Shown piece after piece: positions 1 through 64,000 of a stretch of DNA of 64,000 bases. Position numbers and translations under genes: made by a program. Under the pieces are notes generated by a model that saw nothing but the letters and a program-made list of their open reading frames with translations, made no database searches and was not told where the DNA came from. The stretch spans positions 1 through 64,000 of the forward strand of contig NZ_JAATVU010000014.1 in NCBI RefSeq assembly GCF_013184745.1, read 5' to 3'. The stretch comes from Mangrovicoccus sp. HB161399. GTDB taxonomy: Bacteria; Pseudomonadota; Alphaproteobacteria; Rhodobacterales; Rhodobacteraceae. Position 1 is the stretch's first letter, and the number at the start of each line of letters is the position of its first letter.

Positions 1-90
1 GATACGACAGATGCCCGAAGGTGTTCTTCTCAGCTATCGCCCTCGCGGCAGTCGTTATCTACTGGCTGTGAAACTCAATGTGTCCAGAGC

Positions 91-735
91 CTAGAAATCG
101 GGGTGGTGGTGGGCGCAGGTCCGCGTGAAGGTCTCGACGCTGGCCGAGAAGTACGCCGCGGCCTGGTGGATGTCGGCGCCGCGCTGCATCGACCAGGTGC
201 AGGCTGTGTGCTTCAGCGTGTGCGGGGTCACGTCGCTCAGGTCGCGCTCGACGCCGTCCTGTCTGGCGATCCGCTGGGCCGCCTCGATCGTCCCGGCCCA
301 GCCCTTCTTGATGTCGCCGATCTGGCAGCCGCGGTTGCCCTGGATGAAGCAGCGATGGCCGAGGCGTGCCTTGCGCCGGACATGTCCGAGCAGCTGGCGC
401 GGCATTCGGCATGGGTTGCGCTCCTTCTTCGTCGCCTTCTGTCCGGCAGCACGGCGGATGAACAGACCGCCGTCCGGGTCTAGACGTCCCGAGTTCAGCA
501 CTGGCTCCGAGCTGATGCGGGTGGCCAGCATCGCGGCCTTCCGGCCGCCCGTGTAGATCCCGAGGATGATGAACCACTGCAGGTGCCGACCGTCAATGCA
601 GAGGCTGCGTGCGCTGCGCAGGAGGTAGACGACTTCGCGGCGGCTCATGAAGCGCTCCTTCGCGGCGCTCTCCTTCGGCAGCCAGACCTCCGGCGCGCTG
701 GTCGGGTGTCCCTCCTTCGCGCAGTGTTTCACGGG
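91..735 (-). pseudogene. Decayed phage-type tyrosine integrase (C-terminal part)
   Basis: The minus strand reads as the catalytic half of a tyrosine recombinase. It has an LGIYTGGRKAAML segment (first catalytic Arg region), a TPHTLKHTACTW segment (HxxR box) and a final SVETFTRTCAHHHPDF segment (nucleophile region). In active relatives the HxxR box reads HTLRH and the last motif has Tyr before GHHHP. Here the Arg is Lys and the Tyr position is Cys, so catalysis should be lost. The N-terminal half is missing: similarity stops where the IS5-type inverted repeat begins at 736. I infer that an insertion cut the gene and that it then decayed. It is probably the last trace of an integrated element whose other parts may lie upstream of this window. 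Confidence 0.8.
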
Positions 736-1375
736 GCGTTGTTGCAGAATTCCGCGGTTTCCTGGAGTCACGGCGTGACTCCGGTGGGTCAAGAGCCTGC
801 CATGAGCAAGCCGGAACCTGCCCGCTACCGTACGGTCAACCGGAAATCCTGCAGTGAGCCATTGATGCGCCATTGGTTCGAGCACAATGGCGAACGCGCT
901 TAGGCGGCGTGGGTCCCTGCTCGTCTGGCTGGACAAGGACATGACCTGGCTCGCGCCGAAGGCAGGCAAGCCCGGGCGTCCACCCGTGTTCTCCGACGCT
1001 GCCATCCAATTCCGTCTCATGGTGAAGGTCCTGTTCGGCCTGCCGCCCAGGCAAACGGCCGGGATGGCCGCCAGCATCCTCGAGATGGCGTGCCCGGACT
1101 GGCCGGTCCCGGACTTTTCCGCGCTTGGCCGACGTCCGAGCGAGACGGGGCCGTGGCCCCAGCGGCGCCGCGAAAGCCCGGTCAGTGAGTGGCTGGCCGG
1201 GAAGCACGGCACCCACCGCCGCCGCCAGTGCCGCCAGCTCCATCTGGCGATGGACACAGGCACCAGCGACATCCGGGCGGTGGAGTTCGCCTCCAGCCGC
1301 GGGGGCGGCAGCCCTGTCCGTCCCGAATTGCCCGCCCGGATCCCGGAAGACGGGGAAACCGGCCCTGTCGCCGGC

Positions 1376-1450
1376 GAGTTGCCGGCGGATGCGCCGTCGC
1401 CCATCGGGCTCGAACCGATGGCGCCGCGATGGGAAACTCCGAGCACCGCT
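1376..1450. repeat. 75-bp palindromic repeat, copy 1
   Basis: This 75-bp unit matches 1527-1601 at 73 of 75 positions, and the two copies start 151 bp apart. Inside it, GAGTTGCC at the left is answered by a near-complement at the right, and a nested hairpin has CCCATCG and CGATGGG arms around a TCG-A-ACCGA core. In this copy the core on the minus strand reads GGTTCGAGCC, which has the form of a tRNA T-loop. It lies where the transposase of the host element should have its middle part, so it looks like an insertion. Confidence 0.75.
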
Positions 1451-1526
1451 GGCGACGCCTTCGGCACCCGCCGGTGCCATGTGGCGATCCTGGCGCGCGG
1501 AGGCACGGCGCCCGGGCATTCCTTCG

Positions 1527-1601
1527 GAGTTGCCGGCGGATGCGCCGTCGCCCATCGGGCTCGGACCGATGGCGCCGCGATGGGCAACTCCGAGCACCGC
1601 T
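1527..1601. repeat. 75-bp palindromic repeat, copy 2
   Basis: Second copy of the unit at 1376-1450, in the same orientation, with two substitutions. The substitutions restore the outer palindrome (GAGTTGCC at 1527-1534, GGCAACTC ending at 1590) and make the core TCGGACCGA. A 17-bp piece of the same core occurs a third time at 1866-1882. Confidence 0.75.
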
Positions 1602-1856
1602 GCCGACGGCCGTCATGCCCTCGATCCCATCCGGAAAAACGGCCGCCTGGGGAAGGAGGACTGCCCTGCTGCGCTGGCGCGCAACGCCATCCCGCGGGCC
1701 GCCCGGCGGCCCGGCCGGACGATCTGCAAGCGGTGGTCCGGCTGCCACGTCCGGAGCAGGATCGAGGCCAGGATGGGGAACCTCGAGTCCTCCGGCGAAC
1801 GGATCGCTTCGAGGGACCCCGGCCGGCAGGCCGCCGAAATCCACATCCGTGTCATT

Positions 1857-1896
1857 CGCGGCTGCGCTCGGACCGATGGCGCTTGCCGCTCATTCA
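1857..1896. repeat. Partial third copy of the palindromic repeat core
   Basis: The 17-bp string GCTCGGACCGATGGCGC at 1866-1882 is identical to the core of copy 2. It sits in a smaller hairpin with CGGC and GCCG arms at about 1859-1889. In the transposase reading frame it adds about a dozen residues (RGCARTDGACRS) between IHIRV and FMNRFNALG. These two segments are normally adjacent or nearly so in IS5-type transposases, so an insertion event is the simplest reading. Confidence 0.55.
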
Positions 1897-1998
1897 TGAA
1901 CCGCTTCAATGCCCTCGGTACGGCCGAGATCGAGCGCTTGGCCCGACCTCAGCTGGGGAAGGGGCATCACGTCCCGACGCTGACTTCTGCAACAATGC

Positions 1999-2373
1999 TG
2001 CGCGGAAGCCTGCTCCAATTCCCGCACCGCACTGGCTTGGGCGGCGATGGCGCACCCGACCGCAGGATCCGCCGGGGCCGAACGTGCACCGCCTATTTCC
2101 TGGGCCAATCCGCAGTGATTTCTCCCGGACGTGCGCCGGACGTCGCTGAAATGGCATCTGTCTGCCGGGAGAAGCTGCCGCTGCCATGCCGGTCGCCCGT
2201 CACGATCCCGGCGCCGACCGCCACGCCGGCATGATCATCGAAGGCGGTATGCGGGTCAGCATCACTCTCCTCCTCCTCCGGTCGGCGCGCCGCCAACTGC
2301 CTTGCCGATCAAGCACCTTGGCGCGCCGGGCCGGAGCACTTAGGCTCGGGCGGAGGCCGAGAGGGAGAACGAC
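1999..2373. other. Gene-free stretch between dead IS and tam
   Basis: No convincing gene is visible here. Open frames exist in several directions, but none shows a ribosome binding site together with recognisable protein sequence. The last 40 bases carry the ribosome binding site of tam (GAGGGAGAACGAC, 2361-2373). Confidence 0.5.
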
Positions 2374-3168
2374 ATGTCCGCCACGCCGCAATGCGACTGG
2401 GATCCGGAAGCCTATCACCGCTTCCGCGGCCTGCGCCTGCGACCGGCGCTGGACCTGCTGGCACAGGTGCCGCCGCTGCCTGCGGGAGCCGCGGTCGATC
2501 TCGGCTGCGGCTCGGGCGCGGTCGGCCCGGCGCTGGCGCAGCGCTTCCCCGGCCGCCTGCTGCACGGCGTCGACCGTTCGCCGGCAATGCTGGAGGAGGC
2601 CGAGGCCACCGGCGCCTATCAGCGCCTCGAACAGGCCGATATCTCGGAATGGACCGCCGAGGCGCCGGTCGCGCTGATCTTCTCCAATGCCGCGCTCAAC
2701 TGGGTGCCCGGCCATGCCGAATTGCTGCCGCGGCTCGCGGGCATGCTGGCGCCGGGAGGCGTCCTGGCAGTTCAGTCGCCGCGCCAGCAGGAGGCGCCGT
2801 CGCACCGGCTGCTGCGCGAGATCTCCGGCGCGCTCTACCCGCATCTCTTCGACTGGAGCGCCTGGCGCGACGATGTCGAGGAGCTGGCGGAATACGACCG
2901 CATCCTCTCGGGGCTCGGCGAACTGTCGCTCTGGGAGACGACCTATGCCCAGCTCCTGCCGCCGGATGGCCGCGCGCATCCGGTGCGCCGCTTCACCGAG
3001 TCGACCGCGGGGCGGCGCGTGCTTGACCGGCTGGCCGGCCCGGAGACAGAGTCCTTCCTGTCCGGCTACGATGCCGAGCTGGAGGCGCATTATCCGCGGC
3101 GGCCGGACGGCTCGGTCCTGTTTCCGTTCCGCCGCAGCTTCTTCGTTCTGCGCGTGCCGGAGGCCTGA
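2374..3168 (+). CDS. tam: Trans-aconitate 2-methyltransferase-like SAM methyltransferase
   Basis: A 264-residue class I SAM-dependent methyltransferase, the usual length for Tam, which methylates trans-aconitate formed spontaneously from cis-aconitate in the TCA cycle. The N-terminus W-DPEAYHRF-R-RPALDLL matches the Tam pattern. The SAM-binding motif VDLGCGSGAVG is at residues about 41-51, followed by VDRSPAMLEEA, an acidic EQADISEWT segment and SNAALNWVPGH, all in Tam order. The start is set by GAGGGAGAAC just upstream. It is probably cytoplasmic. The MOSC gene starts 3 bp after its stop, so the two are likely cotranscribed. The methyl acceptor is inferred from family similarity only. Confidence 0.85.
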   Translation: MSATPQCDWDPEAYHRFRGLRLRPALDLLAQVPPLPAGAAVDLGCGSGAVGPALAQRFPGRLLHGVDRSPAMLEEAEATGAYQRLEQADISEWTAEAPVALIFSNAALNWVPGHAELLPRLAGMLAPGGVLAVQSPRQQEAPSHRLLREISGALYPHLFDWSAWRDDVEELAEYDRILSGLGELSLWETTYAQLLPPDGRAHPVRRFTESTAGRRVLDRLAGPETESFLSGYDAELEAHYPRRPDGSVLFPFRRSFFVLRVPEA

Positions 3169-3171
3169 GGC

Positions 3172-3783
3172 TTGCCCGCGCTGGAACCGACGGATTTCGC
3201 CGGGCGGATCGTCTGGATCGGCCGCGTCGCCGACCGCAAGCGGGCACTGGCGTCGGAGCCCGTGCCGTCGCTGCGGCTCGGCTTCGGCGGTCCGGAGGGC
3301 GAGGCGCATGGCGGCACTGTCCGCCCCTCGTGCAGCCGCGTGACGAAGCAGCATCCGAAGGGCACGCCGATCCGCAATGTCCGCCAGATCTCGATCGTTT
3401 CGGAGGAGGAACTGGCCGGGATCGCCGCGGCGCTGGAGATTGACCGGCTGGACCCGGCCTGGATCGGCGCCACGCTTTGCCTTGCGGGGCTGCCGGATCT
3501 GTCGCTGCTGCCGCCGTCGAGCCGTCTGCAGGGGCCGGACGGCGCGACGCTGGTCGTCGACATGCAGAACCAGCCCTGCCATCTGCCGGACCGCGTGATC
3601 CGCGCCGGGACCGGACGGGAGACGCTGGCCAGGTCCTTCCGCGCCGCGGCGCGGCAGAAGCGCGGGGTGACCGCCTGGGTGGAACGCGAGGGCGAGCTCT
3701 TCCCAGGCGATGTCCTGCGGCTGCACATCCCGGCCCAGCCGGCCTGGCCGCATCTGGCGGCGGCGCGGGGCGCGGCACGCTGA
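3172..3783 (+). CDS. MOSC domain-containing protein
   Basis: A protein of 203 residues with the character of MOSC (molybdenum cofactor sulfurase C-terminal) domains. Supporting segments are GGPEGEAHGG near residue 43, a QISIVSEEE segment near 67, DPAWIGATLCLAG near 87, SRLQGPDGATLVV near 117 and CHLPDRVI near 135. MOSC domains carry sulfur or bind molybdopterin in some families, but many stand-alone members have no assigned reaction. The usual conserved Cys may be one of those at about residues 54 and 135. The start appears to be TTG, because tam stops 3 bp upstream and no ATG or GTG fits the alignment. Probable operon partner of tam; the substrate is unknown. Confidence 0.78.
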   Translation: MPALEPTDFAGRIVWIGRVADRKRALASEPVPSLRLGFGGPEGEAHGGTVRPSCSRVTKQHPKGTPIRNVRQISIVSEEELAGIAAALEIDRLDPAWIGATLCLAGLPDLSLLPPSSRLQGPDGATLVVDMQNQPCHLPDRVIRAGTGRETLARSFRAAARQKRGVTAWVEREGELFPGDVLRLHIPAQPAWPHLAAARGAAR

Positions 3784-3844
3784 AGCCTTGAATTCCCGTG
3801 CCATGGCCGTCATTTTGCGCGCGTGTGTGTTTTGGGGAGACGCG

Positions 3845-4210
3845 ATGAAAGCGCCATCCGAGTGCCAATCCATGTCCGAGCTGCGCATGACGATCGACGC
3901 GCTGGACCGGCATCTGATCGAAATGCTGCGGCTGCGGCAGGACTGCATCGACCGGGCAATCCAGCTGAAGCCCGCCGAGGGGCTGCCCGCGCGGATCGAG
4001 TCGCGCGTCGTGCAGGTGATTGCCAATGTGCGCGCCTCGGCCGTGGCGAAAGGCGTCGACCCGGATCTGGCGGCATCGCTCTGGCGCAGCCTGATCGAAT
4101 GGTCTATCGCGCGGGAGCAGGCGGAGCTGGGCGAGGGCAATGCCGGGCGGCCGGCCGCGGATGCGGCGGAGCTTCCCGAGACGCGGCCACGCTCCGGCGG
4201 CAAGGCGTGA
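3845..4210 (+). CDS. Chorismate mutase, AroQ type
   Basis: A 121-residue all-helical protein with the AroQ fold pattern. [21 protein letters not shown] (split here by residue numbering at about 15-35) gives helix 1 with its catalytic Arg/Lys side, and [21 protein letters not shown] (about 57-77) and [13 protein letters not shown] (about 84-96) follow the PchB/AroQ pattern. The family converts chorismate to prephenate for Phe/Tyr synthesis. The ATG at 3845 follows GGGGAGACGCG, and an in-frame extension upstream has no such site. folD begins 22 bp after the stop, so cotranscription is likely. Whether it is a mutase or has isochorismate lyase activity cannot be decided from sequence alone. Confidence 0.8.
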
Positions 4211-4232
4211 GACGGCAACGGAGAGCTCCGAA

Positions 4233-5135
4233 ATGACGGCGGAACTGATCGACGGCAAGGCATTCGCGGCAGGGCTGCGGGCGCAGGTGGCGGAAGAGGT
4301 GGCCCGGCTGAAGGCCGAGCACGGCCTGACCCCCGGCCTGGCAGTGGTGCTCGTGGGCGAGGACCCGGCCAGCCAGGTCTATGTCCGCTCGAAGGAGAAG
4401 ATGACCGTCGAGGTCGGCATGAACTCCTACGCCCACCGCCTGCCTGCCGATGTCAGCCAGAAGGAGCTGATCTCGCTGGTGCGCACGCTGAATGCCGACC
4501 GCTCCGTCAACGGCATCCTCGTGCAGTTCCCGCTTCCGAAAGGGCTGGACCAGCAGGAGGTGATCGAGACGATTTCCGCGGCCAAGGATGTCGACGGCTT
4601 CCATCCGCAGAATGTCGGCCGCCTCGTTGCGGGCATGCCCGCGCTGGTGCCCTGCACGCCGCTGGGCTGCATGATGCTGCTGAAGGACCGGCTGGGCGAC
4701 CTGTCGGGGCTGAACGCGGTGGTGATCGGCCGCTCGACCATCGTCGGCAAGCCGATGGCGACTCTGCTGACCAATGCCTCGGCGACGGTGACGGTGGCGC
4801 ATTCGCGCACGAAGGACCTGCCGGACGTCGTGCGCGGCGCCGATATCGTCGTTGCCGCCGTGGGCCGTGCCGAGATGGTCAAGGGCGACTGGATCAAGCC
4901 GGGCGCGACGGTGATCGATGTCGGCATCAACCGCATAGACGCGCCGGAAAAGGGCGAGGGCAAGACGCGCCTCGTCGGCGACGTCGACTTCGGCGAGGCC
5001 GTTGAAGTTGCGGGCGCGATCACCCCGGTGCCGGGCGGGGTCGGGCCGATGACCATCGCCTGCCTTCTGGCCAATACCGTGACGGCGACCTGCCAGGCCA
5101 ATGGCCTTCCGGTGCCCGAGGTGCTGACGGTCTGA
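4233..5135 (+). CDS. folD: Methylenetetrahydrofolate dehydrogenase/cyclohydrolase
   Basis: A bifunctional cytoplasmic enzyme of 300 residues (typical length) that interconverts 5,10-methylene-THF, methenyl-THF and 10-formyl-THF. It shows the family signature [19 protein letters not shown] with its catalytic Lys (about residues 50-68), [13 protein letters not shown] (about 92-104), the [11 protein letters not shown] segment, the NADP-binding [13 protein letters not shown] loop (about 164-176) and the C-terminal [16 protein letters not shown] motif. All expected catalytic elements are intact. It follows the chorismate mutase gene closely, while the gene downstream is on the opposite strand and converges within 3 bp. 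Confidence 0.97.
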
Positions 5136-5137
5136 CG

Positions 5138-5887
5138 TCAGCGGATTCCGATCTGCTGGCGGAACACGCTGGCAGGCGTGATCTTGCGGAATTCGGCAGG
5201 TTTCCGGCCAGCTGCGCAGCGGCTGCCGGGCGAGACCGTCCCGCTTTTCGGGTTGAGGCAGAACCGGGCATCGCCCGCGATTTCCCCGCGCGCCGTTTTC
5301 GCATGCAGCCAGGCAGCGACGCGGCGCGTGCCGAAGAACCACTGGCAGTCATCCGGCGCGATCCTCACGAAGCCCGAACTTTTCCACGCCGAATTGTCCT
5401 GCCAGGCGATCACCACCGTCAGCGGGTTGGCCTTGTTGCGGTTGCAGATCGTCCAGGGCACGGGCAGCCCGGCGCGGTTGTAGGCGGCAGGCCCGACAGC
5501 CAGGGTCGGCGTCTGGAGGCCGGAGACGGACCGGCCGCCGCCGCCGCCGGACCCCGGCCTGTCGGGAAGATCGAAATGCGTCGGATTGGTGTCGGGGCCG
5601 CCGAAATCGTCGTCCGGTGGACTGGGGTCGCCCGGATCGCCGGGATCGCCCGGATCGGTTGAGTCGCCGGAGCGGCTCATGCCGGCCGTGCCGCCATAGG
5701 TTTCGCGGCTCTGTCCGGGCCTGCCCGTGCCGCCGACATCGTCGAACTGGACCGGAAGCAGGACCGCTCCGGGCATGTCCGCCAGAATCTGCGGCCGCTG
5801 AGCTGAGCCTGCGGCGGCGCCTTGCGGCACTAGGCAGCTTGCCGCGACGACGACGGCCTGCATGAGAGCCGGATGGAGCGTGTTCAT
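5138..5887 (-). CDS. Secreted DUF1036-like protein with GDP-rich linker
   Basis: A 249-residue protein with an N-terminal export signal (about residues 5-26). Cys18 sits in a VAASC context that might act as a lipobox. A low-complexity linker follows, with repeated DPG units (STDPGDPGDPGDPSPPDDD at about residues 75-95), and then a C-terminal domain with WTICNRNKANPLTVVIAW...SGFVRIAPDDCQWFF. The Cys/Asn start and the 'surface exposed Cys near WF' pattern resemble DUF1036-type domains, a family of unknown role. The start is supported by GGAGACAGGAG upstream and by a 4-bp ATGA overlap with the membrane protein gene before it, so the two are translationally coupled. Function unknown; envelope location inferred. 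Confidence 0.6.
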   Translation of the reverse strand: MNTLHPALMQAVVVAASCLVPQGAAAGSAQRPQILADMPGAVLLPVQFDDVGGTGRPGQSRETYGGTAGMSRSGDSTDPGDPGDPGDPSPPDDDFGGPDTNPTHFDLPDRPGSGGGGGRSVSGLQTPTLAVGPAAYNRAGLPVPWTICNRNKANPLTVVIAWQDNSAWKSSGFVRIAPDDCQWFFGTRRVAAWLHAKTARGEIAGDARFCLNPKSGTVSPGSRCAAGRKPAEFRKITPASVFRQQIGIR

Positions 5888-6537
5888 TCTCCTGTCTCCT
5901 CGATGTCGATGTCGTTGCCGCCTCCCGGCTGCGGCGTCTCCCTGATTTCCAGCGAAATGTCGTCCACGGGTTTCTCTGCCGGATCCGCGCCATATCCGCT
6001 GCCCTCCGCGGAGGCGGCCACGGCCGAAGCGTCGCTGGCTGCGGTGGCGGCCGTCGGTACGCCGCCGCCGTGGATCTTGAAGATGAATATCACATAGATG
6101 AGCAGGTAGATGACCGAGACCAGCATCACGAAGCTCGCCACCGACCGGGTGCGGAAGGCGAGGCTGGCCATTCCCGCCTTGAACGTCACTTCGTCCGCGT
6201 CCTTCACGATGCGCTCGAACTGCGCGGCCTGCGCGAATTGCCAGAAGGCGAAGGACACGCCGCTCACCGTGATCAGCATGGAGACCCAGAACAGGTAGAT
6301 GGCGCTGCGCAGCTGCCATTCGAAGACCCTGCGCGTATGGGAATAGGCCCAGGCGTTGTATGCGGCGCGCGACGAGGCCTCGAGGGCGATTTCGTCCTGC
6401 TGCACGCCCAGTTCCGCGGCGGGCGGCGGGCTGCCGCGCAGGGGGCCGGTGGCAATCCATTCGAGCGCCAGCAGGCCGATGATGACGAGAAGGATGCTGC
6501 AGGCGACCGAGACTGGCTTAAGGACGGATGACGGCAT
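5884..6537 (-). CDS. Three-TM membrane protein of unknown function
   Basis: A 217-residue protein with three hydrophobic segments (about residues 9-29, 79-99 and 133-153). A soluble loop after segment 1 contains ELGVQQDEIALEASSRAAYNA, and an acidic, Pro/Gly-rich cytoplasmic or periplasmic tail ends in DIDIEETGE. No known catalytic motif was recognised. It overlaps the following secreted protein by 4 bp (ATGA), which suggests that the two products work together at the envelope. It could be a small assembly or anchoring factor, but that is inference from gene order only. Confidence 0.6.
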   Translation of the reverse strand: MPSSVLKPVSVACSILLVIIGLLALEWIATGPLRGSPPPAAELGVQQDEIALEASSRAAYNAWAYSHTRRVFEWQLRSAIYLFWVSMLITVSGVSFAFWQFAQAAQFERIVKDADEVTFKAGMASLAFRTRSVASFVMLVSVIYLLIYVIFIFKIHGGGVPTAATAASDASAVAASAEGSGYGADPAEKPVDDISLEIRETPQPGGGNDIDIEETGE

Positions 6538-6570
6538 CTTCGTTCCTCTCCGCGCGCTGCGGAAAGGATA

Positions 6571-7020
6571 TCACGAATTCACGACATCGCGAAATCCGGC
6601 CTGGACGGCCATCATCGTGCCCTGGACCGCGCCGACCAGCTTGCGGTTGCCCGCCGCGTCTTCGGCCTCGATATCGGCGCGCACGACGGTGATCTGCCGG
6701 CCCGCACGCAGCACGGTGCCGGTGGCGATCAGCCGGGTGCCTACCATCGGGCGCAGCATGTTCATCTTCACCTCGACCGAAACCACGTCGGCGCCATCGG
6801 GCATCAGGCTCAGCGCGGCATAGCCCGCGGCGGAGTCGGCCAGCGAGAATCCGGCGCCTGCATGGGCGAAGCCCTGCTGCTGCGAGACCGCCGGGGTGAT
6901 CGGCATGGACAGGACGCAGCGGCCCGGGGAGACCTCCTCGATGGACACGCCCAGCGTCTGCATCAGCCCCTGGCGGGCGAAATTCTCGGCGATTCGGGCG
7001 GAGTTGTCGGGCGTGCTCAT
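6571..7020 (-). CDS. PaaI-type hotdog-fold thioesterase
   Basis: A 149-residue single hotdog-domain protein, the usual PaaI length. The segment QQQGFAHAGAGFSLADSAAGYAA carries the family HG-like/Asp core: the GFAHAG turn and the following Asp of the LADSA helix correspond to the acyl-CoA thioesterase active site. ADVVSVEVKMNMLRPM is the paired strand. Members hydrolyse acyl- or aryl-CoA in the cytoplasm. The substrate cannot be read from sequence and there is no phenylacetate gene nearby. The ATG overlaps the stop of pdeM by 4 bp, so the two are cotranscribed. Confidence 0.85.
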   Translation of the reverse strand: MSTPDNSARIAENFARQGLMQTLGVSIEEVSPGRCVLSMPITPAVSQQQGFAHAGAGFSLADSAAGYAALSLMPDGADVVSVEVKMNMLRPMVGTRLIATGTVLRAGRQITVVRADIEAEDAAGNRKLVGAVQGTMMAVQAGFRDVVNS

Positions 7021-7724
7021 GGCGCCATGCTGCGGCGGGCACGGGGACGGGGGGAGCGGGCATCTTGCCGCTGCGCGCCGAGCGGCACCGGCAGCGCGCG
7101 CCTGCCGGTCAAGACGGCGCAGGCCTCCGGTCCCAGCAGCGGGGCAAGGGCCGGATCGGTGCAGTCGAGCCCGCCGGTATAGGTGCCGAAGGCGGGCAGG
7201 ATCGCGCGGGTGCCGTCGATCAGGAAACAGGCATGCCGCCGCCCGCCGAGCCGCGCCTTGGGATGGTAATGGCCCGAGATCTCGCCGGGAGCGGCGCCAA
7301 GGGCGGCGATGTGGCGGAAGGCCAGGGGACCGCGGGCCAGCTCCGCCAGATGGCTGCCCGGCAGGTCGACGGGCCCGGCATCGTGGTTGCCCTCGATCCA
7401 GATCCAGCGCCGCCCGGCGGCCATCCGCATCAGCAGGCCGCGCGCCTCTTCGCCGAGGTGATCCGCCGCCGCGAGATCGTCGAAGCTGTCGCCGAGCGCG
7501 ACGACCGTCTCGGGGGAGACCGCATCGATTTCGGCGGCGAGCCGGTGCAGCGTGTCGAGCGTCTCGTAGGGCGGCAGCATCGCGCCGCCGCGCCGGGCCA
7601 TCCGCTCGGCCTTGCCAAGATGCAGGTCGGAGACGCAAAGCAGCCGCTCGGCGGGCCAGTGCAGCGTGCCCGCGGGGCGCGCCTCCAGCGCGGCGCCGGC
7701 CAGGTGGAAGGAATGGGCGGTCAT
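7017..7724 (-). CDS. pdeM: Ligase-associated DNA damage response endonuclease PdeM
   Basis: A 235-residue metallophosphoesterase. Metal-binding motifs occur in order: CVSDLHLGKAERMARRGG (DxH, about residues 32-49), VVALGDSFDD (GDxxD), WIEGNHDAG (GNHD) and SGHYHPKAR (GHxH). The context of 'ligase-associated' repair is known from family studies, where PdeM occurs with an ATP-dependent ligase, an exonuclease and the Lhr-type helicase. That helicase is in this window at 21065-23515, although not adjacent. I chose the ATG at 7724 because MTAHSFHL is the usual N-terminus; an in-frame ATG 36 bp upstream has a composition unlike the protein. It is coupled to the thioesterase gene by ATGA. Confidence 0.87.
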   Translation of the reverse strand: MTAHSFHLAGAALEARPAGTLHWPAERLLCVSDLHLGKAERMARRGGAMLPPYETLDTLHRLAAEIDAVSPETVVALGDSFDDLAAADHLGEEARGLLMRMAAGRRWIWIEGNHDAGPVDLPGSHLAELARGPLAFRHIAALGAAPGEISGHYHPKARLGGRRHACFLIDGTRAILPAFGTYTGGLDCTDPALAPLLGPEACAVLTGRRALPVPLGAQRQDARSPRPRARRSMAP

Positions 7725-7766
7725 GGCGCCCGTGGTGCCGCAGGCTGCAGCCCCGCGCAAGGGGCG

Positions 7767-8939
7767 TCAGTTCAGGAAGAATTGCGCATGGATCGGCGCG
7801 GCGGCGGCCCCCATGACGCGGGCGTTGAAGCCGACCGTGGCCTCCACCACCCGCGGAGGCACCAGACCGCGCATGTCGAGCTGCGCCAGTTCCGCCGCGA
7901 CGCGTTCGGCCAGCACGGTCCGGACTGCCGTGGGAAAGGCGCCGTCGATCAGCACGGCCTCGAAATCGATCACCGCGCAGGCGGCCCGGGCGCCCCGCGC
8001 GATGGCGGGGGCGGCGAGGTCGATCCAGTCGGCCAGCTCGCCGGCGAATCCGGTCCAGTCCTGCGGCTGGCGCCAGAGCGCGGCGGTGTCGCCGCCGGAT
8101 TCCTCGATGGCGGCCTCCAGCAGGTAGAGCGAGGCCATGTCCAGCAGGCTGCGGACATTGCCCTGCGGGTCGGAGACGCGCAGCGAGCCGAGCGCCCCGG
8201 CATTGCGCTGCGCCCCCTCGATCACGGTCGAGTTCATCACGATGCCGCCGCCGATGAAGGAGCCGATATAGAAATAGGCGTAATCGCGGAACTGCCGCCC
8301 GCGGCCATGGACATGCTCGGCGCGGCAGGCGGCGGTTGCGTCGTTGACGGTGAAGAGGGGCAGGGAGGAGAAGCGCGCGACCTCCTCCTCGAAGACCAGC
8401 CCCTGCCAGACGGCCATGTCCTCGGGCGCGCCCAAGGGCTCCAGCCAGCTCCAGATTTCCAGCGGCGCGGCGATGCCGATGCCGCAGAGCCGGTCGCGCT
8501 GATGCGGGGTCAGGGCCTCGGAGAGCGCCGCCATGCCGGTTTCGAGATAGCCGAAGATCTGGTCCGGCATCGGGTAGCGGTAGGTCAGCTGGCTCTGGCC
8601 CAGCACCTCGCCTGCGATGTCCATCACCACGAGATCCGAGGAGCGGCGGCCGATCTTCAGCCCGAAGGAAAGCGCCCCGTCGGGATCGAGCGCCATCGGC
8701 ACCGAAGGCTTGCCCACGCGGCCGCGCTGCGGCTCGCCGCGCAGGAGGAAGCCCTCTGTCTCCAGCTTGCGCAGGATGTTGGAGACGGTCTGCGCCGAAA
8801 GCTCGGTGCGCTTGGCGATGTCGGAGCCCGCCATCGCCCCGTGGCGCTGGATCAGGCTGAGAATCAGGCGCTCGTTGTGGGCGCGCACGCCCGTCTGGTT
8901 GGCCCCGGCCCCCAGGTCCCTGATCTCGTTTCCGTCCAT
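7767..8939 (-). CDS. frcR: ROK-family transcriptional repressor (FrcR-like)
   Basis: A 390-residue ROK repressor. It has an N-terminal winged helix-turn-helix (NERLILSLIQRHGAMAGSDIA followed by SAQTVSNILRKLETEGFL, about residues 21-67) and a C-terminal sugar-kinase-like sensor domain with DATAACRAEHVHGRG and IGSFIGGGIVMN segments. It is transcribed away from frcB, as frcR is in the rhizobial fructose operon, so it most likely represses frcBCA and perhaps itself until sugar binds. The ATG at 8939 follows GGGAGGACGCAG; a second possible ATG 21 bp upstream lacks such a site. The CxCGxxGC zinc motif of many ROK proteins is not obvious here. The symbol is assigned from synteny. Confidence 0.82.
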   Translation of the reverse strand: MDGNEIRDLGAGANQTGVRAHNERLILSLIQRHGAMAGSDIAKRTELSAQTVSNILRKLETEGFLLRGEPQRGRVGKPSVPMALDPDGALSFGLKIGRRSSDLVVMDIAGEVLGQSQLTYRYPMPDQIFGYLETGMAALSEALTPHQRDRLCGIGIAAPLEIWSWLEPLGAPEDMAVWQGLVFEEEVARFSSLPLFTVNDATAACRAEHVHGRGRQFRDYAYFYIGSFIGGGIVMNSTVIEGAQRNAGALGSLRVSDPQGNVRSLLDMASLYLLEAAIEESGGDTAALWRQPQDWTGFAGELADWIDLAAPAIARGARAACAVIDFEAVLIDGAFPTAVRTVLAERVAAELAQLDMRGLVPPRVVEATVGFNARVMGAAAAPIHAQFFLN

Positions 8940-8977
8940 CTGCGTCCTCCCGATCATCACTCTTGCTCCTGCCGATT

Positions 8978-9006
8978 AATAAATCAACTGGATTTATTTA
9001 TTGACA
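8978..9006 (+). promoter_or_regulatory. Probable FrcR operator and -35 box of frcB
   Basis: A perfect inverted repeat AATAAATC (8978-8985) - AACTG - GATTTATT (8991-8998) lies in an AT-rich island between frcR and frcB. It is directly followed by a consensus -35 hexamer TTGACA (9001-9006); the -10 near 9024-9029 is weak. A dyad abutting the -35 box is where a repressor would block RNA polymerase. It is the only such dyad between the two divergent genes, so the ROK protein is the natural ligand by inference. Confidence 0.7.
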
Positions 9007-9105
9007 GGGCACCATCAACATCCCTAACTGAGCACATCTCCGGAGAGGAGAACACGCGACTCGTGGCGGGGAGGACCGCTGCGGATTGCCAAAGGGAGGA
9101 CATCC

Positions 9106-10125
9106 ATGAAGACGATTCTGGCCACCAGCGCCATTGCGCTTGCCTGCCTGTCGACCGGCGCCTTCGCCGCCGGCGACGATGTCAGCGCCTGCCTCATCAC
9201 CAAGACGGACACCAACCCCTTCTTCGTGAAGATGCGCGAGGGCGCCGCGGCCAAGGCGGCCGAGCTGGGCATCGAGCTGAACAGCTATGCCGGCAAGGTC
9301 GACGGCGACAACGAGGCCCAGGTGAACGCGATCGAGACCTGCATCGCCAACGGCGCCAAGGGCATCCTGATCACCGCGTCCAGCACCTCGGCCATCGTGC
9401 CTTCGGTCCAGCAGGCCCGCGACGCAGGCATCCTGGTGATCGCGCTCGACACGCCGCTCGATCCGATCGACGCGGCCGACATGACCTTTGCCACCGACAA
9501 TTTCCTGGCGGGCGAGCTGATCGGCCAATGGGCGGCGGCGAAGCTGGGCGACGCGGCAAAGGACGCCAAGATCGCCATGCTCGATCTCGACGTGTCGCAG
9601 CCCACGGTGGGCGTGCTGCGCGACCAGGGCTTCCTCAAGGGCTTCGGCATCGAGCTGGGCGACCCGAACAAATGGGGCGACGAGACCGACCCGCGCATCG
9701 TCGGCCACGACGTGACCCAGGGCAACGAGGAGGGCGGCCGCAAGGCGATGGAAAACCTGCTGGCCTCCGACCCTTACGTGAACGTGGTCTACACGATCAA
9801 CGAGCCGGCCGCCGCGGGTGCCTACGAGGCGCTGAAATCTATGGGCCGCGAGAACGACGTGCTGATCGTGTCGGTCGACGGCGGCTGCCCGGGCGTGGCC
9901 AACGTGGCCGACGGCGTGATCGGCGCGACCTCGCAGCAGTATCCGCTGCTGATGGCGTCGAAGGGGATCGAGGCGATCGCCCAGTACGCCAAGGACGGCA
10001 CCAAGCCCGCCGCGACCGAAGGCAAGGACTTCTTCGATACCGGCGTGTCGCTGGTCACCGACCAGCCGGTCGACGGCGTCGAGTCCATCTCCGTCGCCGA
10101 CGGCAAGGATATGTGCTGGGGCTGA
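9106..10125 (+). CDS. frcB: Sugar (fructose-type) ABC transporter substrate-binding protein
   Basis: A periplasmic binding protein of 339 residues. A Sec signal peptide ([20 protein letters not shown], cleaved near residue 22) is followed by the type-I sugar-binding fold with [60 protein letters not shown] and [18 protein letters not shown]. These segments match rhizobial FrcB closely, and that system takes up fructose, with ribose and mannose as reported competitors. The start is set by an AGGGAGGACATCC box. It is the first gene of the frcBCA operon under the divergent ROK repressor. Ligand identity is inferred from the family. Confidence 0.92.
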
Positions 10126-10217
10126 GCCCCGCGCGGGGCACCCCGTGCGGCGCCCCGCACCTTACCGTTCCGGTCCCGGCGGCTTCGGGACCTCTCCACA
10201 TCATGGAAGGGAACAAA

Positions 10218-11297
10218 ATGTCCTCGCACACTGCCAGTCCGGAGAATTTCGAGGCCGCGGCCAAGGGCGCCTCGCGCGACGTCGCCTCGTTCCAGCCCCA
10301 TCGAAAGGGCTTCGTCGGACACTGCCATGACCTGCTGCATTCCACGCCCGCCCTGGTTCCGCTGATCGTCCTGATCGTGGCGCTCGCGCTCTTCGGCACG
10401 ATCCTCGGCTCGAAGTTCTTCTCGCCCTTCGCGCTGACGCTGATCCTGCAGCAGGTGCAGATCGTCGGCGTGCTCGCCGCGGCGCAGTCGCTGATCATCC
10501 TCACTGCCGGGATCGACCTGTCGGTCGGCGCCATCGCGGTGCTGACATCGGTGATCATGGGGCAGTTCACCTTCCGTTACGGCATCCCGCCCTTCTTCGC
10601 GGTGATCGCGGGGCTGGCCTTCGGCACCGGCATCGGCGCGGTGAACGGCTGGCTGGTCTCCAAGGTCAAGCTGCCGCCCTTCATCGTGACGCTCGGCATG
10701 TGGCAGATCGTGCTGGCCGCGAACTACCTCTATTCCGCCAACGAGACCATCCGCGCCCAGGACATCGAGTCCGATGCCGCCTTCCTGCAGTTCCTCGGCA
10801 CCAAGTTCGAGATCGGCGGGGCGACCTTCACGCTGGGCGTGCTGCTGATGCTGGCGCTGGTGCTGGGTCTGGCCTATGCGTTGCGCTCCACCGCCTGGGG
10901 CCGCCATGTCTATGCCGTCGGCGACGATCCCGATGCCGCGGCGCTGGCGGGCGTGAACGTCCACCGCACGCTGATGTCGGTCTACATGCTGGTCGGGCTG
11001 ATCTGCGGCCTGGCGGGCTGGGTGATGATCGGCCGCTTCGGCTCGGTCTCGCCCTCGGCCACGACCGGCGTGATCGGCAACATCCAGGCGATCACCGCCG
11101 TGGTGATCGGCGGCATCTCGCTCTTCGGCGGGCGCGGCTCGATCCTCGGCGCCTTCTTCGGCGCGCTGATCGTCGGCGTGTTCGAACTGGGGCTGCGCAT
11201 GGCCGGCGCCAACCCGCAATGGACCTACCTGCTCATCGGCGCGCTCATCATCGTCGCCGTCACCGTCGACCAGTGGATCAGAAAGGTGTCTGCCTGA
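10218..11297 (+). CDS. frcC: Sugar ABC transporter permease (FrcC-like)
   Basis: A 359-residue inner-membrane permease of the ribose/fructose (RbsC/FrcC) class. A cytoplasmic N-terminus of about 45 residues precedes roughly ten hydrophobic segments, beginning with ALVPLIVLIVALALFGTILG. Class markers are LIILTAGIDLSVGAI, LPPFIVTLGMW, GRHVYAVGDDPDAAALAGVN (the EAA-like loop contacting the ATPase) and GGISLFGGRG. The ATG at 10218 is preceded by GGAAGGGAAC. An earlier in-frame ATG at 10203 lies inside that site's upstream region and is less likely. Its stop overlaps the frcA start by one base. Confidence 0.93.
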   Translation: MSSHTASPENFEAAAKGASRDVASFQPHRKGFVGHCHDLLHSTPALVPLIVLIVALALFGTILGSKFFSPFALTLILQQVQIVGVLAAAQSLIILTAGIDLSVGAIAVLTSVIMGQFTFRYGIPPFFAVIAGLAFGTGIGAVNGWLVSKVKLPPFIVTLGMWQIVLAANYLYSANETIRAQDIESDAAFLQFLGTKFEIGGATFTLGVLLMLALVLGLAYALRSTAWGRHVYAVGDDPDAAALAGVNVHRTLMSVYMLVGLICGLAGWVMIGRFGSVSPSATTGVIGNIQAITAVVIGGISLFGGRGSILGAFFGALIVGVFELGLRMAGANPQWTYLLIGALIIVAVTVDQWIRKVSA

Positions 11298-12073
11298 TGG
11301 AACCCATTCTCAAGGCCCGCAACCTCGTGAAGCGCTACGGCAAGGTGACCGCGCTCGACCATTGCGACTTCGACCTGATGCCCGGGGAAATCCTCGCCGT
11401 GATCGGCGACAACGGGGCAGGCAAGTCGACGCTGATCAAGGCGATCTCCGGCGCGGTCCAGCCCGATGGCGGCGAGATCTGGCTGGAGGGCCGCAAGGTG
11501 TCCTTCCCGTCGCCGATCGCCGCCCGCGCGGCCGGGATCGAGACCGTCTACCAGACGCTCGCCATGTCGCCCGCGCTCAGCATCGCCGACAACATGTTCA
11601 TGGGACGCGAGCTGCGCCGCAAGGACTGGCGCGGCAAGTACCTCAAGATGCTGGACCGCCCGGCGATGGAGCAGTTCGCCCGCGAGAAGCTTTCCGAGCT
11701 GGGGCTGATGACGATCCAGAACATCAACCAGGCGGTGGAGACCCTCTCGGGCGGCCAGCGCCAGGGCGTCGCGGTGGCGCGCGCCGCCGCCTTCGGATCG
11801 AAGGTGATCATCCTCGACGAGCCCACCGCCGCGCTCGGCGTCAAGGAAAGCCGCCGGGTGCTCGACCTGATCCAGGACGTGCGCTCGCGCGGGATCCCGA
11901 TCATCCTGATCTCGCACAACATGCCGCATGTCTTCGAGGTGGCCGACCGCATCCATGTCCACCGGCTGGGCAGCCGCCTCTGCGTGATCCGGCCCGGCGA
12001 CTACACGATGTCGGATGCCGTCGGCTTCATGACCGGCGCAGCCGAGCCGCCCGCCGACATGCAGGCCGCCTGA
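11297..12073 (+). CDS. frcA: Sugar ABC transporter ATP-binding protein (FrcA-like)
   Basis: A 258-residue single-domain ATPase that powers FrcBC. The Walker A GDNGAGKST (about residues 36-44), Q-loop region TVYQTLAMSP, signature LSGGQRQGVAVARA (about 148-161), Walker B VIILDEPTAALG and H-loop ISHN are all intact. It is a single ATPase, unlike the double-domain RbsA type, as in the rhizobial frc system. The start overlaps the frcC stop (TGATG). In the rhizobial operon a kinase gene, frcK, follows; here the operon ends and a strong hairpin follows instead. Confidence 0.93.
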   Translation: MEPILKARNLVKRYGKVTALDHCDFDLMPGEILAVIGDNGAGKSTLIKAISGAVQPDGGEIWLEGRKVSFPSPIAARAAGIETVYQTLAMSPALSIADNMFMGRELRRKDWRGKYLKMLDRPAMEQFAREKLSELGLMTIQNINQAVETLSGGQRQGVAVARAAAFGSKVIILDEPTAALGVKESRRVLDLIQDVRSRGIPIILISHNMPHVFEVADRIHVHRLGSRLCVIRPGDYTMSDAVGFMTGAAEPPADMQAA

Positions 12074-12126
12074 GGTCCTCCGGCTGCCGCCTGGCGGCAG
12101 CCTGGCCCGGCCGCCGTGCCGGACAC

Positions 12127-12154
12127 GGCCCCCCGGAGCATCCCCCGGGGGGCC
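12127..12154. terminator. GC-rich hairpin between convergent frcA and ABM gene
   Basis: GGCCCCCCGG (12127-12136) pairs perfectly with CCGGGGGGCC (12145-12154) over an 8-base loop. The following TCCTT is only weakly T-rich, so termination may be inefficient. Its position 54 bp after frcA and 9 bp beyond the convergent stop suggests a shared terminator. Confidence 0.5.
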
Positions 12155-12162
12155 TCCTTGCG

Positions 12163-12456
12163 TCAGGTGGCGAGGTCGTAGTGGCGGATGCTGCGCGACT
12201 CGACCAGCTCCGCCTCGGCCGGATCGACATGCGGGCTGGCCCAGTCCTCGCCGACGAAGGCCTTCAGCGCCCCGAGGCTTTCCCAGACCATGACGAAGCT
12301 GAATTCGCGCGGCGTCTCGGGCCGCGCCGCGCCGGGCAGGACGCTGACGATCCCCTCGGTGCCCTTCATCAGGGGAATGGCGGTCCCGTGGAAGAAGCGG
12401 GCGAATTCCTCTTCCTTGCCCGGACGGGTGACGACTTGGAAAATGCGCATGATCAT
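12163..12456 (-). CDS. Small ABM/EthD-like dimeric alpha-beta barrel protein
   Basis: A 97-residue protein with the ferredoxin-like dimeric alpha-beta barrel pattern. Strand RIFQVVTRPGKEEEFARFF opens the chain and FVMVWESLGALKAFVGEDW is the typical 'vxxWes-eAlkaf' element, with HVDPAE near the end. Relatives are annotated as antibiotic biosynthesis monooxygenase-like proteins or quinol monooxygenases, but many are uncharacterised. AGGGAGGACAGCAG sets the start at 12456. It converges with frcA and has no obvious operon partner. Confidence 0.72.
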   Translation of the reverse strand: MIMRIFQVVTRPGKEEEFARFFHGTAIPLMKGTEGIVSVLPGAARPETPREFSFVMVWESLGALKAFVGEDWASPHVDPAEAELVESRSIRHYDLAT

Positions 12457-12779
12457 CTGCTGTCCTCCCTTGCGGCGGCCCGTGCCGCCGGAACCAGCAT
12501 AGCAGACCGGCGCGCGCCCTGCCGGTCCGGCGTCGAAGGGCCTCTGCCCGGGGCCGCTCCGGGGCGCCATGCGGACGTCCGGGCCCGGCGGGCGCGCCGT
12601 GACCGCATGTCGGGCAGAGGCCTGCGCCTTGTCCAGGCCCCCGCTTGAAGCCGCCGCCAGGGTGTTGCGCAGGCCGGGGCGCGGGGCAGCCGTTCGGATC
12701 TCTCCCGCACGTTGCCCTGGCCTCGGGACCGATTGATGATCCGCTCAAGGGGTGATTCAGCCTCCAGGAGCAGACGGAT
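12457..12779. other. Gene-free stretch holding a nested inverted repeat
   Basis: No gene is recognised here. The notable content is the 84-bp nested inverted repeat at 12539-12622, described separately. The stretch runs into the dead transposase that begins near 12780. Confidence 0.5.
12539..12622. repeat. 84-bp nested inverted repeat
   Basis: The outer arms GGCCTCTGCCCG (12539-12550) and CGGGCAGAGGCC (12611-12622) are perfect 12-bp complements. Inner arms CATGCGG and CCGCATG are also perfect complements in the same order, so the unit could fold as one long interrupted hairpin or behave as a small palindromic element. No coding potential is seen. A MITE-like element or a structured RNA are both possible. 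Confidence 0.6.
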
Positions 12780-13490
12780 CTCTGGGCAACGTCTTCTGGC
12801 TGGCAGATGCCGCGGCTCCAGCCGTTCTTTCCCCGGAGCCATGGCAAGCCGAGGGTCGATGACCGGCGCGCGTTGAGCGGCAGCATTTTCGTCAATCGCA
12901 ATGGTCTGCGATAGTGCGATGAGTCCAGCGAGTTTGGTCCGCCAAAAATGCTGCGCAACGGGTGGAAGCGCCGGAGAGCGGTACGTGTTTGCCGGGAGCT
13001 TCGACGGGCTGTCCTCGGACGCGACGTCTCTGAATGCACATCGCACGGCGTCGAGCCTGCGGTCAAAAGGTGCGTGGACGCCCGGCAAGGCGAACCAAGG
13101 GCGGCAGGACCCCCAAGCAGCATGCCGTCGCGGATGCCATTGGCCACCCACTCAAGTTCTTCATGACGGTCGGCCAGGTCAGCGGCCATACTGGTGCGGA
13201 CGCGCTGCTTGGGAACCTGCTTGCTGGCCGGGGCCGTGACGCGGATTGGTTCGGCGGTGTCCTGAAAGGCAAGGGGATCAAGCCCTGCATCCCGCCCGGG
13301 ATGTCCTGAGGCATGCCCGTCAAGGACGGCAGGAGAGGCTGCGGACGCCGGAACTGCATCGAGATCACGTTCGGGAGGCCGAAGGACTGGCGGCGAGTTG
13401 CGACACGTTAGGATATGTGCCCAGTGGGCTTCGTCTCCGCTGGCGATCCCGCGGCAGCGGTGACGTTCTGGCCGCGAGTCCCGAGCCTGG
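12780..13490 (+). pseudogene. Decayed IS5-family (IS427-like) transposase
   Basis: Transposase motifs occur in order on the plus strand but in changing frames. They are FWLADA (about 12795), RLQPFFPRSHGKPRVDDRR (about 12815-12870), SGSIFVNRNGLR (about 12880), EFGPPKMLRNGWKR, RTKGGRTPKQHAVADAIGHPL (about 13090-13160), FFMTVGQVSGHTGADALLGN, ADWFGGVLKGKGIKPCIP (about 13240-13300), and NCIEITFGRPKDWRRVATR (about 13350-13410) followed by a stop. The order matches IS427-group transposases, including the DDE region (VDDRR, DADWF, EITFGRLKDWRR). Many frameshifts and stops make it inactive. The next 230 bp to 13720 contain no recognisable gene. Confidence 0.8.
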
Positions 13491-13720
13491 GGCAGGCGCG
13501 CAGGCCGGGCATCGGTTGCGTTGCAGTGCCAGTCGGCGGTCCCGAAGGTCCGGCGGTCAGGTCCGGCAGCGATGCGCGCGGCCTGTCCGGCCATGGATGG
13601 CCTTCCGTTTGCCCGCGGCGATACCGGGGCCGCCCGGTTCCTCCGGAAAAGCCTCGGCCGTGGAAACTCCGGCGCGGGAGGCGAACCGGCGTCGGGGCGC
13701 AGTTTCCGAGGCAGCTCCGG

Positions 13721-14812
13721 TCAGAAGCCCCAGCTCTGGCTCGGTGCCGTGCGGTCGCGCCGGCGGCCGGTCTGCGCGTCGAAGACGTGGCAGGCATCGG
13801 GCGGGACGACGATGCGGATGCGGTCGCCCGGCAGCGCCTCGAAGCTGCGTTCGGCCTTCACCGAGACCATCGCGCCGCCTGCGGGCACCAGCACCATCAC
13901 CGCGTCGCCGAGCTGCTCCAGCGCGTAGAGCGGCGCGCCGATCTCGCAGCCGGTGAAGCCCATGTGCTCGGACAGGACCTGCGCCTCCTCGGCGCGGAAG
14001 CCGAGGATCACCTCGCCGTCCTCCGCCTCCAGCCCCTCGATCTGGACGTCCTCGCCGCGGAACACGCCCGCGCGGATGCGTCCGCGCATGAGGTTCATCG
14101 CCGGGCTGCCGATGAAGCCCGCGACGAAGGCATTGGCCGGCCGTTCGTAGATCTCGCGCGGCGTCCCGGTCTGCACGATCCGGCCCTTCTGCATCACCAC
14201 GATCCGGTCGGCGAGCGTCATCGCCTCGGCCTGGTCATGGGTGACATAGATGGTCGTCACGCCGAGCTCGCGGGTGAGGTGGCGGATATGGGCGCGGGTG
14301 GAGAGCCGCAGGCGCGCGTCGAGATTGGAGAGCGGTTCGTCCATCAGGAACAGGCAGGGCTCGCGCACGATGGCGCGGGCCAGCGCGACGCGCTGCTTCT
14401 GGCCGCCGGACAGCGCCGAGGGACGCTTGGACAGCTGGTCGGCCAGCCCGACCTTCTCGGCCGCCGCGCGCACCGCGCCCTCCTGCGCCTTGCGGTCCAT
14501 CTTGCGCATCTTCAGCGGGAAGCGGATGTTCTCGAAGACGGTCAGGTTGGGATAGAGCGCGTAGCTCTGGAACACCATGGCGATGTCGCGGTCGGCTGGG
14601 GGAATGCCCGCCATGTCGCGCCCGTCGAACAGCACCTTGCCGCCGCTGGCATCGTCGAGGCCGGCGATCATCCGCATCGTCGTGGTCTTGCCGCAGCCGG
14701 AGGGGCCGAGCAGCACGACGAATTCGCCGTCCTCGGCCACCAGGTCCAGGGGGCCGACCGCCTCGAACGCGCCGAAGCGCTTCGACACTTGCTGCAGTTC
14801 GATGCGCGCCAT
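13721..14812 (-). CDS. MalK/UgpC-type sugar ABC transporter ATPase (orphan)
   Basis: A 363-residue ATPase with the full MalK layout: Walker A GPSGCGKTTT (about residues 37-46), Q-loop VFQSYALYPN, signature LSGGQKQRVALARA (about 134-147), Walker B CLFLMDEPLSNLD and H-loop VTHDQAEAM. A C-terminal TOBE/OB regulatory region begins near residue 235 (FIGSPAMN). Such ATPases energise carbohydrate or glycerol-3-phosphate importers with separate permeases and a binding protein. None of those partners is present here: a dead IS lies beyond its stop, and dgoK is divergent on the other side. It may serve a transporter elsewhere, or may be the survivor of a disrupted operon. Confidence 0.9.
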   Translation of the reverse strand: MARIELQQVSKRFGAFEAVGPLDLVAEDGEFVVLLGPSGCGKTTTMRMIAGLDDASGGKVLFDGRDMAGIPPADRDIAMVFQSYALYPNLTVFENIRFPLKMRKMDRKAQEGAVRAAAEKVGLADQLSKRPSALSGGQKQRVALARAIVREPCLFLMDEPLSNLDARLRLSTRAHIRHLTRELGVTTIYVTHDQAEAMTLADRIVVMQKGRIVQTGTPREIYERPANAFVAGFIGSPAMNLMRGRIRAGVFRGEDVQIEGLEAEDGEVILGFRAEEAQVLSEHMGFTGCEIGAPLYALEQLGDAVMVLVPAGGAMVSVKAERSFEALPGDRIRIVVPPDACHVFDAQTGRRRDRTAPSQSWGF

Positions 14813-14878
14813 ATGGTCCTCCGATGCGCTGTCCCCAACCTGCACCTAGCCGGAAAGCGGGGCGGCGTCATCCCCTTT

Positions 14879-14891
14879 TTGCGTGACGCAA
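14879..14891. promoter_or_regulatory. Palindromic operator between MalK-type gene and dgoK
   Basis: TTGCGTGACGCAA is a perfect 13-bp palindrome in the 130-bp gap between the two divergent sugar genes. A related half-site TTGCGTTTGCACGCG follows at about 14900. LacI- and GntR-type sugar regulators bind sites of this shape. No such regulator gene is in the window, so the ligand is unknown. Confidence 0.5.
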
Positions 14892-14942
14892 CAGTCACTT
14901 GCGTTTGCACGCGAGGCCAGGGACAAGATCAGGAGGCCCGAG

Positions 14943-15755
14943 ATGAGGCAGAGGCAGTGGATTGCGCTCGACACCGGCAGGCCGGAGCCGCGCGCCTGGA
15001 ACATGGCGGAGGACCGCGCCGGAGGACCCGCCGCGGCGCTGCCGCCGGGCGGGCTGACGGAACTGGCCGGGGCAGGCGGCCTGGTGGTGGCCTGCGGGCC
15101 GCTGGCCGGAATGCTGCCCGCGCCGCTGCCGCGCGAGGTGCCCGCCGCGCCGCTTCCCGAAAGCCTGCCGGTCGCGGACTGGCAGGGGCTGGTGCTGGCG
15201 GCGGTGCCGGGGCTGCGCGCTGCCGGGCCAGCGCTGATGGCCGGGGCGGAGACGCGGGCGGCGGGCTTCCTCGCGCTCAATCCGGGCTGGGACGGGGTGC
15301 TCTGCATCGCCGGGGAGGAAACCCACTGGGTCCATGTCTCGGCGGGAGAGGCGGTCAGCTTCCAGTCCGCGCTGTCCGGGCCGCTGCGGCGGGCGATGGC
15401 GGCGGAGGCCGCGCCCGGACCGTGGGACGAGGAGGCGTTCCTGGAGGCGCTCGACCGCACCCGCAGCCGTCCCGAGACGTTGATGGCCGGGCTGGCCCGC
15501 ATCCGCGCAGCGGCGCGGCTGGGCGAGGCGGCGCCGGGCCTGGGCGCCAGCCAGCTGGAAGGGCTGCTGATCGGCGCCGATCTGGCCGCGGCGCGAGCCT
15601 GGTGGCTGGGCCAGCCGGTGGCCGTGATCGCTCCCCGGGAACGGGCGGCACCGTGGCTGTCGGCGTTCCGCGCGCAGGGCGTCCCGGCGACGGAGGCCGA
15701 TGACGCGGCGATGACGGTGGCAGGGCTGGCCGCGGCGTGGAAGCTGCTCGGCTGA
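14943..15755 (+). CDS. dgoK: 2-dehydro-3-deoxygalactonokinase-like protein
   Basis: A 270-residue protein resembling DgoK, the De Ley-Doudoroff pathway kinase that phosphorylates 2-keto-3-deoxygalactonate. Family-like segments are WIALDTG near the N-terminus, LVVACGPLAGML (usual SGMIG-type region), a GAETRAAGFLAL region (residues about 100-112), VLCIAGEETHWVHVSAGEAVSF (about 120-141) and LIGADLAAARAWW (about 220-232). It is somewhat shorter than typical DgoK (about 290-310), and the N-terminal phosphate-binding loop is not a clean match. AGGAGGCCCGAG precedes the start. An aldose epimerase gene follows, which fits galactose metabolism, although the usual dgoA partner is absent here. Confidence 0.75.
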   Translation: MRQRQWIALDTGRPEPRAWNMAEDRAGGPAAALPPGGLTELAGAGGLVVACGPLAGMLPAPLPREVPAAPLPESLPVADWQGLVLAAVPGLRAAGPALMAGAETRAAGFLALNPGWDGVLCIAGEETHWVHVSAGEAVSFQSALSGPLRRAMAAEAAPGPWDEEAFLEALDRTRSRPETLMAGLARIRAAARLGEAAPGLGASQLEGLLIGADLAAARAWWLGQPVAVIAPRERAAPWLSAFRAQGVPATEADDAAMTVAGLAAAWKLLG

Positions 15756-15837
15756 CCCTGCGGCGCAACGCGCCTTGCACAGGCGGCGGGCTCCGGGCCA
15801 GACCGGGACGACGGACCCCAGACGCGGAGCAACGACC

Positions 15838-16857
15838 ATGATGGCATCCATGATCCCCGGCCTCTATCCCTTCGGCACGCGGCCGGACGGCCAGGCGGTG
15901 CAGCGCGTCGTGCTGTCTGACGGCATGCTGGACGTCGCCGTTCTGACCCAGGGCGCCATCCTGCAGGATGTCCGCCTCAAGGGCGTCGATCACGGGCTGG
16001 CGATCGGCACGGACACGCTGGATCCCTATCTGGCCGACATGCGCTCCTGCGGCTCGCTGATCGGGCCGGTGATCAACCGCATCGCCGAAGGGCGCGCCGT
16101 GATCGCGGGCGAGACCTTCGAATTCGAGCGCAACCAGGACGGCAGGCACACACGCCATTCCGGTGCGGCCGGCACGCAGAACAAGCTGTGGGAGATCAGC
16201 GAGATGGACGACAGCTCGGTCACGCTGGAGCTGGGCCTGCCGGATGGCGAGGGCGGCTTTCCCGGCAACCGCGCGGTGGCGGCGCGCTATGCGCTGGTCG
16301 CGCCGGGCGTGCTGGAAATGCGTGTCGCCGTCACCACGGACCGGCCGACCATCGTCAATTTCGCCAATCACGGCTACTGGAACCTCGACGGAACCGACAC
16401 CTACGAGGGCCACCGGCTCGAGGTCGCGGCCGACCGGCGCTGCGTGATGGGCGAAGGCTCGCTGGTCACCGGCGAGATCGCTCCGGTGGAGGGCAGCTTC
16501 TTCGACTTCCGGCAGGGCACCATCCTGCACCCCGGGCAGGACCCGCAGATCGACCTGAATCTCTGCCTGGCGGACCGCCGCCGCCCGCTGACCGAGATCC
16601 TGACGCTGACCGGACGCTCCGGCGTGTGCATGACGGTGTCCAGCACCGAGCCGGGCGTGCAGGTCTATGACGGCGCGAATTTCAAGAATGGCGGCGCAAC
16701 GGGCCATGACGGGCGCCGCAACGGTCCCTATTGCGGGCTGGCAATCGAGCCGCAGGGCTGGCCGGATGCCTGCAACCACGCGGAGTTCCCGCCGATCCTG
16801 CTGGACGAGGGCCACGCGGTTGAGCAGGTCACGACTTGGCGCTTCTCCGCGCCCTGA
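15838..16857 (+). CDS. Aldose 1-epimerase
   Basis: A 339-residue galactose mutarotase family protein. It has CGSLIGPVINRIAEGR (the usual xGRxANRI segment, about residues 65-80), HTRHSG (about 102-107, containing the His of the substrate site), FANHGYWNLDG (NxHxYFNL motif with a second catalytic His, about 175-185), EVAADRRCVMGEGSL and a C-terminal GLAIEPQGWPDACNH with the catalytic Glu (QG-PD motif). It interconverts alpha and beta anomers of aldoses in the cytoplasm. GGAGCAACGACC supports the ATG at 15838; in-frame ATGs at 15841 and 15850 are alternatives. It follows dgoK by 82 bp and may share its transcript. Confidence 0.88.
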   Translation: MMASMIPGLYPFGTRPDGQAVQRVVLSDGMLDVAVLTQGAILQDVRLKGVDHGLAIGTDTLDPYLADMRSCGSLIGPVINRIAEGRAVIAGETFEFERNQDGRHTRHSGAAGTQNKLWEISEMDDSSVTLELGLPDGEGGFPGNRAVAARYALVAPGVLEMRVAVTTDRPTIVNFANHGYWNLDGTDTYEGHRLEVAADRRCVMGEGSLVTGEIAPVEGSFFDFRQGTILHPGQDPQIDLNLCLADRRRPLTEILTLTGRSGVCMTVSSTEPGVQVYDGANFKNGGATGHDGRRNGPYCGLAIEPQGWPDACNHAEFPPILLDEGHAVEQVTTWRFSAP

Positions 16858-16911
16858 GCGCAGGCGCAGGATCCGGATTGACCGCCTCCGGGACGCGTGC
16901 GACGCCGGGAC

Positions 16912-17544
16912 ATGCCGAGCGAACGGATCATCATGACGCCCGCCTGCGTGGCCGAAGGCGCCGCCTGGCTGGCCGGGCAGGAGCCGCGCTTCGCCGCGGC
17001 GCTGGAGCTGACCGGCGCGCTGCCGTTGCGCCGCCGCAGGGACGGGTTCGAGCCGCTCCTGTCGGCAATCGTCTCGCAGCAGGTCTCGGTTGCGGCGGCC
17101 GACGCGATCTGGGCGCGGCTGCGGACGGCGAAGCTGACCGGCCCGCGGAAAATCCTGGGAGCCACCGAAGAAGAGCTGCGTGCCTGCGGCCTGTCGCGCC
17201 AGAAGATCCGCTATGCCCGCGAACTAGCCGCGGCGCGGATCCGCTTCGGCGAACTGCGCGACGCGCCGCTGGAAGAGGTGATCGCCACGCTGGTGGCGGT
17301 GCCGGGAATCGGCCGCTGGACGGCGGAGATTTACGCAATGTTCAGCCTGGGGCGGGCAGATGTGTTCGCGCCCGGAGATCTGGCACTCCAGGAAGCGGTG
17401 CGCCTGCTTTTTGAGCTGGATTCCCGGCCCAGCGAAAGGATCTTGCGCGATATGGCCGCAGCCTGGAGCCCGTGGCGCGCGGTTGCGGCACGGCTGCTCT
17501 GGGCCTACTACCGGGTGGCAAAGCAACGCGAGGGCATAAGATGA
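16912..17544 (+). CDS. DNA-3-methyladenine glycosylase II family (HhH-GPD)
   Basis: A 210-residue HhH-GPD superfamily glycosylase that removes alkylated purines. LLSAIVSQQVSVAAADAIWAR (about residues 52-72) is the AlkA-type helix, LSRQKIRYARELA (about 96-108) follows, VAVPGIGRWTAEIYAMF is the helix-hairpin-helix, and its catalytic Asp is ADVFAPGDLALQEAV (D of PGD). It lacks the N-terminal TBP-like domain of E. coli AlkA, as usual for this short class. Starts at 16912 and 16933 are both possible; I prefer 16912 because MPSERIIMTPACVAEG matches the common N-terminus. It overlaps the following esterase by 4 bp (ATGA). Confidence 0.87.
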   Translation: MPSERIIMTPACVAEGAAWLAGQEPRFAAALELTGALPLRRRRDGFEPLLSAIVSQQVSVAAADAIWARLRTAKLTGPRKILGATEEELRACGLSRQKIRYARELAAARIRFGELRDAPLEEVIATLVAVPGIGRWTAEIYAMFSLGRADVFAPGDLALQEAVRLLFELDSRPSERILRDMAAAWSPWRAVAARLLWAYYRVAKQREGIR

Positions 17545-18215
17545 CGCGCAAGCTGAACGTCGGACGGGCGGAGCCGCAATCGGGCGAGACCAAGAGCGTG
17601 GTCGCCTTCCTGCACGGCTACGGCGCCAATGGCGCGGACCTTCTGGGCCTTTCCCAGCCGCTCGCCCAGTACCTGCCCGACACGCTGTTCCTCGCCCCCG
17701 ACGCGCCTGATCCCTGCGCCGGCAGCCCGATGGGATTCCAGTGGTTCCCGATCCCCTGGATCGACGGCTCCAGCGAGGCGGCATCGCGCGCCGGCATGGA
17801 GCGGTCCGTCGAGGACGTCCAGGCCTTCATCGACGACGTTCTCGAGGAGACCGGAGTAAGTCCCGAGAACTTCTACCTTTTCGGTTTCTCTCAAGGCACG
17901 ATGCTGAGCCTGTACGTGGCGCCGCGCCGGGACGAGGCGATCGGCGGCGTGGTCGGCTTCTCCGGCCGCCTGCTGCGCCCCGAGACACTGGAAGCCGAGG
18001 CCAAGGTGAAGCCGCCGGTGATCCTGATCCATGGCGATTCCGACGAGGTGGTGCCCTATTCGGCGCTGCGCGAGGCCGGGGACGCGCTGGCCGCGGCGGG
18101 GTTCCAGGTCTTCGCGCACACGATGAAGGGCACCGGCCACGGCATCGATCCCGAGGGGCTGAGCGTCGCGCTGGCCTTCCTGCGCCAGCAGATGGATGCG
18201 CCGCCGGAGGGGTGA
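17541..18215 (+). CDS. Carboxylesterase/phospholipase family alpha/beta hydrolase
   Basis: A 224-residue serine hydrolase of the YpfH/phospholipase-carboxylesterase family. LHGYGANGADLLGL (about residues 24-37) is the oxyanion/HG loop, GFSQGTMLSLY (about 115-125) holds the nucleophile Ser, IHGDSDEVVPY (about 163-173) the Asp and GTGHGIDPEGL (about 197-207) the His, so the triad is complete. It is probably cytosolic, since no signal peptide is seen. The natural ester is unknown. Translational coupling to the glycosylase gene (ATGA) shows a two-gene operon without implying a shared pathway. Confidence 0.88.
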   Translation: MTRKLNVGRAEPQSGETKSVVAFLHGYGANGADLLGLSQPLAQYLPDTLFLAPDAPDPCAGSPMGFQWFPIPWIDGSSEAASRAGMERSVEDVQAFIDDVLEETGVSPENFYLFGFSQGTMLSLYVAPRRDEAIGGVVGFSGRLLRPETLEAEAKVKPPVILIHGDSDEVVPYSALREAGDALAAAGFQVFAHTMKGTGHGIDPEGLSVALAFLRQQMDAPPEG

Positions 18216-18288
18216 GTCTCCTCGCTGTCACGCCATCGTCGCATATCCTGACTAGAAGGCAGATGAACTATACCGCATGTTGCGGGGC

Positions 18289-18316
18289 TTGTGCCGTTGC
18301 AAACGCGATATATAGT
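18289..18316 (+). promoter_or_regulatory. Probable promoter of the HNH gene
   Basis: TTGTGC (18289-18294) and TATAGT (18311-18316, five of six consensus) are spaced by 16 bp in an AT-rich patch within the 170-bp gap before the HNH gene. This gives a 5' leader of about 65 bases. No other convincing promoter lies in the gap. Confidence 0.45.
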
Positions 18317-18385
18317 CAGAACAGCTAGGGCGGGACGGCCCGCTCTGGTGCCGCGACGGGCAGACAGGGCGAGGATGCTTCACCC

Positions 18386-18970
18386 ATGCAGGCAGATTTC
18401 AGGACGGCTTTCGTCCGAGAACCGAACAGTCTCAAACACCATCCGGCTTTGGTGCTGAATGCGGATTACCGTCCGCTCTCCTATTATCCGTTGTCACTCT
18501 GGCCGTGGCAGGAAGCCGTGAAGGCTGCCTTCCTCGACAGGGTGAACATCATAGCCGAATACGACCACGTGGTCAGAAGTCCGACCATCGAAATCCGAAT
18601 ACCGTCGGTCGTGGTCCTCAAAGAGTTCGTCAAACCCCAGAAGCGCGTGGCCTTCACGCGCTTCAATTTATTTCTGAGGGACGAATTCTGCTGCCAGTAC
18701 TGCGGGGCGAAGGGCGACCTGACCTTCGACCACGTGGTGCCGAGGGCGCGCGGCGGGATCACCAGCTGGGAGAACGTGGTCGCGGCCTGCGGGCGGTGCA
18801 ACCTGAAGAAGGGCTCCAAGACGCTGAAGCAGGTCGGCTTCTCGCTTCAGAAGCCCCCGCGGCGGCCGTCCTCGGAGGAACTGCGCAACATGGGGCGGCG
18901 GTTTCCGCCGAACTTCCTGCACGAAAGCTGGGTCGACTATCTCTACTGGGATGCCGAGCTGGACAGCTGA
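18386..18970 (+). CDS. HNH endonuclease family protein
   Basis: A 194-residue protein with an N-terminal domain (ALVLNADYRPLSYYPLSLWPW, about residues 22-42, a hallmark of this conserved HNH family). An HNH zinc module follows: CQYCGAKGDLTFDHVVPRARG (about 113-133) with a CxxC pair and the DH catalytic pair, then NVVAACGRCNLKKGSKT with Asn and the second CxxC. All metal and catalytic residues are present. These genes are widespread in Alphaproteobacteria as single housekeeping-like loci, and their cellular target is not established. It converges with rpsI and is separated from it by that gene's terminator. Confidence 0.88.
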   Translation: MQADFRTAFVREPNSLKHHPALVLNADYRPLSYYPLSLWPWQEAVKAAFLDRVNIIAEYDHVVRSPTIEIRIPSVVVLKEFVKPQKRVAFTRFNLFLRDEFCCQYCGAKGDLTFDHVVPRARGGITSWENVVAACGRCNLKKGSKTLKQVGFSLQKPPRRPSSEELRNMGRRFPPNFLHESWVDYLYWDAELDS

Positions 18971-18985
18971 CGGCCGCCAGGCAGG

Positions 18986-19014
18986 AAAAAACGCCCGCAG
19001 TTTCCTGCGGACGT
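18986..19014 (-). terminator. Rho-independent terminator of rplM-rpsI
   Basis: Read on the minus strand, ACGTCCGCAG pairs with CTGCGGGCGT over a GAAA tetraloop (18991-19014, one G-U pair), followed by a run of T (18986-18991). It lies about 30 bp after the rpsI stop. There is no T-run on the plus-strand side, so it serves rpsI rather than the HNH gene. Confidence 0.88.
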
Positions 19015-19045
19015 TCGAAAGCATGGGGCTTGCGCCCGCTGCCGA

Positions 19046-19537
19046 TCAGCGCTTCGAGAACTGGAAGGAGCGGCGTGCCTTGCGGCGGCCGAATTTCTTC
19101 CGCTCGACGACGCGGCTGTCGCGGGTCAGGAAGCCTGCCGCCTTCAGCGCGCCGCGCAGCGACGGATCGTAGAGCTGCAGGGCCTTCGAGATGCCGTGCT
19201 TGACCGCGCCTGCCTGGCCGGAGAGGCCGCCGCCGGTGACGGTTGCATAGACGTCGAACTGGTCTTCCACGCCGGCCACGGTGAAGGGCTGGCGCAGGAT
19301 CAGGCGCAGCACCGGACGTGCGAAATACACGGTCTGGTCCTTGCCGTTCACGACGACCTTGCCGGAGCCCGGCTTGACCCAGACGCGTGCGACAGCGTCT
19401 TTCCGCTTGCCGGTCGCGTAGGAGCGGCCGAGCTCGTCACGCACCGGAGCGCGCGGGGCTTCTTCGACGGCAGCCGTGGCGACAGTGCCCGCGACGGCCT
19501 GGTTCAGGTCTTCCAGGGACTTGAGTTCCTCGGCCAT
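19046..19537 (-). CDS. rpsI: 30S ribosomal protein S9
   Basis: A 163-residue S9 with an alphaproteobacterial N-terminal extension (about 35 residues, Glu/Ala-rich) before the conserved [21 protein letters not shown]. Further core segments are [19 protein letters not shown] and the basic C-terminus [17 protein letters not shown], whose final Lys-Arg reaches the P-site tRNA in known structures. The start follows rplM by 2 bp, the classic rplM-rpsI operon order. Confidence 0.98.
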
Positions 19538-19539
19538 GA

Positions 19540-20001
19540 TCAGCTCCGCGCGTTCTTGGCGTTCAGGGATTTGACATCCAGCACTTCCGGCGCCTGGGCC
19601 TCGTGCGGATGCTCGGTGCCGGCGTAGATGCGCAGGTTGGTCATCAGCTGGCGGGACAGGCGGTTGCCCGGAAGCATGCGCTTCACGGCAGCTTCCACGA
19701 CGCGGCCCGGATAGCGGCCGTCGAGGACCTTGTCCGCGGTGGTCGACTTGATGCCGCCCGGGTGGCCGGTGTGGCGGTAGTAGGTCTTTTCCGTGCGCTT
19801 CTTGCCGGTCAGCTTGACCTTGTCCGCATTGATGATGATGACGTTGTCACCCATGTCCATATGCGGAGTGAAGGTTGCCTTGTGCTTGCCGCGCAGGCGC
19901 ATGGCGACGATCGAGGCAAGACGGCCCAGAACCACGCCCTCGGCGTCGATCAGGATCCACTTCTTGTCGATGTCAGCCGGTTTGGCTGTGTAGGTTTTCA
20001 T
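19540..20001 (-). CDS. rplM: 50S ribosomal protein L13
   Basis: A 153-residue L13 of normal length. [16 protein letters not shown], the [21 protein letters not shown] segment (about residues 44-64), [29 protein letters not shown] and the [10 protein letters not shown] tail are all conserved. First gene of the rplM-rpsI pair, with its own promoter upstream (20075-20103). It is a component of the large subunit and assembles early. Confidence 0.98.
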
Positions 20002-20074
20002 GGTGGGCACCTTGGTGGGTTCCGATGAATGTCTCGCGGGAGTGCCCCGGAGGGCGCCCGACTCGCGTTGCGGG

Positions 20075-20103
20075 TATGTGCCAAAACCCCGCAGCCTTTG
20101 CAA
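20075..20103 (-). promoter_or_regulatory. Probable sigma-70 promoter of rplM-rpsI
   Basis: On the minus strand TTGCAA (20103-20098) and CACATA (20080-20075) are spaced by exactly 17 bp, about 75 bp upstream of the rplM start. The -10 is a moderate match. The spacing and position fit a ribosomal protein promoter. Confidence 0.5.
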
Positions 20104-20266
20104 GCGCAATTGCCGAAATTTATTACGTGTTCGCAGTCACTTGCGAGAAAGGTAATTAGTTACCTCACAAAATTGGCGGAATCGCGCGGCGCGCAGGGAC
20201 GGCGGCGGGCTTGCGGGGGCGGGGCGCGCCGGCGAAGCTCCGGCGGAGGGAGAACGGGAGGGTTCC

Positions 20267-21061
20267 ATGACCGAAGAACGGATCCGGCTCCGCCGCGAGG
20301 GGGCGGTGGCGCATCTGGTGCTGGACGATCCAGGCAGGCTGAACGCGCTGTCGGATGCGATGCTGGCCGAGCTGAAGGCGCGCCTGGAGGAAATTTCCGC
20401 CGATCCGTCGGCGCGCGTGGTGGTGCTGGGAGCGGCGGGCAAGGCCTTCTGCGCCGGGCACGACCTGAAGGAGATGACGGCCGGGCGGCAGTCCCCGGAT
20501 GGCGGCGCGGCCTATTTCGCCGATCTCTTCGCCCGCTGCTCGGCGGTGATGAAGCTGATCCGGACCATGCCGCAGCCGGTGATCGCGCGGGTTCACGGCG
20601 TGGCTGCGGCAGCGGGCTGCCAGCTGGTGGCCAGCTGCGACCTCGCCGTGGCGGCCGAGGGCACGCGTTTCGGCGTCAACGGCGTCAATATCGGGCTGTT
20701 CTGCTCGACGCCGATGGTGGCGCTCAGCCGCAACCTGCCGCGGAAGCAGGCCTTCGAGATGCTTGTGACCGGCGAGTTCCTCGATGCCGCCCGCGCGCAG
20801 GAGCTGGGGCTGGTGAACCGGGTCGTGCCCGTGGACTGGCTCGACGCGGCGGCGGACGAGCTGGCGGAGGGCATCGCGGCCAAGCTCGGCGCGGCGGTGC
20901 GGATCGGCAAGGGCGTGTTCTACGACCAGTTGGAGCTGCCTCTGGACCGGGCCTACGAGCTGACCTCGGCGGCGATGGTGGCGAACATGCTGGAACCGGA
21001 CACGGCCGAGGGCATCTCGGCCTTCCTCGAGAAGCGCGCGCCGGCCTACCGCCAGGACTGA
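20267..21061 (+). CDS. Enoyl-CoA hydratase/isomerase family protein (ECHDC3-like)
   Basis: A 264-residue crotonase-fold protein. The oxyanion-hole segment KAFCAGHDLKEM (about residues 62-73) and the second CoA-site segment VHGVAAAAGCQLVASCDLAVA (about 109-129) are clear, followed by GVNIGLFCSTPMVALSRNL, which is typical of the ECHDC3-like subgroup. At the positions of the two catalytic Glu residues of enoyl-CoA hydratase this protein has no clear Glu, as in that subgroup, so hydratase activity should not be assumed. A GGAGGG box precedes the start. It converges with the helicase gene (3-bp gap). Confidence 0.85.
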   Translation: MTEERIRLRREGAVAHLVLDDPGRLNALSDAMLAELKARLEEISADPSARVVVLGAAGKAFCAGHDLKEMTAGRQSPDGGAAYFADLFARCSAVMKLIRTMPQPVIARVHGVAAAAGCQLVASCDLAVAAEGTRFGVNGVNIGLFCSTPMVALSRNLPRKQAFEMLVTGEFLDAARAQELGLVNRVVPVDWLDAAADELAEGIAAKLGAAVRIGKGVFYDQLELPLDRAYELTSAAMVANMLEPDTAEGISAFLEKRAPAYRQD

Positions 21062-21064
21062 GGC

Positions 21065-23515
21065 TCAGCCGATCCGCCGCGGCGGGGCGGGCGCCAGGGC
21101 TGGGGGGCGGTCGAGCGCGGCGAGGCCCGCCGCCTCCATCGCCCGCGCCGCCTGTTCCTCCATCAGCCGCTCGCGCCCGGCGCCATCCACCGGGACACGG
21201 CCCGCTTCGAGGAACAGGGGCGCGGCAAGCGGCGTGATCCGGCCCAGCCGCACATGGTCGATCCGCCCGCCGATCCGCGCCAGCATCTCCTCGATCCGGC
21301 CGAAATCGACCAGCCCCTTCAGCGCCTCTTGCCGCGTGATCTGCATCAGCAGGTGGTCCGGATCGTATTTCCTGAGCGTGTCATAGAGGATGTCGGTGGA
21401 AAACGTCGCCTGCCGTCCGGTCTTGCGGCTGCCCGGGTGGTTGCGCTCGATCAGCCCGGCGATGGTCGCCACGCTGCGGAAAGTCCGCTTCATCACCGCA
21501 TTGCCCTGCAGCCAGGTCTCGAACCCCTCGCGCAGGTTGCCGGCGGCGAAAAGCGGCGCGGGGTCCTCAAGCGGCTCCAAACCCCAGATCAGGACGGCAT
21601 AGTCGCTGGCGACGAAGCCCAGCGGCGCCAGCTTGAGGCTCTCCATCCGCTGCGTCGCGAGCAGCCCCAGGGTCTGCATCGCGTTGCGCCCGGCAAACCC
21701 GTAGATGCAGGCATGGTGCCGTCCGTCATGCGGGAAGCTTTCGACCAGCAGCCGGTCGCGCCGCGGCATCTGCGATACCTCGCGGTGCAGCCGCAGCCAG
21801 TCGGCGGTATGGCCGGGCAGGGCGGGCCAGTCCTCCTGCGCCAGCATTTGCAGGATCCGGTCGGACAGCTGCGTCGAGTTGGCGAATTTCGTGCCGCCGA
21901 AGACCGCCACTTTCGGCTCGCGGCCCTTGTCGCGGCTGACCTCGACGGTCATCTCGCGCAGCCCCTCGTAGCGGAGCACCTGGCCGCCCATCAGGAACGT
22001 GTCGCCCGGCGTCAGAGTCGCGGCGAAGGCTTCCTCGACCTCGCCCAGGGACGGCCCGCGGCCGCGCATCCGCACCTTGACGAGGTCGCTGTCCTGGATC
22101 GTGCCGAGGTTCATCCGGATCAGCCGGTCCGCGCGGGGATCGCGCAGCCCCCAGCGTCCGTCCTCCCGCTGCTTCAGCCGCTGCCAGCGGTCATAGGCGC
22201 GGAAGGCGTAGCCGCCCGTCGCGCAGAAATCGAGGCAGGCATCGAACTCCGCCCGCGCCAGTCCGGCATAGGGTCCGGCCTGCACGACTTCGGCATGAAG
22301 CGCATCCGCCTCGAAATCCCCGGCACAGGCAACGGCCAGGATGTGCTGGCAGAGCACGTCGCGCGGTCCCGGCCCGCGCGGCGCGCCGTCGAGGTCGCGC
22401 GCCTTCACCGCCTCCAGCGCGGCCCGGCATTCGACCACCTCGAAGCGGTTGGCAGGCACAAGCAGCGCCTTCGACGGCGCGTTGTAGCGATGGTTGGCGC
22501 GGCCGATCCGCTGCACCAGCCGCTTGACGTTCTTCGGCGCGCCGATCTGGATGACCAGGTCGACATCGCCCCAGTCGATCCCCAGGTCGAGCGAGCCGGT
22601 GCAGACCACGGCGCGCAGGGCGCCCTCGGCCATCGCCGCCTCGACCTTCTGCCGCTGCTCGCGGGCGAGGCTGCCATGGTGGATGCCGATGGGCAGGCCC
22701 TCGGCGTTCTGCATCCACAGCTCGCGGAAGAAGATCTCCGCCTGGGCGCGGGTGTTGTGGAAGATCAGCGTGGTGCGGTGGCGCTTCACCTCCTCCAGCA
22801 CTTGGCCGATGGCGTAGCGCGCGCCGCCCCCCGCCCAGGGCGGCGGCTCCGGCAGCTGCATCATCGCGATGTCGGGCTCCGGCCCCGGATCGGCGGTCAG
22901 AACGGGGCAGGGATCGGGATGGCGGGCGAGGAAGCGGGCCAGCGCGGGCGGGTCCTCCACCGTCGCCGACAGGCCGACGCGGCGCAGCCCGGGACACAGC
23001 GCCTGCAGCCGCGACAGCGCCAGCATCAGCTGGTCGCCGCGCTTCGACTCGGCCAGCGCGTGGATCTCGTCCAGCACGATGCGTTGCAGCCCGGCAAAGA
23101 TCCGCGGCGCATCCGGGTAGGAGATCATCAGCGCCAGGCTTTCCGGCGTGGTCAGCAGGATATGCGGCGGGTCGGCGCGTTGTCGCCGCTTGGCGGTCCA
23201 TGAGGTGTCGCCGGTGCGGTCCTCCACCCGGATCGCGGCGCCGCTGCCTGCGATGGGCGCCTCGAGATTGCGGCGGATATCGGCGGCCAGCGCCTTCAGC
23301 GGCGAGACATAGAGCGTGTGCAGCCCCTTGCCCGGGGCAGGACCCAGCTCGGCCAGCGTCGGCAGGAAGCCTGCCAGCGTCTTGCCGCCGCCCGTCGGTG
23401 CGATTAGCAGCTGGGCGGGCAGGTCCTTCCGCGCCAGCATCTCCGCCTGGTGGGGATGCAGCGACCAGCTGCGGGAGGCCATCCATTGGGCGATATGATC
23501 GGGCAGCGCGCTCAC
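21065..23515 (-). CDS. Ligase-associated DNA damage response DEXH-box helicase (Lhr-type)
   Basis: An 816-residue superfamily 2 helicase of the bacterial Lhr-core/LhrC type. Visible motifs are APTGGGKT (Walker A, about residues 39-46), TLYVSPLKALAADI (Ia), LLTTPESLALM (Ib region), VLDEIHALAESKRGDQLMLAL (DEIH, about 147-167), VGLSATVEDPP (III), IFHNTRAQAEIFF (IV), VVCTGSLDLGIDWGDVD (V) and VQRIGRANHRYN (VI). The C-terminal Lhr region (winged helix and DUF4145-like) is present. The family acts with PdeM, a ligase and an exonuclease in DNA repair; pdeM lies 14 kb away, so the module is split in this genome. Confidence 0.92.
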   Translation of the reverse strand: MSALPDHIAQWMASRSWSLHPHQAEMLARKDLPAQLLIAPTGGGKTLAGFLPTLAELGPAPGKGLHTLYVSPLKALAADIRRNLEAPIAGSGAAIRVEDRTGDTSWTAKRRQRADPPHILLTTPESLALMISYPDAPRIFAGLQRIVLDEIHALAESKRGDQLMLALSRLQALCPGLRRVGLSATVEDPPALARFLARHPDPCPVLTADPGPEPDIAMMQLPEPPPWAGGGARYAIGQVLEEVKRHRTTLIFHNTRAQAEIFFRELWMQNAEGLPIGIHHGSLAREQRQKVEAAMAEGALRAVVCTGSLDLGIDWGDVDLVIQIGAPKNVKRLVQRIGRANHRYNAPSKALLVPANRFEVVECRAALEAVKARDLDGAPRGPGPRDVLCQHILAVACAGDFEADALHAEVVQAGPYAGLARAEFDACLDFCATGGYAFRAYDRWQRLKQREDGRWGLRDPRADRLIRMNLGTIQDSDLVKVRMRGRGPSLGEVEEAFAATLTPGDTFLMGGQVLRYEGLREMTVEVSRDKGREPKVAVFGGTKFANSTQLSDRILQMLAQEDWPALPGHTADWLRLHREVSQMPRRDRLLVESFPHDGRHHACIYGFAGRNAMQTLGLLATQRMESLKLAPLGFVASDYAVLIWGLEPLEDPAPLFAAGNLREGFETWLQGNAVMKRTFRSVATIAGLIERNHPGSRKTGRQATFSTDILYDTLRKYDPDHLLMQITRQEALKGLVDFGRIEEMLARIGGRIDHVRLGRITPLAAPLFLEAGRVPVDGAGRERLMEEQAARAMEAAGLAALDRPPALAPAPPRRIG

Positions 23516-23602
23516 GCCCCTCAGTTAGCCCGCGGCGGCGGCTCCGGCCAGTGGCGGCGGCAACCGAAAATTAGCGCCGGAGGCGCATGGTGGCGCGGTA
23601 CC

Positions 23603-24202
23603 GTGTTTTCCGAGTTTCGCGTCTTGCCTGCACCGAGCCTTCCCCAGCCGCCATTCCACCTGCGCTTCCCCAAGCCGCTGGTGGTCGATGTGGACCAAGC
23701 CCTTCTGGCAGTGCCGGAGACCCAGCTGAGCGCGCCCGATCCGGCCGAGCTGCGCCTGCACCGTCCGGCGCTGGAGCTGCTGCGGCTCTGGCGGCGGTTC
23801 CGCGGGCAGATCCAGCTGCTGACCGGCCTGCCGCAGGATTGGGGGCTGTGGCTCTGCGAGGCGCTCGGGCTGAGGGCCAGCGTGACCTGCACCGGGCGCC
23901 GCGCCCAGGACAAGGCGACGGTGGCGATGAAGCATCACGGCATGCGCAGCTTCGAGCTGCTCTGCGGCCTGCCGGCGGCGGAAGCGCTGGGACCCTATGT
24001 CCACCGGCTGTGGCTGATCGGCGAGCGGCATGCGCTGCAGGACCGGCTGCGCAGCAGCGGCGTGGCCATGTCCATGCTCGACGGCAGCGACACGGTTGCG
24101 ATGCGCGATCTTGTCGGCCGGGGCAGCTCGGGCTGGGGCGGGACCGAGGCAAAGCCGCTTTCGCCGCTCTCGATCGAAGCGAACCGGCGCTACCGGCCCT
24201 AG
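23603..24202 (+). CDS. Hypothetical protein, HAD-like pattern
   Basis: A 199-residue open frame with consistent GC3-type codon use. Nothing closely recognised, but the order of motifs recalls a HAD-type phosphatase fold: LVVDVDQALLAVPE (DxD, about residues 26-39), then LLTGLPQDW (Thr of motif II), QDKATVAMKH (Lys of motif III), and LIGERHALQDRL near motif IV. The motif I position after DVD is Gln-Ala rather than the usual Gly-Thr. The start is uncertain; GTG at 23603 is in frame but has only a distant GGAGG. It sits between the helicase gene and dead IS DNA, so decay or a recent origin should also be considered. Confidence 0.45.
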   Translation: MFSEFRVLPAPSLPQPPFHLRFPKPLVVDVDQALLAVPETQLSAPDPAELRLHRPALELLRLWRRFRGQIQLLTGLPQDWGLWLCEALGLRASVTCTGRRAQDKATVAMKHHGMRSFELLCGLPAAEALGPYVHRLWLIGERHALQDRLRSSGVAMSMLDGSDTVAMRDLVGRGSSGWGGTEAKPLSPLSIEANRRYRP

Positions 24203-24860
24203 CAAGGCAGGCCAAGTGCGGCGGAGGCCCGGCGCCGCCCGCGTCCCTTGCCGTCGGCACGCCCCGAGGTGGCACCGCTGCGCTGGCGGTGTTGGTTGCG
24301 GCGCGGCGGACATTGCGCAGATCCACCATCCCGGCGGAACATCCGGTGCATGCTGCGGCGTCGGAAGTCGATGGAGGCAACCGGTCGCCGGAGGGCCGCG
24401 CTGTCCCCTCTGACTGCCGCTTGAAGGGCAGAGGGACTTTCGCGTGGTGGCGCCCTTTCTGCAGACCCTGTCCCGCAGCGCATCGGCATCCGGGCTTTGC
24501 TGCAGTCCCGCGCGCCGGCTGCAGGTTCCGGACGTCGGAGCATGGTGGCCGACTTGGTCCGCGCTGCCGTTTTCCGCCAAGGCTTGGGTGTCTTGCGCGC
24601 AATGTCCCGCGGCGGACGTTCCGAATTCCCTGCAATTGGCCAAGGGTGTGGGAAGAGGACCGCCGCATCGGCTGCACTCCGCGGAGCGTGCTCCAGCGGC
24701 GCGGTGAGTCATGGATGGCCCTTCCACCCTCGTGCCCCCAATGCCGAGCGACGCGTAGCCGAGGGCAGGACCCGGCGGGAAATCGTGCGCTGCATCTGGC
24801 GGTACATTGTCGGCCTTGAACGCGGCCATCAGTCAGCGGGAAGGGTCTGGTCCGGGTTTT
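24203..24860. other. Gene-free stretch beside a dead IS
   Basis: No gene is recognised on either strand. The sequence is GC-rich with many short open frames, like the other IS-remnant regions, but I could not place its fragments in a transposase family. It may be the 3' part of the decayed element at 24870-26250 or a separate, older insertion. Confidence 0.4.
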
Positions 24861-24869
24861 GCCCATGGT

Positions 24870-26250
24870 CACGGAGGCAATGACGGCAGCAATGGGCCGG
24901 GCCTGAATGACCCGGAGACGGGCGGGGACCTTGCGGATGTTGCGGCCGCGGTCGCTGGGCACTGCGAAGAGCGCGCCGCCGCCGGTAGCCTTCGGCGGAC
25001 ATCGGTCTTCATGTGGCCGATTGCCGGATCGTTGGAACTCCGGTGCCGCCATTCCGCCGCCAGCTCCGATGCCACGCCCTGACGCTGCGCGCCGATCAGC
25101 ATGCGGACGGCAGTGACCTTGCGCCCCCGGCAGCCGCGGCCGGCCACCGCGAGCCCCGCTTTCATCCCGGTGAGAACCTCCGCCTGTTCCGCCGCGGCTG
25201 CCGGGGATGTCGCAGTCATGCCGATTGCCCGGGACGCTGCGCGCGCCGACCTCGAAGCCGTCGCCGATTGCGGTCGCCATGCTCGCCTTGCGGCCGGAAT
25301 TGTGGCGGATGCGGGCCTTGCCCTTCAAGATGCAGCCTGCCGCCGGCTCGTGCAGCGCGCGGATCTTTCTCCGGCCTTTCGGCTCCCAGTGCGGCCCCCG
25401 CAGCACCGGCCTGATCCTCGCCGCGATGCGATCGCGCAGGCCGCCTTCCGGGATGCCGACGAACTGGCGGTGCGAGTTCCGCCTAACCCTTCCGGTACAT
25501 CCCTTCTCATTTTCAACGGCTTATGCATGCGGTTGATCTGCCGGGCATGGGCGCATCGGCCCAACCGCCGGGCCCGGCGCGGGGCAAGCCCGGCATGGGT
25601 CTGGCACAACTCCGCCCCGGCTGCCTGCGCCATGGCCGCCAGCTGGGCCCGGGCGCGCCCGCAGCGCCGCGAGCCCGTCGGAGGGGCAATGGCGTCCCGC
25701 GGGACTTTCGCGGCGCCGGCGGCTCCACGATCCCCTCCGGACTCTCTCACCATCGTGCCGACGGCCGCCCGCTTCAGGCTGCTGTCGCCAATGGTTCCGG
25801 ATGGTTTCCCGGCCAAGATGGCCTACGCGAATATCCGCTCCGCGCCTTCCCCCGCCGGTCCGCTTGCGCCATCGCTCCAAGGACGGGGGGCGATGGGCGC
25901 AGGGGCGGGAAGAACACCTTTCCCGCAAACGGCCGATGGTCCGGGCTCTCGATCCGGCGCATGGCAACAGCCTCGTCCGACAGGCGTGATGCAAGCGCGG
26001 CAGTCCGGCAACCGGACGCGGCGACGACGCTGGACGGCCACTCCTCGACGGAAGAAACCCAGGCCACTGGCGCTCGAAAACCTTCCCGGCGATCAGCCCG
26101 GCGCGTTCCGCATGCTCGTGGCGCTGATCGATCCTCTCGACCTGGGGGCAAGAGGGCATTCGGCGGGCTTGCGCTATGCCGTCGGCACGACAGTCCCCCG
26201 AATGTGCCGGCGGCCGGGAAGGGCGTTCCATCGGCGGACTGAAATTGCAG
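24870..26250 (-). pseudogene. Decayed IS5-superfamily transposase
   Basis: On the minus strand the protein signals run in transposase order but across all three frames. They are LSDEAVAMRRIESPDHRPFAGKVFF (about 25990-25900), SLKRAAVGTMV (about 25775-25740), SRRCGRARAQLAAMAQAAGAE, LAPRRARRLGRCAHARQINRM (about 25600-25530), LHEPAAGCILKGKARIRHN (about 25350-25290), ARSVPGNRHD, GAQRQGVASELAAEWRHRSSN and DPAIGHMKTDVRRRLP (about 25100-24990), then a GRNIRKVPARLR tail. Living relatives read RYEFGCKVSVAT and GHMKTDGRL at the last motifs. Dozens of frameshifts and stops show long decay. It is the third dead IS5-type element in the window. Confidence 0.78.
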
Positions 26251-26833
26251 GGGGGCGACCTGGATCATGCCGAACGCTGCAAGGCATGGCAAAGGAGACA
26301 GGCCAAATCCGCAGGATGCCAATGGACTGCCCGGTGTTCAGGACGAACGATCAAGGCCGGTCCGGAGCCACGCCCGAACTTTTTTCGGAAACGCCGCGCA
26401 GGCGGAGCACCAGCAGCAGCGCTTAGCGGCTGCGCGACCGGCGCGACGATTGAGGCATGAACCCCGGACCGACCCGAATTCCCGTGCTGGCGGCCCTGCC
26501 GCGCCGCTTCCGGTGCTGTACCGGAAGGGGTGACCCCGGTCCGGGAGGCACGCAGTGGCTGCAGCATCACCGGCCATGGGCGCACCAGTCCTTTGCGAAG
26601 GTCCGGCGGGCTCCTGGATCCGCGGAGCCATCACCCGTTTTCAGCCTTGGCTCCGGGCAAGGCGCAGGGTTCCGAGCCGGTCCCGGGCGGCAGGCGACAT
26701 CGCGTGGCGGTGCGGCTGGGCAGGCGGCGGCGGAGGCGCTTTGCCGGCGGCCTGGCCGGCAAGTTCCCTAGGCTGGCTTGGCGAAGCTGCCAAATTCGCC
26801 CGGCCGCCGTTTTGACCCGCGCGGGCGTTCCCG
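26251..26833. other. Gene-free stretch upstream of the accessory locus
   Basis: No convincing coding sequence is seen. The sequence resembles the neighbouring decayed IS in composition, and the element may extend into it. It ends at the stop of the unknown gene at 26834-27490. Confidence 0.4.
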
Positions 26834-27490
26834 TCAGAGCTCGAACTGGGCCCGCTGCTCTTTCGAGGGCATGAGGCAGGCGAGATTGATGACGTAGCGC
26901 TTGCCGTCGGAGGCCAGCCGGACAAGTTCGGCTGCGACCGGCATGTCGCGGCTGTAGGTCTCGTCGAGCCAGGCCGCGGCCCCGCGGTCCAGATGGCCCA
27001 GCACGTAATAGCTGGCCTGGTGGCCGAAGATCACGGTGGCACCGACGGATATGCCGCCGGGTCCGTGCGGGCCGTCCGGCTCGCGGTGGAGCTCGATCTC
27101 GATCAGGTCCTTCGACGGCTCGAACGGCTTCATCACCGCGCGGATGAATCCGTCGATCTCGGGGGCATGGCGGCTGGTGCCCCTCACGGCGATCGCGCCG
27201 CTGCGGTACTTCCAGGCAACCCAGTTGCCGTCCGGGCGGCTCGGCGGAAGGTCGATTTCGACCCAATTTCCGGAAGACGGGCCCCAGGTCCCGTCTCCGC
27301 TCGGCGCGAGGGCATCAAGTTCCAGCTTGGCGGCGACGGCCCGGTTTGCAGCCGCACGCAACTTCTCGATGGCGCTTGGTTGCGCCTGGGGCGGGACCGC
27401 CCTGACATGTGCCGGAAGTGCCGAACGCGCGACCATCAGGGCCATTGCAAATGCGTAGCCCGAAAGCGTGTCGCCCAAGAAGTTGTGCAT
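26834..27490 (-). CDS. Hypothetical exported protein
   Basis: A 218-residue protein not recognised as a known family. The first 27 residues are hydrophobic (LSGYAFAMALMVARSALPAH) and may be a signal peptide or a membrane anchor. A conserved-looking core follows, with NWVEIDLPPSRPDGNWVAW (about residues 75-93), GAIAVRGTSRHAPEIDGFI (about 97-115) and YYVLGHLDRGAAAWLDE (about 163-179). Codon use is like the neighbours. The start ATG at 27490 is preceded by an AT-rich region with two palindromes, so it probably has its own regulated promoter separate from the protease gene upstream. Function unknown. Confidence 0.55.
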   Translation of the reverse strand: MHNFLGDTLSGYAFAMALMVARSALPAHVRAVPPQAQPSAIEKLRAAANRAVAAKLELDALAPSGDGTWGPSSGNWVEIDLPPSRPDGNWVAWKYRSGAIAVRGTSRHAPEIDGFIRAVMKPFEPSKDLIEIELHREPDGPHGPGGISVGATVIFGHQASYYVLGHLDRGAAAWLDETYSRDMPVAAELVRLASDGKRYVINLACLMPSKEQRAQFEL

Positions 27491-27825
27491 GGTTTAAAAT
27501 TCCAGAATCGGTACCAAAGTATGTACTTTTATGCCATTCCGTGCACGGAATCGAGAATTTTTGTTGACCAGATTGTATACGCTCTTGCGTACCAGGTCAC
27601 CGTTTCGCGAAGCCTCCATGCCGCGTCAAGACCGGGGCCTCCCCGGAGCCCTGCAGAACGTGCAGAGGCGCCCTCAGTTCCCGTCGTCACTGCCGCTGCC
27701 GAGATATTTTTTGCCGGTCTGCCGGAGACAGCCGCCAGCAGGGCGCGCCCGGAAGGGACGCTCCCCGGCGGCCTGCATGGCCGGACTTCCCGATGGCACC
27801 CGCGTCCCGCCGGTGCCGGGGTCGT
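27491..27825. other. Intergenic region with two operator-like palindromes
   Basis: The part next to the unknown gene (27491-27600) is unusually AT-rich for this window and holds the two palindromes described at 27515-27551. The remainder to 27825 shows no recognisable gene. Confidence 0.5.
27515..27551 (-). promoter_or_regulatory. Two adjacent palindromes, probable operators
   Basis: AAAGTATGTACTTT (starting near 27516) and the perfect 16-bp palindrome ATTCCGTGCACGGAAT (27536-27551) lie 25-60 bp upstream of the ATG at 27490. Between them on the minus strand is a possible -10 (CATAAA). The arrangement suggests a promoter flanked by two repressor or activator sites. The cognate regulator is unknown; the TPR regulator at 31211 is one candidate by proximity. 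Confidence 0.5.
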
Positions 27826-29763
27826 TCAGTAGGGCCTGGCCCCTTTTGCGGGCGGGGGGCGCTCCCGGGCAAGCCGGTTCTTGACCTCCGCCTTCAGGGC
27901 CTCGGGGTCCCATCTGCCACTGGCCGTTGCTGCCGCCGTTCTCGGCGGGCCCTCGGCCAGCACCCGCACCAGGCAGGCGGCAACGGCGGGGGCAGAAAGG
28001 CTGGTGCCGGTCGCCCGAAGCTTGAAGCCGCCCTGCATAGAGTCCGCAGGCAGGCCGTGGCGGGTCCGGCTCTCCTCGCATGGGGCGAGGACATCGCCGT
28101 CGGGATCCTTGCCCGGCGCAAGTCCGGAATAGGGCACGACCCGGCTGCGCCGGTCGGCCTCGGCCACCCGTCCGTAGCTGCCGCCGACCCGCCAGACATG
28201 CTTGGCCGTCGCATAGGCATTGACCGTGCCGCTGCGCTTCACCGGGCTGCCGTTCCCTTCGTCGTCGAGCCTCAGGCGGCCCGTATCGTCATGGAGCGGA
28301 TAGTCCGGATGGGTGAAGCGCGCTTGCCGCCCGCCCGATGACAGGCCGCGGATGGAATCGTCGCGCTGGACGTCCAGTACGATGCCGCCCGCCGCGGTCG
28401 AGGATCCCGGCGCAAGCCGGATATGCCAGAGCCCGGCCGGAGACTCCTGTCCGCCGAGTTCCGGGTTGGCGGTCGGCGAGAAGGCCAGGATGCGGAGGCG
28501 TCGGCAGCCGCCTATCGTCGTGGTCTCGACATCCTGGTAGACTGTGACCCCCAAGTCGCGGCCGCGGACCTGTCCGTGCCGCAGGCTGCCCTCAAGCTTG
28601 ACGACGTCCTGGCCGTGCTCCGGCAGGTCGATCCAGCTGTCCTCGTTTTCCAGGTAGCTGCCTGGCCGGGCGATCTGGATCCAGGGATCCGCTACCCCAT
28701 GGCTGCGGATCTCGACATAGGTGGGCGTGCGGTCGTCGGGCTGGAGCAGGAAGCCCAGATTCTCGCCCTTTCCGGGCGCAAGCTCGGCATGGCACTGCCA
28801 TTGCCTCGCATTGCCCATCGGCAGCACCAGATGCAGCGGCCCCAATCCTTCCAGTTCCAGCGCCGGGTTGCAGAGCGCGTCGAAGATCCGCTCCAGCCGA
28901 CCGGTGCCGTCCTTCGCCCCGGCGAGGATGCCGAAGCTGAGATTGACCACGACGGGCAGCGGTTCGGTTGCGGCAGTCGCCTCGGCGATGCGCCGCGCAG
29001 CAACCATGATGTAGAGCAGGCCGGTGATCAGAAAATAGGGCAGGAGCCGTCCCGAGGTGTCCCGCACCGCCAGCGACGGCAGGCCAACCATGACCAGAGG
29101 AATATCGGAATCTTCCGGCTCCCTGTTTGCCGGGTCTAACGCGGTGCCGAGGACCGCGGATCCGTGGCCGAAGCGTTTTTCCAGCCTAAGCTTGCGCCTT
29201 GCGTTTCGGACGCCGGGATAGGCGGACTCGCTGCTGATATCGACGGCACCGCCGCCCCTGCTTACCGAAAAGCCCTCGATGAACTTGAGCATTCCTGGCC
29301 GGAACTCGTAGCCGAAGGGCACCGGCTGCTTGGCCGGGGCTGGGGGCAGGCCCTGCTGGAGCCAGACGGATGCCAGCCGGTTTCCGTACCGGGCCGTGGC
29401 CAGCGGCACGTTTTCGTCCATGATTGCGAGAATGGCCTTTGGCGTGGCAGTGAGATGGCTCGGACTGACGTCATCGTTGATCGGCGAATCCGGAAGACCG
29501 CGGATAGCGCCTTCCAGGAGCCTGGGCTCGGCCACGAACACATCGCGGTAATGGGCAAGCGCCTCGATCAGGATGTCATAGGCATGTTCATAGGCCTTCC
29601 TGGCTGCTGGGTCGCCAGGGCAATTGCCGAGGGCCCGGCGCACATGTCCGGGGTGGTTGACGGACAAGGCCGCGGTGTTTTCACCGCCGCGGCCGACAGA
29701 GCGCAGCTGCATGGCGTGGTGCAGATAGGGCGAGATCGACCAGAGCGTCGGATGCTGTTCCAT
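27826..29763 (-). CDS. Subtilisin-family (S8) serine protease-like protein, no signal peptide
   Basis: A 645-residue protein with a subtilase catalytic triad. The Asp is in AILAIMDENVP (about residue 116), the His in KRFGHGSAVLGT (about 200), an oxyanion-type Asn in PLPVVVNLSFGI (about 305) and the Ser in ATGTSLSAPAVAA (about 588). Spacing is unusually long between His and Ser, with a jelly-roll-like insert (WHIRLAPGSSTAAGGIVLD) before Ser. No signal peptide is present, so it may be cytosolic or exported with a partner. It starts 3 bp after the PAP2-type gene and is likely cotranscribed. Substrate unknown; the pairing with a vanadium-peroxidase-fold protein is not one I know. Confidence 0.75.
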   Translation of the reverse strand: MEQHPTLWSISPYLHHAMQLRSVGRGGENTAALSVNHPGHVRRALGNCPGDPAARKAYEHAYDILIEALAHYRDVFVAEPRLLEGAIRGLPDSPINDDVSPSHLTATPKAILAIMDENVPLATARYGNRLASVWLQQGLPPAPAKQPVPFGYEFRPGMLKFIEGFSVSRGGGAVDISSESAYPGVRNARRKLRLEKRFGHGSAVLGTALDPANREPEDSDIPLVMVGLPSLAVRDTSGRLLPYFLITGLLYIMVAARRIAEATAATEPLPVVVNLSFGILAGAKDGTGRLERIFDALCNPALELEGLGPLHLVLPMGNARQWQCHAELAPGKGENLGFLLQPDDRTPTYVEIRSHGVADPWIQIARPGSYLENEDSWIDLPEHGQDVVKLEGSLRHGQVRGRDLGVTVYQDVETTTIGGCRRLRILAFSPTANPELGGQESPAGLWHIRLAPGSSTAAGGIVLDVQRDDSIRGLSSGGRQARFTHPDYPLHDDTGRLRLDDEGNGSPVKRSGTVNAYATAKHVWRVGGSYGRVAEADRRSRVVPYSGLAPGKDPDGDVLAPCEESRTRHGLPADSMQGGFKLRATGTSLSAPAVAACLVRVLAEGPPRTAAATASGRWDPEALKAEVKNRLARERPPPAKGARPY

Positions 29764-29766
29764 GGT

Positions 29767-31068
29767 TCAGGACCACCGCTCTTCCCATTCCGCCTTGGCC
29801 TTGTCCCAGAGGGCTCCGAAAAGCCGGGCTGGTTCCGGATCTGCGACCTGCAGAATGCTGGCCACGCTGGTGCCCTGGTTCGCCTGCGTGATGAGGCGCA
29901 GCAGTTCCTGCATGTGGAAGTTGCGCGGGACGGGGACTTTGTTCGGGTCCAGTTCCGTGTATTGTCCGCCTGCGAAGGCGAACCCGAGCGCCGCTCCGGT
30001 CTCGGTCGGGTCGCGGTGCTTCACGCGTGCCACCAGCAGCCTTGCCAGGCTGATGCCGAGAAGCGCCCCGGCCGCGCTGTCTGCGGGATAATGCACGCCC
30101 GCGACCGTGCGGTTGATCGCAATGCGGGCGGCGAGCCGGTAGATATGCGGAACCGATTTTGACTCGCCCTTGAGCACATCCTCGATGTTCCGGCGACGGC
30201 CATCCTGTGTGTCAGAGCCGTCGCTCATCAGTGCCTGCGTGATCTTGGCCGCGACCTTCGGAAAGCGCAGCTGCACCAGCAGTTCCGCGAGCAAGAAAGC
30301 CTGGGTCGCATGGCCGCTGGGAAAGCTGCCATGGCTTGGCGTCTGGATGACCGGCTGGAGCTGCGGTGACAGCAGTTCGGGGCGGGGGCAGCCGAGTTCC
30401 AGCTTGACGCGCTGCACCATCAGCGTGCCGAAATCGAGCGCCGAGCCCAGCATGTCGAGCGTCTTGCGGTAGCCCGCAGGCTGCAGCGGCGTGACCGAGC
30501 CGAAGAAGGACAGCAGGTCGGACATCTGCAGGTGGATCTCGGGCAGCCGGTCCTCGCGCAGGTCGGCATGCGCGGCGACCAGTTCGAGTGCGGCCTGGAA
30601 CTCCGCGATCTGGGGACGCGTGATCCGGGCGACGGGCTGCATGGTCCCATTTTGGCCATGGTCTAGCGTCTGGACCTCGACAGTCTCGGGGATTGCCGTC
30701 CCTGGCTTCTTTGGGCCTTCCGTCCCGGGTTTTTCGGGAATTCCCGTCCCAAGAATTTCCTTGGTCACGCAGACGCGCATCGTTTCCGCCAGCTCGGCCT
30801 TGACCACGGCGTCACGCTCGCTGTCGCTGAGCCGGAACAGCCGCTTTGCCGGATCATAGGAAGTAGGCAATTCTCCCGCACTGGGTGGCGTCACTTGTAC
30901 GGATTCCACCCCGATCAGACCGTCCCGCGTCGCGATCAGAGCCTCGCCGATCAGCATGGAGTCCTCGCCGCCGGCATGGTCGAAATCATGCGCGGTGCTG
31001 GCGCCGGAACTGCGCCCGCTCTTGGAGGTCTTCGAAGTTTTCGAAGTCTTCGAGGTAAATGTAGTCAT
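29767..31068 (-). CDS. PAP2/vanadium haloperoxidase superfamily protein with intact site
   Basis: A 433-residue protein with an N-terminal low-complexity segment of TSK repeats (residues about 5-16) and a KPGT-rich stretch (about 111-128), then a PAP2-fold domain. The conserved site residues are all present: Lys222 and Arg229 in KLELGCPRP, Ser251-Gly252-His253 in FPSGHATQ, and Arg320, His326 and Asp330 in NRTVAGVHYPAD. This is the shared vanadate/phosphate-binding pattern of acid phosphatases and vanadium-dependent haloperoxidases. No transmembrane segments or signal peptide are obvious, which favours a soluble haloperoxidase-like protein over a lipid phosphatase. It heads a probable operon with the subtilase gene and is divergent from the TPR regulator. 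Confidence 0.78.
   Translation of the reverse strand: MTTFTSKTSKTSKTSKSGRSSGASTAHDFDHAGGEDSMLIGEALIATRDGLIGVESVQVTPPSAGELPTSYDPAKRLFRLSDSERDAVVKAELAETMRVCVTKEILGTGIPEKPGTEGPKKPGTAIPETVEVQTLDHGQNGTMQPVARITRPQIAEFQAALELVAAHADLREDRLPEIHLQMSDLLSFFGSVTPLQPAGYRKTLDMLGSALDFGTLMVQRVKLELGCPRPELLSPQLQPVIQTPSHGSFPSGHATQAFLLAELLVQLRFPKVAAKITQALMSDGSDTQDGRRRNIEDVLKGESKSVPHIYRLAARIAINRTVAGVHYPADSAAGALLGISLARLLVARVKHRDPTETGAALGFAFAGGQYTELDPNKVPVPRNFHMQELLRLITQANQGTSVASILQVADPEPARLFGALWDKAKAEWEERWS
31021..31056. repeat. Four tandem 9-bp repeats coding for TSK units
   Basis: Four copies of a CTTCGAAGT-like 9-mer (31021-31029, 31030-31038, 31039-31047, 31048-31056) encode the Thr-Ser-Lys repeats at the N-terminus of the PAP2-type protein on the minus strand. 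The copies differ by one to three bases. Such arrays change length readily by slippage. Confidence 0.8.
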
Positions 31069-31210
31069 TCTTTCGGTCCAATGAATTCGATCAATGCGCC
31101 CGCAATGTCTTGCGCATGCCGATTATTAACTACATATTACCTAGCGTAAACATTTTTGGATCCTGACCGTCGAGGTTCCGGCATTTTCATTGGGGCGGCC
31201 GCCTGGAAAC

Positions 31211-32797
31211 ATGCATCGATTGACTCTGCACCTGGCGGGACCCGTGCGCCTCGTCGACGGCCAGGGGGCCGAACTTCCCGTGAAATCGGTGAAGGCCCGT
31301 GCACTGCTTGCCGTTCTGGCCATGTCCCACGGCGCGCGCTGCCAGCGCGCCCGGCTGATGGAGCTGCTCTGGAGCCGCGGGCGCGCACAGGAGAGCCTCC
31401 GCCAGGAACTGCGCAAGCTGCGGATGACTGCCGGGGCGGACATCTTCCTCGGCGGCACCGGTTGGGTCGGGCTGGACCGCAGCGTCGTCGCGGTCGAGTC
31501 CGCCTCGCCGCAGGACGGGTTCGGCCCGGCCGAGTTCTGCGACGATCTCGACACGATCCGCGAGCCGGAATTCGAGGACTGGCTGCGCGACTGCCGCCAG
31601 GCGATGGCGCCGCCGGGCCCGGCCTTCCGGCCGCCTGAGCCCGAGGCGCCGCCGGAGGGGCGCGCGCCGTCCCGTCCGGCCGTGCCGGTGCGGATCACCA
31701 TCGGGGCCTGCGACTGCGCCGAGGACGGACAGCGGATCCATGCCGAAATGCTGCTGCGCGATGCGGCGCACCGGGCGGCGCCGCTGATGCATGGCGAGAT
31801 CTGCGAATCCGGCCCGGCCGCTCCGGCGGAGGGGCTTCTGCTGGGGTGCCGGGCCGCGGGAGGATACGGCCGGATCATCCTGCAGCCGCAGGTGGTCCGC
31901 GCGGAAGACGGCAAGGTGGTCTGGTCCCAGTTCTTCGCCGCGCCGGACGAATTGCTGGCCGAAATGCTGGCCGATGCGGTGGCCGCGACCACCGTCGCGC
32001 TGGTCTCCGCCGCGTCCAAGCTGCGCGGGGCGGAAGGAACGGGCGGGCCGGGACGGACCGAGGCGGCGATCCCCTTCGCCGATGTGTTCAGCTTCGACCG
32101 CGACCGGCTGGCCCGGGCGGATGCGCAGCTTGCCGTGCTGCAGGAGGGCGGCGGCAGCGGCGGCATCCTGGCGCTGCGCGCCATGGTGCGGCACAACCAG
32201 CTGATGGAACGCTTCGTTGCCGATCCGCACGAATGCCTCGACGAGGCGGACCGGCTGGCGCATCACGCGCTGGAGCAGTCGCCGCAGGATCCCTTCGCGC
32301 TGTCGGTCGCGTCGCTGACCGCCGGGCTGGTCCATGGCGACGAGATGGCGCTGGAACTGGCGGTGATGGCCAAGCGGGCCGATCCCGACCATGCCTTCGT
32401 GCGCCAGAGCCTGTCCGTCGCGCTGTCCTTCACCGGCCATGCCGAGGAGGCGCATGCCGAGGCGAATGCCGCGCGCAGCAACCGGATGGCGCTGCTGGCG
32501 CCTCCGCTCTTCCATATCCGCAACGCCAAGTCCGCGCTCGGGGTGGGCGACCGGCGGGCCGCGCTGCGCTGGGGCATCCTGGCGGTGCAGGGCGCGCCCA
32601 GCTTCCGTGCCGCGCACCGCTTCGTGGCGGCGCTGGCCTATGACGCGGGAGAGGAAGAGACCGCGCTGCGCAGCCTGCAGGCGCTGCGCGCGCTCGAGCC
32701 CGATTTCTCGCTCGACCTGATGGCCGGCGACAGCTACCCGGTCTTCACCCTGCGCGCCGCCGGACTGATGGCGGTGACCCGCTCCGGCCTGATCTAG
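31211..32797 (+). CDS. SARP/BTAD-type transcriptional regulator with TPR region
   Basis: A 528-residue protein. The first 90 residues look like a winged-helix OmpR/SARP-type DNA-binding domain (LTLHLAGPVRLVDGQG at about residues 3-18, then SVKARALLAVLAMSHG, RARLMELLWSRG and SLRQELRKLRM). A Pro-rich linker (about 140-160) leads to a central adenylate-cyclase/periplasmic-like region, and a C-terminal helical part (from about residue 340) has TPR-like helices (DEADRLAHHALEQSPQDPFAL, HAEEAHAEANAARSN). These regulators usually read metabolic or signalling state and control nearby accessory genes. It is divergent from the PAP2/subtilase pair and upstream of the second peroxidase gene, so both are plausible targets. 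The start could also be 21 bp upstream (TTG). Confidence 0.75.
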   Translation: MHRLTLHLAGPVRLVDGQGAELPVKSVKARALLAVLAMSHGARCQRARLMELLWSRGRAQESLRQELRKLRMTAGADIFLGGTGWVGLDRSVVAVESASPQDGFGPAEFCDDLDTIREPEFEDWLRDCRQAMAPPGPAFRPPEPEAPPEGRAPSRPAVPVRITIGACDCAEDGQRIHAEMLLRDAAHRAAPLMHGEICESGPAAPAEGLLLGCRAAGGYGRIILQPQVVRAEDGKVVWSQFFAAPDELLAEMLADAVAATTVALVSAASKLRGAEGTGGPGRTEAAIPFADVFSFDRDRLARADAQLAVLQEGGGSGGILALRAMVRHNQLMERFVADPHECLDEADRLAHHALEQSPQDPFALSVASLTAGLVHGDEMALELAVMAKRADPDHAFVRQSLSVALSFTGHAEEAHAEANAARSNRMALLAPPLFHIRNAKSALGVGDRRAALRWGILAVQGAPSFRAAHRFVAALAYDAGEEETALRSLQALRALEPDFSLDLMAGDSYPVFTLRAAGLMAVTRSGLI

Positions 32798-32989
32798 CGG
32801 ACCGTCCGCGCGGCCGCGATTCACGCTGCTTTCCCCCCTGGCGGTCCAGGCTGTTTCCGCAGACCGCTGCCGCGTGCCGAGGCGGTCCTCCGGAGCTTCC
32901 CTGCCGGAGGACAGGCCAGTCCGAAACGCTTCTCCTTCCCGCCGCGGCGGCGGCTGCACCGCCCAGAGGGAGACAAGGGAGAAGACGGA

Positions 32990-34792
32990 ATGAGCGAAGA
33001 CAGGCGGGGGCCGCCCGCCGAAGGACCGGCGCTGCAGGACTCCGGATGCGGAAGCCGCACGTGCCGTTCCGGCGGCAGGGCCGCTGTTCCGCCCTGTCCC
33101 GGGGCGGCCGGCCATGCGCCGCCATCGGCGGCCGCCTTCGCAAAGGGACTGCCCCATGACAGCAACGGCCTGGCGGCGCTGGCGCCCGAACGCGCCGCCG
33201 CCGTCGCGCGCGAGGATGCCTTCCGCACCAGCCATGCCGGACTGCCGCATGGGCGGCGGCTCCGGCCCCCCCCGCCGGCCGGACAGGCGCAGGATGGCGC
33301 CGCATCGGCATCGGCCGGTCTTGCCATGGCACCTGCGCCGCGGCTGGGCAGCAACGAACTGGCCGCGGAAATGGCGGAACTCTACGGGCTCGCCTTGCTG
33401 CGCGACATGCGCTTTTGCGACATCGAGGCCGAAGCCGGGTCGCCGGGACCGGCCGGGGTCTCGCCCGCAGAGGTGATCGCCGCGCTGAACCGGCTGGAGC
33501 ATTTCGCGGCCGAACCGGGCGATCTCGACGGCCAGGCGCATCGCCGGCTCGCCGTGCGGCTTGGCATGGGAGGCGGTCCGCTGTCCGGGGCGTCCGCGTT
33601 CCGCGGCGCAGCCTGCGGCGCCCGCCCGGGGCCCTACCTCTCTCAATTCCTGCTGCAGGGCAGCGCGGGCCAGGCGCGCTCCGGCCGGATCGCCTATGGC
33701 GCGCAGTCGATCGACCAGCGCTGCACGGGCTTCCCGCCGGGGCTCGACTACATGGGCGACTGGCACAGCTGGCTCGACGTGCAGAACGGCGCGGACCCGG
33801 CCGGGCTGCAGGTGCTGCGGGCCGATCCGCTCTTTCCGGAGACGCCTCGGGACCTCGCGGCCCATGTCCGCGCCGACCGGCCCTTCCAGGCCGGGCTGAA
33901 CGCAGCGCTGATCCTGCTGAGCTACGGGCTGCCTGCCGATCCGGGCCTGGGGGCGGTGGCAGGGTGCGGCGCGCCGGGACTTCTGGCGGCTCTTGCCGAC
34001 GTTTCCTGCCTGGCGCTGGAGGCGATGCAGCGGCAGAAATCCGGCCATCACCGCCGGGCGCGGCCGGAGAAGATCGGCGGGGTGCTGACGCTGGCGGCCA
34101 ACGGCCGGGGTGGCCGGCTGGGGGCGGAGGAAGGCGCGGCGGAGCAGATGGCTGCCGCGCTCGGCGCCACGGGCCTTCCGGCTGCGGTTGCGGCGATGAA
34201 CGCGCGGTCGCTGGCGCAGGTGGCCAATCCCTTGGCGGGCCGGGGCAACCCCGGCTGGCTCGCCGCATCCTGGCTGCTGCCGCAGGCCTTCATCGAGGGA
34301 TCGCCGATGACGCCGTCCTACGGTTCGGGCCATGCGGCGGCGGCCGGGGCCTGCGTGACGGTGATCAAGGCCTGCCTGTCGATGTTCCGCGCGGGCGGCG
34401 GCTGGCAGGACAGGACGATGGCCGGCATCGGCATGGGCGGCGTCTTCCGGGCCGCCGCGGGCGGCACATTGCTCGAGGCAGTGCCGGACGCGCCGGAGCT
34501 GACCGTCACCGGCGAGCTCGACAAGCTGGCCGCGAATGTCGCCATGGGCGGCATGATGGCCGGGGTGAGCTACCATTCCGACTGCTTCGACGGGCTGCGC
34601 TTCGGCGAACGCGTGGCGGTCGGCATGCTGCGCGCCCGGCTTGCGGCCCGCGGGGGGCCGGCCAGCCTGCGCTTCCGCAGCTTCGACGGCGATCTGGTGC
34701 GGCTGGTCGCAGACCGGGCGGAAACCCTGGCCGAGATCAACGGCTCCCAGGATGCCTTCGCCGGCTGGTGGACGCGCGACCAGCCCGGCTGA
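32990..34792 (+). CDS. Vanadium haloperoxidase homologue with altered metal site
   Basis: A 600-residue protein of the algal/bacterial vanadium-dependent haloperoxidase type. After an Ala/Pro/Gly-rich N-terminus it has FAKGLPHDSNG (residues about 50-60), QKSGHHRRARPE with Lys350 and Arg358, SPMTPSYGSGHA with Ser446-Gly447-His448, and ANVAMGGMMAGVSYHSD. By position against Ascophyllum-type enzymes, the vanadate-binding Arg is Gly521, the covalent vanadate ligand His is Ser527 and the auxiliary His is Thr441. Lys, the first Arg and Ser-Gly-His are kept, with the expected 8-residue Lys-Arg spacing. Loss of the ligand His predicts no classical peroxidase activity. The fold seems otherwise complete, so it may be a pseudoenzyme. 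AGGGAGA sets the start. Confidence 0.78.
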   Translation: MSEDRRGPPAEGPALQDSGCGSRTCRSGGRAAVPPCPGAAGHAPPSAAAFAKGLPHDSNGLAALAPERAAAVAREDAFRTSHAGLPHGRRLRPPPPAGQAQDGAASASAGLAMAPAPRLGSNELAAEMAELYGLALLRDMRFCDIEAEAGSPGPAGVSPAEVIAALNRLEHFAAEPGDLDGQAHRRLAVRLGMGGGPLSGASAFRGAACGARPGPYLSQFLLQGSAGQARSGRIAYGAQSIDQRCTGFPPGLDYMGDWHSWLDVQNGADPAGLQVLRADPLFPETPRDLAAHVRADRPFQAGLNAALILLSYGLPADPGLGAVAGCGAPGLLAALADVSCLALEAMQRQKSGHHRRARPEKIGGVLTLAANGRGGRLGAEEGAAEQMAAALGATGLPAAVAAMNARSLAQVANPLAGRGNPGWLAASWLLPQAFIEGSPMTPSYGSGHAAAAGACVTVIKACLSMFRAGGGWQDRTMAGIGMGGVFRAAAGGTLLEAVPDAPELTVTGELDKLAANVAMGGMMAGVSYHSDCFDGLRFGERVAVGMLRARLAARGGPASLRFRSFDGDLVRLVADRAETLAEINGSQDAFAGWWTRDQPG

Positions 34793-34816
34793 TCCGGCCG
34801 CCGCGGGCCGGCAGGG

Positions 34817-35659
34817 TCAGCGCCGCGCCAGCACCCGCGCCAGCGCGCAGAAGCGCTCCAGAGAGACGGTCTCGGCCCGTGCGGTCGGATCGATCCCGGC
34901 CTCTTCCAGCTTCGCCTCGATATCCGGCGCGTAGCCCTTCAGCGAGGAGCGCAGCATCTTGCGGCGCTGGTTGAACGCGGCCGCCACGACTTTCGACAGG
35001 CCTTCGGCCGGGGCCGGATAGCGCGGCTCGGGCAGGGCGGTGACATGCACCACGGCGGAATTCACCTTGGGCGGCGGGGTGAAGGCGCGGGCGGGCAGGT
35101 CCATCACGATCCGGGCCTCGGCGCGCCACTGCGCCAGCAGCGCCAGCCGCCCGTAGGCCTTCGATCCGGGCGCAGCCACGATCCGCTCGGCCACCTCGCG
35201 CTGGAACATCAGCGTCAGGCTCTGCCACAGCGGCGGCCAGGTCTCCGGCGTCAGCCAGCGCACCAGCAGCTCGGTGCCGACATTGTAGGGCAGGTTGGCG
35301 CAGACCCGGATCGGCCCGTTCAGATGCGCTGCCCAGTCGACCTCCAGGGCATCGCCCGAGATGACTTCCAGCCGCCCCGGATAGGCCTCGGCGATCTGCT
35401 GCAGCGCGGGCAGGCAGCGGGTGTCCTTCTCGATCGCCACCACGCGGCGGGCCCCCATGGCCAGCAGCCCGCGGGTCAGCCCGCCCGGCCCGGGGCCGAT
35501 CTCCAGCACGTCGCAGCCGGTCAGGTCGCCCGCCGAGCGCGCGATCTTGGCCGTCAGGTTCAGGTCCAGCAGGAAGTTCTGCCCCAGCGACTTGCGCGCC
35601 GAAAGCCCGTGCTCGGCGATCACCTCGCGCAAGGGCGGCAGGCTGTCGATGCCGCTCAT
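34817..35659 (-). CDS. rsmA: 16S rRNA (adenine1518-N6/adenine1519-N6)-dimethyltransferase
   Basis: A 280-residue KsgA/RsmA with [21 protein letters not shown] (about residues 19-39), the SAM motif [16 protein letters not shown] (about 51-66), [19 protein letters not shown] and the catalytic [11 protein letters not shown] (about 120-130, the (N/D)PPY-type motif), all conserved. It dimethylates helix 45 of 16S rRNA during small-subunit maturation. It overlaps pdxA by 4 bp (ATGA) at the end of the lptFGD-surA-pdxA-rsmA cluster, a gene order also seen in enterobacteria. Confidence 0.97.
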
Positions 35660-36630
35660 GCCGCGGCCCTCCGCCCGGCCATCTTCCAGGCGAGGCGCAG
35701 CGCCGCGATGGTCGAGGTCGGATCGGCGGTGCCTGTCCCGGCGATGTCGAAGGCGGTGCCGTGATCCGGCGAGGTGCGGATGAAGGGCAGGCCCAGCGTG
35801 ACGTTGACGCCTCCCGCGAAATCGACCGTCTTTATCGGGATCAGCGCCTGGTCGTGATACATGCAGATCGCCGCGTCATAGCGGGCACGCGCCGCCGGGT
35901 GGAACATCGTGTCGGCCGAGGACGGACCGGCAAGGCCGATGCCCTCGGCGCGCAGCCGTTCGAGCGCGGGCGAGATCAGCTCGATCTCCTCGCGGCCCAT
36001 TGCGCCGCCTTCGCCGGCATGCGGGTTCAGCCCGGCCACGGCGAGCCGCGGGGCGGCAATGCCGAAATCGCGCTTCAGCGCGGCGTCAGTGATGCGGATG
36101 GTGTCTTCCAGCAGCTCCGCGGTCAGCGCGCGCGGCACCTCGGCGACGGGGATGTGGATCGTCACCGGAACGACGCGCAGTTCCGGCGCGGCCAGCATCA
36201 TCACCACCCGGTCCGTGCCCGCGAGATGGGCGAGATACTCGGTATGCCCGGGGAAGGCGAAGCCCGCCCCGTCCTTCAGCGCCTTCTTGTGGATCGGCAG
36301 CGTGCAGACCGCCGAGGCCCCGCCCCCCTGCACCAAACGGACCGCGCGGGCGATCGCCTCGATCACGCCGAGCGCGTTCTTCGGGTCGGGGCGGCCCGGG
36401 ACGGCGGCCCCGGCGAAATCGTGGCGCAGCACGGCCAGGCTTCCCGCGGGCTCCATGGCCTCGGCAGGAGAGGCGATCTCGTGCCAGAGCGCGCCTTCGG
36501 GCAGGTGGCGGGGATCGCCGATCCAGAAGAACGGCAATTCGCTGCCGAGCCGGGCCTGCGCCAGCAGCGCAAGCTCCGGACCCACCCCGGCGGGCTCGCC
36601 GCAGGTCAGGGCAATCGGGGCGCGGGCCAT
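35656..36630 (-). CDS. pdxA: 4-hydroxythreonine-4-phosphate dehydrogenase
   Basis: A 324-residue PdxA of vitamin B6 synthesis, which oxidises 4-phosphohydroxy-L-threonine. [14 protein letters not shown] (about residues 9-22) opens the enzyme, and metal and substrate sites are recognisable in FPGHTEYLA (about 130-138), LNPHAGEGG (about 195-203), [17 protein letters not shown] (about 255-271) and [14 protein letters not shown] (about 288-301). The ATG at 36630 overlaps the surA stop by one base and the stop overlaps the rsmA start by 4 bp. Confidence 0.96.
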
Positions 36631-37835
36631 CACAGCCGCTCGATGAAGGCGTTGGCGCGCAGCTCGGCGAGGTAGCCGTTGGCCAGGTCCTCGAGCTTGC
36701 GCGAGAACAGCCGCCGCTGCAGGTCGTCGCGGCTGAGATCCGCTCCGGCGATCGGCGTGCGCGCACACAGCATCACCACGGCGGAATTGCCCGGCAGCAC
36801 CGCCATTTCCAGCGGGTCGAGCCGGTCGATCACCCCGCGCACGCCCGCGGCAGTCTCGGCGCGCGGCCCGGTGACATGCTCGATCCGGGTTCCGCCCGGG
36901 TCGGAGACATGGGAGTAGATCGAGTCGCAGGTGCTCACCAGCGGCTCCAGCCGCGCCATTTCGGCCGGGGCGGCGCCCTGCGGCGTGCGCAGCAGCATGT
37001 AGTCGAGCGTGACGTTCTGCATGACGCCGGGACGCGAGTCGCGCAGGCCGCGCAGCTGGAACAGCGCGATCGCGTCGACATTCGGCAGCGGCAGCGGCGG
37101 GGTCACGTCCCCCGGCGCCATCGACAGCATCAGCGGCGCGATCTGCTCGGGCAGGTTCGACAGCGGCATCCAGCCGAGCGCGCCGCCGGAATCGCCAGAG
37201 GGCGAGGCCGAGAGGTCGCGCGCGGCGCGGGAGAATTCGTCGAAGCCCTTCATCTGCTGGATCGCGTCGGCCTGCTCGCGCACCAGCCCGGCGGTTTCGG
37301 GCAGCAGCGGCAGCACGATTTCCGCGAGCTGCACCTGGACCGAGCCCTGGCCGGTGCCGAGCGCGATGGCGCGGTCGATCTCCTCGTCAGAGACCCGCGC
37401 CTGCGAGGCGTAGCGGCTGCGCACGACATCGCGCCAGGCGGTGCCCGCGCGGACGAAGTCGCGGAAGGTCTCCGGGTCCACGCCCTGCTGGGCGATCGCG
37501 GCGACGAATTCGTCGGCCGAAAGGTTGGCGCGCGAGGCGAATTCCTCCATCGCCTGCTGCAGCTGGTCCTCGCTGAGGGTCACGTCGAGCCGCGCGGCCT
37601 CGGCCAGTTCCAGCCGCTCGTCGATCAGCGCGTCGATCACGCCGTCGCGGGTCAGGCCGGACTGGCGCAGCACTGTCAGGAACTGCATCCGCTGCTCGAC
37701 CTCGAAGCGGGTGATGACGCTTTCGTTGACGCGCACCACCGGGTCGAAAGGCGACTGCGCTCCGGCCGGCTGGGCCAGCGCGGCAAGGGAAAGAACCAGC
37801 GCCGCGCCGGCGCCCTGCAGGAGTTTCTTCAGCAT
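36630..37835 (-). CDS. surA: SurA-type periplasmic chaperone/peptidylprolyl isomerase
   Basis: A 401-residue exported protein with a signal peptide (about residues 1-26, ending AGAQS). A SurA_N-like region follows (VVRVNESVITRFEVEQRMQFL, about 33-53, and IDALIDERLELAEA), and a single parvulin-like region (about 165-270) includes GDSGGALGWMPLSNLPEQIA. Classical SurA has two parvulin domains; the second is not obvious here, which is usual for alphaproteobacterial members. It carries outer-membrane proteins such as LptD, whose gene is directly upstream. Confidence 0.85.
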   Translation of the reverse strand: MLKKLLQGAGAALVLSLAALAQPAGAQSPFDPVVRVNESVITRFEVEQRMQFLTVLRQSGLTRDGVIDALIDERLELAEAARLDVTLSEDQLQQAMEEFASRANLSADEFVAAIAQQGVDPETFRDFVRAGTAWRDVVRSRYASQARVSDEEIDRAIALGTGQGSVQVQLAEIVLPLLPETAGLVREQADAIQQMKGFDEFSRAARDLSASPSGDSGGALGWMPLSNLPEQIAPLMLSMAPGDVTPPLPLPNVDAIALFQLRGLRDSRPGVMQNVTLDYMLLRTPQGAAPAEMARLEPLVSTCDSIYSHVSDPGGTRIEHVTGPRAETAAGVRGVIDRLDPLEMAVLPGNSAVVMLCARTPIAGADLSRDDLQRRLFSRKLEDLANGYLAELRANAFIERL

Positions 37836-37848
37836 ACGCTCGTCCTCA

Positions 37849-40002
37849 TCATGAACACCGGCCGGTGCGGGGGCGGCTGTCCGACCCGCCCGTGCCGAAC
37901 CCGGTCAGCGACACGGTCAGCCCGTAGGTATAGGTCGGTTCGGCGCCGTCGTTGTTTCTAAAACGCCGCGCGCCGGAAAGATCAACCCTGACGCATTCGT
38001 TGCGCCAGGTCAGACCGAAGCCCGCGCGCGTCGTGCGCGACGAGATCAGGTCGCGGCGCAGATCCATCTGCGCCTCCCAGGCGTCGCTGATCCGGTAGGT
38101 GCCGTCGAAGGTCGCCTCGCTCAGATCCTCGTCCTGGTTCAGCGCCGGGTCCTCGATCTGCCAGACATAGCCCGCGGCAAGGTCGAATTTCGTCGAGATG
38201 TAGGCCAGCCGCAGCTCGTTCAGCGTGACCGAGCCGTTGTCGGCGATCAGCGCCAGGTTGCGCAGCTTCAGCGCCTCGTAGTCGACGTCGATCTGGGTCA
38301 GCCAGTCCGACCGCGTCCCGGCAAGCCCGGTGCCCGGCGAGAACGAGCCGTCGGCCTGGGCGCGCAGCACCCGGCCGCCGGTCAGCCCCAGCGTCCAGCC
38401 CGACGGCGCGTAGCGCTGCCAGCGCAGCGCCAGGTTCGCGCGCAGCCCGTCCTCGACCCGGTCGAGCCCGGGGAAGCGCTGGTAGCCCATCAGGTTGCCC
38501 AGGTCGAAGGCCGGCTGGGTGCTGTCGTCATTGGGGCTGTCGATGTCGTAGGGACCGACCCAGACCGCCTGGGCCATCGGCTCCAACAGGTAGGACACGC
38601 CATCCTTTCCGGCCTTCTTCATCGGCAGCGAGGCGGTGACCGAGGCGCCCGGGGTCAGCGCCGCCTGGTAGCTTTCGTAGCGGCTGTCCTGGATGATGTG
38701 CTTGACGTCGCCGATGGCGCGGGCATCCGCGGCCAGCCGGATGCCGGGGCCGAAGGTCGCCTCGTTGCCCCAGCGCAGGTAGGCGCGGCCCTGCGCCATG
38801 TCGCGGCCGACGATGTCCTCGGTGGAGGTGCGTTCGTGGCCGTGGCCGATCAGCGCGAAATCGACATAGCCCGGCACGCCGTCGACCTGCCAGCGGCGGT
38901 CGTAGCGGGCATTGCCGGTCAGCGTCGGGATGGTGTCGTTGTCCTCGTCGTCGCGCAGCGAATGGAACACCGTGACCGAGCCCTCGGCACGGCTGTCGCC
39001 GACGATCCGGGTCAACGACAGGCGGTTCTTAAGCCGGTCCGCGCCGGAGTAGTCGTAGTCGTTCAGGTAGGTGTCGTCGGTGACGAGCTGGACGCCGAAG
39101 GACAGCTTCGTCTGCCAGGGCAGGTCGAACTGGCCGGTGCCGAACAGGTAGGCGCGGGTGCCGGGCTCGATCGTGTCCTGGGTGACGGCGCCGTCGAACT
39201 GGATGTCGCCCGTGGCGAAGGCCTGGCGGTAGCGGCCCTCCAGCGTCTTGGTCTCCTTGCCGCCGAAATCGGTGGCGTAGAAGGGCGTGAAGGTCAGGTC
39301 GGCATGGTCGCCCAGCGGCACGAAATAGGGCAGTTTGATGCCGTTGCCGTAGAGGTTGGAGCTCTCGATCGAGGGCACGAGGAAGCCGCGGGCGCGCTCG
39401 ACGCCCGGCTCGGGCGTGGAGATCGCCGGCAGGTAGGCCACCGGAATGCCGTAGATGCGGAACTGCGCGTGCTGGAAGTAGATCCGCTTGCGCTCCTCGT
39501 CATGGATCACCCGCCGCGCCCGGATGTGCCACATCGGCGTTTCGCCGGGGGTGCAGATCTCGCAGCTGGTGGCGATGCCGTCGCGCAGGTCGGTGAAGCG
39601 GCCCTGCTGGCGCTGCGCCGAGCTGGCGGCGATCTGCACCTGCTGGCCGAGGATGATCCGCACGCCCTCGACGATGCCCTCGCGCAGGTCGGCCGACAGG
39701 TCGGCGGCATCGGCGATGACCAGCGTGCCGGGCCCGTCGCTCAGCGTGATCGGTCCCTCGACCGACAGCCGGTTCGCCTCCTGGTCGTAGGTCAGGCGGC
39801 TGGCGGTCATGCGGATGCCGTCCGAGAAGACCTCGACCGAGCCTTCGGCGGTCAGCACGCTGCCGTCCTCGACGACGACGGAATCCGCCACCAGGGTCAC
39901 CGGGCCCTCCTGCGCGGCGGCGGGGGCCGCGGCGGCAAGGGAGAAGGCCAGGAGCGCGGCGGCGAGGAAGCTCCGGGGGCGGGGGGAAGGGGTCGGGGTC
40001 AT
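37849..40002 (-). CDS. lptD: LPS assembly outer-membrane protein LptD
   Basis: A 717-residue outer-membrane beta-barrel that places lipopolysaccharide in the outer leaflet. A signal peptide ends near AAPAAAQEG (about residue 31). The N-terminal OstA/LptA-like beta-jellyroll domain (VTLVADSVVVEDGSVLTAEGS..., about 35-180) is followed by the barrel with alternating strands (FTPFYATDFGGKETKTLEGRY, about 247-267). It contains a Cys pair in the N-terminal domain (TSCEICTPG). The ATG overlaps the lptG stop (ATGA). Confidence 0.93.
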   Translation of the reverse strand: MTPTPSPRPRSFLAAALLAFSLAAAAPAAAQEGPVTLVADSVVVEDGSVLTAEGSVEVFSDGIRMTASRLTYDQEANRLSVEGPITLSDGPGTLVIADAADLSADLREGIVEGVRIILGQQVQIAASSAQRQQGRFTDLRDGIATSCEICTPGETPMWHIRARRVIHDEERKRIYFQHAQFRIYGIPVAYLPAISTPEPGVERARGFLVPSIESSNLYGNGIKLPYFVPLGDHADLTFTPFYATDFGGKETKTLEGRYRQAFATGDIQFDGAVTQDTIEPGTRAYLFGTGQFDLPWQTKLSFGVQLVTDDTYLNDYDYSGADRLKNRLSLTRIVGDSRAEGSVTVFHSLRDDEDNDTIPTLTGNARYDRRWQVDGVPGYVDFALIGHGHERTSTEDIVGRDMAQGRAYLRWGNEATFGPGIRLAADARAIGDVKHIIQDSRYESYQAALTPGASVTASLPMKKAGKDGVSYLLEPMAQAVWVGPYDIDSPNDDSTQPAFDLGNLMGYQRFPGLDRVEDGLRANLALRWQRYAPSGWTLGLTGGRVLRAQADGSFSPGTGLAGTRSDWLTQIDVDYEALKLRNLALIADNGSVTLNELRLAYISTKFDLAAGYVWQIEDPALNQDEDLSEATFDGTYRISDAWEAQMDLRRDLISSRTTRAGFGLTWRNECVRVDLSGARRFRNNDGAEPTYTYGLTVSLTGFGTGGSDSRPRTGRCS

Positions 40003-41093
40003 CCGTCCTCGAAATGCAGGAGCGCGGCGATGGCCAGGCAGATCGCCGCGATGGAGGGGCTCCAGACGGCGAGCGCCGCCGGGAGCTGGCCGTTCTGCCC
40101 CATCAGCTGGGTCAGGTTGGCGATGAAATAGACGAGGAAGCCAGACAGCACCGCAAGCAGCACCATCAGGCCCGTGCGCCCCATCCGCGTGTGGCGCAGC
40201 GTGAAGACCGCGCCGATGAAGACCATGGCGACGAAGCTCAGCGGCCGCGCCAGCTCCGCCTGGAACCAGACGATGTGGTTGCGCGCCGAAAAGCCCGCCG
40301 CCTCCAGCTGGCGGATGAAGGCCGGCAGCGCCCAGATCGAGATCGACGACGGCGTGCCGAAGCTGTCGCGGATCTGCTCCGGCGTCAGGTCGGAGGGCAG
40401 CAGGTAGCTCTCGGCGGTCTCGGCCGTGGCTTCGGGGATCTCGTCATTGTCGAGGTCCCAGATCTTGGCGTTCTTCAGCGCCCAGCCCTTCGCGGTCAGC
40501 GCCGCCTCGGCGGCATTGATGCGGTAGACCGGCGTGCCGTCGCGGTCGAAGCCGTAGAACACCGTGTCGTAGAGCACGGTGCCGTCCAGGTTGGTGCGGG
40601 TGGCGCGGATCGCGGTCTGGCGGTCGTCCACGCCCTGGCGCAGCCACAGCCCCTCCTTGGAGACCGACAGCACGCGCTCGTTTCCAGCCTGGCGGTTGAT
40701 CTCGCGCTCGTAGGCTTTCGACGAGACCGAGACCAGCGGATTGGCCAGCGCGACGACGAGGCAGCCCAGCACGAAGGCGGTGGCCGCGGGCGAGATCAGG
40801 CTGCGCAGCGCCGAGCGCCCGGTGGCGCGGGTGACCACCAGCTCGGAGGTGCGCGCCAGCGTGATGAACATCGTCACCGTGCTCAGCAGCACCACCAGCG
40901 TCAGAACCTGGTAGAGCACTTCCGGCAGGTGCAGCGCGGCGAGATAGCTCAGCCGCAGGAAGCCCAGGTCAGAGGCGTCGTAGCGGCGGATGTGCTCCAG
41001 CAGGTCGACGAGCCAGATGAAGACGGTGAAGCCTGCCAGGATCATCGAGAAGATCGTCAGGTATTTCCGCGCGAAATAGAAATGCAGGATCAT
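39999..41093 (-). CDS. lptG: LPS export permease LptG
   Basis: A 364-residue LptF/LptG-family permease. Transmembrane helices lie near residues 12-32 (IFSMILAGFTVFIWLVDLLEH), 60-82, 99-119 and a C-terminal trio (about 280-355). A periplasmic beta-jellyroll sits between (about 135-270, with WLRQGVDDRQTAI). In the family LptG and LptF pass LPS from the inner membrane to LptC. It is joined to lptF upstream and lptD downstream by ATGA overlaps, so all three are translated together. Confidence 0.93.
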   Translation of the reverse strand: MILHFYFARKYLTIFSMILAGFTVFIWLVDLLEHIRRYDASDLGFLRLSYLAALHLPEVLYQVLTLVVLLSTVTMFITLARTSELVVTRATGRSALRSLISPAATAFVLGCLVVALANPLVSVSSKAYEREINRQAGNERVLSVSKEGLWLRQGVDDRQTAIRATRTNLDGTVLYDTVFYGFDRDGTPVYRINAAEAALTAKGWALKNAKIWDLDNDEIPEATAETAESYLLPSDLTPEQIRDSFGTPSSISIWALPAFIRQLEAAGFSARNHIVWFQAELARPLSFVAMVFIGAVFTLRHTRMGRTGLMVLLAVLSGFLVYFIANLTQLMGQNGQLPAALAVWSPSIAAICLAIAALLHFEDG

Positions 41094-42226
41094 GCCGCGC
41101 GCCTCCGCCGCTTCAGCGCGAGGCTCAGCGCATGCAGCCGCCCGCCGCCCAGCCACAGCAGCAGCACCGCGATCGCCCCGGCCAGCAGGCTGGGCGCATA
41201 GATCACCGGCCAGGCGGCAGGCGCGCGCTTGGCGATGTCGGCGGCGGCATTGTCGAAGACCTTGACCACCACGACCAGCAGGACGGCCAGGACGATCTGG
41301 CGCCACAGCCCGAACCGGCTGAAGGTGCCCAGGAGCAGCGCCGAGAATCCCATGACGCAGAGCGCCGGGGTCAGCGTGCTTTCGGCGAAGCGCATGTGCG
41401 CCTCGCGGCGCAGCCAGGCGGTGTCGCGGCGGGTCTGCTGCTGCAGCCTTTCGGAGGCCGCCAGCAGCCGCGGGGTGGAGACCTGGCGCGGATCGAGCCT
41501 GCGCTCGGACGGCGCGCCGACCAGCCCGTCGACGGCGAAGGTGAAGTCGCTGAACCGGGTGATCGCCAGCCGCTCCGTCTCGATGTCGAGCGTCTGCGCC
41601 ATGCCGTCGAGCATGACCAGCTTCGGCCCGGTGTCGTCTCGCAGGAACAGCGCCTGCTCGGCGGTGTAGGTCACCGCCTGTTCGGGGTCGCGCCGGTCCG
41701 AGATCATCAGGCCGCGGATCACGCCCTCGGCGTCGATTTCGCGCACGTAGATCGTCACCCCGCTGACCGGATGCTGGAAGGTGCCGGGCACCAGCAGCCG
41801 CGACGAGGCCGCATCGGCCAGCGCCGCCTCCTTGTCGTTGAGACGCGACATCGAGACCGGCACCAGCACATGCGCCAGCACCCCGATCAGCAGCCCGGCG
41901 ATGCAGCCGAAGACCAGGACCGGCCGCGCCAGGCGGAAGCCCGAGAATCCGGTCGCCTGCACGACCACCAGCTCGCTTTCGGAATAGAGCCGGTTGCACA
42001 CCTGGATCACCGCCAGGAAGGCGGCGATCGGCAGCACCAGCTTGACCAGGGTCGGCAGCGTCAGCAGCGTCAGTTCCAGCACCAGGATGCCGGAGCCGCC
42101 CGCGCCCATGAACTGGTCGATCAGGATGACCGCGCGGTTGATCCAGTAGACGCCCACCAGCACCAGCGCGAAGAAGCCGAAGACGAGCATGAGCTGTGAC
42201 AGCAGGTATCTGTCAAACCGTCCCAT
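41090..42226 (-). CDS. lptF: LPS export permease LptF
   Basis: A 378-residue partner of LptG with the same layout. YLLSQLMLVFGFFALVLVG and LILVLELTLLTLPTLVKLVLP-type helices at the N-terminus, VVVQATGFSGFRLARPVL (the coupling region, about residues 87-104), a periplasmic domain (about 140-270) and three C-terminal helices (CVMGFSALLLGTFSRFGLW). First gene of the minus-strand outer-membrane cluster. The 121-bp gap to the divergent pepA holds a CCTATAGG sequence that could serve as a -10 on either strand. Confidence 0.93.
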   Translation of the reverse strand: MGRFDRYLLSQLMLVFGFFALVLVGVYWINRAVILIDQFMGAGGSGILVLELTLLTLPTLVKLVLPIAAFLAVIQVCNRLYSESELVVVQATGFSGFRLARPVLVFGCIAGLLIGVLAHVLVPVSMSRLNDKEAALADAASSRLLVPGTFQHPVSGVTIYVREIDAEGVIRGLMISDRRDPEQAVTYTAEQALFLRDDTGPKLVMLDGMAQTLDIETERLAITRFSDFTFAVDGLVGAPSERRLDPRQVSTPRLLAASERLQQQTRRDTAWLRREAHMRFAESTLTPALCVMGFSALLLGTFSRFGLWRQIVLAVLLVVVVKVFDNAAADIAKRAPAAWPVIYAPSLLAGAIAVLLLWLGGGRLHALSLALKRRRRAA

Positions 42227-42347
42227 GCGCTGCCCTCGTTTCTCCGTTTTGCCCGCACCCTATAGGATTGCCCGGGAGGGGAAAACTCCTAACTGGCCAA
42301 TCCTTCCGGGCCGGGCTAGGGTCCGCGTGACAGACCAAGGACGTGAC

Positions 42348-43814
42348 ATGACGACACCTGCAAGCATCCATTTCCGCGAGCCCGACCTGGAACTTCTGGC
42401 CACTTTCGAGGGGCGGGTCGTGACCTTCGTCACCGCCGACGGCCGTCTGGACCAGCTTGGGCGCCGGGTCAACCGGCTGACCAAGGGCGCGCTCGAACGG
42501 GCGGCCTCCAGCCCGGCCTTCGCGGCGCTCGGCACCGCCGAGGCGCTGGAGATGGGCTTTCCGGCCGGCATGGCGGCGGATGCGGTGCAGGTGGTCAAGC
42601 TCGGCCGCAAGCCGCGCGTCGCCGATGCCCGCGCCGCCGGTTCCGCGATCGCCCGCGCCAAGGGCACGAAGCCGGTGCTGGTGCTGGCCGGTCCGATCGG
42701 CAATGCCGCGGAGCTGGCCTTCGGCCTGGCGCTGCGCGCCTATGCCTATGGCGACATGAGGTCGAAGCCCGCCGAGGCGCAGGGCGACGTGACCATGATG
42801 GTCGCGAAGCCCGAGGAAGTCGCCGCCGAGGCCGGGGACCAGGCGGCGGTCTGCGAGGGCGTGTTCTTCGCCCGCGACCTGACTTCGGCGCCGGCGAACG
42901 TCCTGGGCACGCTGGAGTTCGCCGCCCAGCTCGAGGCGATGGAAGAGCTCGGGCTGGAGATCGACATCCTCGACGAGGCGGCGATGGAGAAGCTCGGCAT
43001 GCGGCTGCTGCTGGCGGTCGGGCAGGGCTCGGCCAGCCCGTCGCGCGTCGTGGTGATGCGCTGGAACGGCGGCGGCGGCGAGGCGCCGCTGGCGCTGGTC
43101 GGCAAGGGCGTGGTCTTCGATACCGGCGGCATCAGCCTCAAGCCCGCCCAGGGCATGGAAGAGATGACCATGGACATGGGCGGCGCGGGCGTCGTCTCCG
43201 GCGTGATGCGGGCGCTGGCGCTGCGCAAGGCAAAGGCGAACGTGATCGGCTTCGTCGGGCTGGTGGAGAACATGCCCTCGCACATGGCGACGCGGCCGGG
43301 CGATGTCGTGGCCTCGGCCCAGGGCACCACGGTCGAGATCAACAACACCGATGCCGAGGGGCGGCTCGTGCTGGCCGACGTGCTGTGGTACGCGCAGGAG
43401 ACCTACAAGCCTGCCGCCATCGTCGATCTGGCGACCCTGACCGGCGCGGCGATCGTCGCGCTCGGCAACGAGATGGCCGCGACCTATTCCAATGACGACG
43501 CCTTCGCCGCGGACTTCCTGGCGGCCGCGAAGGCCGAGGGCGAGGGCGCCTGGCGCATGCCGCTGGCGCCCGGCTACGACAGGATGATCAAGTCCTCCAT
43601 CGCCGACATCAAGAACAGTGCGGGGCGTCCGGCGGGCTCGATCACCGCGGCGCAGTTCCTGCAGCGCTTCGTCAAGGACGGGACGCCCTGGATCCATCTC
43701 GACATTGCCGGCGTCGCGGCGATCAAGACGGATTCCGTGCTCTCGCCCAAGGGCTGCACCGGCTGGGGCGTGCTGTCGCTCGACCGGATGATCCGGGACC
43801 GGTTCGAGGCCTGA
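42348..43814 (+). CDS. pepA: Leucyl aminopeptidase (M17)
   Basis: A 488-residue cytoplasmic M17 metallopeptidase. The catalytic domain shows VGKGVVFDTGGISLKPAQGME (about residues 255-275), MDMGGAGVVSGVM, and the NTDAEGRLVLADVLWYA signature (about 338-354) with its metal-binding Asp/Glu and catalytic Arg. RPAGSITAAQFLQRF and WIHLDIAGVA complete the site. The Lys of VGKG and Asp of FDTGG that hold the zinc pair are present. It hydrolyses N-terminal residues from peptides and may take part in cysteinylglycine turnover. holC follows within 4 bp of its stop, a very common alphaproteobacterial order. Confidence 0.97.
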   Translation: MTTPASIHFREPDLELLATFEGRVVTFVTADGRLDQLGRRVNRLTKGALERAASSPAFAALGTAEALEMGFPAGMAADAVQVVKLGRKPRVADARAAGSAIARAKGTKPVLVLAGPIGNAAELAFGLALRAYAYGDMRSKPAEAQGDVTMMVAKPEEVAAEAGDQAAVCEGVFFARDLTSAPANVLGTLEFAAQLEAMEELGLEIDILDEAAMEKLGMRLLLAVGQGSASPSRVVVMRWNGGGGEAPLALVGKGVVFDTGGISLKPAQGMEEMTMDMGGAGVVSGVMRALALRKAKANVIGFVGLVENMPSHMATRPGDVVASAQGTTVEINNTDAEGRLVLADVLWYAQETYKPAAIVDLATLTGAAIVALGNEMAATYSNDDAFAADFLAAAKAEGEGAWRMPLAPGYDRMIKSSIADIKNSAGRPAGSITAAQFLQRFVKDGTPWIHLDIAGVAAIKTDSVLSPKGCTGWGVLSLDRMIRDRFEA

Positions 43815-43818
43815 TAGC

Positions 43819-44283
43819 GTGGGCCGCGCCATGTTCTACCACCTGACCGGGACGCCGCTCGAGGCCACGCTGCCGCGGCTCTTGGAACGGTCTCTGGAGG
43901 CGGGCTGGCAGGTCGACTTGCGGGGCCGCGACCGGGCGCGGCTGGAAACGCTCGACGACCGGCTCTGGCTGGGCGCCGAGGAAGGTTTCCTGCCGCACGG
44001 GCTGGAGGGCGGGGCGCATGACGCCCGCCAGCCGGTGCTGCTGACCACCTCTTCCGAGGCGCGGCCGGGAACCGCCTGCCTGATGGCGATCGACGCGGCC
44101 GAGGTCACCGCGGAGGAGGCGGCGCGGATGGAGCGCGTCTGCATCCTTTTCGACGGCCATGACGACATGCAGCTGACTGCCGCGCGCGCCCAGTGGCGCG
44201 CGTTGACGGGCGCCGGCACCGTCGCCGAGTACTGGGCGCAGGATGACGGCCGCTGGGAACGCAAGATGAGCACGGCGGGCTGA
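43819..44283 (+). CDS. holC: DNA polymerase III chi subunit
   Basis: A 154-residue HolC that joins the clamp loader to SSB. MFYHLTGTPLEATLPRLLER (from residue 5), GWQVDLRGRDRARLETLDDRL (about 34-54), LWLGAEEGFLPHG and RVCILFDGHDDMQLTAAR are typical. The GTG at 43819 gives a 4-residue extension before the ATG at 43831, and either may be used; no strong ribosome binding site separates them. It follows pepA by 4 bp and is cotranscribed. Confidence 0.92.
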   Translation: MGRAMFYHLTGTPLEATLPRLLERSLEAGWQVDLRGRDRARLETLDDRLWLGAEEGFLPHGLEGGAHDARQPVLLTTSSEARPGTACLMAIDAAEVTAEEAARMERVCILFDGHDDMQLTAARAQWRALTGAGTVAEYWAQDDGRWERKMSTAG

Positions 44284-44408
44284 GCAAGCCTGCCGGGCCG
44301 CGGCGGAAATGGCCTTCCCATGCCCGCCGACGGATGTTAACCTAACGTCAATTATTTTTGTCCGGGACGGGCCCTCCGCGGCTTGTCTCCGGAGACGGAG
44401 ATTTGGCG

Positions 44409-46064
44409 ATGGTGTTTCCGGAGCGGATGGTCCGGGCCGCATTGGCGGCGGCAGGACTGGCTTCACTGCTGGCGGCGGGCACTCCGGCCGCTGCGAAAAC
44501 CTATTGCGCCGAACTGGTCGAGGAAAAGGAAAGCGCCGAGGGGCGCATCCTGACGGTCAATTTCGCGGCGCTCTTCGATCTCTTCCGGCGCGACGACCCG
44601 TCCCAGCCGTCTCGGATCAGCGACAGCAAGTACTGGTTCACCACGCGCTTCGGCCAGTTCGACGGGCTGACCTGCGGCCGCTTCGGCCACGAGATGCAGG
44701 AATTCTATCCGATCGGCATGGTGGTGAAGCCGCTGCGCCAGCTCAAGCTGCCGAACTACCACCGCGGCACTCCGGTCCTGGTGGAGACCGAATACGGGCA
44801 CCGCAAGATCCTCCCGCTGGAGGACATCACCGAGATGGCGGAGAACACCACCTACATCCTGCCCGATTCCGCCGCCAAGGCCTTCATGTGCAACCACGAG
44901 GATACCTGCGGCGGCAATCTCGCCCCCTGGACGCTGGCGGACGGACGGCAGATCGCCTGTCCCTCGGCTAATTGCCGCTACGACATCTCGGCGCTCGGCG
45001 GCTATGCCTCGGCGGCCAGCCAGAACCCCAAGGCGCAGAAGGCGCTGGCGGAATACGCCAGGCTCTACCGCGATCCGCTGCTGCCCGCGGTGCGCTACGA
45101 GGACGAGTCGTCGCAACGCAACGCGATGAAGGATGTCTGCACGCCGTTCCCGGTCACACCCTGGAAGGCCGGCGGAACCCGCCATCAGGACGTGGCCGTC
45201 TACCTGTCGCTGTGCAGCGAGATCGCCGCCGGGGAGGACGGCGTGTCTTCGCTGGCCGGGTTCAAGGTGGTCGACACCGCCTGGGCGGAGGAACGTTTCG
45301 GCGACGGGCTCTGGGGGTCGTACCACCGGCGCTTCGGCGAGAGCACCCAGGATTTCGATCCGGAGGCGCTGTCGGCCGAGCACGTCGCCGAGACGATGCG
45401 CCAGATCCTGACGGTGCAGCTGGGCAGCGAGAAGCGCTGCGGCCAGAAGATCGAGGAGACCAACAGCCTGACGCTCGGCGGCGCGGCGGGCTTCGACCTG
45501 GGCAAGGTCATCCCGCTGGATGCGCTGAAGCTCTCGGTGGACGCGGCGCGGGCCAGGGCGACCCGCTTCACCGCGACCATCCCGGAGAATGTCTTCCTCG
45601 CCTACAGCACCTATTTCGTGCAGCCGATCCCGCTGGAGGGAGAGGAGAAGAAGCTGTGGGTGTTCGACATCGTCTCGCGGGTGCAATGCGACGGTGCCGG
45701 CACGCCCGAGAAGCCCTCGTCGATCACGCTCTTCTACTACGACCTCACAGACGGCTACGAGAGCCTGGACGCCGACGAGTCCTTCTCGGAGCGGTACCTG
45801 GAGCGCTACGGCAACGTCGCCTTCGCCTCCACCCGTGACGCCCAGATCGTCCGGACCGGGCGGTTCTGGCGGATCGTGGACCATGTCGGCTACTACCTGT
45901 GGCGCGACGCGCTGCGCGAGGTGGTGTCGAACGACATGCCGCAGCTCAAGCAGCTGCTGCAGTACTATCCGCGCCGCCAGCAGCCGCAGATCCGCGATTT
46001 CTTCGTGCATCTTCTGCTGGCCGCGGCCTTCGACTACGACTCCGATTTCCCGCCGAACTGGTGA
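44409..46064 (+). CDS. Large exported protein of unknown function
   Basis: A 551-residue protein with a clear signal peptide (about residues 1-31, LAAAGLASLLAAGTPAAAKT). The mature part has several Cys residues (CAELVEE, CGRFGHEM, CNHEDTCGGN, CPSANCRYD, CTPFP, CSEIAAG, CGQKIEE, CDGAG), suggesting disulfides in the periplasm. Segments such as RFGQFDGLTCGRFGHEMQEFY and NCRYDISALGGYASAASQNPK have no family I recognise. GGAGACGGAGATTTGGCG precedes the start. Its stop overlaps the start of a small Cys-rich secreted peptide by one base, so the two are coupled. Function unknown. Confidence 0.6.
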   Translation: MVFPERMVRAALAAAGLASLLAAGTPAAAKTYCAELVEEKESAEGRILTVNFAALFDLFRRDDPSQPSRISDSKYWFTTRFGQFDGLTCGRFGHEMQEFYPIGMVVKPLRQLKLPNYHRGTPVLVETEYGHRKILPLEDITEMAENTTYILPDSAAKAFMCNHEDTCGGNLAPWTLADGRQIACPSANCRYDISALGGYASAASQNPKAQKALAEYARLYRDPLLPAVRYEDESSQRNAMKDVCTPFPVTPWKAGGTRHQDVAVYLSLCSEIAAGEDGVSSLAGFKVVDTAWAEERFGDGLWGSYHRRFGESTQDFDPEALSAEHVAETMRQILTVQLGSEKRCGQKIEETNSLTLGGAAGFDLGKVIPLDALKLSVDAARARATRFTATIPENVFLAYSTYFVQPIPLEGEEKKLWVFDIVSRVQCDGAGTPEKPSSITLFYYDLTDGYESLDADESFSERYLERYGNVAFASTRDAQIVRTGRFWRIVDHVGYYLWRDALREVVSNDMPQLKQLLQYYPRRQQPQIRDFFVHLLLAAAFDYDSDFPPNW

Positions 46065-46300
46065 TGCCGATGATCCGCCATGCCCTTGCCTTCCTGTCCC
46101 TCGCCCTGCTGCTGGCCTCGGCAGGGGCGGTTCCGGCCACCGGACCCTCCGCCGGCGGCCAGCCGCCGCCCTGCGACAGCGCAGCCGGGAAATGCTGCTG
46201 CGTGATGGCGAACGGGCTCCGCTGCTGCGGCAGCGCCACGATCTGCCCGTCATCCGCGATCTCCGGCTGCCCCTGCGCCCGGCCCGGCGCAACGGGGTAA
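46064..46300 (+). CDS. Small cysteine-rich secreted peptide
   Basis: A 78-residue product with a signal peptide (LAFLSLALLLASAGAVPA, about residues 8-25). The mature part has nine Cys in about 45 residues (C-x6-CCC-x7-CC-x5-C-x7-C-x-C). Such density suggests a disulfide-knotted or metal-binding peptide. It begins at the ATG inside the TGATG overlap with the 551-residue exported protein gene; that overlap, the export signal and the cysteines support a real gene despite its size. No known family. A metallothionein-like or disulfide-peptide role is only speculation. Confidence 0.55.
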   Translation: MPMIRHALAFLSLALLLASAGAVPATGPSAGGQPPPCDSAAGKCCCVMANGLRCCGSATICPSSAISGCPCARPGATG

Positions 46301-46922
46301 GGTTTGCGGGCCATCGGAATGTCCCCGCGCCAAAGACGCGTTCGCGGTCCGGCAAGGGGAAGATTTGCCATGGGAATGCGGCAACGCCTGACGCGGCCGG
46401 GGCAGCAATCCTTGCGGCTCAGCTAATGTCCTCCAATATGCCCGCATCCGGGACAGCAGCAGGCGAGAACCGGATGGTCGTGGCGCAACTGCTCCGGATC
46501 CGTCATGCCCTGTTCGCCTAGTCCGGTCCGTCGCGCCGGACATGCGACACGCTATGGGCAGCCGAGGAAAATTTTGCCGATCCCGCCTTGGGGCCGTGGC
46601 GCAATGCGGCGGCATCTCCGCCTGTCGGCACGCCCTGGCGCAAGAAGGGGCTGCAACTCATGCCGCTTGCGCTGCGGCGGCGGGCGGAACTCCAAGCTGA
46701 CCATGTCTGACCCAGTTCATGACGGACGATTTGGACAGGGAGATTGCCGACAGGAGGCTCCCCTGGTCCTGTCGGACGCAGCGTCATGCGCCTTGGCGCA
46801 TCCGCTTGCGCGGATATTCCCGGAGAGGTGCATCTCGGCGGATTTGCCGCTCTAGGGCAGTTCCGTCCTTCGGCCCGCACGGCGCCACCATCGTCCTGCG
46901 GTTCCGGCGCCCCCCGCGGCAG
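46301..46922. other. Gene-free stretch of 0.6 kb
   Basis: Nothing recognisable is seen on either strand. It has the GC-rich, frame-scrambled look of the IS remnants elsewhere in the window, but no transposase motif was identified. It separates the plus-strand exported-protein pair from the minus-strand protease gene. Confidence 0.4.
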
Positions 46923-47501
46923 CTAGCGGGTCAGCGTCATGCGGCCGTCGCGGATCTCGATGGCGGCGAAGCTTTCCAGATAGCGCATGCCCAGCAGCGA
47001 TCCGGTCATTTCGCCGGCATTGACCCGCGCGGGCACGTTGCGGTCGGTGATGTCGCCGATCTTTACCTCCTTCAGCACCACCTTGGCGGTCTCCACCGTG
47101 CCGTTGGCCGTGCGCGCGTTGCCGAAGAAGGCGAGCCTGTCCGTGTCCATGCCGATCTTGCGCGCGTCCTCGAGGCTCAGCACGATGTCGCTGGCGCCGG
47201 TATCGACGATGAAGCTGAGCGGCGTGCCGTTCACCTGCATCGTCAGGTGGTAGTGCCCGTCCGGGCCGCGCGGCACCGAGACCTGGCCGACCGAGGTGAA
47301 GAACTGGGTCTGCGGCAGCCCGTGCTGCACGTCCTGCCAGAGCGCGTATCCCACGGTCACGCCGAGGAACAGCAGCCCCCAGATCACCGCCTGGCGCAGC
47401 GCCGCCAGCATCTTGCCGCGGAAGGCGAACAGCAGCGCGCCGCCGATCACCGCGAGGAGGATCAGCTTCTTCGCGAGATGGGCAATCTGGTCTTCGGTCA
47501 T
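46923..47501 (-). CDS. TIGR02281-type retropepsin-like aspartic protease
   Basis: A 192-residue membrane-anchored protein. Two N-terminal helices (about residues 10-26 LILLAVIGGALLFAF and 36-56) precede a retropepsin-like domain with FIVDTGASDIVLS (catalytic DTG, about 99-111) and GSLLGMRYLESF (the flap/turn region, about 168-179). The family (clan AA) is widespread in Alphaproteobacteria, and one member is implicated in periplasmic processing, but the target here is unknown. The ATG at 47501 has GGAAGG at good spacing; one 6 bp upstream is too close to that box. Confidence 0.85.
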   Translation of the reverse strand: MTEDQIAHLAKKLILLAVIGGALLFAFRGKMLAALRQAVIWGLLFLGVTVGYALWQDVQHGLPQTQFFTSVGQVSVPRGPDGHYHLTMQVNGTPLSFIVDTGASDIVLSLEDARKIGMDTDRLAFFGNARTANGTVETAKVVLKEVKIGDITDRNVPARVNAGEMTGSLLGMRYLESFAAIEIRDGRMTLTR

Positions 47502-47559
47502 GGGCATCCTTCCACAGCGCTGCCGCTGATATGGGGACGCGCGGGCGCGGCTGCGAGCC

Positions 47560-48192
47560 TCATCCGCCGAGGTACCGCGCGCCGATCCCCGCCAGGGCCA
47601 GCCCGTCGAGCACGAACTGCACCGACAGCGCCGCCAGGAGCATGCCCAGCAGCCGAGACACGACCATGATCCCGGTGCGGCCGAGCAGCCGCTCGATCAG
47701 CCCGGCGACGGAGAAGAAGGCCAGCACGATGGCCACGACCGAGATCATCGCCGCGAGCACGGTCAGGGTGACCGCCCAGCTGGCATTCTCGCCGCTGGTC
47801 AGCAGCACCGTCGCGGCCAGCGCGCCGGGCCCGGCGATGAAGGGCGTGGCGATGGGAAAGACGGAGGGGTCGTCGGGGGCCTCCTCCTCCTTGTCCTCGC
47901 GGCGCCGGGTGCGGCGCTCGAACAGCATCTCCATGGCGATCAGGAACAGCAGCAGCCCGCCCGCGATGCGGAAGGCCGGAAGGGTGATGCCCACGGCCTC
48001 CAGGATCGACATGCCGACCAGCGCGAAGAGCACGAGGATGCCGAGGCCGATGGCGCAGGCGCGGGCGGCGACGCGCATGCGGTGGCGCTTGTCCATGCCC
48101 TGGGTCAGCGCGATGAAGATCGGCGCGAGGCCGATCGGGTCGATCATCACGAAGAGCGTGGTGAAGGCGGTGACGAAGGTCCCGGCATCCAT
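47560..48192 (-). CDS. MarC family integral membrane protein
   Basis: A 210-residue protein with about six transmembrane segments. MarC signature segments are TLFVMIDPIGLAPIFIALTQG (about residues 12-32), FRIAGGLLLFLIAMEML (about 73-89), and IATPFIAGPGALAATVLL (about 113-130). The MarC family was once linked to antibiotic resistance but its transport role is unproven. Downstream of the stop lies the retropepsin gene, 58 bp away, so they may share a transcript. Confidence 0.88.
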   Translation of the reverse strand: MDAGTFVTAFTTLFVMIDPIGLAPIFIALTQGMDKRHRMRVAARACAIGLGILVLFALVGMSILEAVGITLPAFRIAGGLLLFLIAMEMLFERRTRRREDKEEEAPDDPSVFPIATPFIAGPGALAATVLLTSGENASWAVTLTVLAAMISVVAIVLAFFSVAGLIERLLGRTGIMVVSRLLGMLLAALSVQFVLDGLALAGIGARYLGG

Positions 48193-48415
48193 GGCAGCTA
48201 GGCCCCGCCAACTGCGGCCTGGCGGGCCGCGTCGCGGCGCCCGGTCACGGGGTGGGCCCCGTTTCGGATGGGGAGGATTTCCGCGGCATGTAGGTCCCTG
48301 GAGATGTCCGGTCCGGCTGAGGGTTCCGCACCAGCTTTTCCGGCGGAACCGGTCCTGTCAAGCTGCCGGGCCGGGATCCGGCCCCGGCGCGGGGCCGGGG
48401 CGCGGGACTGCCGGG

Positions 48416-49114
48416 TCAGTAGACAGGGACGTCGAGGCCGGTCTTGTAGGAGGGCAGAACCACCACGGTGGCATGCGGCGAGACGCGCGTCTGGATGTCG
48501 ATTGCGTCCTGGTCGAGCATGCGGATGCAGCCCGAGGACACGGCCTTGCCCAGATACTGCGGTTCGCAGCCGCCATGGATGCGGTAGAGCGTGTCCTTGC
48601 CGTCCTGGAACAGGTAGAGCGCGCGCGCGCCCAGCGGGTTGCCCGGGCCGCCGTCCATGCCGCCGTTCGCGGCGGAGTAGGGCTCGTATTTCGGCATGCG
48701 GGCGATCAGCGTGTCGGGCGGGGTCCAGCGCGGCCAGGAGCGGGTGAACTGCACCACTGCGTCGCCGTCCCATTCGCGGCCCGCAGCGCCGGTGCCGACG
48801 CCGTAGCGCAGCGCGTTGCCGTCTTCCTGGATCAGGTGCAGGTAGCCAGCATCCGGATCGACGACGATCGTGCCCTGCTGGTATTCCGGGAAGGGATTGG
48901 CCACCACCTGGCGCCAGAGCCGCTGGGGCACCACGCCCTCGGGCACGGCCGGGATGTAGAACTTGTCGTCCACGGGGCCGTAGAAATCCGGAAGCTTGGG
49001 GGTCGCCTCGCGGAACTCCGGTGACTGGGCGATCGGCTGGACGGGCTGGGTCTGGGCGCAGGCGGACAGACTCGCGGCCGCGCCCGTGGCGATGAAGGTA
49101 CGTCGGGTGAGCAT
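48416..49114 (-). CDS. L,D-transpeptidase (YkuD family)
   Basis: A 232-residue periplasmic enzyme. An N-terminal LTRRTFIATGAAASLSAC signal carries an RR motif (possible Tat) and a Cys within a lipobox-like ASLSAC, so it may be a lipoprotein. The YkuD domain (about residues 75-225) ends with the catalytic HGGCEPQYLGKAVSSGCIRM (His and Cys). These enzymes make 3-3 cross-links in peptidoglycan or attach proteins to it. The ATG at 49114 follows GAGAGACCCCCAA; an ATG 15 bp upstream lacks a site. Confidence 0.9.
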   Translation of the reverse strand: MLTRRTFIATGAAASLSACAQTQPVQPIAQSPEFREATPKLPDFYGPVDDKFYIPAVPEGVVPQRLWRQVVANPFPEYQQGTIVVDPDAGYLHLIQEDGNALRYGVGTGAAGREWDGDAVVQFTRSWPRWTPPDTLIARMPKYEPYSAANGGMDGGPGNPLGARALYLFQDGKDTLYRIHGGCEPQYLGKAVSSGCIRMLDQDAIDIQTRVSPHATVVVLPSYKTGLDVPVY

Positions 49115-49159
49115 TTGGGGGTCTCTCATGAACTGATCTGATGGTCGTGATGCGGCGGA

Positions 49160-49516
49160 TCAGCCACGCCGCGGAGGGTCGAGCAGCCCGGCGGGATCGT
49201 GCTTTGCCCAGAGCCTCAGATCGGGATCGGGACGCGGCAGCTGCAGCGCGGGCATTGCCGCGACCGGATCCCGCGCCAGATGGCCGGGATCGAAGCTGCA
49301 GGCCGTTCCGGGAAGCCCGGAAATCCGGCAGCGGGTCAGGGTCGAGGCGCTTTTGGGTGCCGACGGCGCACGCGCCTCCACGGCTTCCGCGACGATGGCG
49401 CGGAGCGGCCCCGCCTCGGCGGCGCGGACGGCATGCATCCAGGCGCCCCAGGGGAGGAGCGCGATCAGGAGCAGGTGGATGAGCGCGGTGCGAAGCAGCG
49501 ACATGGCCATGATCAT
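49160..49516 (-). CDS. Small exported hypothetical protein
   Basis: A 118-residue product with a signal peptide (LLRTALIHLLLIALLPWGAW, about residues 7-26) and a short mature part with two Cys (TRCRISGLPGTACSFDPGH). ATGs at 49516, 49510 and 49504 are in frame, and none has a strong ribosome binding site. No known family. It lies upstream of the L,D-transpeptidase gene on the same strand, 46 bp away, so it may belong to that transcript. Confidence 0.5.
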   Translation of the reverse strand: MIMAMSLLRTALIHLLLIALLPWGAWMHAVRAAEAGPLRAIVAEAVEARAPSAPKSASTLTRCRISGLPGTACSFDPGHLARDPVAAMPALQLPRPDPDLRLWAKHDPAGLLDPPRRG

Positions 49517-49517
49517 A

Positions 49518-50735
49518 CTACGTCTGGCGCGCCAAGCCAGTTCCCGCAGCGCGGGATGCGCGGACCGTTGCCGTCCTGCCGATCACGAAACAGTGATGCC
49601 TCCGGGCGGCACGCCGCAGGCGACCGGATCGCTCCGCGTGGGGACGGCGCCACCTGCGGGCGCTGCCGGTTCTTGCCAGGCGCCGGGCGCTCAGCGCGCC
49701 GAGCAGGCCGAGCCCGGCCAGCAGCGCCGGCAGGGCAGCGGGCAGCGGAATGGCCGCGTATTGCCAGACCGCGGCCGCGGCGAGATCGGGATGGTTCGGG
49801 AAGATCCCGTCCAGCCCCATGCCGATATGGTCCAGGTACTGCGCCATCGCGCCATCCGGATCCATCGTGGAGAAGGTCCAGGCATGGACCTCCAGCCCCG
49901 GCGCATGGGCAGCGGCGATGAATTCCGCGGTCAGGGCGGGGCTGCCCAGCGAGACGCCGGCGCCGCCGGGGATGCCGGACATGCTGGCCAGGTCGGTGAA
50001 GGCGCCGGTGACGTAGTCATGCACGCCGAAGGTGCCGCCGCTCTCCATCGCTAGCCGAGCGCGGCGACCGGCACCTCCATGCCCAGGCCGGATTCCGGGC
50101 CGACGATCTCGAAGCCGGCGAGATGGTCGAAGGTCCGGATGTAGCTGTTCCGGTCCGCGCCGGTGAAGCCGTGATTGTGCATCGCCTGGACGATGGCGGC
50201 GTTCTGCGCGCTGGTGGAGGGCGGCTTGGATTCCGGATGGACGCCGATCGTGGTGCCGTTGGCGGCGTTGTAGCCGTTCACGCGGCCGAGGACTTCCGCG
50301 AAGGTCGTGACCTTGTAGGGATCGGCCATCGACGGGACGAAGCCGGGATGGGTCTCCGCGGCGGTGCCGTAGAGCTCGACCGTCAGGGTCTCGATCTCTG
50401 CCAGGGTGAAATCTCCCAGGGCATAGCCGCCGTTGCGCGGCGCGAAGAGGTCGTCGACATTGGTGGTGCGCGCCAGGGAGCTGTCATGCATGACGCCAGC
50501 TGGCCGTCGGCGGTGGTGCCGACATCCGGCTCGACGATGTTGGCGCCCATCTCGATGGCCAGCTCGTAGCCGCCGAGCGTGTGCTCGGGCAGGTAGCCGG
50601 ACGCGCAGCAATGGGCGATCACCAACGGCGCGGCACCGCCGAGCGTGTCGAAGCTGGCCGCAAGGGCAGGGGCCGCGGCCGCCGCCGCCAGCGCGGCAAG
50701 CGCCAGGCTCTTGGGTGCGATGATCGGGCCTCCGG
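49518..50735 (-). pseudogene. Decayed glycerophosphodiester phosphodiesterase with VPLPA-CTERM-like tail
   Basis: The minus strand encodes a GDPD-type enzyme in three broken frames. An export signal (SLALAALAAAAAAPALAA) is followed by VIAHCCASGYLPEHTLGGYELAIEMGANIVEPDVG (the usual HRG-type start reads HC), then after a one-base shift near 50510 VMHDSSLARTTNVDDLF and HPESKPP, and after a second shift near 50055 a C-terminal part with HAWTFSTM and IPLPAALPALLAGLGLLGAL followed by ARR. That tail matches the VPLPA-CTERM sorting signal of Rhodobacterales. The position expected for ATG after GGAGG reads ATC, and no other start is visible. Two shifts plus a lost start suggest a pseudogene, unless the reference has base errors. 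Confidence 0.72.
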
Positions 50736-50872
50736 AGGCAGTTTGTCAAATGCAACTGCCGCCCGTCTAGGACCGCTCTTTGATGGCAAGCTGATGAAAA
50801 TGTGAAGTTAATGTTGCAGTCCGCGCAGCGGAGCAGCGACTCCCGGGCGCTGGCCGGCGGTGCCGGGAGCGG

Positions 50873-52726
50873 TCAGCCCCCGGCCGCTTCCAGCTTTTCC
50901 TGGGCGTCCATCCACAGCGCCTCGGCGCGGTCGATGCCGTCCATCACCTCGGCATATTTCTTCTGCCAGACGGCGCGGTCCCCGGCGCGGGCGGGCTCGT
51001 AGAGCTCGGGATCGGCCAGCTTGGTCGCCAGCTTGTCCTGCATCTCGGTCAGCTTCTCCAGCCGGGATTCGCACTTGCGCACTTCGGAGCGCAGCGCCAG
51101 AATCTCGTCGCGCGAGGCGCGCTTGGGCTTCGGCTTCTGCTTTTCCTCGGCGGGCTTGGCCGGGGCGTCGGAGGTCAGCACGAAGGCGCGGTAGGCCTCC
51201 AGGTCTTCCTCGTAGGGCGCGACGGCGCCGTCCTTGACCAGCCACAGCCGGTCGGCGACCAGGCTCAGCAGGTGCATGTCGTGGCTGACCAGGATCACCG
51301 CGCCGGAATAGCCCGCCAGCGCCTCGACCAGCGCCTCGCGGCTTTCCATGTCGAGGTGGTTGGTCGGCTCGTCGAGGATCAGCATGTGCGGCGCGTCGAG
51401 CGTCGCCAGCAGCAGCGACAGCCGCGCCTTCTGCCCGCCCGACAGGCGGCGCACCTCGGTCTCCGCCTGATCGGCCATCAGGCCGAACCCCGCCAGCCGC
51501 GCGCGCAGCTTGCCCGGCATCTCGCCCGGACGCTCGCGCTGGAGGTGCTGCAGCGGAGTTTCCTCCGGGACCAGCTCGTCCAGCTGGTGCTGGGCGAAAT
51601 AGCCGATCCTGAGCTTCGAGGATTTCGCCATCTTGCCGGCCATCGGCTCCAGGCGCCCGGCCAGCATCTTCGACAGGGTCGACTTGCCCTGGCCGTTCTT
51701 GCCGAGCAGCGCGATCCGGTCGTCCTGGTCGATCCGCAGGTTCAGCTTGGACAGCACCGCGCGCCCGTCATAGCCGACCGCGCCGCCCTCGATATTGATG
51801 ATCGGCGGCGACAGCTCGTCGGGCTGCGGGAAGGAGAAGGCGCGGGATTTCGCCTCTTCGGGGGTGGAGATCGTCTCCATCTTCTCCAGCAGCTTCACCC
51901 GGCTCTGCGCCTGCTTGGCCTTGGAGGCCTTGGCCTTGAAGCGGTCTACGAAGGCCTGCAGATGGGCGCGGCGCGCCTCCTGCTTCTTGGCTTCGGCGGC
52001 CTGCACGGCACGGGCGGCGGCGCGCTGGCGGGCGAAGCTGTCGTAATTGCCCTGCCAGTAGGTCAGCTGGCGGTTTTCCAGATGCAGGATGCCGCCCACC
52101 GCGCGGTTCAGCAGCCCGCGGTCGTGCGAGATGATGATGACCGTATGCGGGTACTTGGCCAGGTAGCTTTCCAGCCAGAGCGCGCCCTCGAGGTCGAGAT
52201 AGTTGGTCGGTTCGTCGAGCAGCAGCAGGTCGGGCTGGGCGAACAGCACGCCCGCGAGCGCCACGCGCATGCGCCAGCCGCCGGAGAAATCCGAGCACGG
52301 CATGCGCTGCTGCTCGTCGTCGAAGCCCAGGCCCTTGAGGATGGAGCTGGCGCGGCCCTCGGCCGACCAGGCGTCGATATCGGCAAGCCGCGTCTGCACG
52401 TCTGCGATGCGGGCCGGGTCGGTCGCGGTCTCGGCCTCGGCCATCAGCTGGGCGCGTTCGGTATCGGCGGCCAGCACGGTGTCGAGCAGCGAGGTCGCGG
52501 AGGCCGGGACCTCCTGCGCCACGCCGCCGATGCGGGAGCGCGAGGGCAGGGAAATGGCGCCGCCTTCCAGCGTCAGCTCGCCCCGGATCAGCCGGAACAG
52601 CGTGGTCTTGCCGGTGCCGTTGCGGCCGACGAGACCCACCTTGTGGCCGGTGGGGATGACAGCGGAGGCGTCCTCGATGAGGGGACGGCCTTCGACGGAA
52701 TAGGAAATGTGCTCGATTTTCAGCAT
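50873..52726 (-). CDS. ABC-F family ATPase, YheS-like
   Basis: A 617-residue cytoplasmic protein with two ABC domains and no membrane segment. Walker A GRNGTGKTT (about residue 34) and GKNGQGKST (about 345), signatures FSGGWRMRVAL (about 148) and LSGGQKARLSL (about 431), Walker B LLLLDEPTNYLD and LILDEPTNHLD are all present. The linker between domains (RQRAAARAVQAAEAKKQEARR...FVDRFKAKASKAKQAQSR) is the YheS-type P-site tRNA interaction motif, and a C-terminal coiled coil follows. ABC-F proteins act on the ribosomal E site; the specific role of YheS in this order is unknown. Confidence 0.9.
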   Translation of the reverse strand: MLKIEHISYSVEGRPLIEDASAVIPTGHKVGLVGRNGTGKTTLFRLIRGELTLEGGAISLPSRSRIGGVAQEVPASATSLLDTVLAADTERAQLMAEAETATDPARIADVQTRLADIDAWSAEGRASSILKGLGFDDEQQRMPCSDFSGGWRMRVALAGVLFAQPDLLLLDEPTNYLDLEGALWLESYLAKYPHTVIIISHDRGLLNRAVGGILHLENRQLTYWQGNYDSFARQRAAARAVQAAEAKKQEARRAHLQAFVDRFKAKASKAKQAQSRVKLLEKMETISTPEEAKSRAFSFPQPDELSPPIINIEGGAVGYDGRAVLSKLNLRIDQDDRIALLGKNGQGKSTLSKMLAGRLEPMAGKMAKSSKLRIGYFAQHQLDELVPEETPLQHLQRERPGEMPGKLRARLAGFGLMADQAETEVRRLSGGQKARLSLLLATLDAPHMLILDEPTNHLDMESREALVEALAGYSGAVILVSHDMHLLSLVADRLWLVKDGAVAPYEEDLEAYRAFVLTSDAPAKPAEEKQKPKPKRASRDEILALRSEVRKCESRLEKLTEMQDKLATKLADPELYEPARAGDRAVWQKKYAEVMDGIDRAEALWMDAQEKLEAAGG

Positions 52727-53084
52727 GGCTGGCGCGTATCAAATCCCCAAGGCAACGGCCAGCGTTATCCGCCGTCCCGGAGCGCGGCCGGGCTCTGCCG
52801 TCGGATGCGCCCCGCCGTGCCCGCTTTTCCGCCGTATGGTCCTGCCCGCGGCGGTCCCGCGGCAGGACACTGTGCGTCCGGTGCGGCGTGGCGAATGCGA
52901 CGGCAGGGCGCGGTCCTGCAAGCCGCTGCGGCGACTCATTGCCGGCAGAACGTCAATCTGAGCTTTTCAAGCCGCAAGCGGCATGGTAGCGGCATCGCCA
53001 GATTGGCCGGGTTAACGCCCGGCTAACGCTGTTCCGCCGGGCAGAAGGCCGGGCGGGCCGGCAAGAACCTATGAGGACACTGAA
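52727..53084. other. Intergenic region upstream of ndk
   Basis: No gene is recognised. It should contain the ndk promoter. A small hairpin (GCCGGG at 53006-53011, CCCGGC at 53018-53023) with TAACG repeats lies about 65 bp upstream of the start. No clear -10/-35 pair was found. Confidence 0.4.
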
Positions 53085-53507
53085 ATGGCCATCGAGCGCA
53101 CCCTGTCGATCATCAAGCCCGACGCAACCCGCCGCAACCTGACCGGCAAGATCAACGCCAAGTTCGAGGAAGCAGGCCTGCGCATCGTCGCCCAGAAGCG
53201 CATCCACCTGTCGAAAGCCCAGGCCGGCGTTTTCTACGCGGTGCACAAGGACCGTCCGTTCTATGACGAGCTGTGCGACTTCATGGCATCCGAGCCGGTC
53301 GTCGTGCAGGTGCTCGAAGGCGAAGGCGCAGTCATGAAGAACCGCGAAGTCATGGGCGCAACCAACCCGGCAGAAGCCGAAGCCGGCACCGTGCGCGCCG
53401 AATTCGCTCTGTCGATCGGCGAGAACTCCGTCCACGGCTCCGACGCTCCGGAAACCGCGGCCGTCGAGATCGCGTACTTCTTCTCGGGCCTCGAGCTGGT
53501 CGGCTGA
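53085..53507 (+). CDS. ndk: Nucleoside diphosphate kinase
   Basis: A 140-residue enzyme that equalises nucleoside triphosphate pools. [17 protein letters not shown] (about residues 4-20), [34 protein letters not shown] (about 104-123, with the catalytic His in NSVHGSD) are all conserved. AGGACACTGAA sets the start. A strong terminator follows at 53538, so it is monocistronic. Confidence 0.98.
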
Positions 53508-53537
53508 GCCGCCTGATCCCGACGGGATGAGAGACAG

Positions 53538-53563
53538 GGCCGCGCCTCCGGGCGCGGCCTTTT
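53538..53563 (+). terminator. Rho-independent terminator of ndk
   Basis: GGCCGCGCC (53538-53546) pairs perfectly with GGCGCGGCC (53551-53559) over a TCCG loop, followed by TTTT (53560-53563). It lies about 30 bp after the ndk stop. Confidence 0.92.
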
Positions 53564-53617
53564 GCCTTTCCGGAGCGTCGCTGCCACACTGCCCGGAGCG
53601 CAGCGGAGGCGGCGGCC

Positions 53618-54043
53618 ATGGAGCGGACGGTGATTCACGGGGCCGCAGGGCTGGTCGAAGTCAGCTGCCGGACCGGGCTTGCGCCTGTCCGCGTGGAATT
53701 GTCCAGCGAACATGACGAGGGCACGCGGACCCGCGATGCGGTGCTGGCTGCGCTGGACTGGGTGGCGGCGCATGACGTGCGCAACTGGCTGGCCGATGTG
53801 TCGCGCCGGTCCCGCGCGCTGACCGCGGCGGATTCAACCTGGGTGAGCGGCCCCGAGTTCCGTTCGGCCGTGCCGGCCTCGCCGCCGCAGAAATTCGTCC
53901 TGCTGCCGCCGCTGCCCGGGACCGGCCGGGGCACTGCCTTGGTGGCGCCACGGGAGGCGAACGCCCAGTCGGAATTCCCCAGCCGGGTCAGCGCGCGGGT
54001 CTGCGGATCGCTGGCCGAGGCGGAGGCGTTCTTCCGGGCGTGA
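53618..54043 (+). CDS. Hypothetical protein
   Basis: A 141-residue protein. WLADVSRRSRALTAADSTW (about residues 59-77), FRSAVPASPPQKFVLLPPLPG (about 83-103) and a final AEAEAFF helix suggest a small alpha/beta fold, perhaps STAS/SpoIIAA-like, but I am not confident of any family. AGCGGAGGCGGCGGCC precedes the start. It converges with the TfoX-domain gene, 6 bp away, and comes after the ndk terminator, so it must have its own promoter. Confidence 0.55.
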   Translation: MERTVIHGAAGLVEVSCRTGLAPVRVELSSEHDEGTRTRDAVLAALDWVAAHDVRNWLADVSRRSRALTAADSTWVSGPEFRSAVPASPPQKFVLLPPLPGTGRGTALVAPREANAQSEFPSRVSARVCGSLAEAEAFFRA

Positions 54044-54049
54044 GCCCGT

Positions 54050-54391
54050 TCAGCCGCGCTTCGGGATGACGCCGATCTCGTCGAGGATGCGGTCGAGCGC
54101 GCGCAGTGCGCCGCGGTCATTGGCTGTCGTCCCGGCCTTGATCCGGTCGAAGCGCTTGCGCAGCGCATCCTTCTCGGCGCCCTTGCAGTCGTTCCACGGA
54201 CGGCCCTGCAGGCCCATCTCGATCACGTAATAGGCGATGAAATGCGGCTTGGCGCCGTTGGCCAGAAGCCGCGCATAGGCCTCGTCGGTGCCGATTGCGC
54301 GCAACTCCTCGGCAGAGCCGATCCCGGCGGCGGCGAAGGCGGCTTCCATCGCCGGGCCCATGTTGCGCAGGGCGGAAATCGGTGTCGGCAT
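54050..54391 (-). CDS. TfoX/Sxy C-terminal domain-containing protein
   Basis: A 113-residue protein consisting of the TfoX C-terminal domain alone. ISALRNMGPAMEAAFAAAGIG (residues about 4-24) and SAEELRAIGTDEAYARLLANG (about 25-45) show the helix-hairpin-helix-like pattern, and a Lys/Arg-rich helical tail follows. Full TfoX/Sxy (competence activators) also have an N-terminal domain, which is absent here, as is common for short forms. No DNA-uptake genes are nearby. GGGGAACAG precedes the start at 54391. Confidence 0.8.
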   Translation of the reverse strand: MPTPISALRNMGPAMEAAFAAAGIGSAEELRAIGTDEAYARLLANGAKPHFIAYYVIEMGLQGRPWNDCKGAEKDALRKRFDRIKAGTTANDRGALRALDRILDEIGVIPKRG

Positions 54392-54451
54392 CTGTTCCCC
54401 ATCTGTTCCCGGGCACACCTTGCCGGGACAGCGGCGCCGGGGCAAGCCGCT

Positions 54452-54640
54452 TCAGAGCCCGCGCTTCTCCTTGTAGAGCGCCCAGGCTTCCTTGATGAGG
54501 ATGCTCATGAGGGTCAGCACCAGCTTGCGCTCGATTTCCGCGCGGTTGGCGACGACATAGGCCTTGAACTCGTCGAAGGACGAAATTTCGGTCAGGCTGG
54601 TATTCTGGTCGACATGGTCGGCAATGAGGGACGAGCTCAT
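54452..54640 (-). CDS. Small helical hypothetical protein
   Basis: A 62-residue product with Ser/Thr/Asp-rich first third and a predicted amphipathic or membrane-associated helix (KLVLTLMSILIKEAWALYKEK, about residues 39-59). CAGGGAAACCGCAG lies upstream. No known family. It lies between the TfoX-domain gene and an even smaller reading frame on the same strand, and may be read with either. Confidence 0.5.
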   Translation of the reverse strand: MSSSLIADHVDQNTSLTEISSFDEFKAYVVANRAEIERKLVLTLMSILIKEAWALYKEKRGL

Positions 54641-54762
54641 TTCTGCGGTTTCCCTGTTCTGTGGCAGGTCAACGGCTCAGCGCGGCCCGGGTTCCCCGGA
54701 AGGATCGTCCAGCCCACGCCGCCCATGGCACGGCGAGGGGCTGCAGGCCGGATGGGGCAGGC

Positions 54763-54876
54763 TCAGATGGCGGCCCAGTCGAAGAAGATCTGCTTGCGGG
54801 TTCCGGTCTTGCGGGTCTCGCCGGCGGTCTGCTTCGGCTCCGGGACAACGGTCTTCTGGGTCTGTTTGGTCGGCAT
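54763..54876 (-). CDS. 37-residue small protein candidate
   Basis: This frame encodes a 37-residue product with a textbook ribosome binding site, GGAGGAACCAGAG, spaced correctly before ATG. The peptide is rich in Lys, Arg, Thr and Gln (MPTKQTQKTVV at the start, GETRKTGTRKQ in the middle) and ends with a hydrophobic-aromatic stretch, IFFDWAAI. No family is known to me. It lies 122 bp upstream of the 62-residue small gene on the same strand. A peptide modulator, a modified-peptide precursor or a small basic RNA-binding protein are possible but unsupported. Confidence 0.45.
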   Translation of the reverse strand: MPTKQTQKTVVPEPKQTAGETRKTGTRKQIFFDWAAI

Positions 54877-55049
54877 CTCTGGTTCCTCCATTGGGTTGCA
54901 GCACCGTTATGGCGCGGGATCGGGGAGCCAACGTGACAGGAATGTGGCGGTTCCGGGGCAGTCCGGTAGATTTGCGCTAACAGTGTTTACCTCTGGGTCA
55001 TCCTGCCGGGCCCGGCGATGCGCGACCGCAGCGCCAAGCCCTTGGGATT

Positions 55050-56042
55050 TCAGCCCTTGCGCGCCTGCAGCGCCTCGTAATTGGCGCGGATCCGCTCGCC
55101 GATGTAATCGGCCGCGGTGATCGCCGGATACTTCTTCTCCGGTCCCTGCAGCACGAAATCGCGGTTGGCCTGGGCGAAGAAGGGCATCGAATAGCGCGGT
55201 CCCAGATACTCGTCCTCGCGCGGCATCCGCACCCGGTGCGGGTTCGACAGCAGCCGGTCGTCGGACCAGCGCATCAGCATGTCGCCGATATTGCAGGTGA
55301 TCAGCCCGGTGACGGGCTCTACCGACGTCCACTCGCCGGCCTCGGCCTCCGATCCCGGCGCGACCTGCAGCCCGCCCTGGCCGGTCTTCTGGTGCAGCAG
55401 CGTCAGGCAGTCGAAATCGGTATGCGCGCTGGCCCGCCAGCCCTTGAAGTCCTCGGGCTTGGCATCGGTCATCGGCAGGTAGTGGATCAGCCGCAGCGTC
55501 GACTGGTATTCCGGGCTCTCCGGATCATGCGCGCCGGTGAAGAAGCCCTCGGCAAAGCCCAGCTTCAGCGCGAAGCAGTCGAGCACCTTCATCGCGACCT
55601 CCCAGTTGGCGCGCTCGAAGGCCAGCATCTTGCTGCGGAAGCCCGGGATCGCCTCCTCTGCGGGCCAGAGATCGGCCATGCGCGGACGGGTGATCTGGTA
55701 GCTTTCCTTCTGGTCCGGCGTGCCCGTGGAGGGGCGGACCTGGCTCTTGAACTCCCAGCCCGCATTGGTGCCCGGCCGCAGGGGCAGCGCCGCCTTCTGC
55801 GCTTCGGGCAGGGCGAAGAATGCCTCGCAGAGCGCGAAGGCCTCCTCGATCTGCGCCATCGGGATGCCATGGCCGGTGATCTGGAACAGCCCCAGCCCGG
55901 TGGCCGCCTGCCACAGCGCCTCGGCGATCTCGTCCTTCCGCGTCTCGTAGCTGCCCAGATCGATCAGCGCGACGTCGCGGGCCTTCTCCTGGCCCTCGCC
56001 GCCGATCCGCGCTTCGCGGTTGAGTTCCTGCATGCTGGTCAT
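55050..56042 (-). CDS. 2-oxoglutarate/Fe(II)-dependent oxygenase (isopenicillin N synthase-like)
   Basis: A 330-residue non-heme iron oxygenase. The N-terminal DIOX_N part (ALIDLGSYETRKDEIAEALWQ, ITGHGIP, about residues 25-60) and the catalytic jelly roll with HTDFDCLTLL (His and Asp iron ligands, about 208-217) and LSNPHRVRMP (second His, about 265-274) followed by RYSMPFFAQ (the Arg that binds 2-oxoglutarate, about 283-291) are complete. Relatives in Alphaproteobacteria include pyrimidine and clavaminate-type hydroxylases; the substrate here is unknown. The ATG at 56042 follows AGGAGACGACCGACTG; a longer in-frame start is not supported. Confidence 0.87.
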   Translation of the reverse strand: MTSMQELNREARIGGEGQEKARDVALIDLGSYETRKDEIAEALWQAATGLGLFQITGHGIPMAQIEEAFALCEAFFALPEAQKAALPLRPGTNAGWEFKSQVRPSTGTPDQKESYQITRPRMADLWPAEEAIPGFRSKMLAFERANWEVAMKVLDCFALKLGFAEGFFTGAHDPESPEYQSTLRLIHYLPMTDAKPEDFKGWRASAHTDFDCLTLLHQKTGQGGLQVAPGSEAEAGEWTSVEPVTGLITCNIGDMLMRWSDDRLLSNPHRVRMPREDEYLGPRYSMPFFAQANRDFVLQGPEKKYPAITAADYIGERIRANYEALQARKG

Positions 56043-56454
56043 CAGTCGGTCGTCTCCTGTGCGGAGCAATGACCCGGCCCCGCGGGGCGCCTGACTGCTT
56101 CTACTCCGGCCTCTGCCATTTCGTGCCGGGCAAGCGGCGGCGCGCCGTGAAGGGAGGAGGTGTGCGGAGCGCCGCCGCTTAGCCGACACCCCTAATATGC
56201 GCGTTCCTGCAGTGCAGCACCAGCGCCTGCCCGCTGCGCCGTGCCCGCCTTTTGCAGCCGCCGCGAAAATTGGCGGAGACGAATCGAATGTGAGTAGAAA
56301 TTAACCTGTTAACGTCTGTAAACGTCGGAAAACCGTTCTCCGACGAGCGCCAGAAAATTTGTTAAAGAACCGTAAACACATGATTTTTCTCACGATCGCG
56401 GCTGGGGGTGCGGGGGCTCCTTTGCGGTGCTGCGCTGCGCATGTCGGCTGCACG
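56043..56454. other. AT-rich intergenic region with TTAAC/TAAAC motifs
   Basis: No gene is recognised. The right half (56290-56390) is unusually AT-rich. It has TTAACCTGTTAAC (56301-56313), tandem TGTTAACGTC and TGTAAACGTC decamers (about 56308-56327), and TTAA-N7-TAAAC at 56362-56377, close to the CtrA box TTAA-N7-TTAAC. Whether these act on the oxygenase gene, acuI or neither is unknown. Confidence 0.45.
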
Positions 56455-57450
56455 TCACGCCAGTTCCGGGGCGACGGCGACCAGAATCCGGCCGCGGACC
56501 CGGCCTTCGAGGAAGCGCGGCGCCGCAGCAATTGCCGACTCCAGCGGCAGTTCGCCGGAAACGGTTGACTCGATCAGTGCGGGAGAAAGTTCGGCGGCCA
56601 GTTTCGCCCAGGCGGCAAGCCGCGGAGCGGCGGGCGTCTCGACGCTGTTGATCCCGCAGAGCGTGACGCCGCGCAGGATGAAGGGGGCGACGCTGGCAGG
56701 GAGGTCCATTGAGGCGGCCAGCCCGCAGGCCGCGACCGCGCCGCCGTATTGGGTGGCGGAGAGCAGGTTCGCGAGGATCGTGCCGCCCACTGTGTCGACG
56801 GCACCCGCCCAGCGTTCGCGGGCAAGGGGGCGCGGCTTGCCCTCCAGTTCCGCCCGCCCGAGGATCGCGGCGGCACCGAGGCTGCGCAGGTAATCCGCCT
56901 CTTCGCGGCGTCCCGTGACGGCGGTGACCGCATGCCCGCGGCCCGCCAGCAGCGCCAGCGCGATGGAGCCGACGCCCCCGGCAGCGCCGGTGACCGCGAC
57001 CGGGCCCTTGTCCGGGATCACGCCCGCGCGCGCGAGCGCCTCGACGGCCAGCATGGCGGTGAAGCCGGCCGTGCCGATCGCCATTGCCTGCCGCAGGCCG
57101 AGATCGCCGGGCAGGGGCACCAGCCACTCGCCGGGGCAGTGCGCGCGCTCGGCAAGCCCGCCCCAATGCAGCTCTCCCACGCCCCAGCCGGTCACGACCA
57201 CCCGGTCGCCGGGGCGCCAATCGGGGTGGTTGCTGTCTGCAACCACCCCGGCGAAATCGATGCCGGGCACCATGGGATGGCGGCGCACGACCGGCGCGGC
57301 GCCGGTCAGGGCCAGCGCGTCCTTGTAGTTGAGCGTCGACCAGGCGATCTGCACCGCGACCTCGCCCGCTCCGAGCGGCGGCAGCGCGACATCGGCCAGC
57401 GCCGCGCGCTGGCCGTTCCCGTCCTTGGTGATCAGGATCGCCCGGGCCAT
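56455..57450 (-). CDS. acuI: Acrylyl-CoA reductase-like NADPH quinone oxidoreductase (YhdH/AcuI)
   Basis: A 331-residue zinc-free MDR-superfamily oxidoreductase of the AcuI/YhdH type. [20 protein letters not shown] (about residues 37-56), [21 protein letters not shown] (about 61-81), [16 protein letters not shown] (about 124-139) and the NADPH-binding [23 protein letters not shown] (about 150-172) are as in AcuI, which reduces acrylyl-CoA to propionyl-CoA during DMSP or 3-hydroxypropionate metabolism in related bacteria. The ATG at 57450 follows GCGGAGGACGTG. No DMSP lyase gene is nearby, so the substrate role is inferred. Confidence 0.88.
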
Positions 57451-57522
57451 CACGTCCTCCGCGGCTTGCCGCTCCCGGACCGGGCCTCGGCCAGGGGACG
57501 GCAAGGGTCAAGGCAGGCGGGA

Positions 57523-58014
57523 TCAGGCGTCGAAGCGCCCGGTCTCGATGTTCTTCTCCAGCTTGGCGGCCGGGAAGACGCGGCCGTTCATCACGCCCCA
57601 GACGCCTTCCGGCAGGCACTGCGCCGCGACGATGGCCCCGCCGAGGTTGAAGGCGGCATCGGACCGGCCCAGCGAGTAGGGCCGCATCGCGCCGGTCAGC
57701 ACCACGGTCTTGCCGGGTATCTTGCCTTCCAGATGGCGCGCAGTCGCGCCCATCGTGCCGGTGCCGTGGGTGACGACGAGCGCGGTCTCATCCGCGTCCT
57801 TGCAGGCATCCAGGATCAGGTCCCGCTCGAAATCGGTGAAATGCAGGCTGTCCATCTGCAGCAGTTCCGTCACCGCCGGATGGTGGCAGCGCGCGTTCTG
57901 CAGCAGGCCCGGCACCTGGGAATGGCCGTCATCGGGGAAGCTCAGCCCTTCGGTGCGGGTGTCATGCACCTTGTCGAAGGTGCCGCCGGTGAGAATGAGG
58001 CGAACTGGGGTCAT
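57523..58014 (-). CDS. Short asparaginase-domain protein
   Basis: A 163-residue protein equal to the N-terminal half of a type I/II asparaginase. It has TGGTFDKVHD (first catalytic Thr region, about residues 9-18) and VVTHGTGTMGATARHL (second Thr region with the TGTMxxTA pattern, about 79-94), then VVLTGAMRPYSLGRSDAAFNLG (about 101-122). The C-terminal domain, which completes the active site of full-length enzymes by dimerisation, is absent. Such short forms are annotated in many Proteobacteria. It overlaps the nucleoside hydrolase stop by 4 bp (ATGA), so a shared nitrogen-salvage role is plausible but unproven. Confidence 0.82.
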   Translation of the reverse strand: MTPVRLILTGGTFDKVHDTRTEGLSFPDDGHSQVPGLLQNARCHHPAVTELLQMDSLHFTDFERDLILDACKDADETALVVTHGTGTMGATARHLEGKIPGKTVVLTGAMRPYSLGRSDAAFNLGGAIVAAQCLPEGVWGVMNGRVFPAAKLEKNIETGRFDA

Positions 58015-58952
58015 AGGGTGCCGATCCTTTCGGTCAGTAGCGCATAGTATCCGTCCGCATCCGCGTCGCCCATGAACAGCGCATTCGGCTCCCGGCCCGA
58101 GATGCCCCACCAGTCGGCCACGGTCATGCCCATGGTCAGCGGCGAGGTGGTCTCGATCTCGACATTGATGTGGCGGCCCGAGAACAGCTCGGGGCGGATC
58201 AGGTACGCGATCACGCAGGGGTCGTGCAAGGGCGCGCCCTCGGAGCCGTATTTCGCCATGTCCCAGCGCTCGAAGAAGCCGGTCCAGGCGGCGACGGCTT
58301 CGCCCACGGGGCTGCCGAGATCGCGGAAGGCCTTGTTGCGGGCGGGCGAGGTCAGGACCTTGTGGGTCACGTCCAGCGGCATGACCACGATGGGTACGCC
58401 CGCGCCGAAGACGATCGCCGCGGCATGCGGATCGACGGCAATGTTGAATTCGGCCGTCGGCGTGGTGTTGCCGACCTCGAAATAGGCGCCGCCCATCAGC
58501 ACGATTTCCTGAACCCGCTCGACGATGTCGGGGGCCCGGCGGAAGGCGGTGGCGATGTTGGTCAGCGGCCCGAGCGGGCAGAGCGTCACCGTGCCCGGCG
58601 CCTCGGCGCGCAGCGTGTCGATGATGAAATCGACGGCGTGCTGCTCCTGCAGCGGCATCTCCGGGTCGGGCAGCTCGATGCCGTCGAGCCCGGTCTTGCC
58701 ATGCACGTTCTCGGCGGTCTTCGGCTTCAGCAGCAGCGGCCGGTCGGCCCCGGCAAACACGCGGATGTCCGGCCGTCCGGCCAGTTCGCAGATCTTGCGG
58801 GCGTTCAGCTGGGTCAGGGCAAGGGGCACGTTCCCGGCCACGGCGGTGATGCCGAGAACCTCGACATCCGCGGGCGAACCGAGCGCCAGCAGGATGGCCA
58901 CGGCATCGTCCTGGCCGGGATCGGTGTCGATGATGATCTTGCGGGGTGGCAT
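58011..58952 (-). CDS. Inosine-uridine-preferring nucleoside hydrolase family protein
   Basis: A 313-residue nucleoside hydrolase with the DTDPGQDDAVAILLAL metal-binding signature (about residues 9-24), VFAGADRPL, VHGKTGLDG, LCPLGPLTNIA (about 123-133), VLMGGAYFEVGNTTPTAEFNI (about 149-169) and a C-terminal HDPCVIAYL (about 244-252) with the last metal Asp. It cleaves the N-glycosidic bond of purine or pyrimidine nucleosides. CCGGAGACCCCC precedes the ATG at 58952. Coupled to the short asparaginase gene. Confidence 0.92.
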   Translation of the reverse strand: MPPRKIIIDTDPGQDDAVAILLALGSPADVEVLGITAVAGNVPLALTQLNARKICELAGRPDIRVFAGADRPLLLKPKTAENVHGKTGLDGIELPDPEMPLQEQHAVDFIIDTLRAEAPGTVTLCPLGPLTNIATAFRRAPDIVERVQEIVLMGGAYFEVGNTTPTAEFNIAVDPHAAAIVFGAGVPIVVMPLDVTHKVLTSPARNKAFRDLGSPVGEAVAAWTGFFERWDMAKYGSEGAPLHDPCVIAYLIRPELFSGRHINVEIETTSPLTMGMTVADWWGISGREPNALFMGDADADGYYALLTERIGTL

Positions 58953-59111
58953 GGGGGTCTCCGGCGGCTTTTCGGCCACGTTTAAACCCCGATGGCGAAT
59001 TGTAAACCGCGTATCGGCAATTGCGCGCGTCCCGGTCCCGCGCCCGCAGGCGGGCATGCGCCCCGCGCCTGCGCTGCCGCCCGGACCGGCCGTCCGGGCG
59101 ATGGATGCGTC

Positions 59112-59351
59112 TCAGCGAAGGCGCGCAGCGCCGGCGGAAAGCCGCGCGTCGAGCCGGAAGCTCGCCTTCAGCACCAGCGGCCCGAACAGGAAGGAGATCA
59201 CCGTCGCGGAGGGCCAGGCAACGCGGAAGGCCGCCGCCCAGCGGGCAATGAAATCCGGCACGAAGCCGAGATTCAGCCAAGTGACGAAGAAGGTCATGAG
59301 GAAGCTGAGCACCAAGGACATCATGACGGCGAAGATCAGGCGTTGGGACAT
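59112..59351 (-). CDS. DUF2798-like two-TM protein
   Basis: A 79-residue membrane protein with two hydrophobic segments (LIFAVMMSLVLSFLMTFFVTW, about residues 5-25, and ATVISFLFGPLVLKA, about 49-63), separated by a loop with LGFVPDFIARWAAAF, matching the short DUF2798 pattern. Its role is unknown. GGAGTAACCC is its ribosome binding site and also holds the stop of the monooxygenase gene 3 bp upstream, so the two form an operon. Confidence 0.75.
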   Translation of the reverse strand: MSQRLIFAVMMSLVLSFLMTFFVTWLNLGFVPDFIARWAAAFRVAWPSATVISFLFGPLVLKASFRLDARLSAGAARLR

Positions 59352-59354
59352 GGG

Positions 59355-59666
59355 TTACTCCGATGCGGGGGCGGGAACGGTGCCGAGCGGCGCGAGCTTC
59401 TGGACGGAAAGGACCCGCGTGGCGCCGGTTTCCAGCACCTTGCGGGTATGGGCCTGGGCGAAATGGGCCTGCAGGGCCTCGGGCGAGGTCCAGCGTTCCC
59501 ACAGGGCGAACCTTGACGGGTTTTCCAGGTCCCGGCGGATCTCGAAGGACAGGCAGCCGGGCTCGGCGGCGGTGTCCCGGACCAGCCCGGCAAGCAGGCG
59601 CTCGGTCTCGGCAAGGGGCAGGACGCCGGTCGCCTCGATCCGCGCGCTGATGCAATATTCGGTCAC
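59355..59666 (-). CDS. Putative quinol monooxygenase (ABM domain)
   Basis: A 103-residue antibiotic-biosynthesis-monooxygenase-fold protein. CLSFEIRRDLENPSRFALWERW (about residues 38-59) and SPEALQAHFAQAHTRKV (about 61-77) are the typical 'E-W-s-eal-aHf-s-H' element of YgiN-like proteins, which act on quinones or polyketides. It heads a pair with the DUF2798 gene and is divergent from the LysR gene, so it is probably controlled by that regulator. Confidence 0.82.
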   Translation of the reverse strand: MTEYCISARIEATGVLPLAETERLLAGLVRDTAAEPGCLSFEIRRDLENPSRFALWERWTSPEALQAHFAQAHTRKVLETGATRVLSVQKLAPLGTVPAPASE

Positions 59667-59714
59667 GGAGCTTCCTTTCCGGTGGCGGTTGCGACTTGCA
59701 CCAAAGTAGACATG

Positions 59715-59759
59715 CCGGAACAGGAATTATATGCTGAAAATTGCACAGTTAAATTCCGG
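59715..59759. promoter_or_regulatory. Inverted repeat in the LysR/ABM divergent promoter region
   Basis: CCGGAA (59715-59720) and TTCCGG (59754-59759) form an interrupted palindrome flanking an AT-rich core, with GGAATT and AATTCC as inner arms. It lies just upstream of the LysR start at 59770 and about 50-90 bp upstream of the divergent ABM start. A LysR binding region is the natural reading, but no clear T-N11-A box was fixed. Confidence 0.4.
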
Positions 59760-59769
59760 AAATGCAATC

Positions 59770-60690
59770 ATGCTGGATGACATCGCGCTGTTCATCGCGA
59801 TCGCCGAGACCGGCGGACTGGCAGGCGCGGCGCGGCGCCTGCGCATTCCGCCCGCCACTGTGACGCGGCGCCTGCAGAAGCTGGAGGACCGGCTCGGCTG
59901 CCGCCTGTTGCACCGTTCGGCACGGCGGTTTTCGCTGACCGGCGAGGGCGAGGCCTATCTGCGCCGTCTCGGGCCGCTGATGGCGCAGGTCGATCACGAG
60001 CTGCGCGAGCTTTCGGCCGACCTGACGCAGATGCGCGGGCCGCTGCGGGTGATGGCGCCCACGAACCTGTCGCTGCATGTGCTGCGGCCGATGTGGTCGG
60101 CCTTCGTCACCGACTATCCCGAGGTGGAGCTGGAGCTGCGCCTGTCGAACCGGCTGGAAAACCTGCAGGAAAGCGGCGCGGACATCGCGCTGCGCGTGGG
60201 CCCGCAGCCGGATTCCGGCATGACCCGCAAGCGGCTGGGCCTGGCCTGCACGATTGTCACCGGCGCGCCCTCCTATCTGGAGCGCTGCGGCACGCCCCGC
60301 GTACCCGCCGACCTGGAGGGCCACCGCATCATCGCCACGGCCTCTGTTCCGCGCTGGCTGCTGCGGCCGGTCGACGGCGGGCGGGAGGCGGCGCCGGCGC
60401 TGCAGGCGGCGACGGTGCTCGACGATATCGGGCTGGGCGCGCACATGGCGCAGGCGGGGCTGGGGCTGGCGCTGCTGCCGGTCGGCCAGATCGCCGACGA
60501 GATCCGCTCCGGCGCGCTGGTGCATGTGCTGCCCGATTGGCGTGGCCCCGAGCGCGAGATCTTCGCGGTCTGGCCCTCGGGGCGGCTGCTCTCCGAGCGG
60601 GCACGGGTGCTGCGCGACTACATGGAGGCGCATATCCGCGCCGAGCCCGCCCTGCAGGGGATGGTGCCGGAAGCCGGACCGGCCAGCTAG
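59770..60690 (+). CDS. LysR-type transcriptional regulator
   Basis: A 306-residue LTTR. The N-terminal HTH reads LDDIALFIAIAETGGLAGAARRL followed by IPPATVTRRLQKLEDRLGCRLLHR (about residues 2-50), and the effector domain runs from GPLRVMAPTNLSLHVLRPMWS (about 90) to the C-terminus with the LRVGPQPDSG and LPVGQIADEIRSGALVHVLPDW segments of the AaeR/CrgA group. The ATG at 59770 is preferred since MLDDIALF is the usual start; an in-frame ATG at 59731 adds 13 residues of unlike composition. It probably controls the divergent ABM-DUF2798 pair and itself. Confidence 0.9.
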   Translation: MLDDIALFIAIAETGGLAGAARRLRIPPATVTRRLQKLEDRLGCRLLHRSARRFSLTGEGEAYLRRLGPLMAQVDHELRELSADLTQMRGPLRVMAPTNLSLHVLRPMWSAFVTDYPEVELELRLSNRLENLQESGADIALRVGPQPDSGMTRKRLGLACTIVTGAPSYLERCGTPRVPADLEGHRIIATASVPRWLLRPVDGGREAAPALQAATVLDDIGLGAHMAQAGLGLALLPVGQIADEIRSGALVHVLPDWRGPEREIFAVWPSGRLLSERARVLRDYMEAHIRAEPALQGMVPEAGPAS

Positions 60691-61779
60691 CGGCCGGTGC
60701 GTTGCAATCCTGTGCTGGTCGGCGGACGGCGCGGAGACGGTCCGGCGCCGGATCGCCGGGCGCTCCGGCAGGACAGGCGGCACCGGCATTCCGTCGGCGG
60801 ACGGCAGGCATCGAGCATGTCGCGCGGCCGGAGGAGTCTGTCCCGAGCCGTGGCGCATCGGGCCGCGCCCTGCGATGGCCAAGAAGGACCGGCGAACCGG
60901 ATCGCGCGGCAAGGGCCGCCCAACCAGCGCGTCCGGCGGAACCCCCGGCCGGAGGTGGCGCCAGCGGGCAGGCCGCGGGTGCCGAGCCAGCTGCGCGCGA
61001 GGTCGCAGCCCATGTCGGTCCCTGGCAGGACGATGGCTCCCGTCCATGTCCTGCGGCCTCTTGGCGGCCCAGGCAGCCGTCCGGGCTGGAGACGAAGCGG
61101 ACGGGTCCTCGCTCGCGAGCGGGCCCATGACCCTGGGGACGGGCTACCCTCCAGAGCTTCGCAAGCTCGCAAGTCGGAAAGACGGGGGCAAACCGTTTCG
61201 GCCTTCGGCAAGCGGGATTCTCCGCCCCGGTCCGGACAGGAGAGGCGCGGCCCGGCACGCGGTTGCAGAGGCGCCGGTCCTGCCCCGGAGAGCGCCGGAG
61301 CAGCCAAGGATCCCTTCCGTTTCCGGCCCTGTTTCCGGCAGGACCGGCCCCTGGCCGGGCCGGTTGCGCTGTATGGCCACGAGGTGGTTGAGGCGGCGTG
61401 CCGCCCTGAGGCTGGCGTCCGGCAGGTCCGGTCGCGGGCGGAGCGGTGGGCCGTTGCTCGCGCTGCGCAATCCGGCGCCCGTGCCATCCGATTGAGAGCG
61501 GCCCGCAAGGACGGCGGATGAGCGCTTCCCCTCCGGCAGCAGGGGCGGACCGCGCCAGCGCGAGGGCAGGGTGCCGCCCCCAGGAAGGGACGCCAGATGC
61601 AGGCCGAACCGCTGCGCAGGCGGCACGGCGGGGAACCGCGCGTCCGGCGTTGCGACCAGTTCCGGCGCTTCCGGCCGCTTTCATCTGCCCGCATGGCCTG
61701 CCGGTCTTCGGGCGACAATTGCGGCCCGGGGCACAGGCGCCACCTTGACGGCGGGCGCGGCGCGTCATAGCTCGCCGCC
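60691..61779. other. Gene-free kilobase between LysR and uup genes
   Basis: A stretch of 1089 bp with no recognised gene on either strand. It is GC-rich with long spurious open frames, like the IS remnants at 13 and 25 kb, but no transposase motif could be placed. A decayed insertion of an unidentified family is likely. Confidence 0.4.
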
Positions 61780-63597
61780 ATGGCGCGCGCACCCCTCCTC
61801 CAGTTATCCGGCATTTCCCTCACCTTCGGCGGAAACCCCGTCTTCGACGGGCTCGACCTGGTCGTCCAGACCGGCGACCGCGTGGCCCTTGTGGGCCGCA
61901 ACGGCTCCGGCAAGTCGACCCTGCTGAAGGTCATGGCCGGGATCGTCGAACCCGATCACGGCAGCCGGGTGCTAAGCCCCGGCACGTCCGTGGGCTACAT
62001 GGAACAGGACCCGGATCTGTCGGGCTTCGCGACGCTGGGCGACTATGCGGCCAGCGCGCTGGACCCGTCCGAGGCCTACAAGGTGGACATGGTCGCCGAG
62101 GGCCTGAAATTCGATCCTGCGATGCCGACCTCGACGGCCTCCGGCGGGCAGAAGCGGCGCGCGGCGCTGGCCAAGCTGCTGGCCGAAGCGCCCGAGCTGA
62201 TGCTGATCGACGAGCCGACCAACCACCTCGACATCGAGGCGATCGGCTGGCTGGAAAAGACCCTGGCCGAGACCCGTGCCGGCTTCGTCCTGATCTCGCA
62301 CGACCGGGCCTTCCTGAACAACCTGACCCGCGCCACCCTCTGGATCGACCGCGGCGAGGTGCGCCGCTCGGAGCAGGGCTTTGCCCGCTTCGAGGAATGG
62401 CGCGACAAGATCTGGGCCGACGAGGACGAGGCGCGCCACAAGCTCGACCGCAAGATCAAGGCCGAGGCCCGCTGGGCGGTCGAGGGCATCTCGGCGCGGC
62501 GCAAGCGCAACCAGGGCCGGGTCCGCGCGCTGCAGGCGCTGCGCGAGGAACGTTCGAGCCAGATCAAGCGCCAGGGCACCGCGGCGCTCAGCCTTGCCGA
62601 CGGGCCGCAATCCGGCAAGCGGGTGATCGAGGCGAAGGGCCTGACGAAAAGCTTCGGCGACAAGCCGATCGTCAGGGAGTTCGACCTGCGCGTGCTGCGC
62701 GGCGACCGGGTGGCCATGGTCGGCCCGAACGGCGTCGGCAAGACCACGCTGCTGAAGCTGCTGACCGGAGAGATCGAACCGGATGCGGGCACCGTCCAGC
62801 TGGGCACCAACCTGGAAATCGCCGTCTTCGACCAGAACCGCGCGCAGCTCGACCCCGAGGCGACGCTCTGGGACAGCCTGGCGAACGATCCGCAGATGGC
62901 TGTCTCGGGCCGGTCGGACCAGGTGATGGTGCGGGGCGTGGCGAAGCATGTTGTGGCCTATCTCAAGGACTTCCTCTTCGACGAGGCGCAGGCGCGTGCG
63001 CCGGTCAAGTCGCTTTCGGGCGGCGAGAAGGCGCGGCTGCTGCTCGCGCGGATCATGGCGCGCGAGTCGAACCTGCTGGTGCTGGACGAACCGACCAACG
63101 ATCTCGATGTCGAGACGCTGGACCTGCTGCAGGACGTGCTGGGCGAATATGACGGCACGGTGATCCTGGTCAGCCACGACCGCGACTTCCTCGACCGCGT
63201 GGCGACCACGACGATCGCGATGGAGGGCAATGCCCGCGTCACCGCCTATCCCGGCGGCTGGAGCGACTACCAGGCGCAGAAAGACCCCGCACCGGCGGAG
63301 GAAGCGTCCAGGCCCAGGACGGCGAAGCCGGCGCAGGCTGCCGCCGCCGCGCCGAAACCCGCGCCCAAATCCGGCCTCAGCTTCACCGAGAAGCACCGGC
63401 TGGAGGAACTGCCGGGGGTGATCGCACGGCTCGAGGCGGAAATCGCCAAGCTCGAGCGGCTGATGGCCGATCCCGAGCTCTTCACACGCGAGCCGGTGAA
63501 GTTCCAGAAGGCGACCGAGGCGCTGGTGGCCCGCCAGCAGGCGCTGTCCGGCGCCGAGGAAGAGTGGCTGGAACTCGAGGAAAAGGCCGGCGGCTGA
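61780..63597 (+). CDS. uup: ABC-F family ATPase, Uup-like
   Basis: A 605-residue double-ABC protein. Walker A GRNGSGKST (about residue 39) and GPNGVGKTT (about 314), signatures ASGGQKRRAAL (about 124) and LSGGEKARLLL (about 412), Walker B LMLIDEPTNHLD and LLVLDEPTNDLD, and H-loops LISHDRAFL and LVSHDRDFL are intact. The Uup-type linker (RWAVEGISARRKRNQGRVRAL, about 228-248) and a C-terminal DNA-binding coiled coil (about 525-600) follow a Pro/Ala-rich hinge. Uup affects transposon excision and ribosome function in E. coli. A promoter should lie in the gene-free kilobase before it. Confidence 0.92.
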   Translation: MARAPLLQLSGISLTFGGNPVFDGLDLVVQTGDRVALVGRNGSGKSTLLKVMAGIVEPDHGSRVLSPGTSVGYMEQDPDLSGFATLGDYAASALDPSEAYKVDMVAEGLKFDPAMPTSTASGGQKRRAALAKLLAEAPELMLIDEPTNHLDIEAIGWLEKTLAETRAGFVLISHDRAFLNNLTRATLWIDRGEVRRSEQGFARFEEWRDKIWADEDEARHKLDRKIKAEARWAVEGISARRKRNQGRVRALQALREERSSQIKRQGTAALSLADGPQSGKRVIEAKGLTKSFGDKPIVREFDLRVLRGDRVAMVGPNGVGKTTLLKLLTGEIEPDAGTVQLGTNLEIAVFDQNRAQLDPEATLWDSLANDPQMAVSGRSDQVMVRGVAKHVVAYLKDFLFDEAQARAPVKSLSGGEKARLLLARIMARESNLLVLDEPTNDLDVETLDLLQDVLGEYDGTVILVSHDRDFLDRVATTTIAMEGNARVTAYPGGWSDYQAQKDPAPAEEASRPRTAKPAQAAAAAPKPAPKSGLSFTEKHRLEELPGVIARLEAEIAKLERLMADPELFTREPVKFQKATEALVARQQALSGAEEEWLELEEKAGG

Positions 63598-63710
63598 TCC
63601 CGCCGCCGCCCGTCCGGAAGAATCTGGCGGCAGGCCCGGCGGCATTCACGATCGGTTAAGCTCCCGCTCCTAGCTTGCGCCGCGACTGGACGAGCAGGGA
63701 GGATGCGCGC

Positions 63711-63974
63711 GTGGTGGGACGAAAAGTGCCGGAGGGGGATCTGTCGGCCGAACTCTCCGAGATGACGCTGGGGCTGCGGAATTTCTCTTTCGCGCTTTCG
63801 CAGTTCATGCTCGATCCCGAGGCGTTCGACCGGCAGGACATGACCGGCATGATGTTCACCCTGAAATCGCGGGCGGAGACCCTGGCCGAACAGCTGGATG
63901 CGGCGGCCTTCCAGTGCCGCGGGCTGGCGGCGCCTTCCGGGACTGCAGCGCGAAGCGGCGCCGCGGGCGCCTGA
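63711..63974 (+). CDS. Small hypothetical protein
   Basis: An 87-residue acidic protein with helix-forming segments (DLSAELSEMTLGLRNFSFALS, about residues 8-28, and LKSRAETLAEQLDAAAFQC, about 50-68). Nothing recognised. AGGGAGGA lies 7 bp before GTG at 63711, which makes that start better than the in-frame TTG at 63675. It follows uup by about 110 bp. Confidence 0.5.
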   Translation: MVGRKVPEGDLSAELSEMTLGLRNFSFALSQFMLDPEAFDRQDMTGMMFTLKSRAETLAEQLDAAAFQCRGLAAPSGTAARSGAAGA

Positions 63975-64000
63975 GCGTCAGTCGGGCGCGATCAGCCCGA

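Follow-up and report, generated by a model that had tools for sequence, protein, structure and literature searches.

A subtilase, two proteins of the PAP2/VHPO fold, a putative regulator and an orphan protein lie side by side in the window (the whole stretch of 64,000 nucleotides analysed here). Which of these genes belong together, and what might such a set do? All five ORFs named in an earlier note are present at the places it gave, and its layout is confirmed: the PAP2 and S8 genes sit on the minus strand with 3 bp between them, the regulator is transcribed divergently from them, and the VHPO homologue follows the regulator. The features are:

26834..27490, minus strand: orphan P0001, outside the module
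27826..29763, minus strand: S8 subtilase P0002, 645 aa, without signal, separated by 3 bp from the PAP2 gene upstream
29767..31068, minus strand: soluble PAP2/VHPO-fold protein P0003 (433 aa); PAP2 motifs intact, tandem repeat at the N-terminus
31012..31020, minus strand: one Ser-Gly-Arg unit behind the TSK array; the nearest relatives have this unit in their (SGR)n array
31021..31056, minus strand: tandem tripeptide array (Thr-Ser-Lys)4, P0003 residues 5-16
31069..31210, no strand: region between the divergent transcription units of the regulator and PAP2-S8
31211..32797, plus strand: regulator P0004, wHTH/TPR; the ORF opens at TTG 31190
32990..34792, plus strand: VHPO homologue P0005, 600 aa, bromoperoxidase-like, an optional neighbour

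ORF starts were the longest, or were picked by a crude ribosome-site rule; for P0004, comparison with relatives favours ATG 31211 over the TTG that opens the ORF. The intergenic region is presumed to be the promoter/operator for both the regulator and the PAP2-S8 operon. Two palindromes had been reported before the orphan gene; one is perfect (ATTCCGTGCACGGAAT at 27536-27551) and the second is only a weak inverted repeat (76%). P0001 is probably exported. It matches no Pfam family over the cut-off, and none of the 48 other loci compared contains a homologue, which rules it out as a module member. The (TSK)4 array that opens the PAP2 protein, which the earlier note did not mention, turned out to be the key feature.

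Co-occurrence and spread of three genes

Three of the five genes are a conserved unit: a regulator, a soluble PAP2-fold protein and a signal-less protease. The existence of this three-gene module is well supported. The PAP2 recruitment profile (A2) was built from PAP2 proteins adjoining S8. A scan across 84,980 species genomes gave 539 stretches with a PAP2 relative, and the best 80 matches, near relatives included, were read. Among these best 80, an S8 gene lies within 3 kb in 79/80 loci and a regulator is present in 80/80; a perfect repeat of at least three copies was found in 77/80 on the first pass and in 79/80 after a rescan. At S8-recruited loci PAP2 is present in 39/42, and these 39 have the regulator in 39/39 and the repeat in 38/39 cases; the three loci where PAP2 was not found (L043, L058, L069) count against our main reading. 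All three parts occur in 15/15 full-length PAP2 places of a second sample, 4 of whose 15 contigs had, by their length, already been seen. The survey had been proposed in the earlier note, which held that genes never co-occurring elsewhere would point to an accidental arrangement; co-occurrence is clear for three of the five genes, not for all five, and goes beyond chance.

Across all 123 loci a regulator homologue lies within 3 kb of PAP2 (123/123), with ORFs labelled by their best-scoring family; the regulator profile comes from an iterated set that may hold one subtilase ORF (L043). Gene order varies: among 120 three-gene loci, the regulator is divergent from the PAP2-S8 operon in 58, all genes share one strand in 47, and both neighbours of the regulator are on the opposite strand in 15. 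Some PAP2-labelled relatives stand apart and count against the main reading: L075 and L078 have no adjoining protease and no repeat, with a regulator-labelled ORF present, and L281, L287 and the fragmentary L288 likewise have neither adjoining protease nor repeat, with N-termini that are not clearly signal-like.

The top 25 neighbour clusters, counted without the near-duplicates L094, L120, L090 and L112 (also left out of repeat-unit counts), mainly reflect Paracoccus-type synteny, spurious ORFs or generic families. Families named by eye include an ABC ATPase cluster (19 loci) and an alanine-racemase-like family (11 loci). No cluster among the 25 is tied to the module throughout, so none was accepted as a further member, and no conserved exporter or importer was seen among them, which also counts against the main reading. 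Full-text literature yielded no description of the module; the search used strict word combinations and is weak evidence of absence. The unit seems undescribed, and the earlier statement that no described system has this set is upheld as far as searched.

The hosts are Alphaproteobacteria, widely, plus some Betaproteobacteria. The distribution is patchy, with the module in 1/4 genomes of the window's genus and an S8 match in 29/149 sampled genomes of its family. Plasmid copies exist (S8 matches in 33 plasmid records, PAP2 matches in 35), and in one plasmid a Qat system lies ~9 kb from the module. The marine laboratory strain Phaeobacter gallaeciensis DSM 26640 has the three genes on plasmid pGal_C110, with NSF as repeat unit. 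The patchiness, the plasmid copies and the Qat neighbour would suit a stress- or invader-triggered conflict system, in which a trigger is detected by the regulator, the protease switches on the PAP2 effector or is itself held back by it, and the repeat works as an activation or inhibition tag; modular immunity systems, too, combine interchangeable proteases with a fixed partner. We consider this reading unlikely. PADLOC-DB 2.0.0 matches 0/5 proteins at E 0.01, and around Paracoccus-type loci the same flanking families return in as many as 22 cases, which looks like vertical inheritance. Moreover, none of 37 viral PAP2 loci has a repeat, an S8 relative or a VHPO label, and the G1-linked PAP2 has no match among viruses; a viral reservoir was therefore rejected.

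Properties of the encoded proteins

P0003 matches PF01569 over the Pfam cut-off (E=1.6e-13) and has all the superfamily motifs (KX6RP, PSGH, RX5HX3D), whose residues K222, R229, PSGH250-253, R320, H326 and D330 are invariant in 43/43 PAP2 rows. Its best solved matches are the acid phosphatases 7f17/7f18, then LpxE and bromoperoxidases. P0003 shares the fold and the motifs with soluble acid phosphatases and vanadium bromoperoxidases, but differs from them in having no signal peptide, an N-terminal repeat, and a regulator and a protease alongside. A hydrophobic N-terminus was seen in 0/123 PAP2 homologues (13-mer mean hydropathy >2.0 among residues 1-50, counted from the longest-ORF start, so that a few proteins truly begin further along). 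Five of six chosen control phosphatases exceed 2.0 and the sixth reaches 1.82; controls were first scored over 70 residues, and rescoring over 50, as for module proteins, left the values unchanged.

The earlier note had considered a halogenation or peroxide role. A vanadium haloperoxidase locus could be imagined since P0003 and P0005 share the VHPO/PAP2 fold by sequence. The full-length VHPO homologue described earlier is indeed present as a 600-aa protein, but two vanadate-site residues are lost: Gly521 and Ser527 replace the Arg and His of bromoperoxidase 5lpc, which we take to be the vanadate-binding Arg and the axial His of the C-terminal motif. From these substitutions P0005 is probably not an active haloperoxidase. 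The Arg/His motif is kept in six VHPO relatives (L072, L074-L078), and likewise in L038 in the alignment. However, the gene is an optional neighbour missing from most loci (VHPO-labelled ORFs occur in 15, six of which, L038 and L074-L078, entered the sample via the VHPO query), and the conserved member P0003 has acid-phosphatase-type motifs. Given these motifs and the P0005 site losses, halogenation chemistry was rejected for the core, and such a role for the locus as a whole is extremely improbable.

In P0002, D116, H200, N318 and S588 correspond to the Asp/His/Ser triad and the oxyanion Asn and are invariant in 55/55 S8 rows, while the Pfam S8 model stays sub-threshold (E=0.037). A beta-rich insert lies between the Asn and Ser motifs; the AlphaFold2 model has pLDDT 77.2 and pTM 0.86. 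By profile, the nearest solved relatives are the clostridial Csp germination proteases (CspB 4i0w and 9sj6, E ~1e-22). The Csp enzymes differ from the P0002 family in hosts and partners, and we know of no PAP2 or TPR partner for them. Asp285 (PxDG), conserved in the P0002 family, is Arg or Asn in the two best-aligned Csp chains; it may hint at tripeptidyl-peptidase-like activity, and relatives with tetrapeptide units speak against strict three-residue cutting.

In nearly all loci seen, the partner protease belongs to the S8 subtilases. A few distant relatives have one of another class: glutamic in 5 loci, cysteine in 1 (C39/C70, L266) and, by motif only, metallo in 1 (HEFGH, L278). L236 and L238 have other S8 types. 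G1 peptidases occur in 7/385 genomes. Five of the seven have no hydrophobic N-terminus (best 13-mer 0.15-1.58), and all five lie behind a repeat-PAP2 with a regulator; the remaining two (1.92 and 2.82) are L271, with no PAP2 in 10 kb, and L272, cut upstream by the contig end. The cysteine and metallo partners rest on one locus each, an observation that weighs against the main reading.

P0004 consists of an N-terminal SARP/OmpR-like winged helix, a central alpha/beta FlgO/TolB_N-like domain and a C-terminal TPR-like superhelix. Its AlphaFold2 model (pLDDT 90.4) places them at 11-103 (winged-helix-like), 167-252 (alpha/beta) and 304-502 (paired helices). Pfam finds TPR in 10/10 and 6/6 regulator relatives scanned, and wHTH, cyclase, FlgO or TolB_N in part of them; the wHTH of P0004 itself is sub-threshold. 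Alphaproteobacterial cyclase-TPR and CadC-like wHTH-TPR one-component regulators have the same order of output domain, FlgO/TolB_N-like domain and TPR. The module regulator differs from them in being tied to a repeat-PAP2 and a protease and in the exchange of its output domain, which is of SARP, OmpR or cyclase type depending on the locus.

The N-terminal tandem repeat

The front of P0003 is a perfect (TSK)4 array whose four copies use four different codon sets. The degenerate TSKTSKT pattern (TCN serine codons only) has no other occurrence in the 7.18-Mb genome. The nearest relatives have (SGR)n arrays (L039, L079, L080), and the lone SGR after the TSK array is a possible remnant of an older array. 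The unit differs between lineages: an inventory of 136 loci, including the duplicates L220 and L221 and 23 hand-entered units, holds 71 distinct units, 64 tripeptides and 7 tetrapeptides; NSF, GGV and NAQ are examples. At least four perfect tripeptide copies are found in 108/123 PAP2 ORFs versus 5/6434 other ORFs of the same loci.

As protein the repeat stays constant, but the DNA of its copies is scrambled. Arrays with all DNA copies identical number 0/109, codon heterozygosity is 0.63 (0.55 expected), and adjacent identical 9-mers make up 24/754 versus 49.8 permuted, with 0/1000 permutations as low. With no array made up wholly of identical DNA copies, and with neighbouring copies avoiding identical codons, the repeat is kept at the protein level. 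G, N and S are abundant in the units, and some arrays contain higher-order DNA repeats (L059, L061, L085), as would be expected of a neutral low-complexity tail that arose by replication slippage and has no specific role. However, codon scrambling exceeds expectation, the array is present in nearly all family members, and proline is absent (0 of 220 unit positions, 14.8 expected). The codon statistics rule out slippage as the only origin, and the neutral reading, already largely refuted, is very improbable. The lack of proline fits a protease-accessible track.

The array is in triplet register after Met in 85/106 cases, a mere hint of tripeptide release. The tetrapeptide units (7/71) and imperfect arrays (L068, L121, L278) show that three-residue spacing is not obligatory, and glycine-rich units (GGV, GGA) have little specificity and could be no more than a flexible tag; both points count against the main reading. 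Two further comparisons were dropped as evidence. Co-variation of unit chemistry with S8, regulator and PAP2 columns gave high scores for all three, swamped by phylogeny, because clade and unit coincide. A copy-by-copy comparison between species yielded zero non-synonymous changes by construction, because only pairs with equal units and equal copy numbers were counted.

A possible peptide-processing circuit

A lineage-specific repeat together with a regulator, a protease and a PAP2 enzyme suggests a self-contained peptide-processing and sensing circuit. The earlier note had considered peptide processing possible, which holds up as far as searched, and had seen no substrate gene, which may be wrong: the repeat at the PAP2 start is a candidate substrate. 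From the well-supported module we infer the following mechanism, the main reading, which we put forward tentatively as quite possible. The repeat would serve as substrate or docking track of the co-encoded protease, which would trim the N-terminal tag of the PAP2 protein and set short peptides free. Trimming would alter how active or how abundant the PAP2 enzyme is; the adjoining TPR regulator would read the tag or its products and then control the operon or, in other lineages, make a cyclic nucleotide instead, closing a feedback loop. Because the unit is lineage-specific, each set would be confined to its own partners.

The repeat might instead be an uncut multivalent docking tag that tethers PAP2 to the TPR regulator or the protease (as scaffold, sequestration or condensate), with the protease acting on another target. 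TPR superhelices usually bind short linear peptides, identical copies give avidity, and inside the PAP2-S8 family the class of unit goes with the type and orientation of the regulator: units containing K/R/D/E/H/Q/N occur with 64/69 divergent SARP-type, 1/8 same-strand SARP-type, 5/11 OmpR-type and 0/27 cyclase-type regulators (L075, L078, L094 and L120 left out of tree and count). However, this trend follows the large clades of the tree and breaks outside the family, where L274 combines a TGN unit with a cyclase-type regulator (Pfam); L234, L237, L270 and L273 resemble it by eye. Moreover, docking alone gives no reason for an accompanying protease, sometimes of another fold. We regard this explanation as somewhat unlikely.

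The proposed trimming of the tag invites comparison with RRNPP/RRNPPA pairs (Rap-Phr, PlcR-PapR, AimR-AimP), in which a TPR receptor-regulator also lies beside a peptide-bearing gene and proteases mature the peptide. The adjacency holds in all 123 loci (<=3 kb); an export signal like that of RRNPP pro-peptides is not found in the 123 PAP2 ORFs. In the module, unlike in these pairs, the peptide forms a tandem array fused to a PAP2 enzyme without a hydrophobic N-terminus, the protease is encoded in the locus, and no conserved exporter or importer is seen nearby. A Gram-negative form of peptide signalling, with a single tri- or tetrapeptide signal stored in many identical copies at the head of PAP2, released by the co-encoded protease and read by a TPR or cyclase protein, each lineage or paralogue having its own word, is conceivable and on balance doubtful.

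Existing domain models scatter the parts of this unit among unrelated labels. A perfect amino-acid repeat with scrambled codons, a word differing from species to species and a protease able to change catalytic class are together a rare sequence-only pointer to a peptide-level code. If the signalling reading is true, a protease of exchangeable class would release a stored signal, with 71 words known so far.

The window locus and its variable neighbours

The window belongs to a 7.18-Mb draft genome of 323 contigs, and its closest named matches are in Rhodobacterales. The five open reading frames (ORFs) proposed in the earlier note all lie where it had placed them: the PAP2 gene (P0003) and the S8 subtilase gene (P0002) are separated by 3 bp, the regulator gene (P0004) is divergent from both, and the VHPO homologue (P0005) comes after the regulator. 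Among these five proteins, Pfam profiles identified PAP2 clearly, S8 and wHTH below cut-offs only, and no VHPO family. Scans of the window proteins returned zero NCBIfam matches over the cut-off and zero PADLOC matches. The right edge of the module adjoins rsmA/ksgA-like and pdxA-like genes (34817-36768, recognised by eye), hence the module lies beside housekeeping genes.

The orphan exported protein P0001, also counted as part of the locus, has no homologue among the 48 other loci compared and is not a member. A 16-bp perfect palindrome (ATTCCGTGCACGGAAT, window 27536-27551) precedes its gene and is the sole perfect palindrome of at least 16 bp in window 24000-38000. The VHPO homologue is present in the window, where its copy lacks two of the vanadate-site residues, and elsewhere is an optional neighbour rather than a constant member. 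A divergent group of VHPO homologues adjoins the subtilase in seven loci (L046, L053, L054, L058, L061, L063 and L065). The axial-His position is lost in their alignment and the Arg is kept in most, which suggests non-catalytic VHPO-fold partners.

Recurrence of the PAP2-subtilase-regulator set

Co-occurrence in other genomes, proposed earlier as a check, was found for three of the genes in loci recruited through S8, through PAP2 and from across the phylum. A subtilase match was present in 29 of the 149 family genomes searched, and the S8-recruited set comprised 42 loci (35 stretches around family-genome matches and seven plasmid stretches). PAP2 occurs in 39 of the 42, accompanied by the regulator in 39/39 and by the N-terminal repeat in 38/39; it is lacking in L043, L058 (close to a contig end) and L069. 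The S8 relative of L069 (G073:C6, 7259-9415, minus strand) is degenerate, with catalytic His and Ser motifs lost and no PAP2 neighbour within 16 kb, and has the appearance of a copy that decayed or was repurposed.

A PAP2 profile scan of 84,980 species genomes gave 539 stretches. Among the best 80 of these, a subtilase lies within 3 kb in 79 (in L134 it is present at more than 3 kb) and the regulator is found in all 80. When all 123 loci that contain PAP2 are counted, the subtilase is present in 120 and the regulator in 123. In a phylum-wide sample of 398 genomes, 17 full-length PAP2 places were found in 15 genomes, the window's among them; the 15 regions fetched all contain regulator and subtilase (4/15 contigs, judged by their length, were already in the first set). 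The module of L120, recorded as Oceanobacillus sp. HTM 045, matches that of genome G004, with an identical repeat and a contig as long as the one in G004, and the genus label is probably wrong. Full-text searches by strict word combinations, in literature with few subscription papers, retrieved no description of the set, which is not proof of novelty.

The N-terminal repeat of the PAP2 protein

Nearly all aligned PAP2 proteins start with a tandem repeat whose unit varies between lineages: TSK in the window, where (TSK)4 is followed by a single SGR resembling the arrays of the nearest relatives, and SGR, NAQ, NAK, HAK, HGE, NSF, GGV, EAV, ENW and others elsewhere. We counted 71 distinct units (64 tripeptides, 7 tetrapeptides) in 136 loci, two of them duplicates. 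Arrays of four or more tripeptide copies are found in 108 of the 123 PAP2 ORFs; among the 6434 other ORFs (100 aa or longer) of these loci, 5 have one. Six of the 123 had no perfect array at first pass. The array lies further in in L096 and L109, follows a hexapeptide pattern in L121 and is imperfect in L068; L075 and L078, both recruited by the VHPO query, had no repeat at first pass or recheck. In L062, the module is flanked by an unrelated ORF of 885 aa (10251-12908, plus strand) that carries ~17 DPV copies.

Sister species may differ in every copy, as in L095 (NAQ)5 versus L097 (HGE)5, whose cores group together. Nine genomes (G001, G004, G063, G073, G075, G127, G249, G485 and G764) hold two repeat-bearing loci each, and the paired repeats are unlike in 9/9, which may be chance given so many units. 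None of 109 distinct arrays has all DNA copies identical. Synonymous codon heterozygosity among copies averages 0.63, versus an expectation of 0.55 based on the remainder of each gene, and neighbouring copies are identical in 24 of 754 cases versus 49.8 after within-array shuffling (0/1000 shuffles as low). Such a pattern would be expected if selection acts on the amino-acid word and slippage-prone DNA repeats are avoided or lost. None of the 220 unit positions holds a proline (14.8 expected).

Protease partners, regulators and possible function

We found the protease partner of PAP2 to be exchangeable. The phylum sample yielded five weaker PAP2 matches (L234-L238), all with the regulator; four carry perfect tripeptide arrays (TGN, QTQ, DAR, AGN), and L238 has a run of the dipeptide NK around residue 95. 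In L234 and L237 the PAP2 protein is paired with a G1/A4 glutamic peptidase, in L236 and L238 with other subtilases, and in L235 with a main S8 family member that has no Pfam match. The G1 family is present in 7 of 385 alphaproteobacterial genomes. Five of the seven proteins have no hydrophobic N-terminus; each of these lies directly behind a repeat-PAP2 with regulator (L234, L237, L270, L273, L274). Signal-like N-termini mark the G1 proteins of L271, with no PAP2 within 10 kb, and L272, where a contig end cuts the locus and the upstream side cannot be judged. In L266 a PAP2 with (AGGG)8 neighbours a papain-like C39/C70 protease. In L278 the PAP2 head is irregular and GLG-rich; its convergent 983-aa neighbour matches no Pfam family and is a candidate metalloprotease by its HEFGH motif. 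A further nine PAP2 loci (L280-L288) lack both the repeat and any S8 or G1 label, and lie at the margin of the family; in one of them, L280, an ORF is labelled as regulator. Their PAP2 N-termini are clearly signal-like in L280 and L283-L286, borderline in L282 and not clearly signal-like in L281, L287 and L288 (fragmentary); secretion does not account for these last three.

In Paracoccaceae (L031, L040, L081-L111 and others) a gene for a 59-89 aa protein, often with the pattern ...SPYLHY..DLR....ALRDLI..AF, lies between PAP2 and S8, overlapping the PAP2 end and mostly the S8 start. By eye, the product looks like the N-terminal part of the window's S8, as a split-off subtilase N-domain. This separate overlapping gene suggests that the domain can act in trans, where it may serve as a propeptide or an adaptor.

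The N-terminal output of the regulator's relatives is of three kinds (a SARP-type winged helix, an OmpR-type winged helix or an adenylate/guanylate cyclase), and the body that follows has TPR repeats, with a FlgO/TolB_N-like domain in several. In the AlphaFold2 model of P0004, a winged-helix-like domain is followed by an alpha/beta domain and a superhelix of paired helices. Within the PAP2-S8 family, charged or polar units accompany 64/69 divergent SARP-type, 5/11 OmpR-type, 1/8 same-strand SARP-type and 0/27 cyclase-type regulators. We do not rely on this rule, since the classes also track large clades and G1-linked loci break it.

The triplet register begins after the initiator Met in 85 of 106 arrays (starts were picked by a crude criterion, and related loci are not independent data points), and S8 has a conserved Asp285 absent from the two best-aligned Csp chains. 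Both observations hint weakly at stepwise cutting from the N-terminus; the lineages with tetrapeptide units speak against a strictly tripeptidyl release. Alternatively, the repeat might be an uncut docking tag, or the module a conflict system. Likeness to RRNPP signalling serves as a working analogy. An exported pro-peptide is one defining feature of RRNPP signalling, and the module, when tested for it, showed none. A protease without export signal, uniform copies of a changeable word and an adjacent TPR protein form the simplest thread shared by these loci. Overall, we suggest as the most likely reading, at somewhat less than even confidence, that the protease would process the repeat tag of the PAP2 protein and that the TPR regulator would sense the tag or its product.
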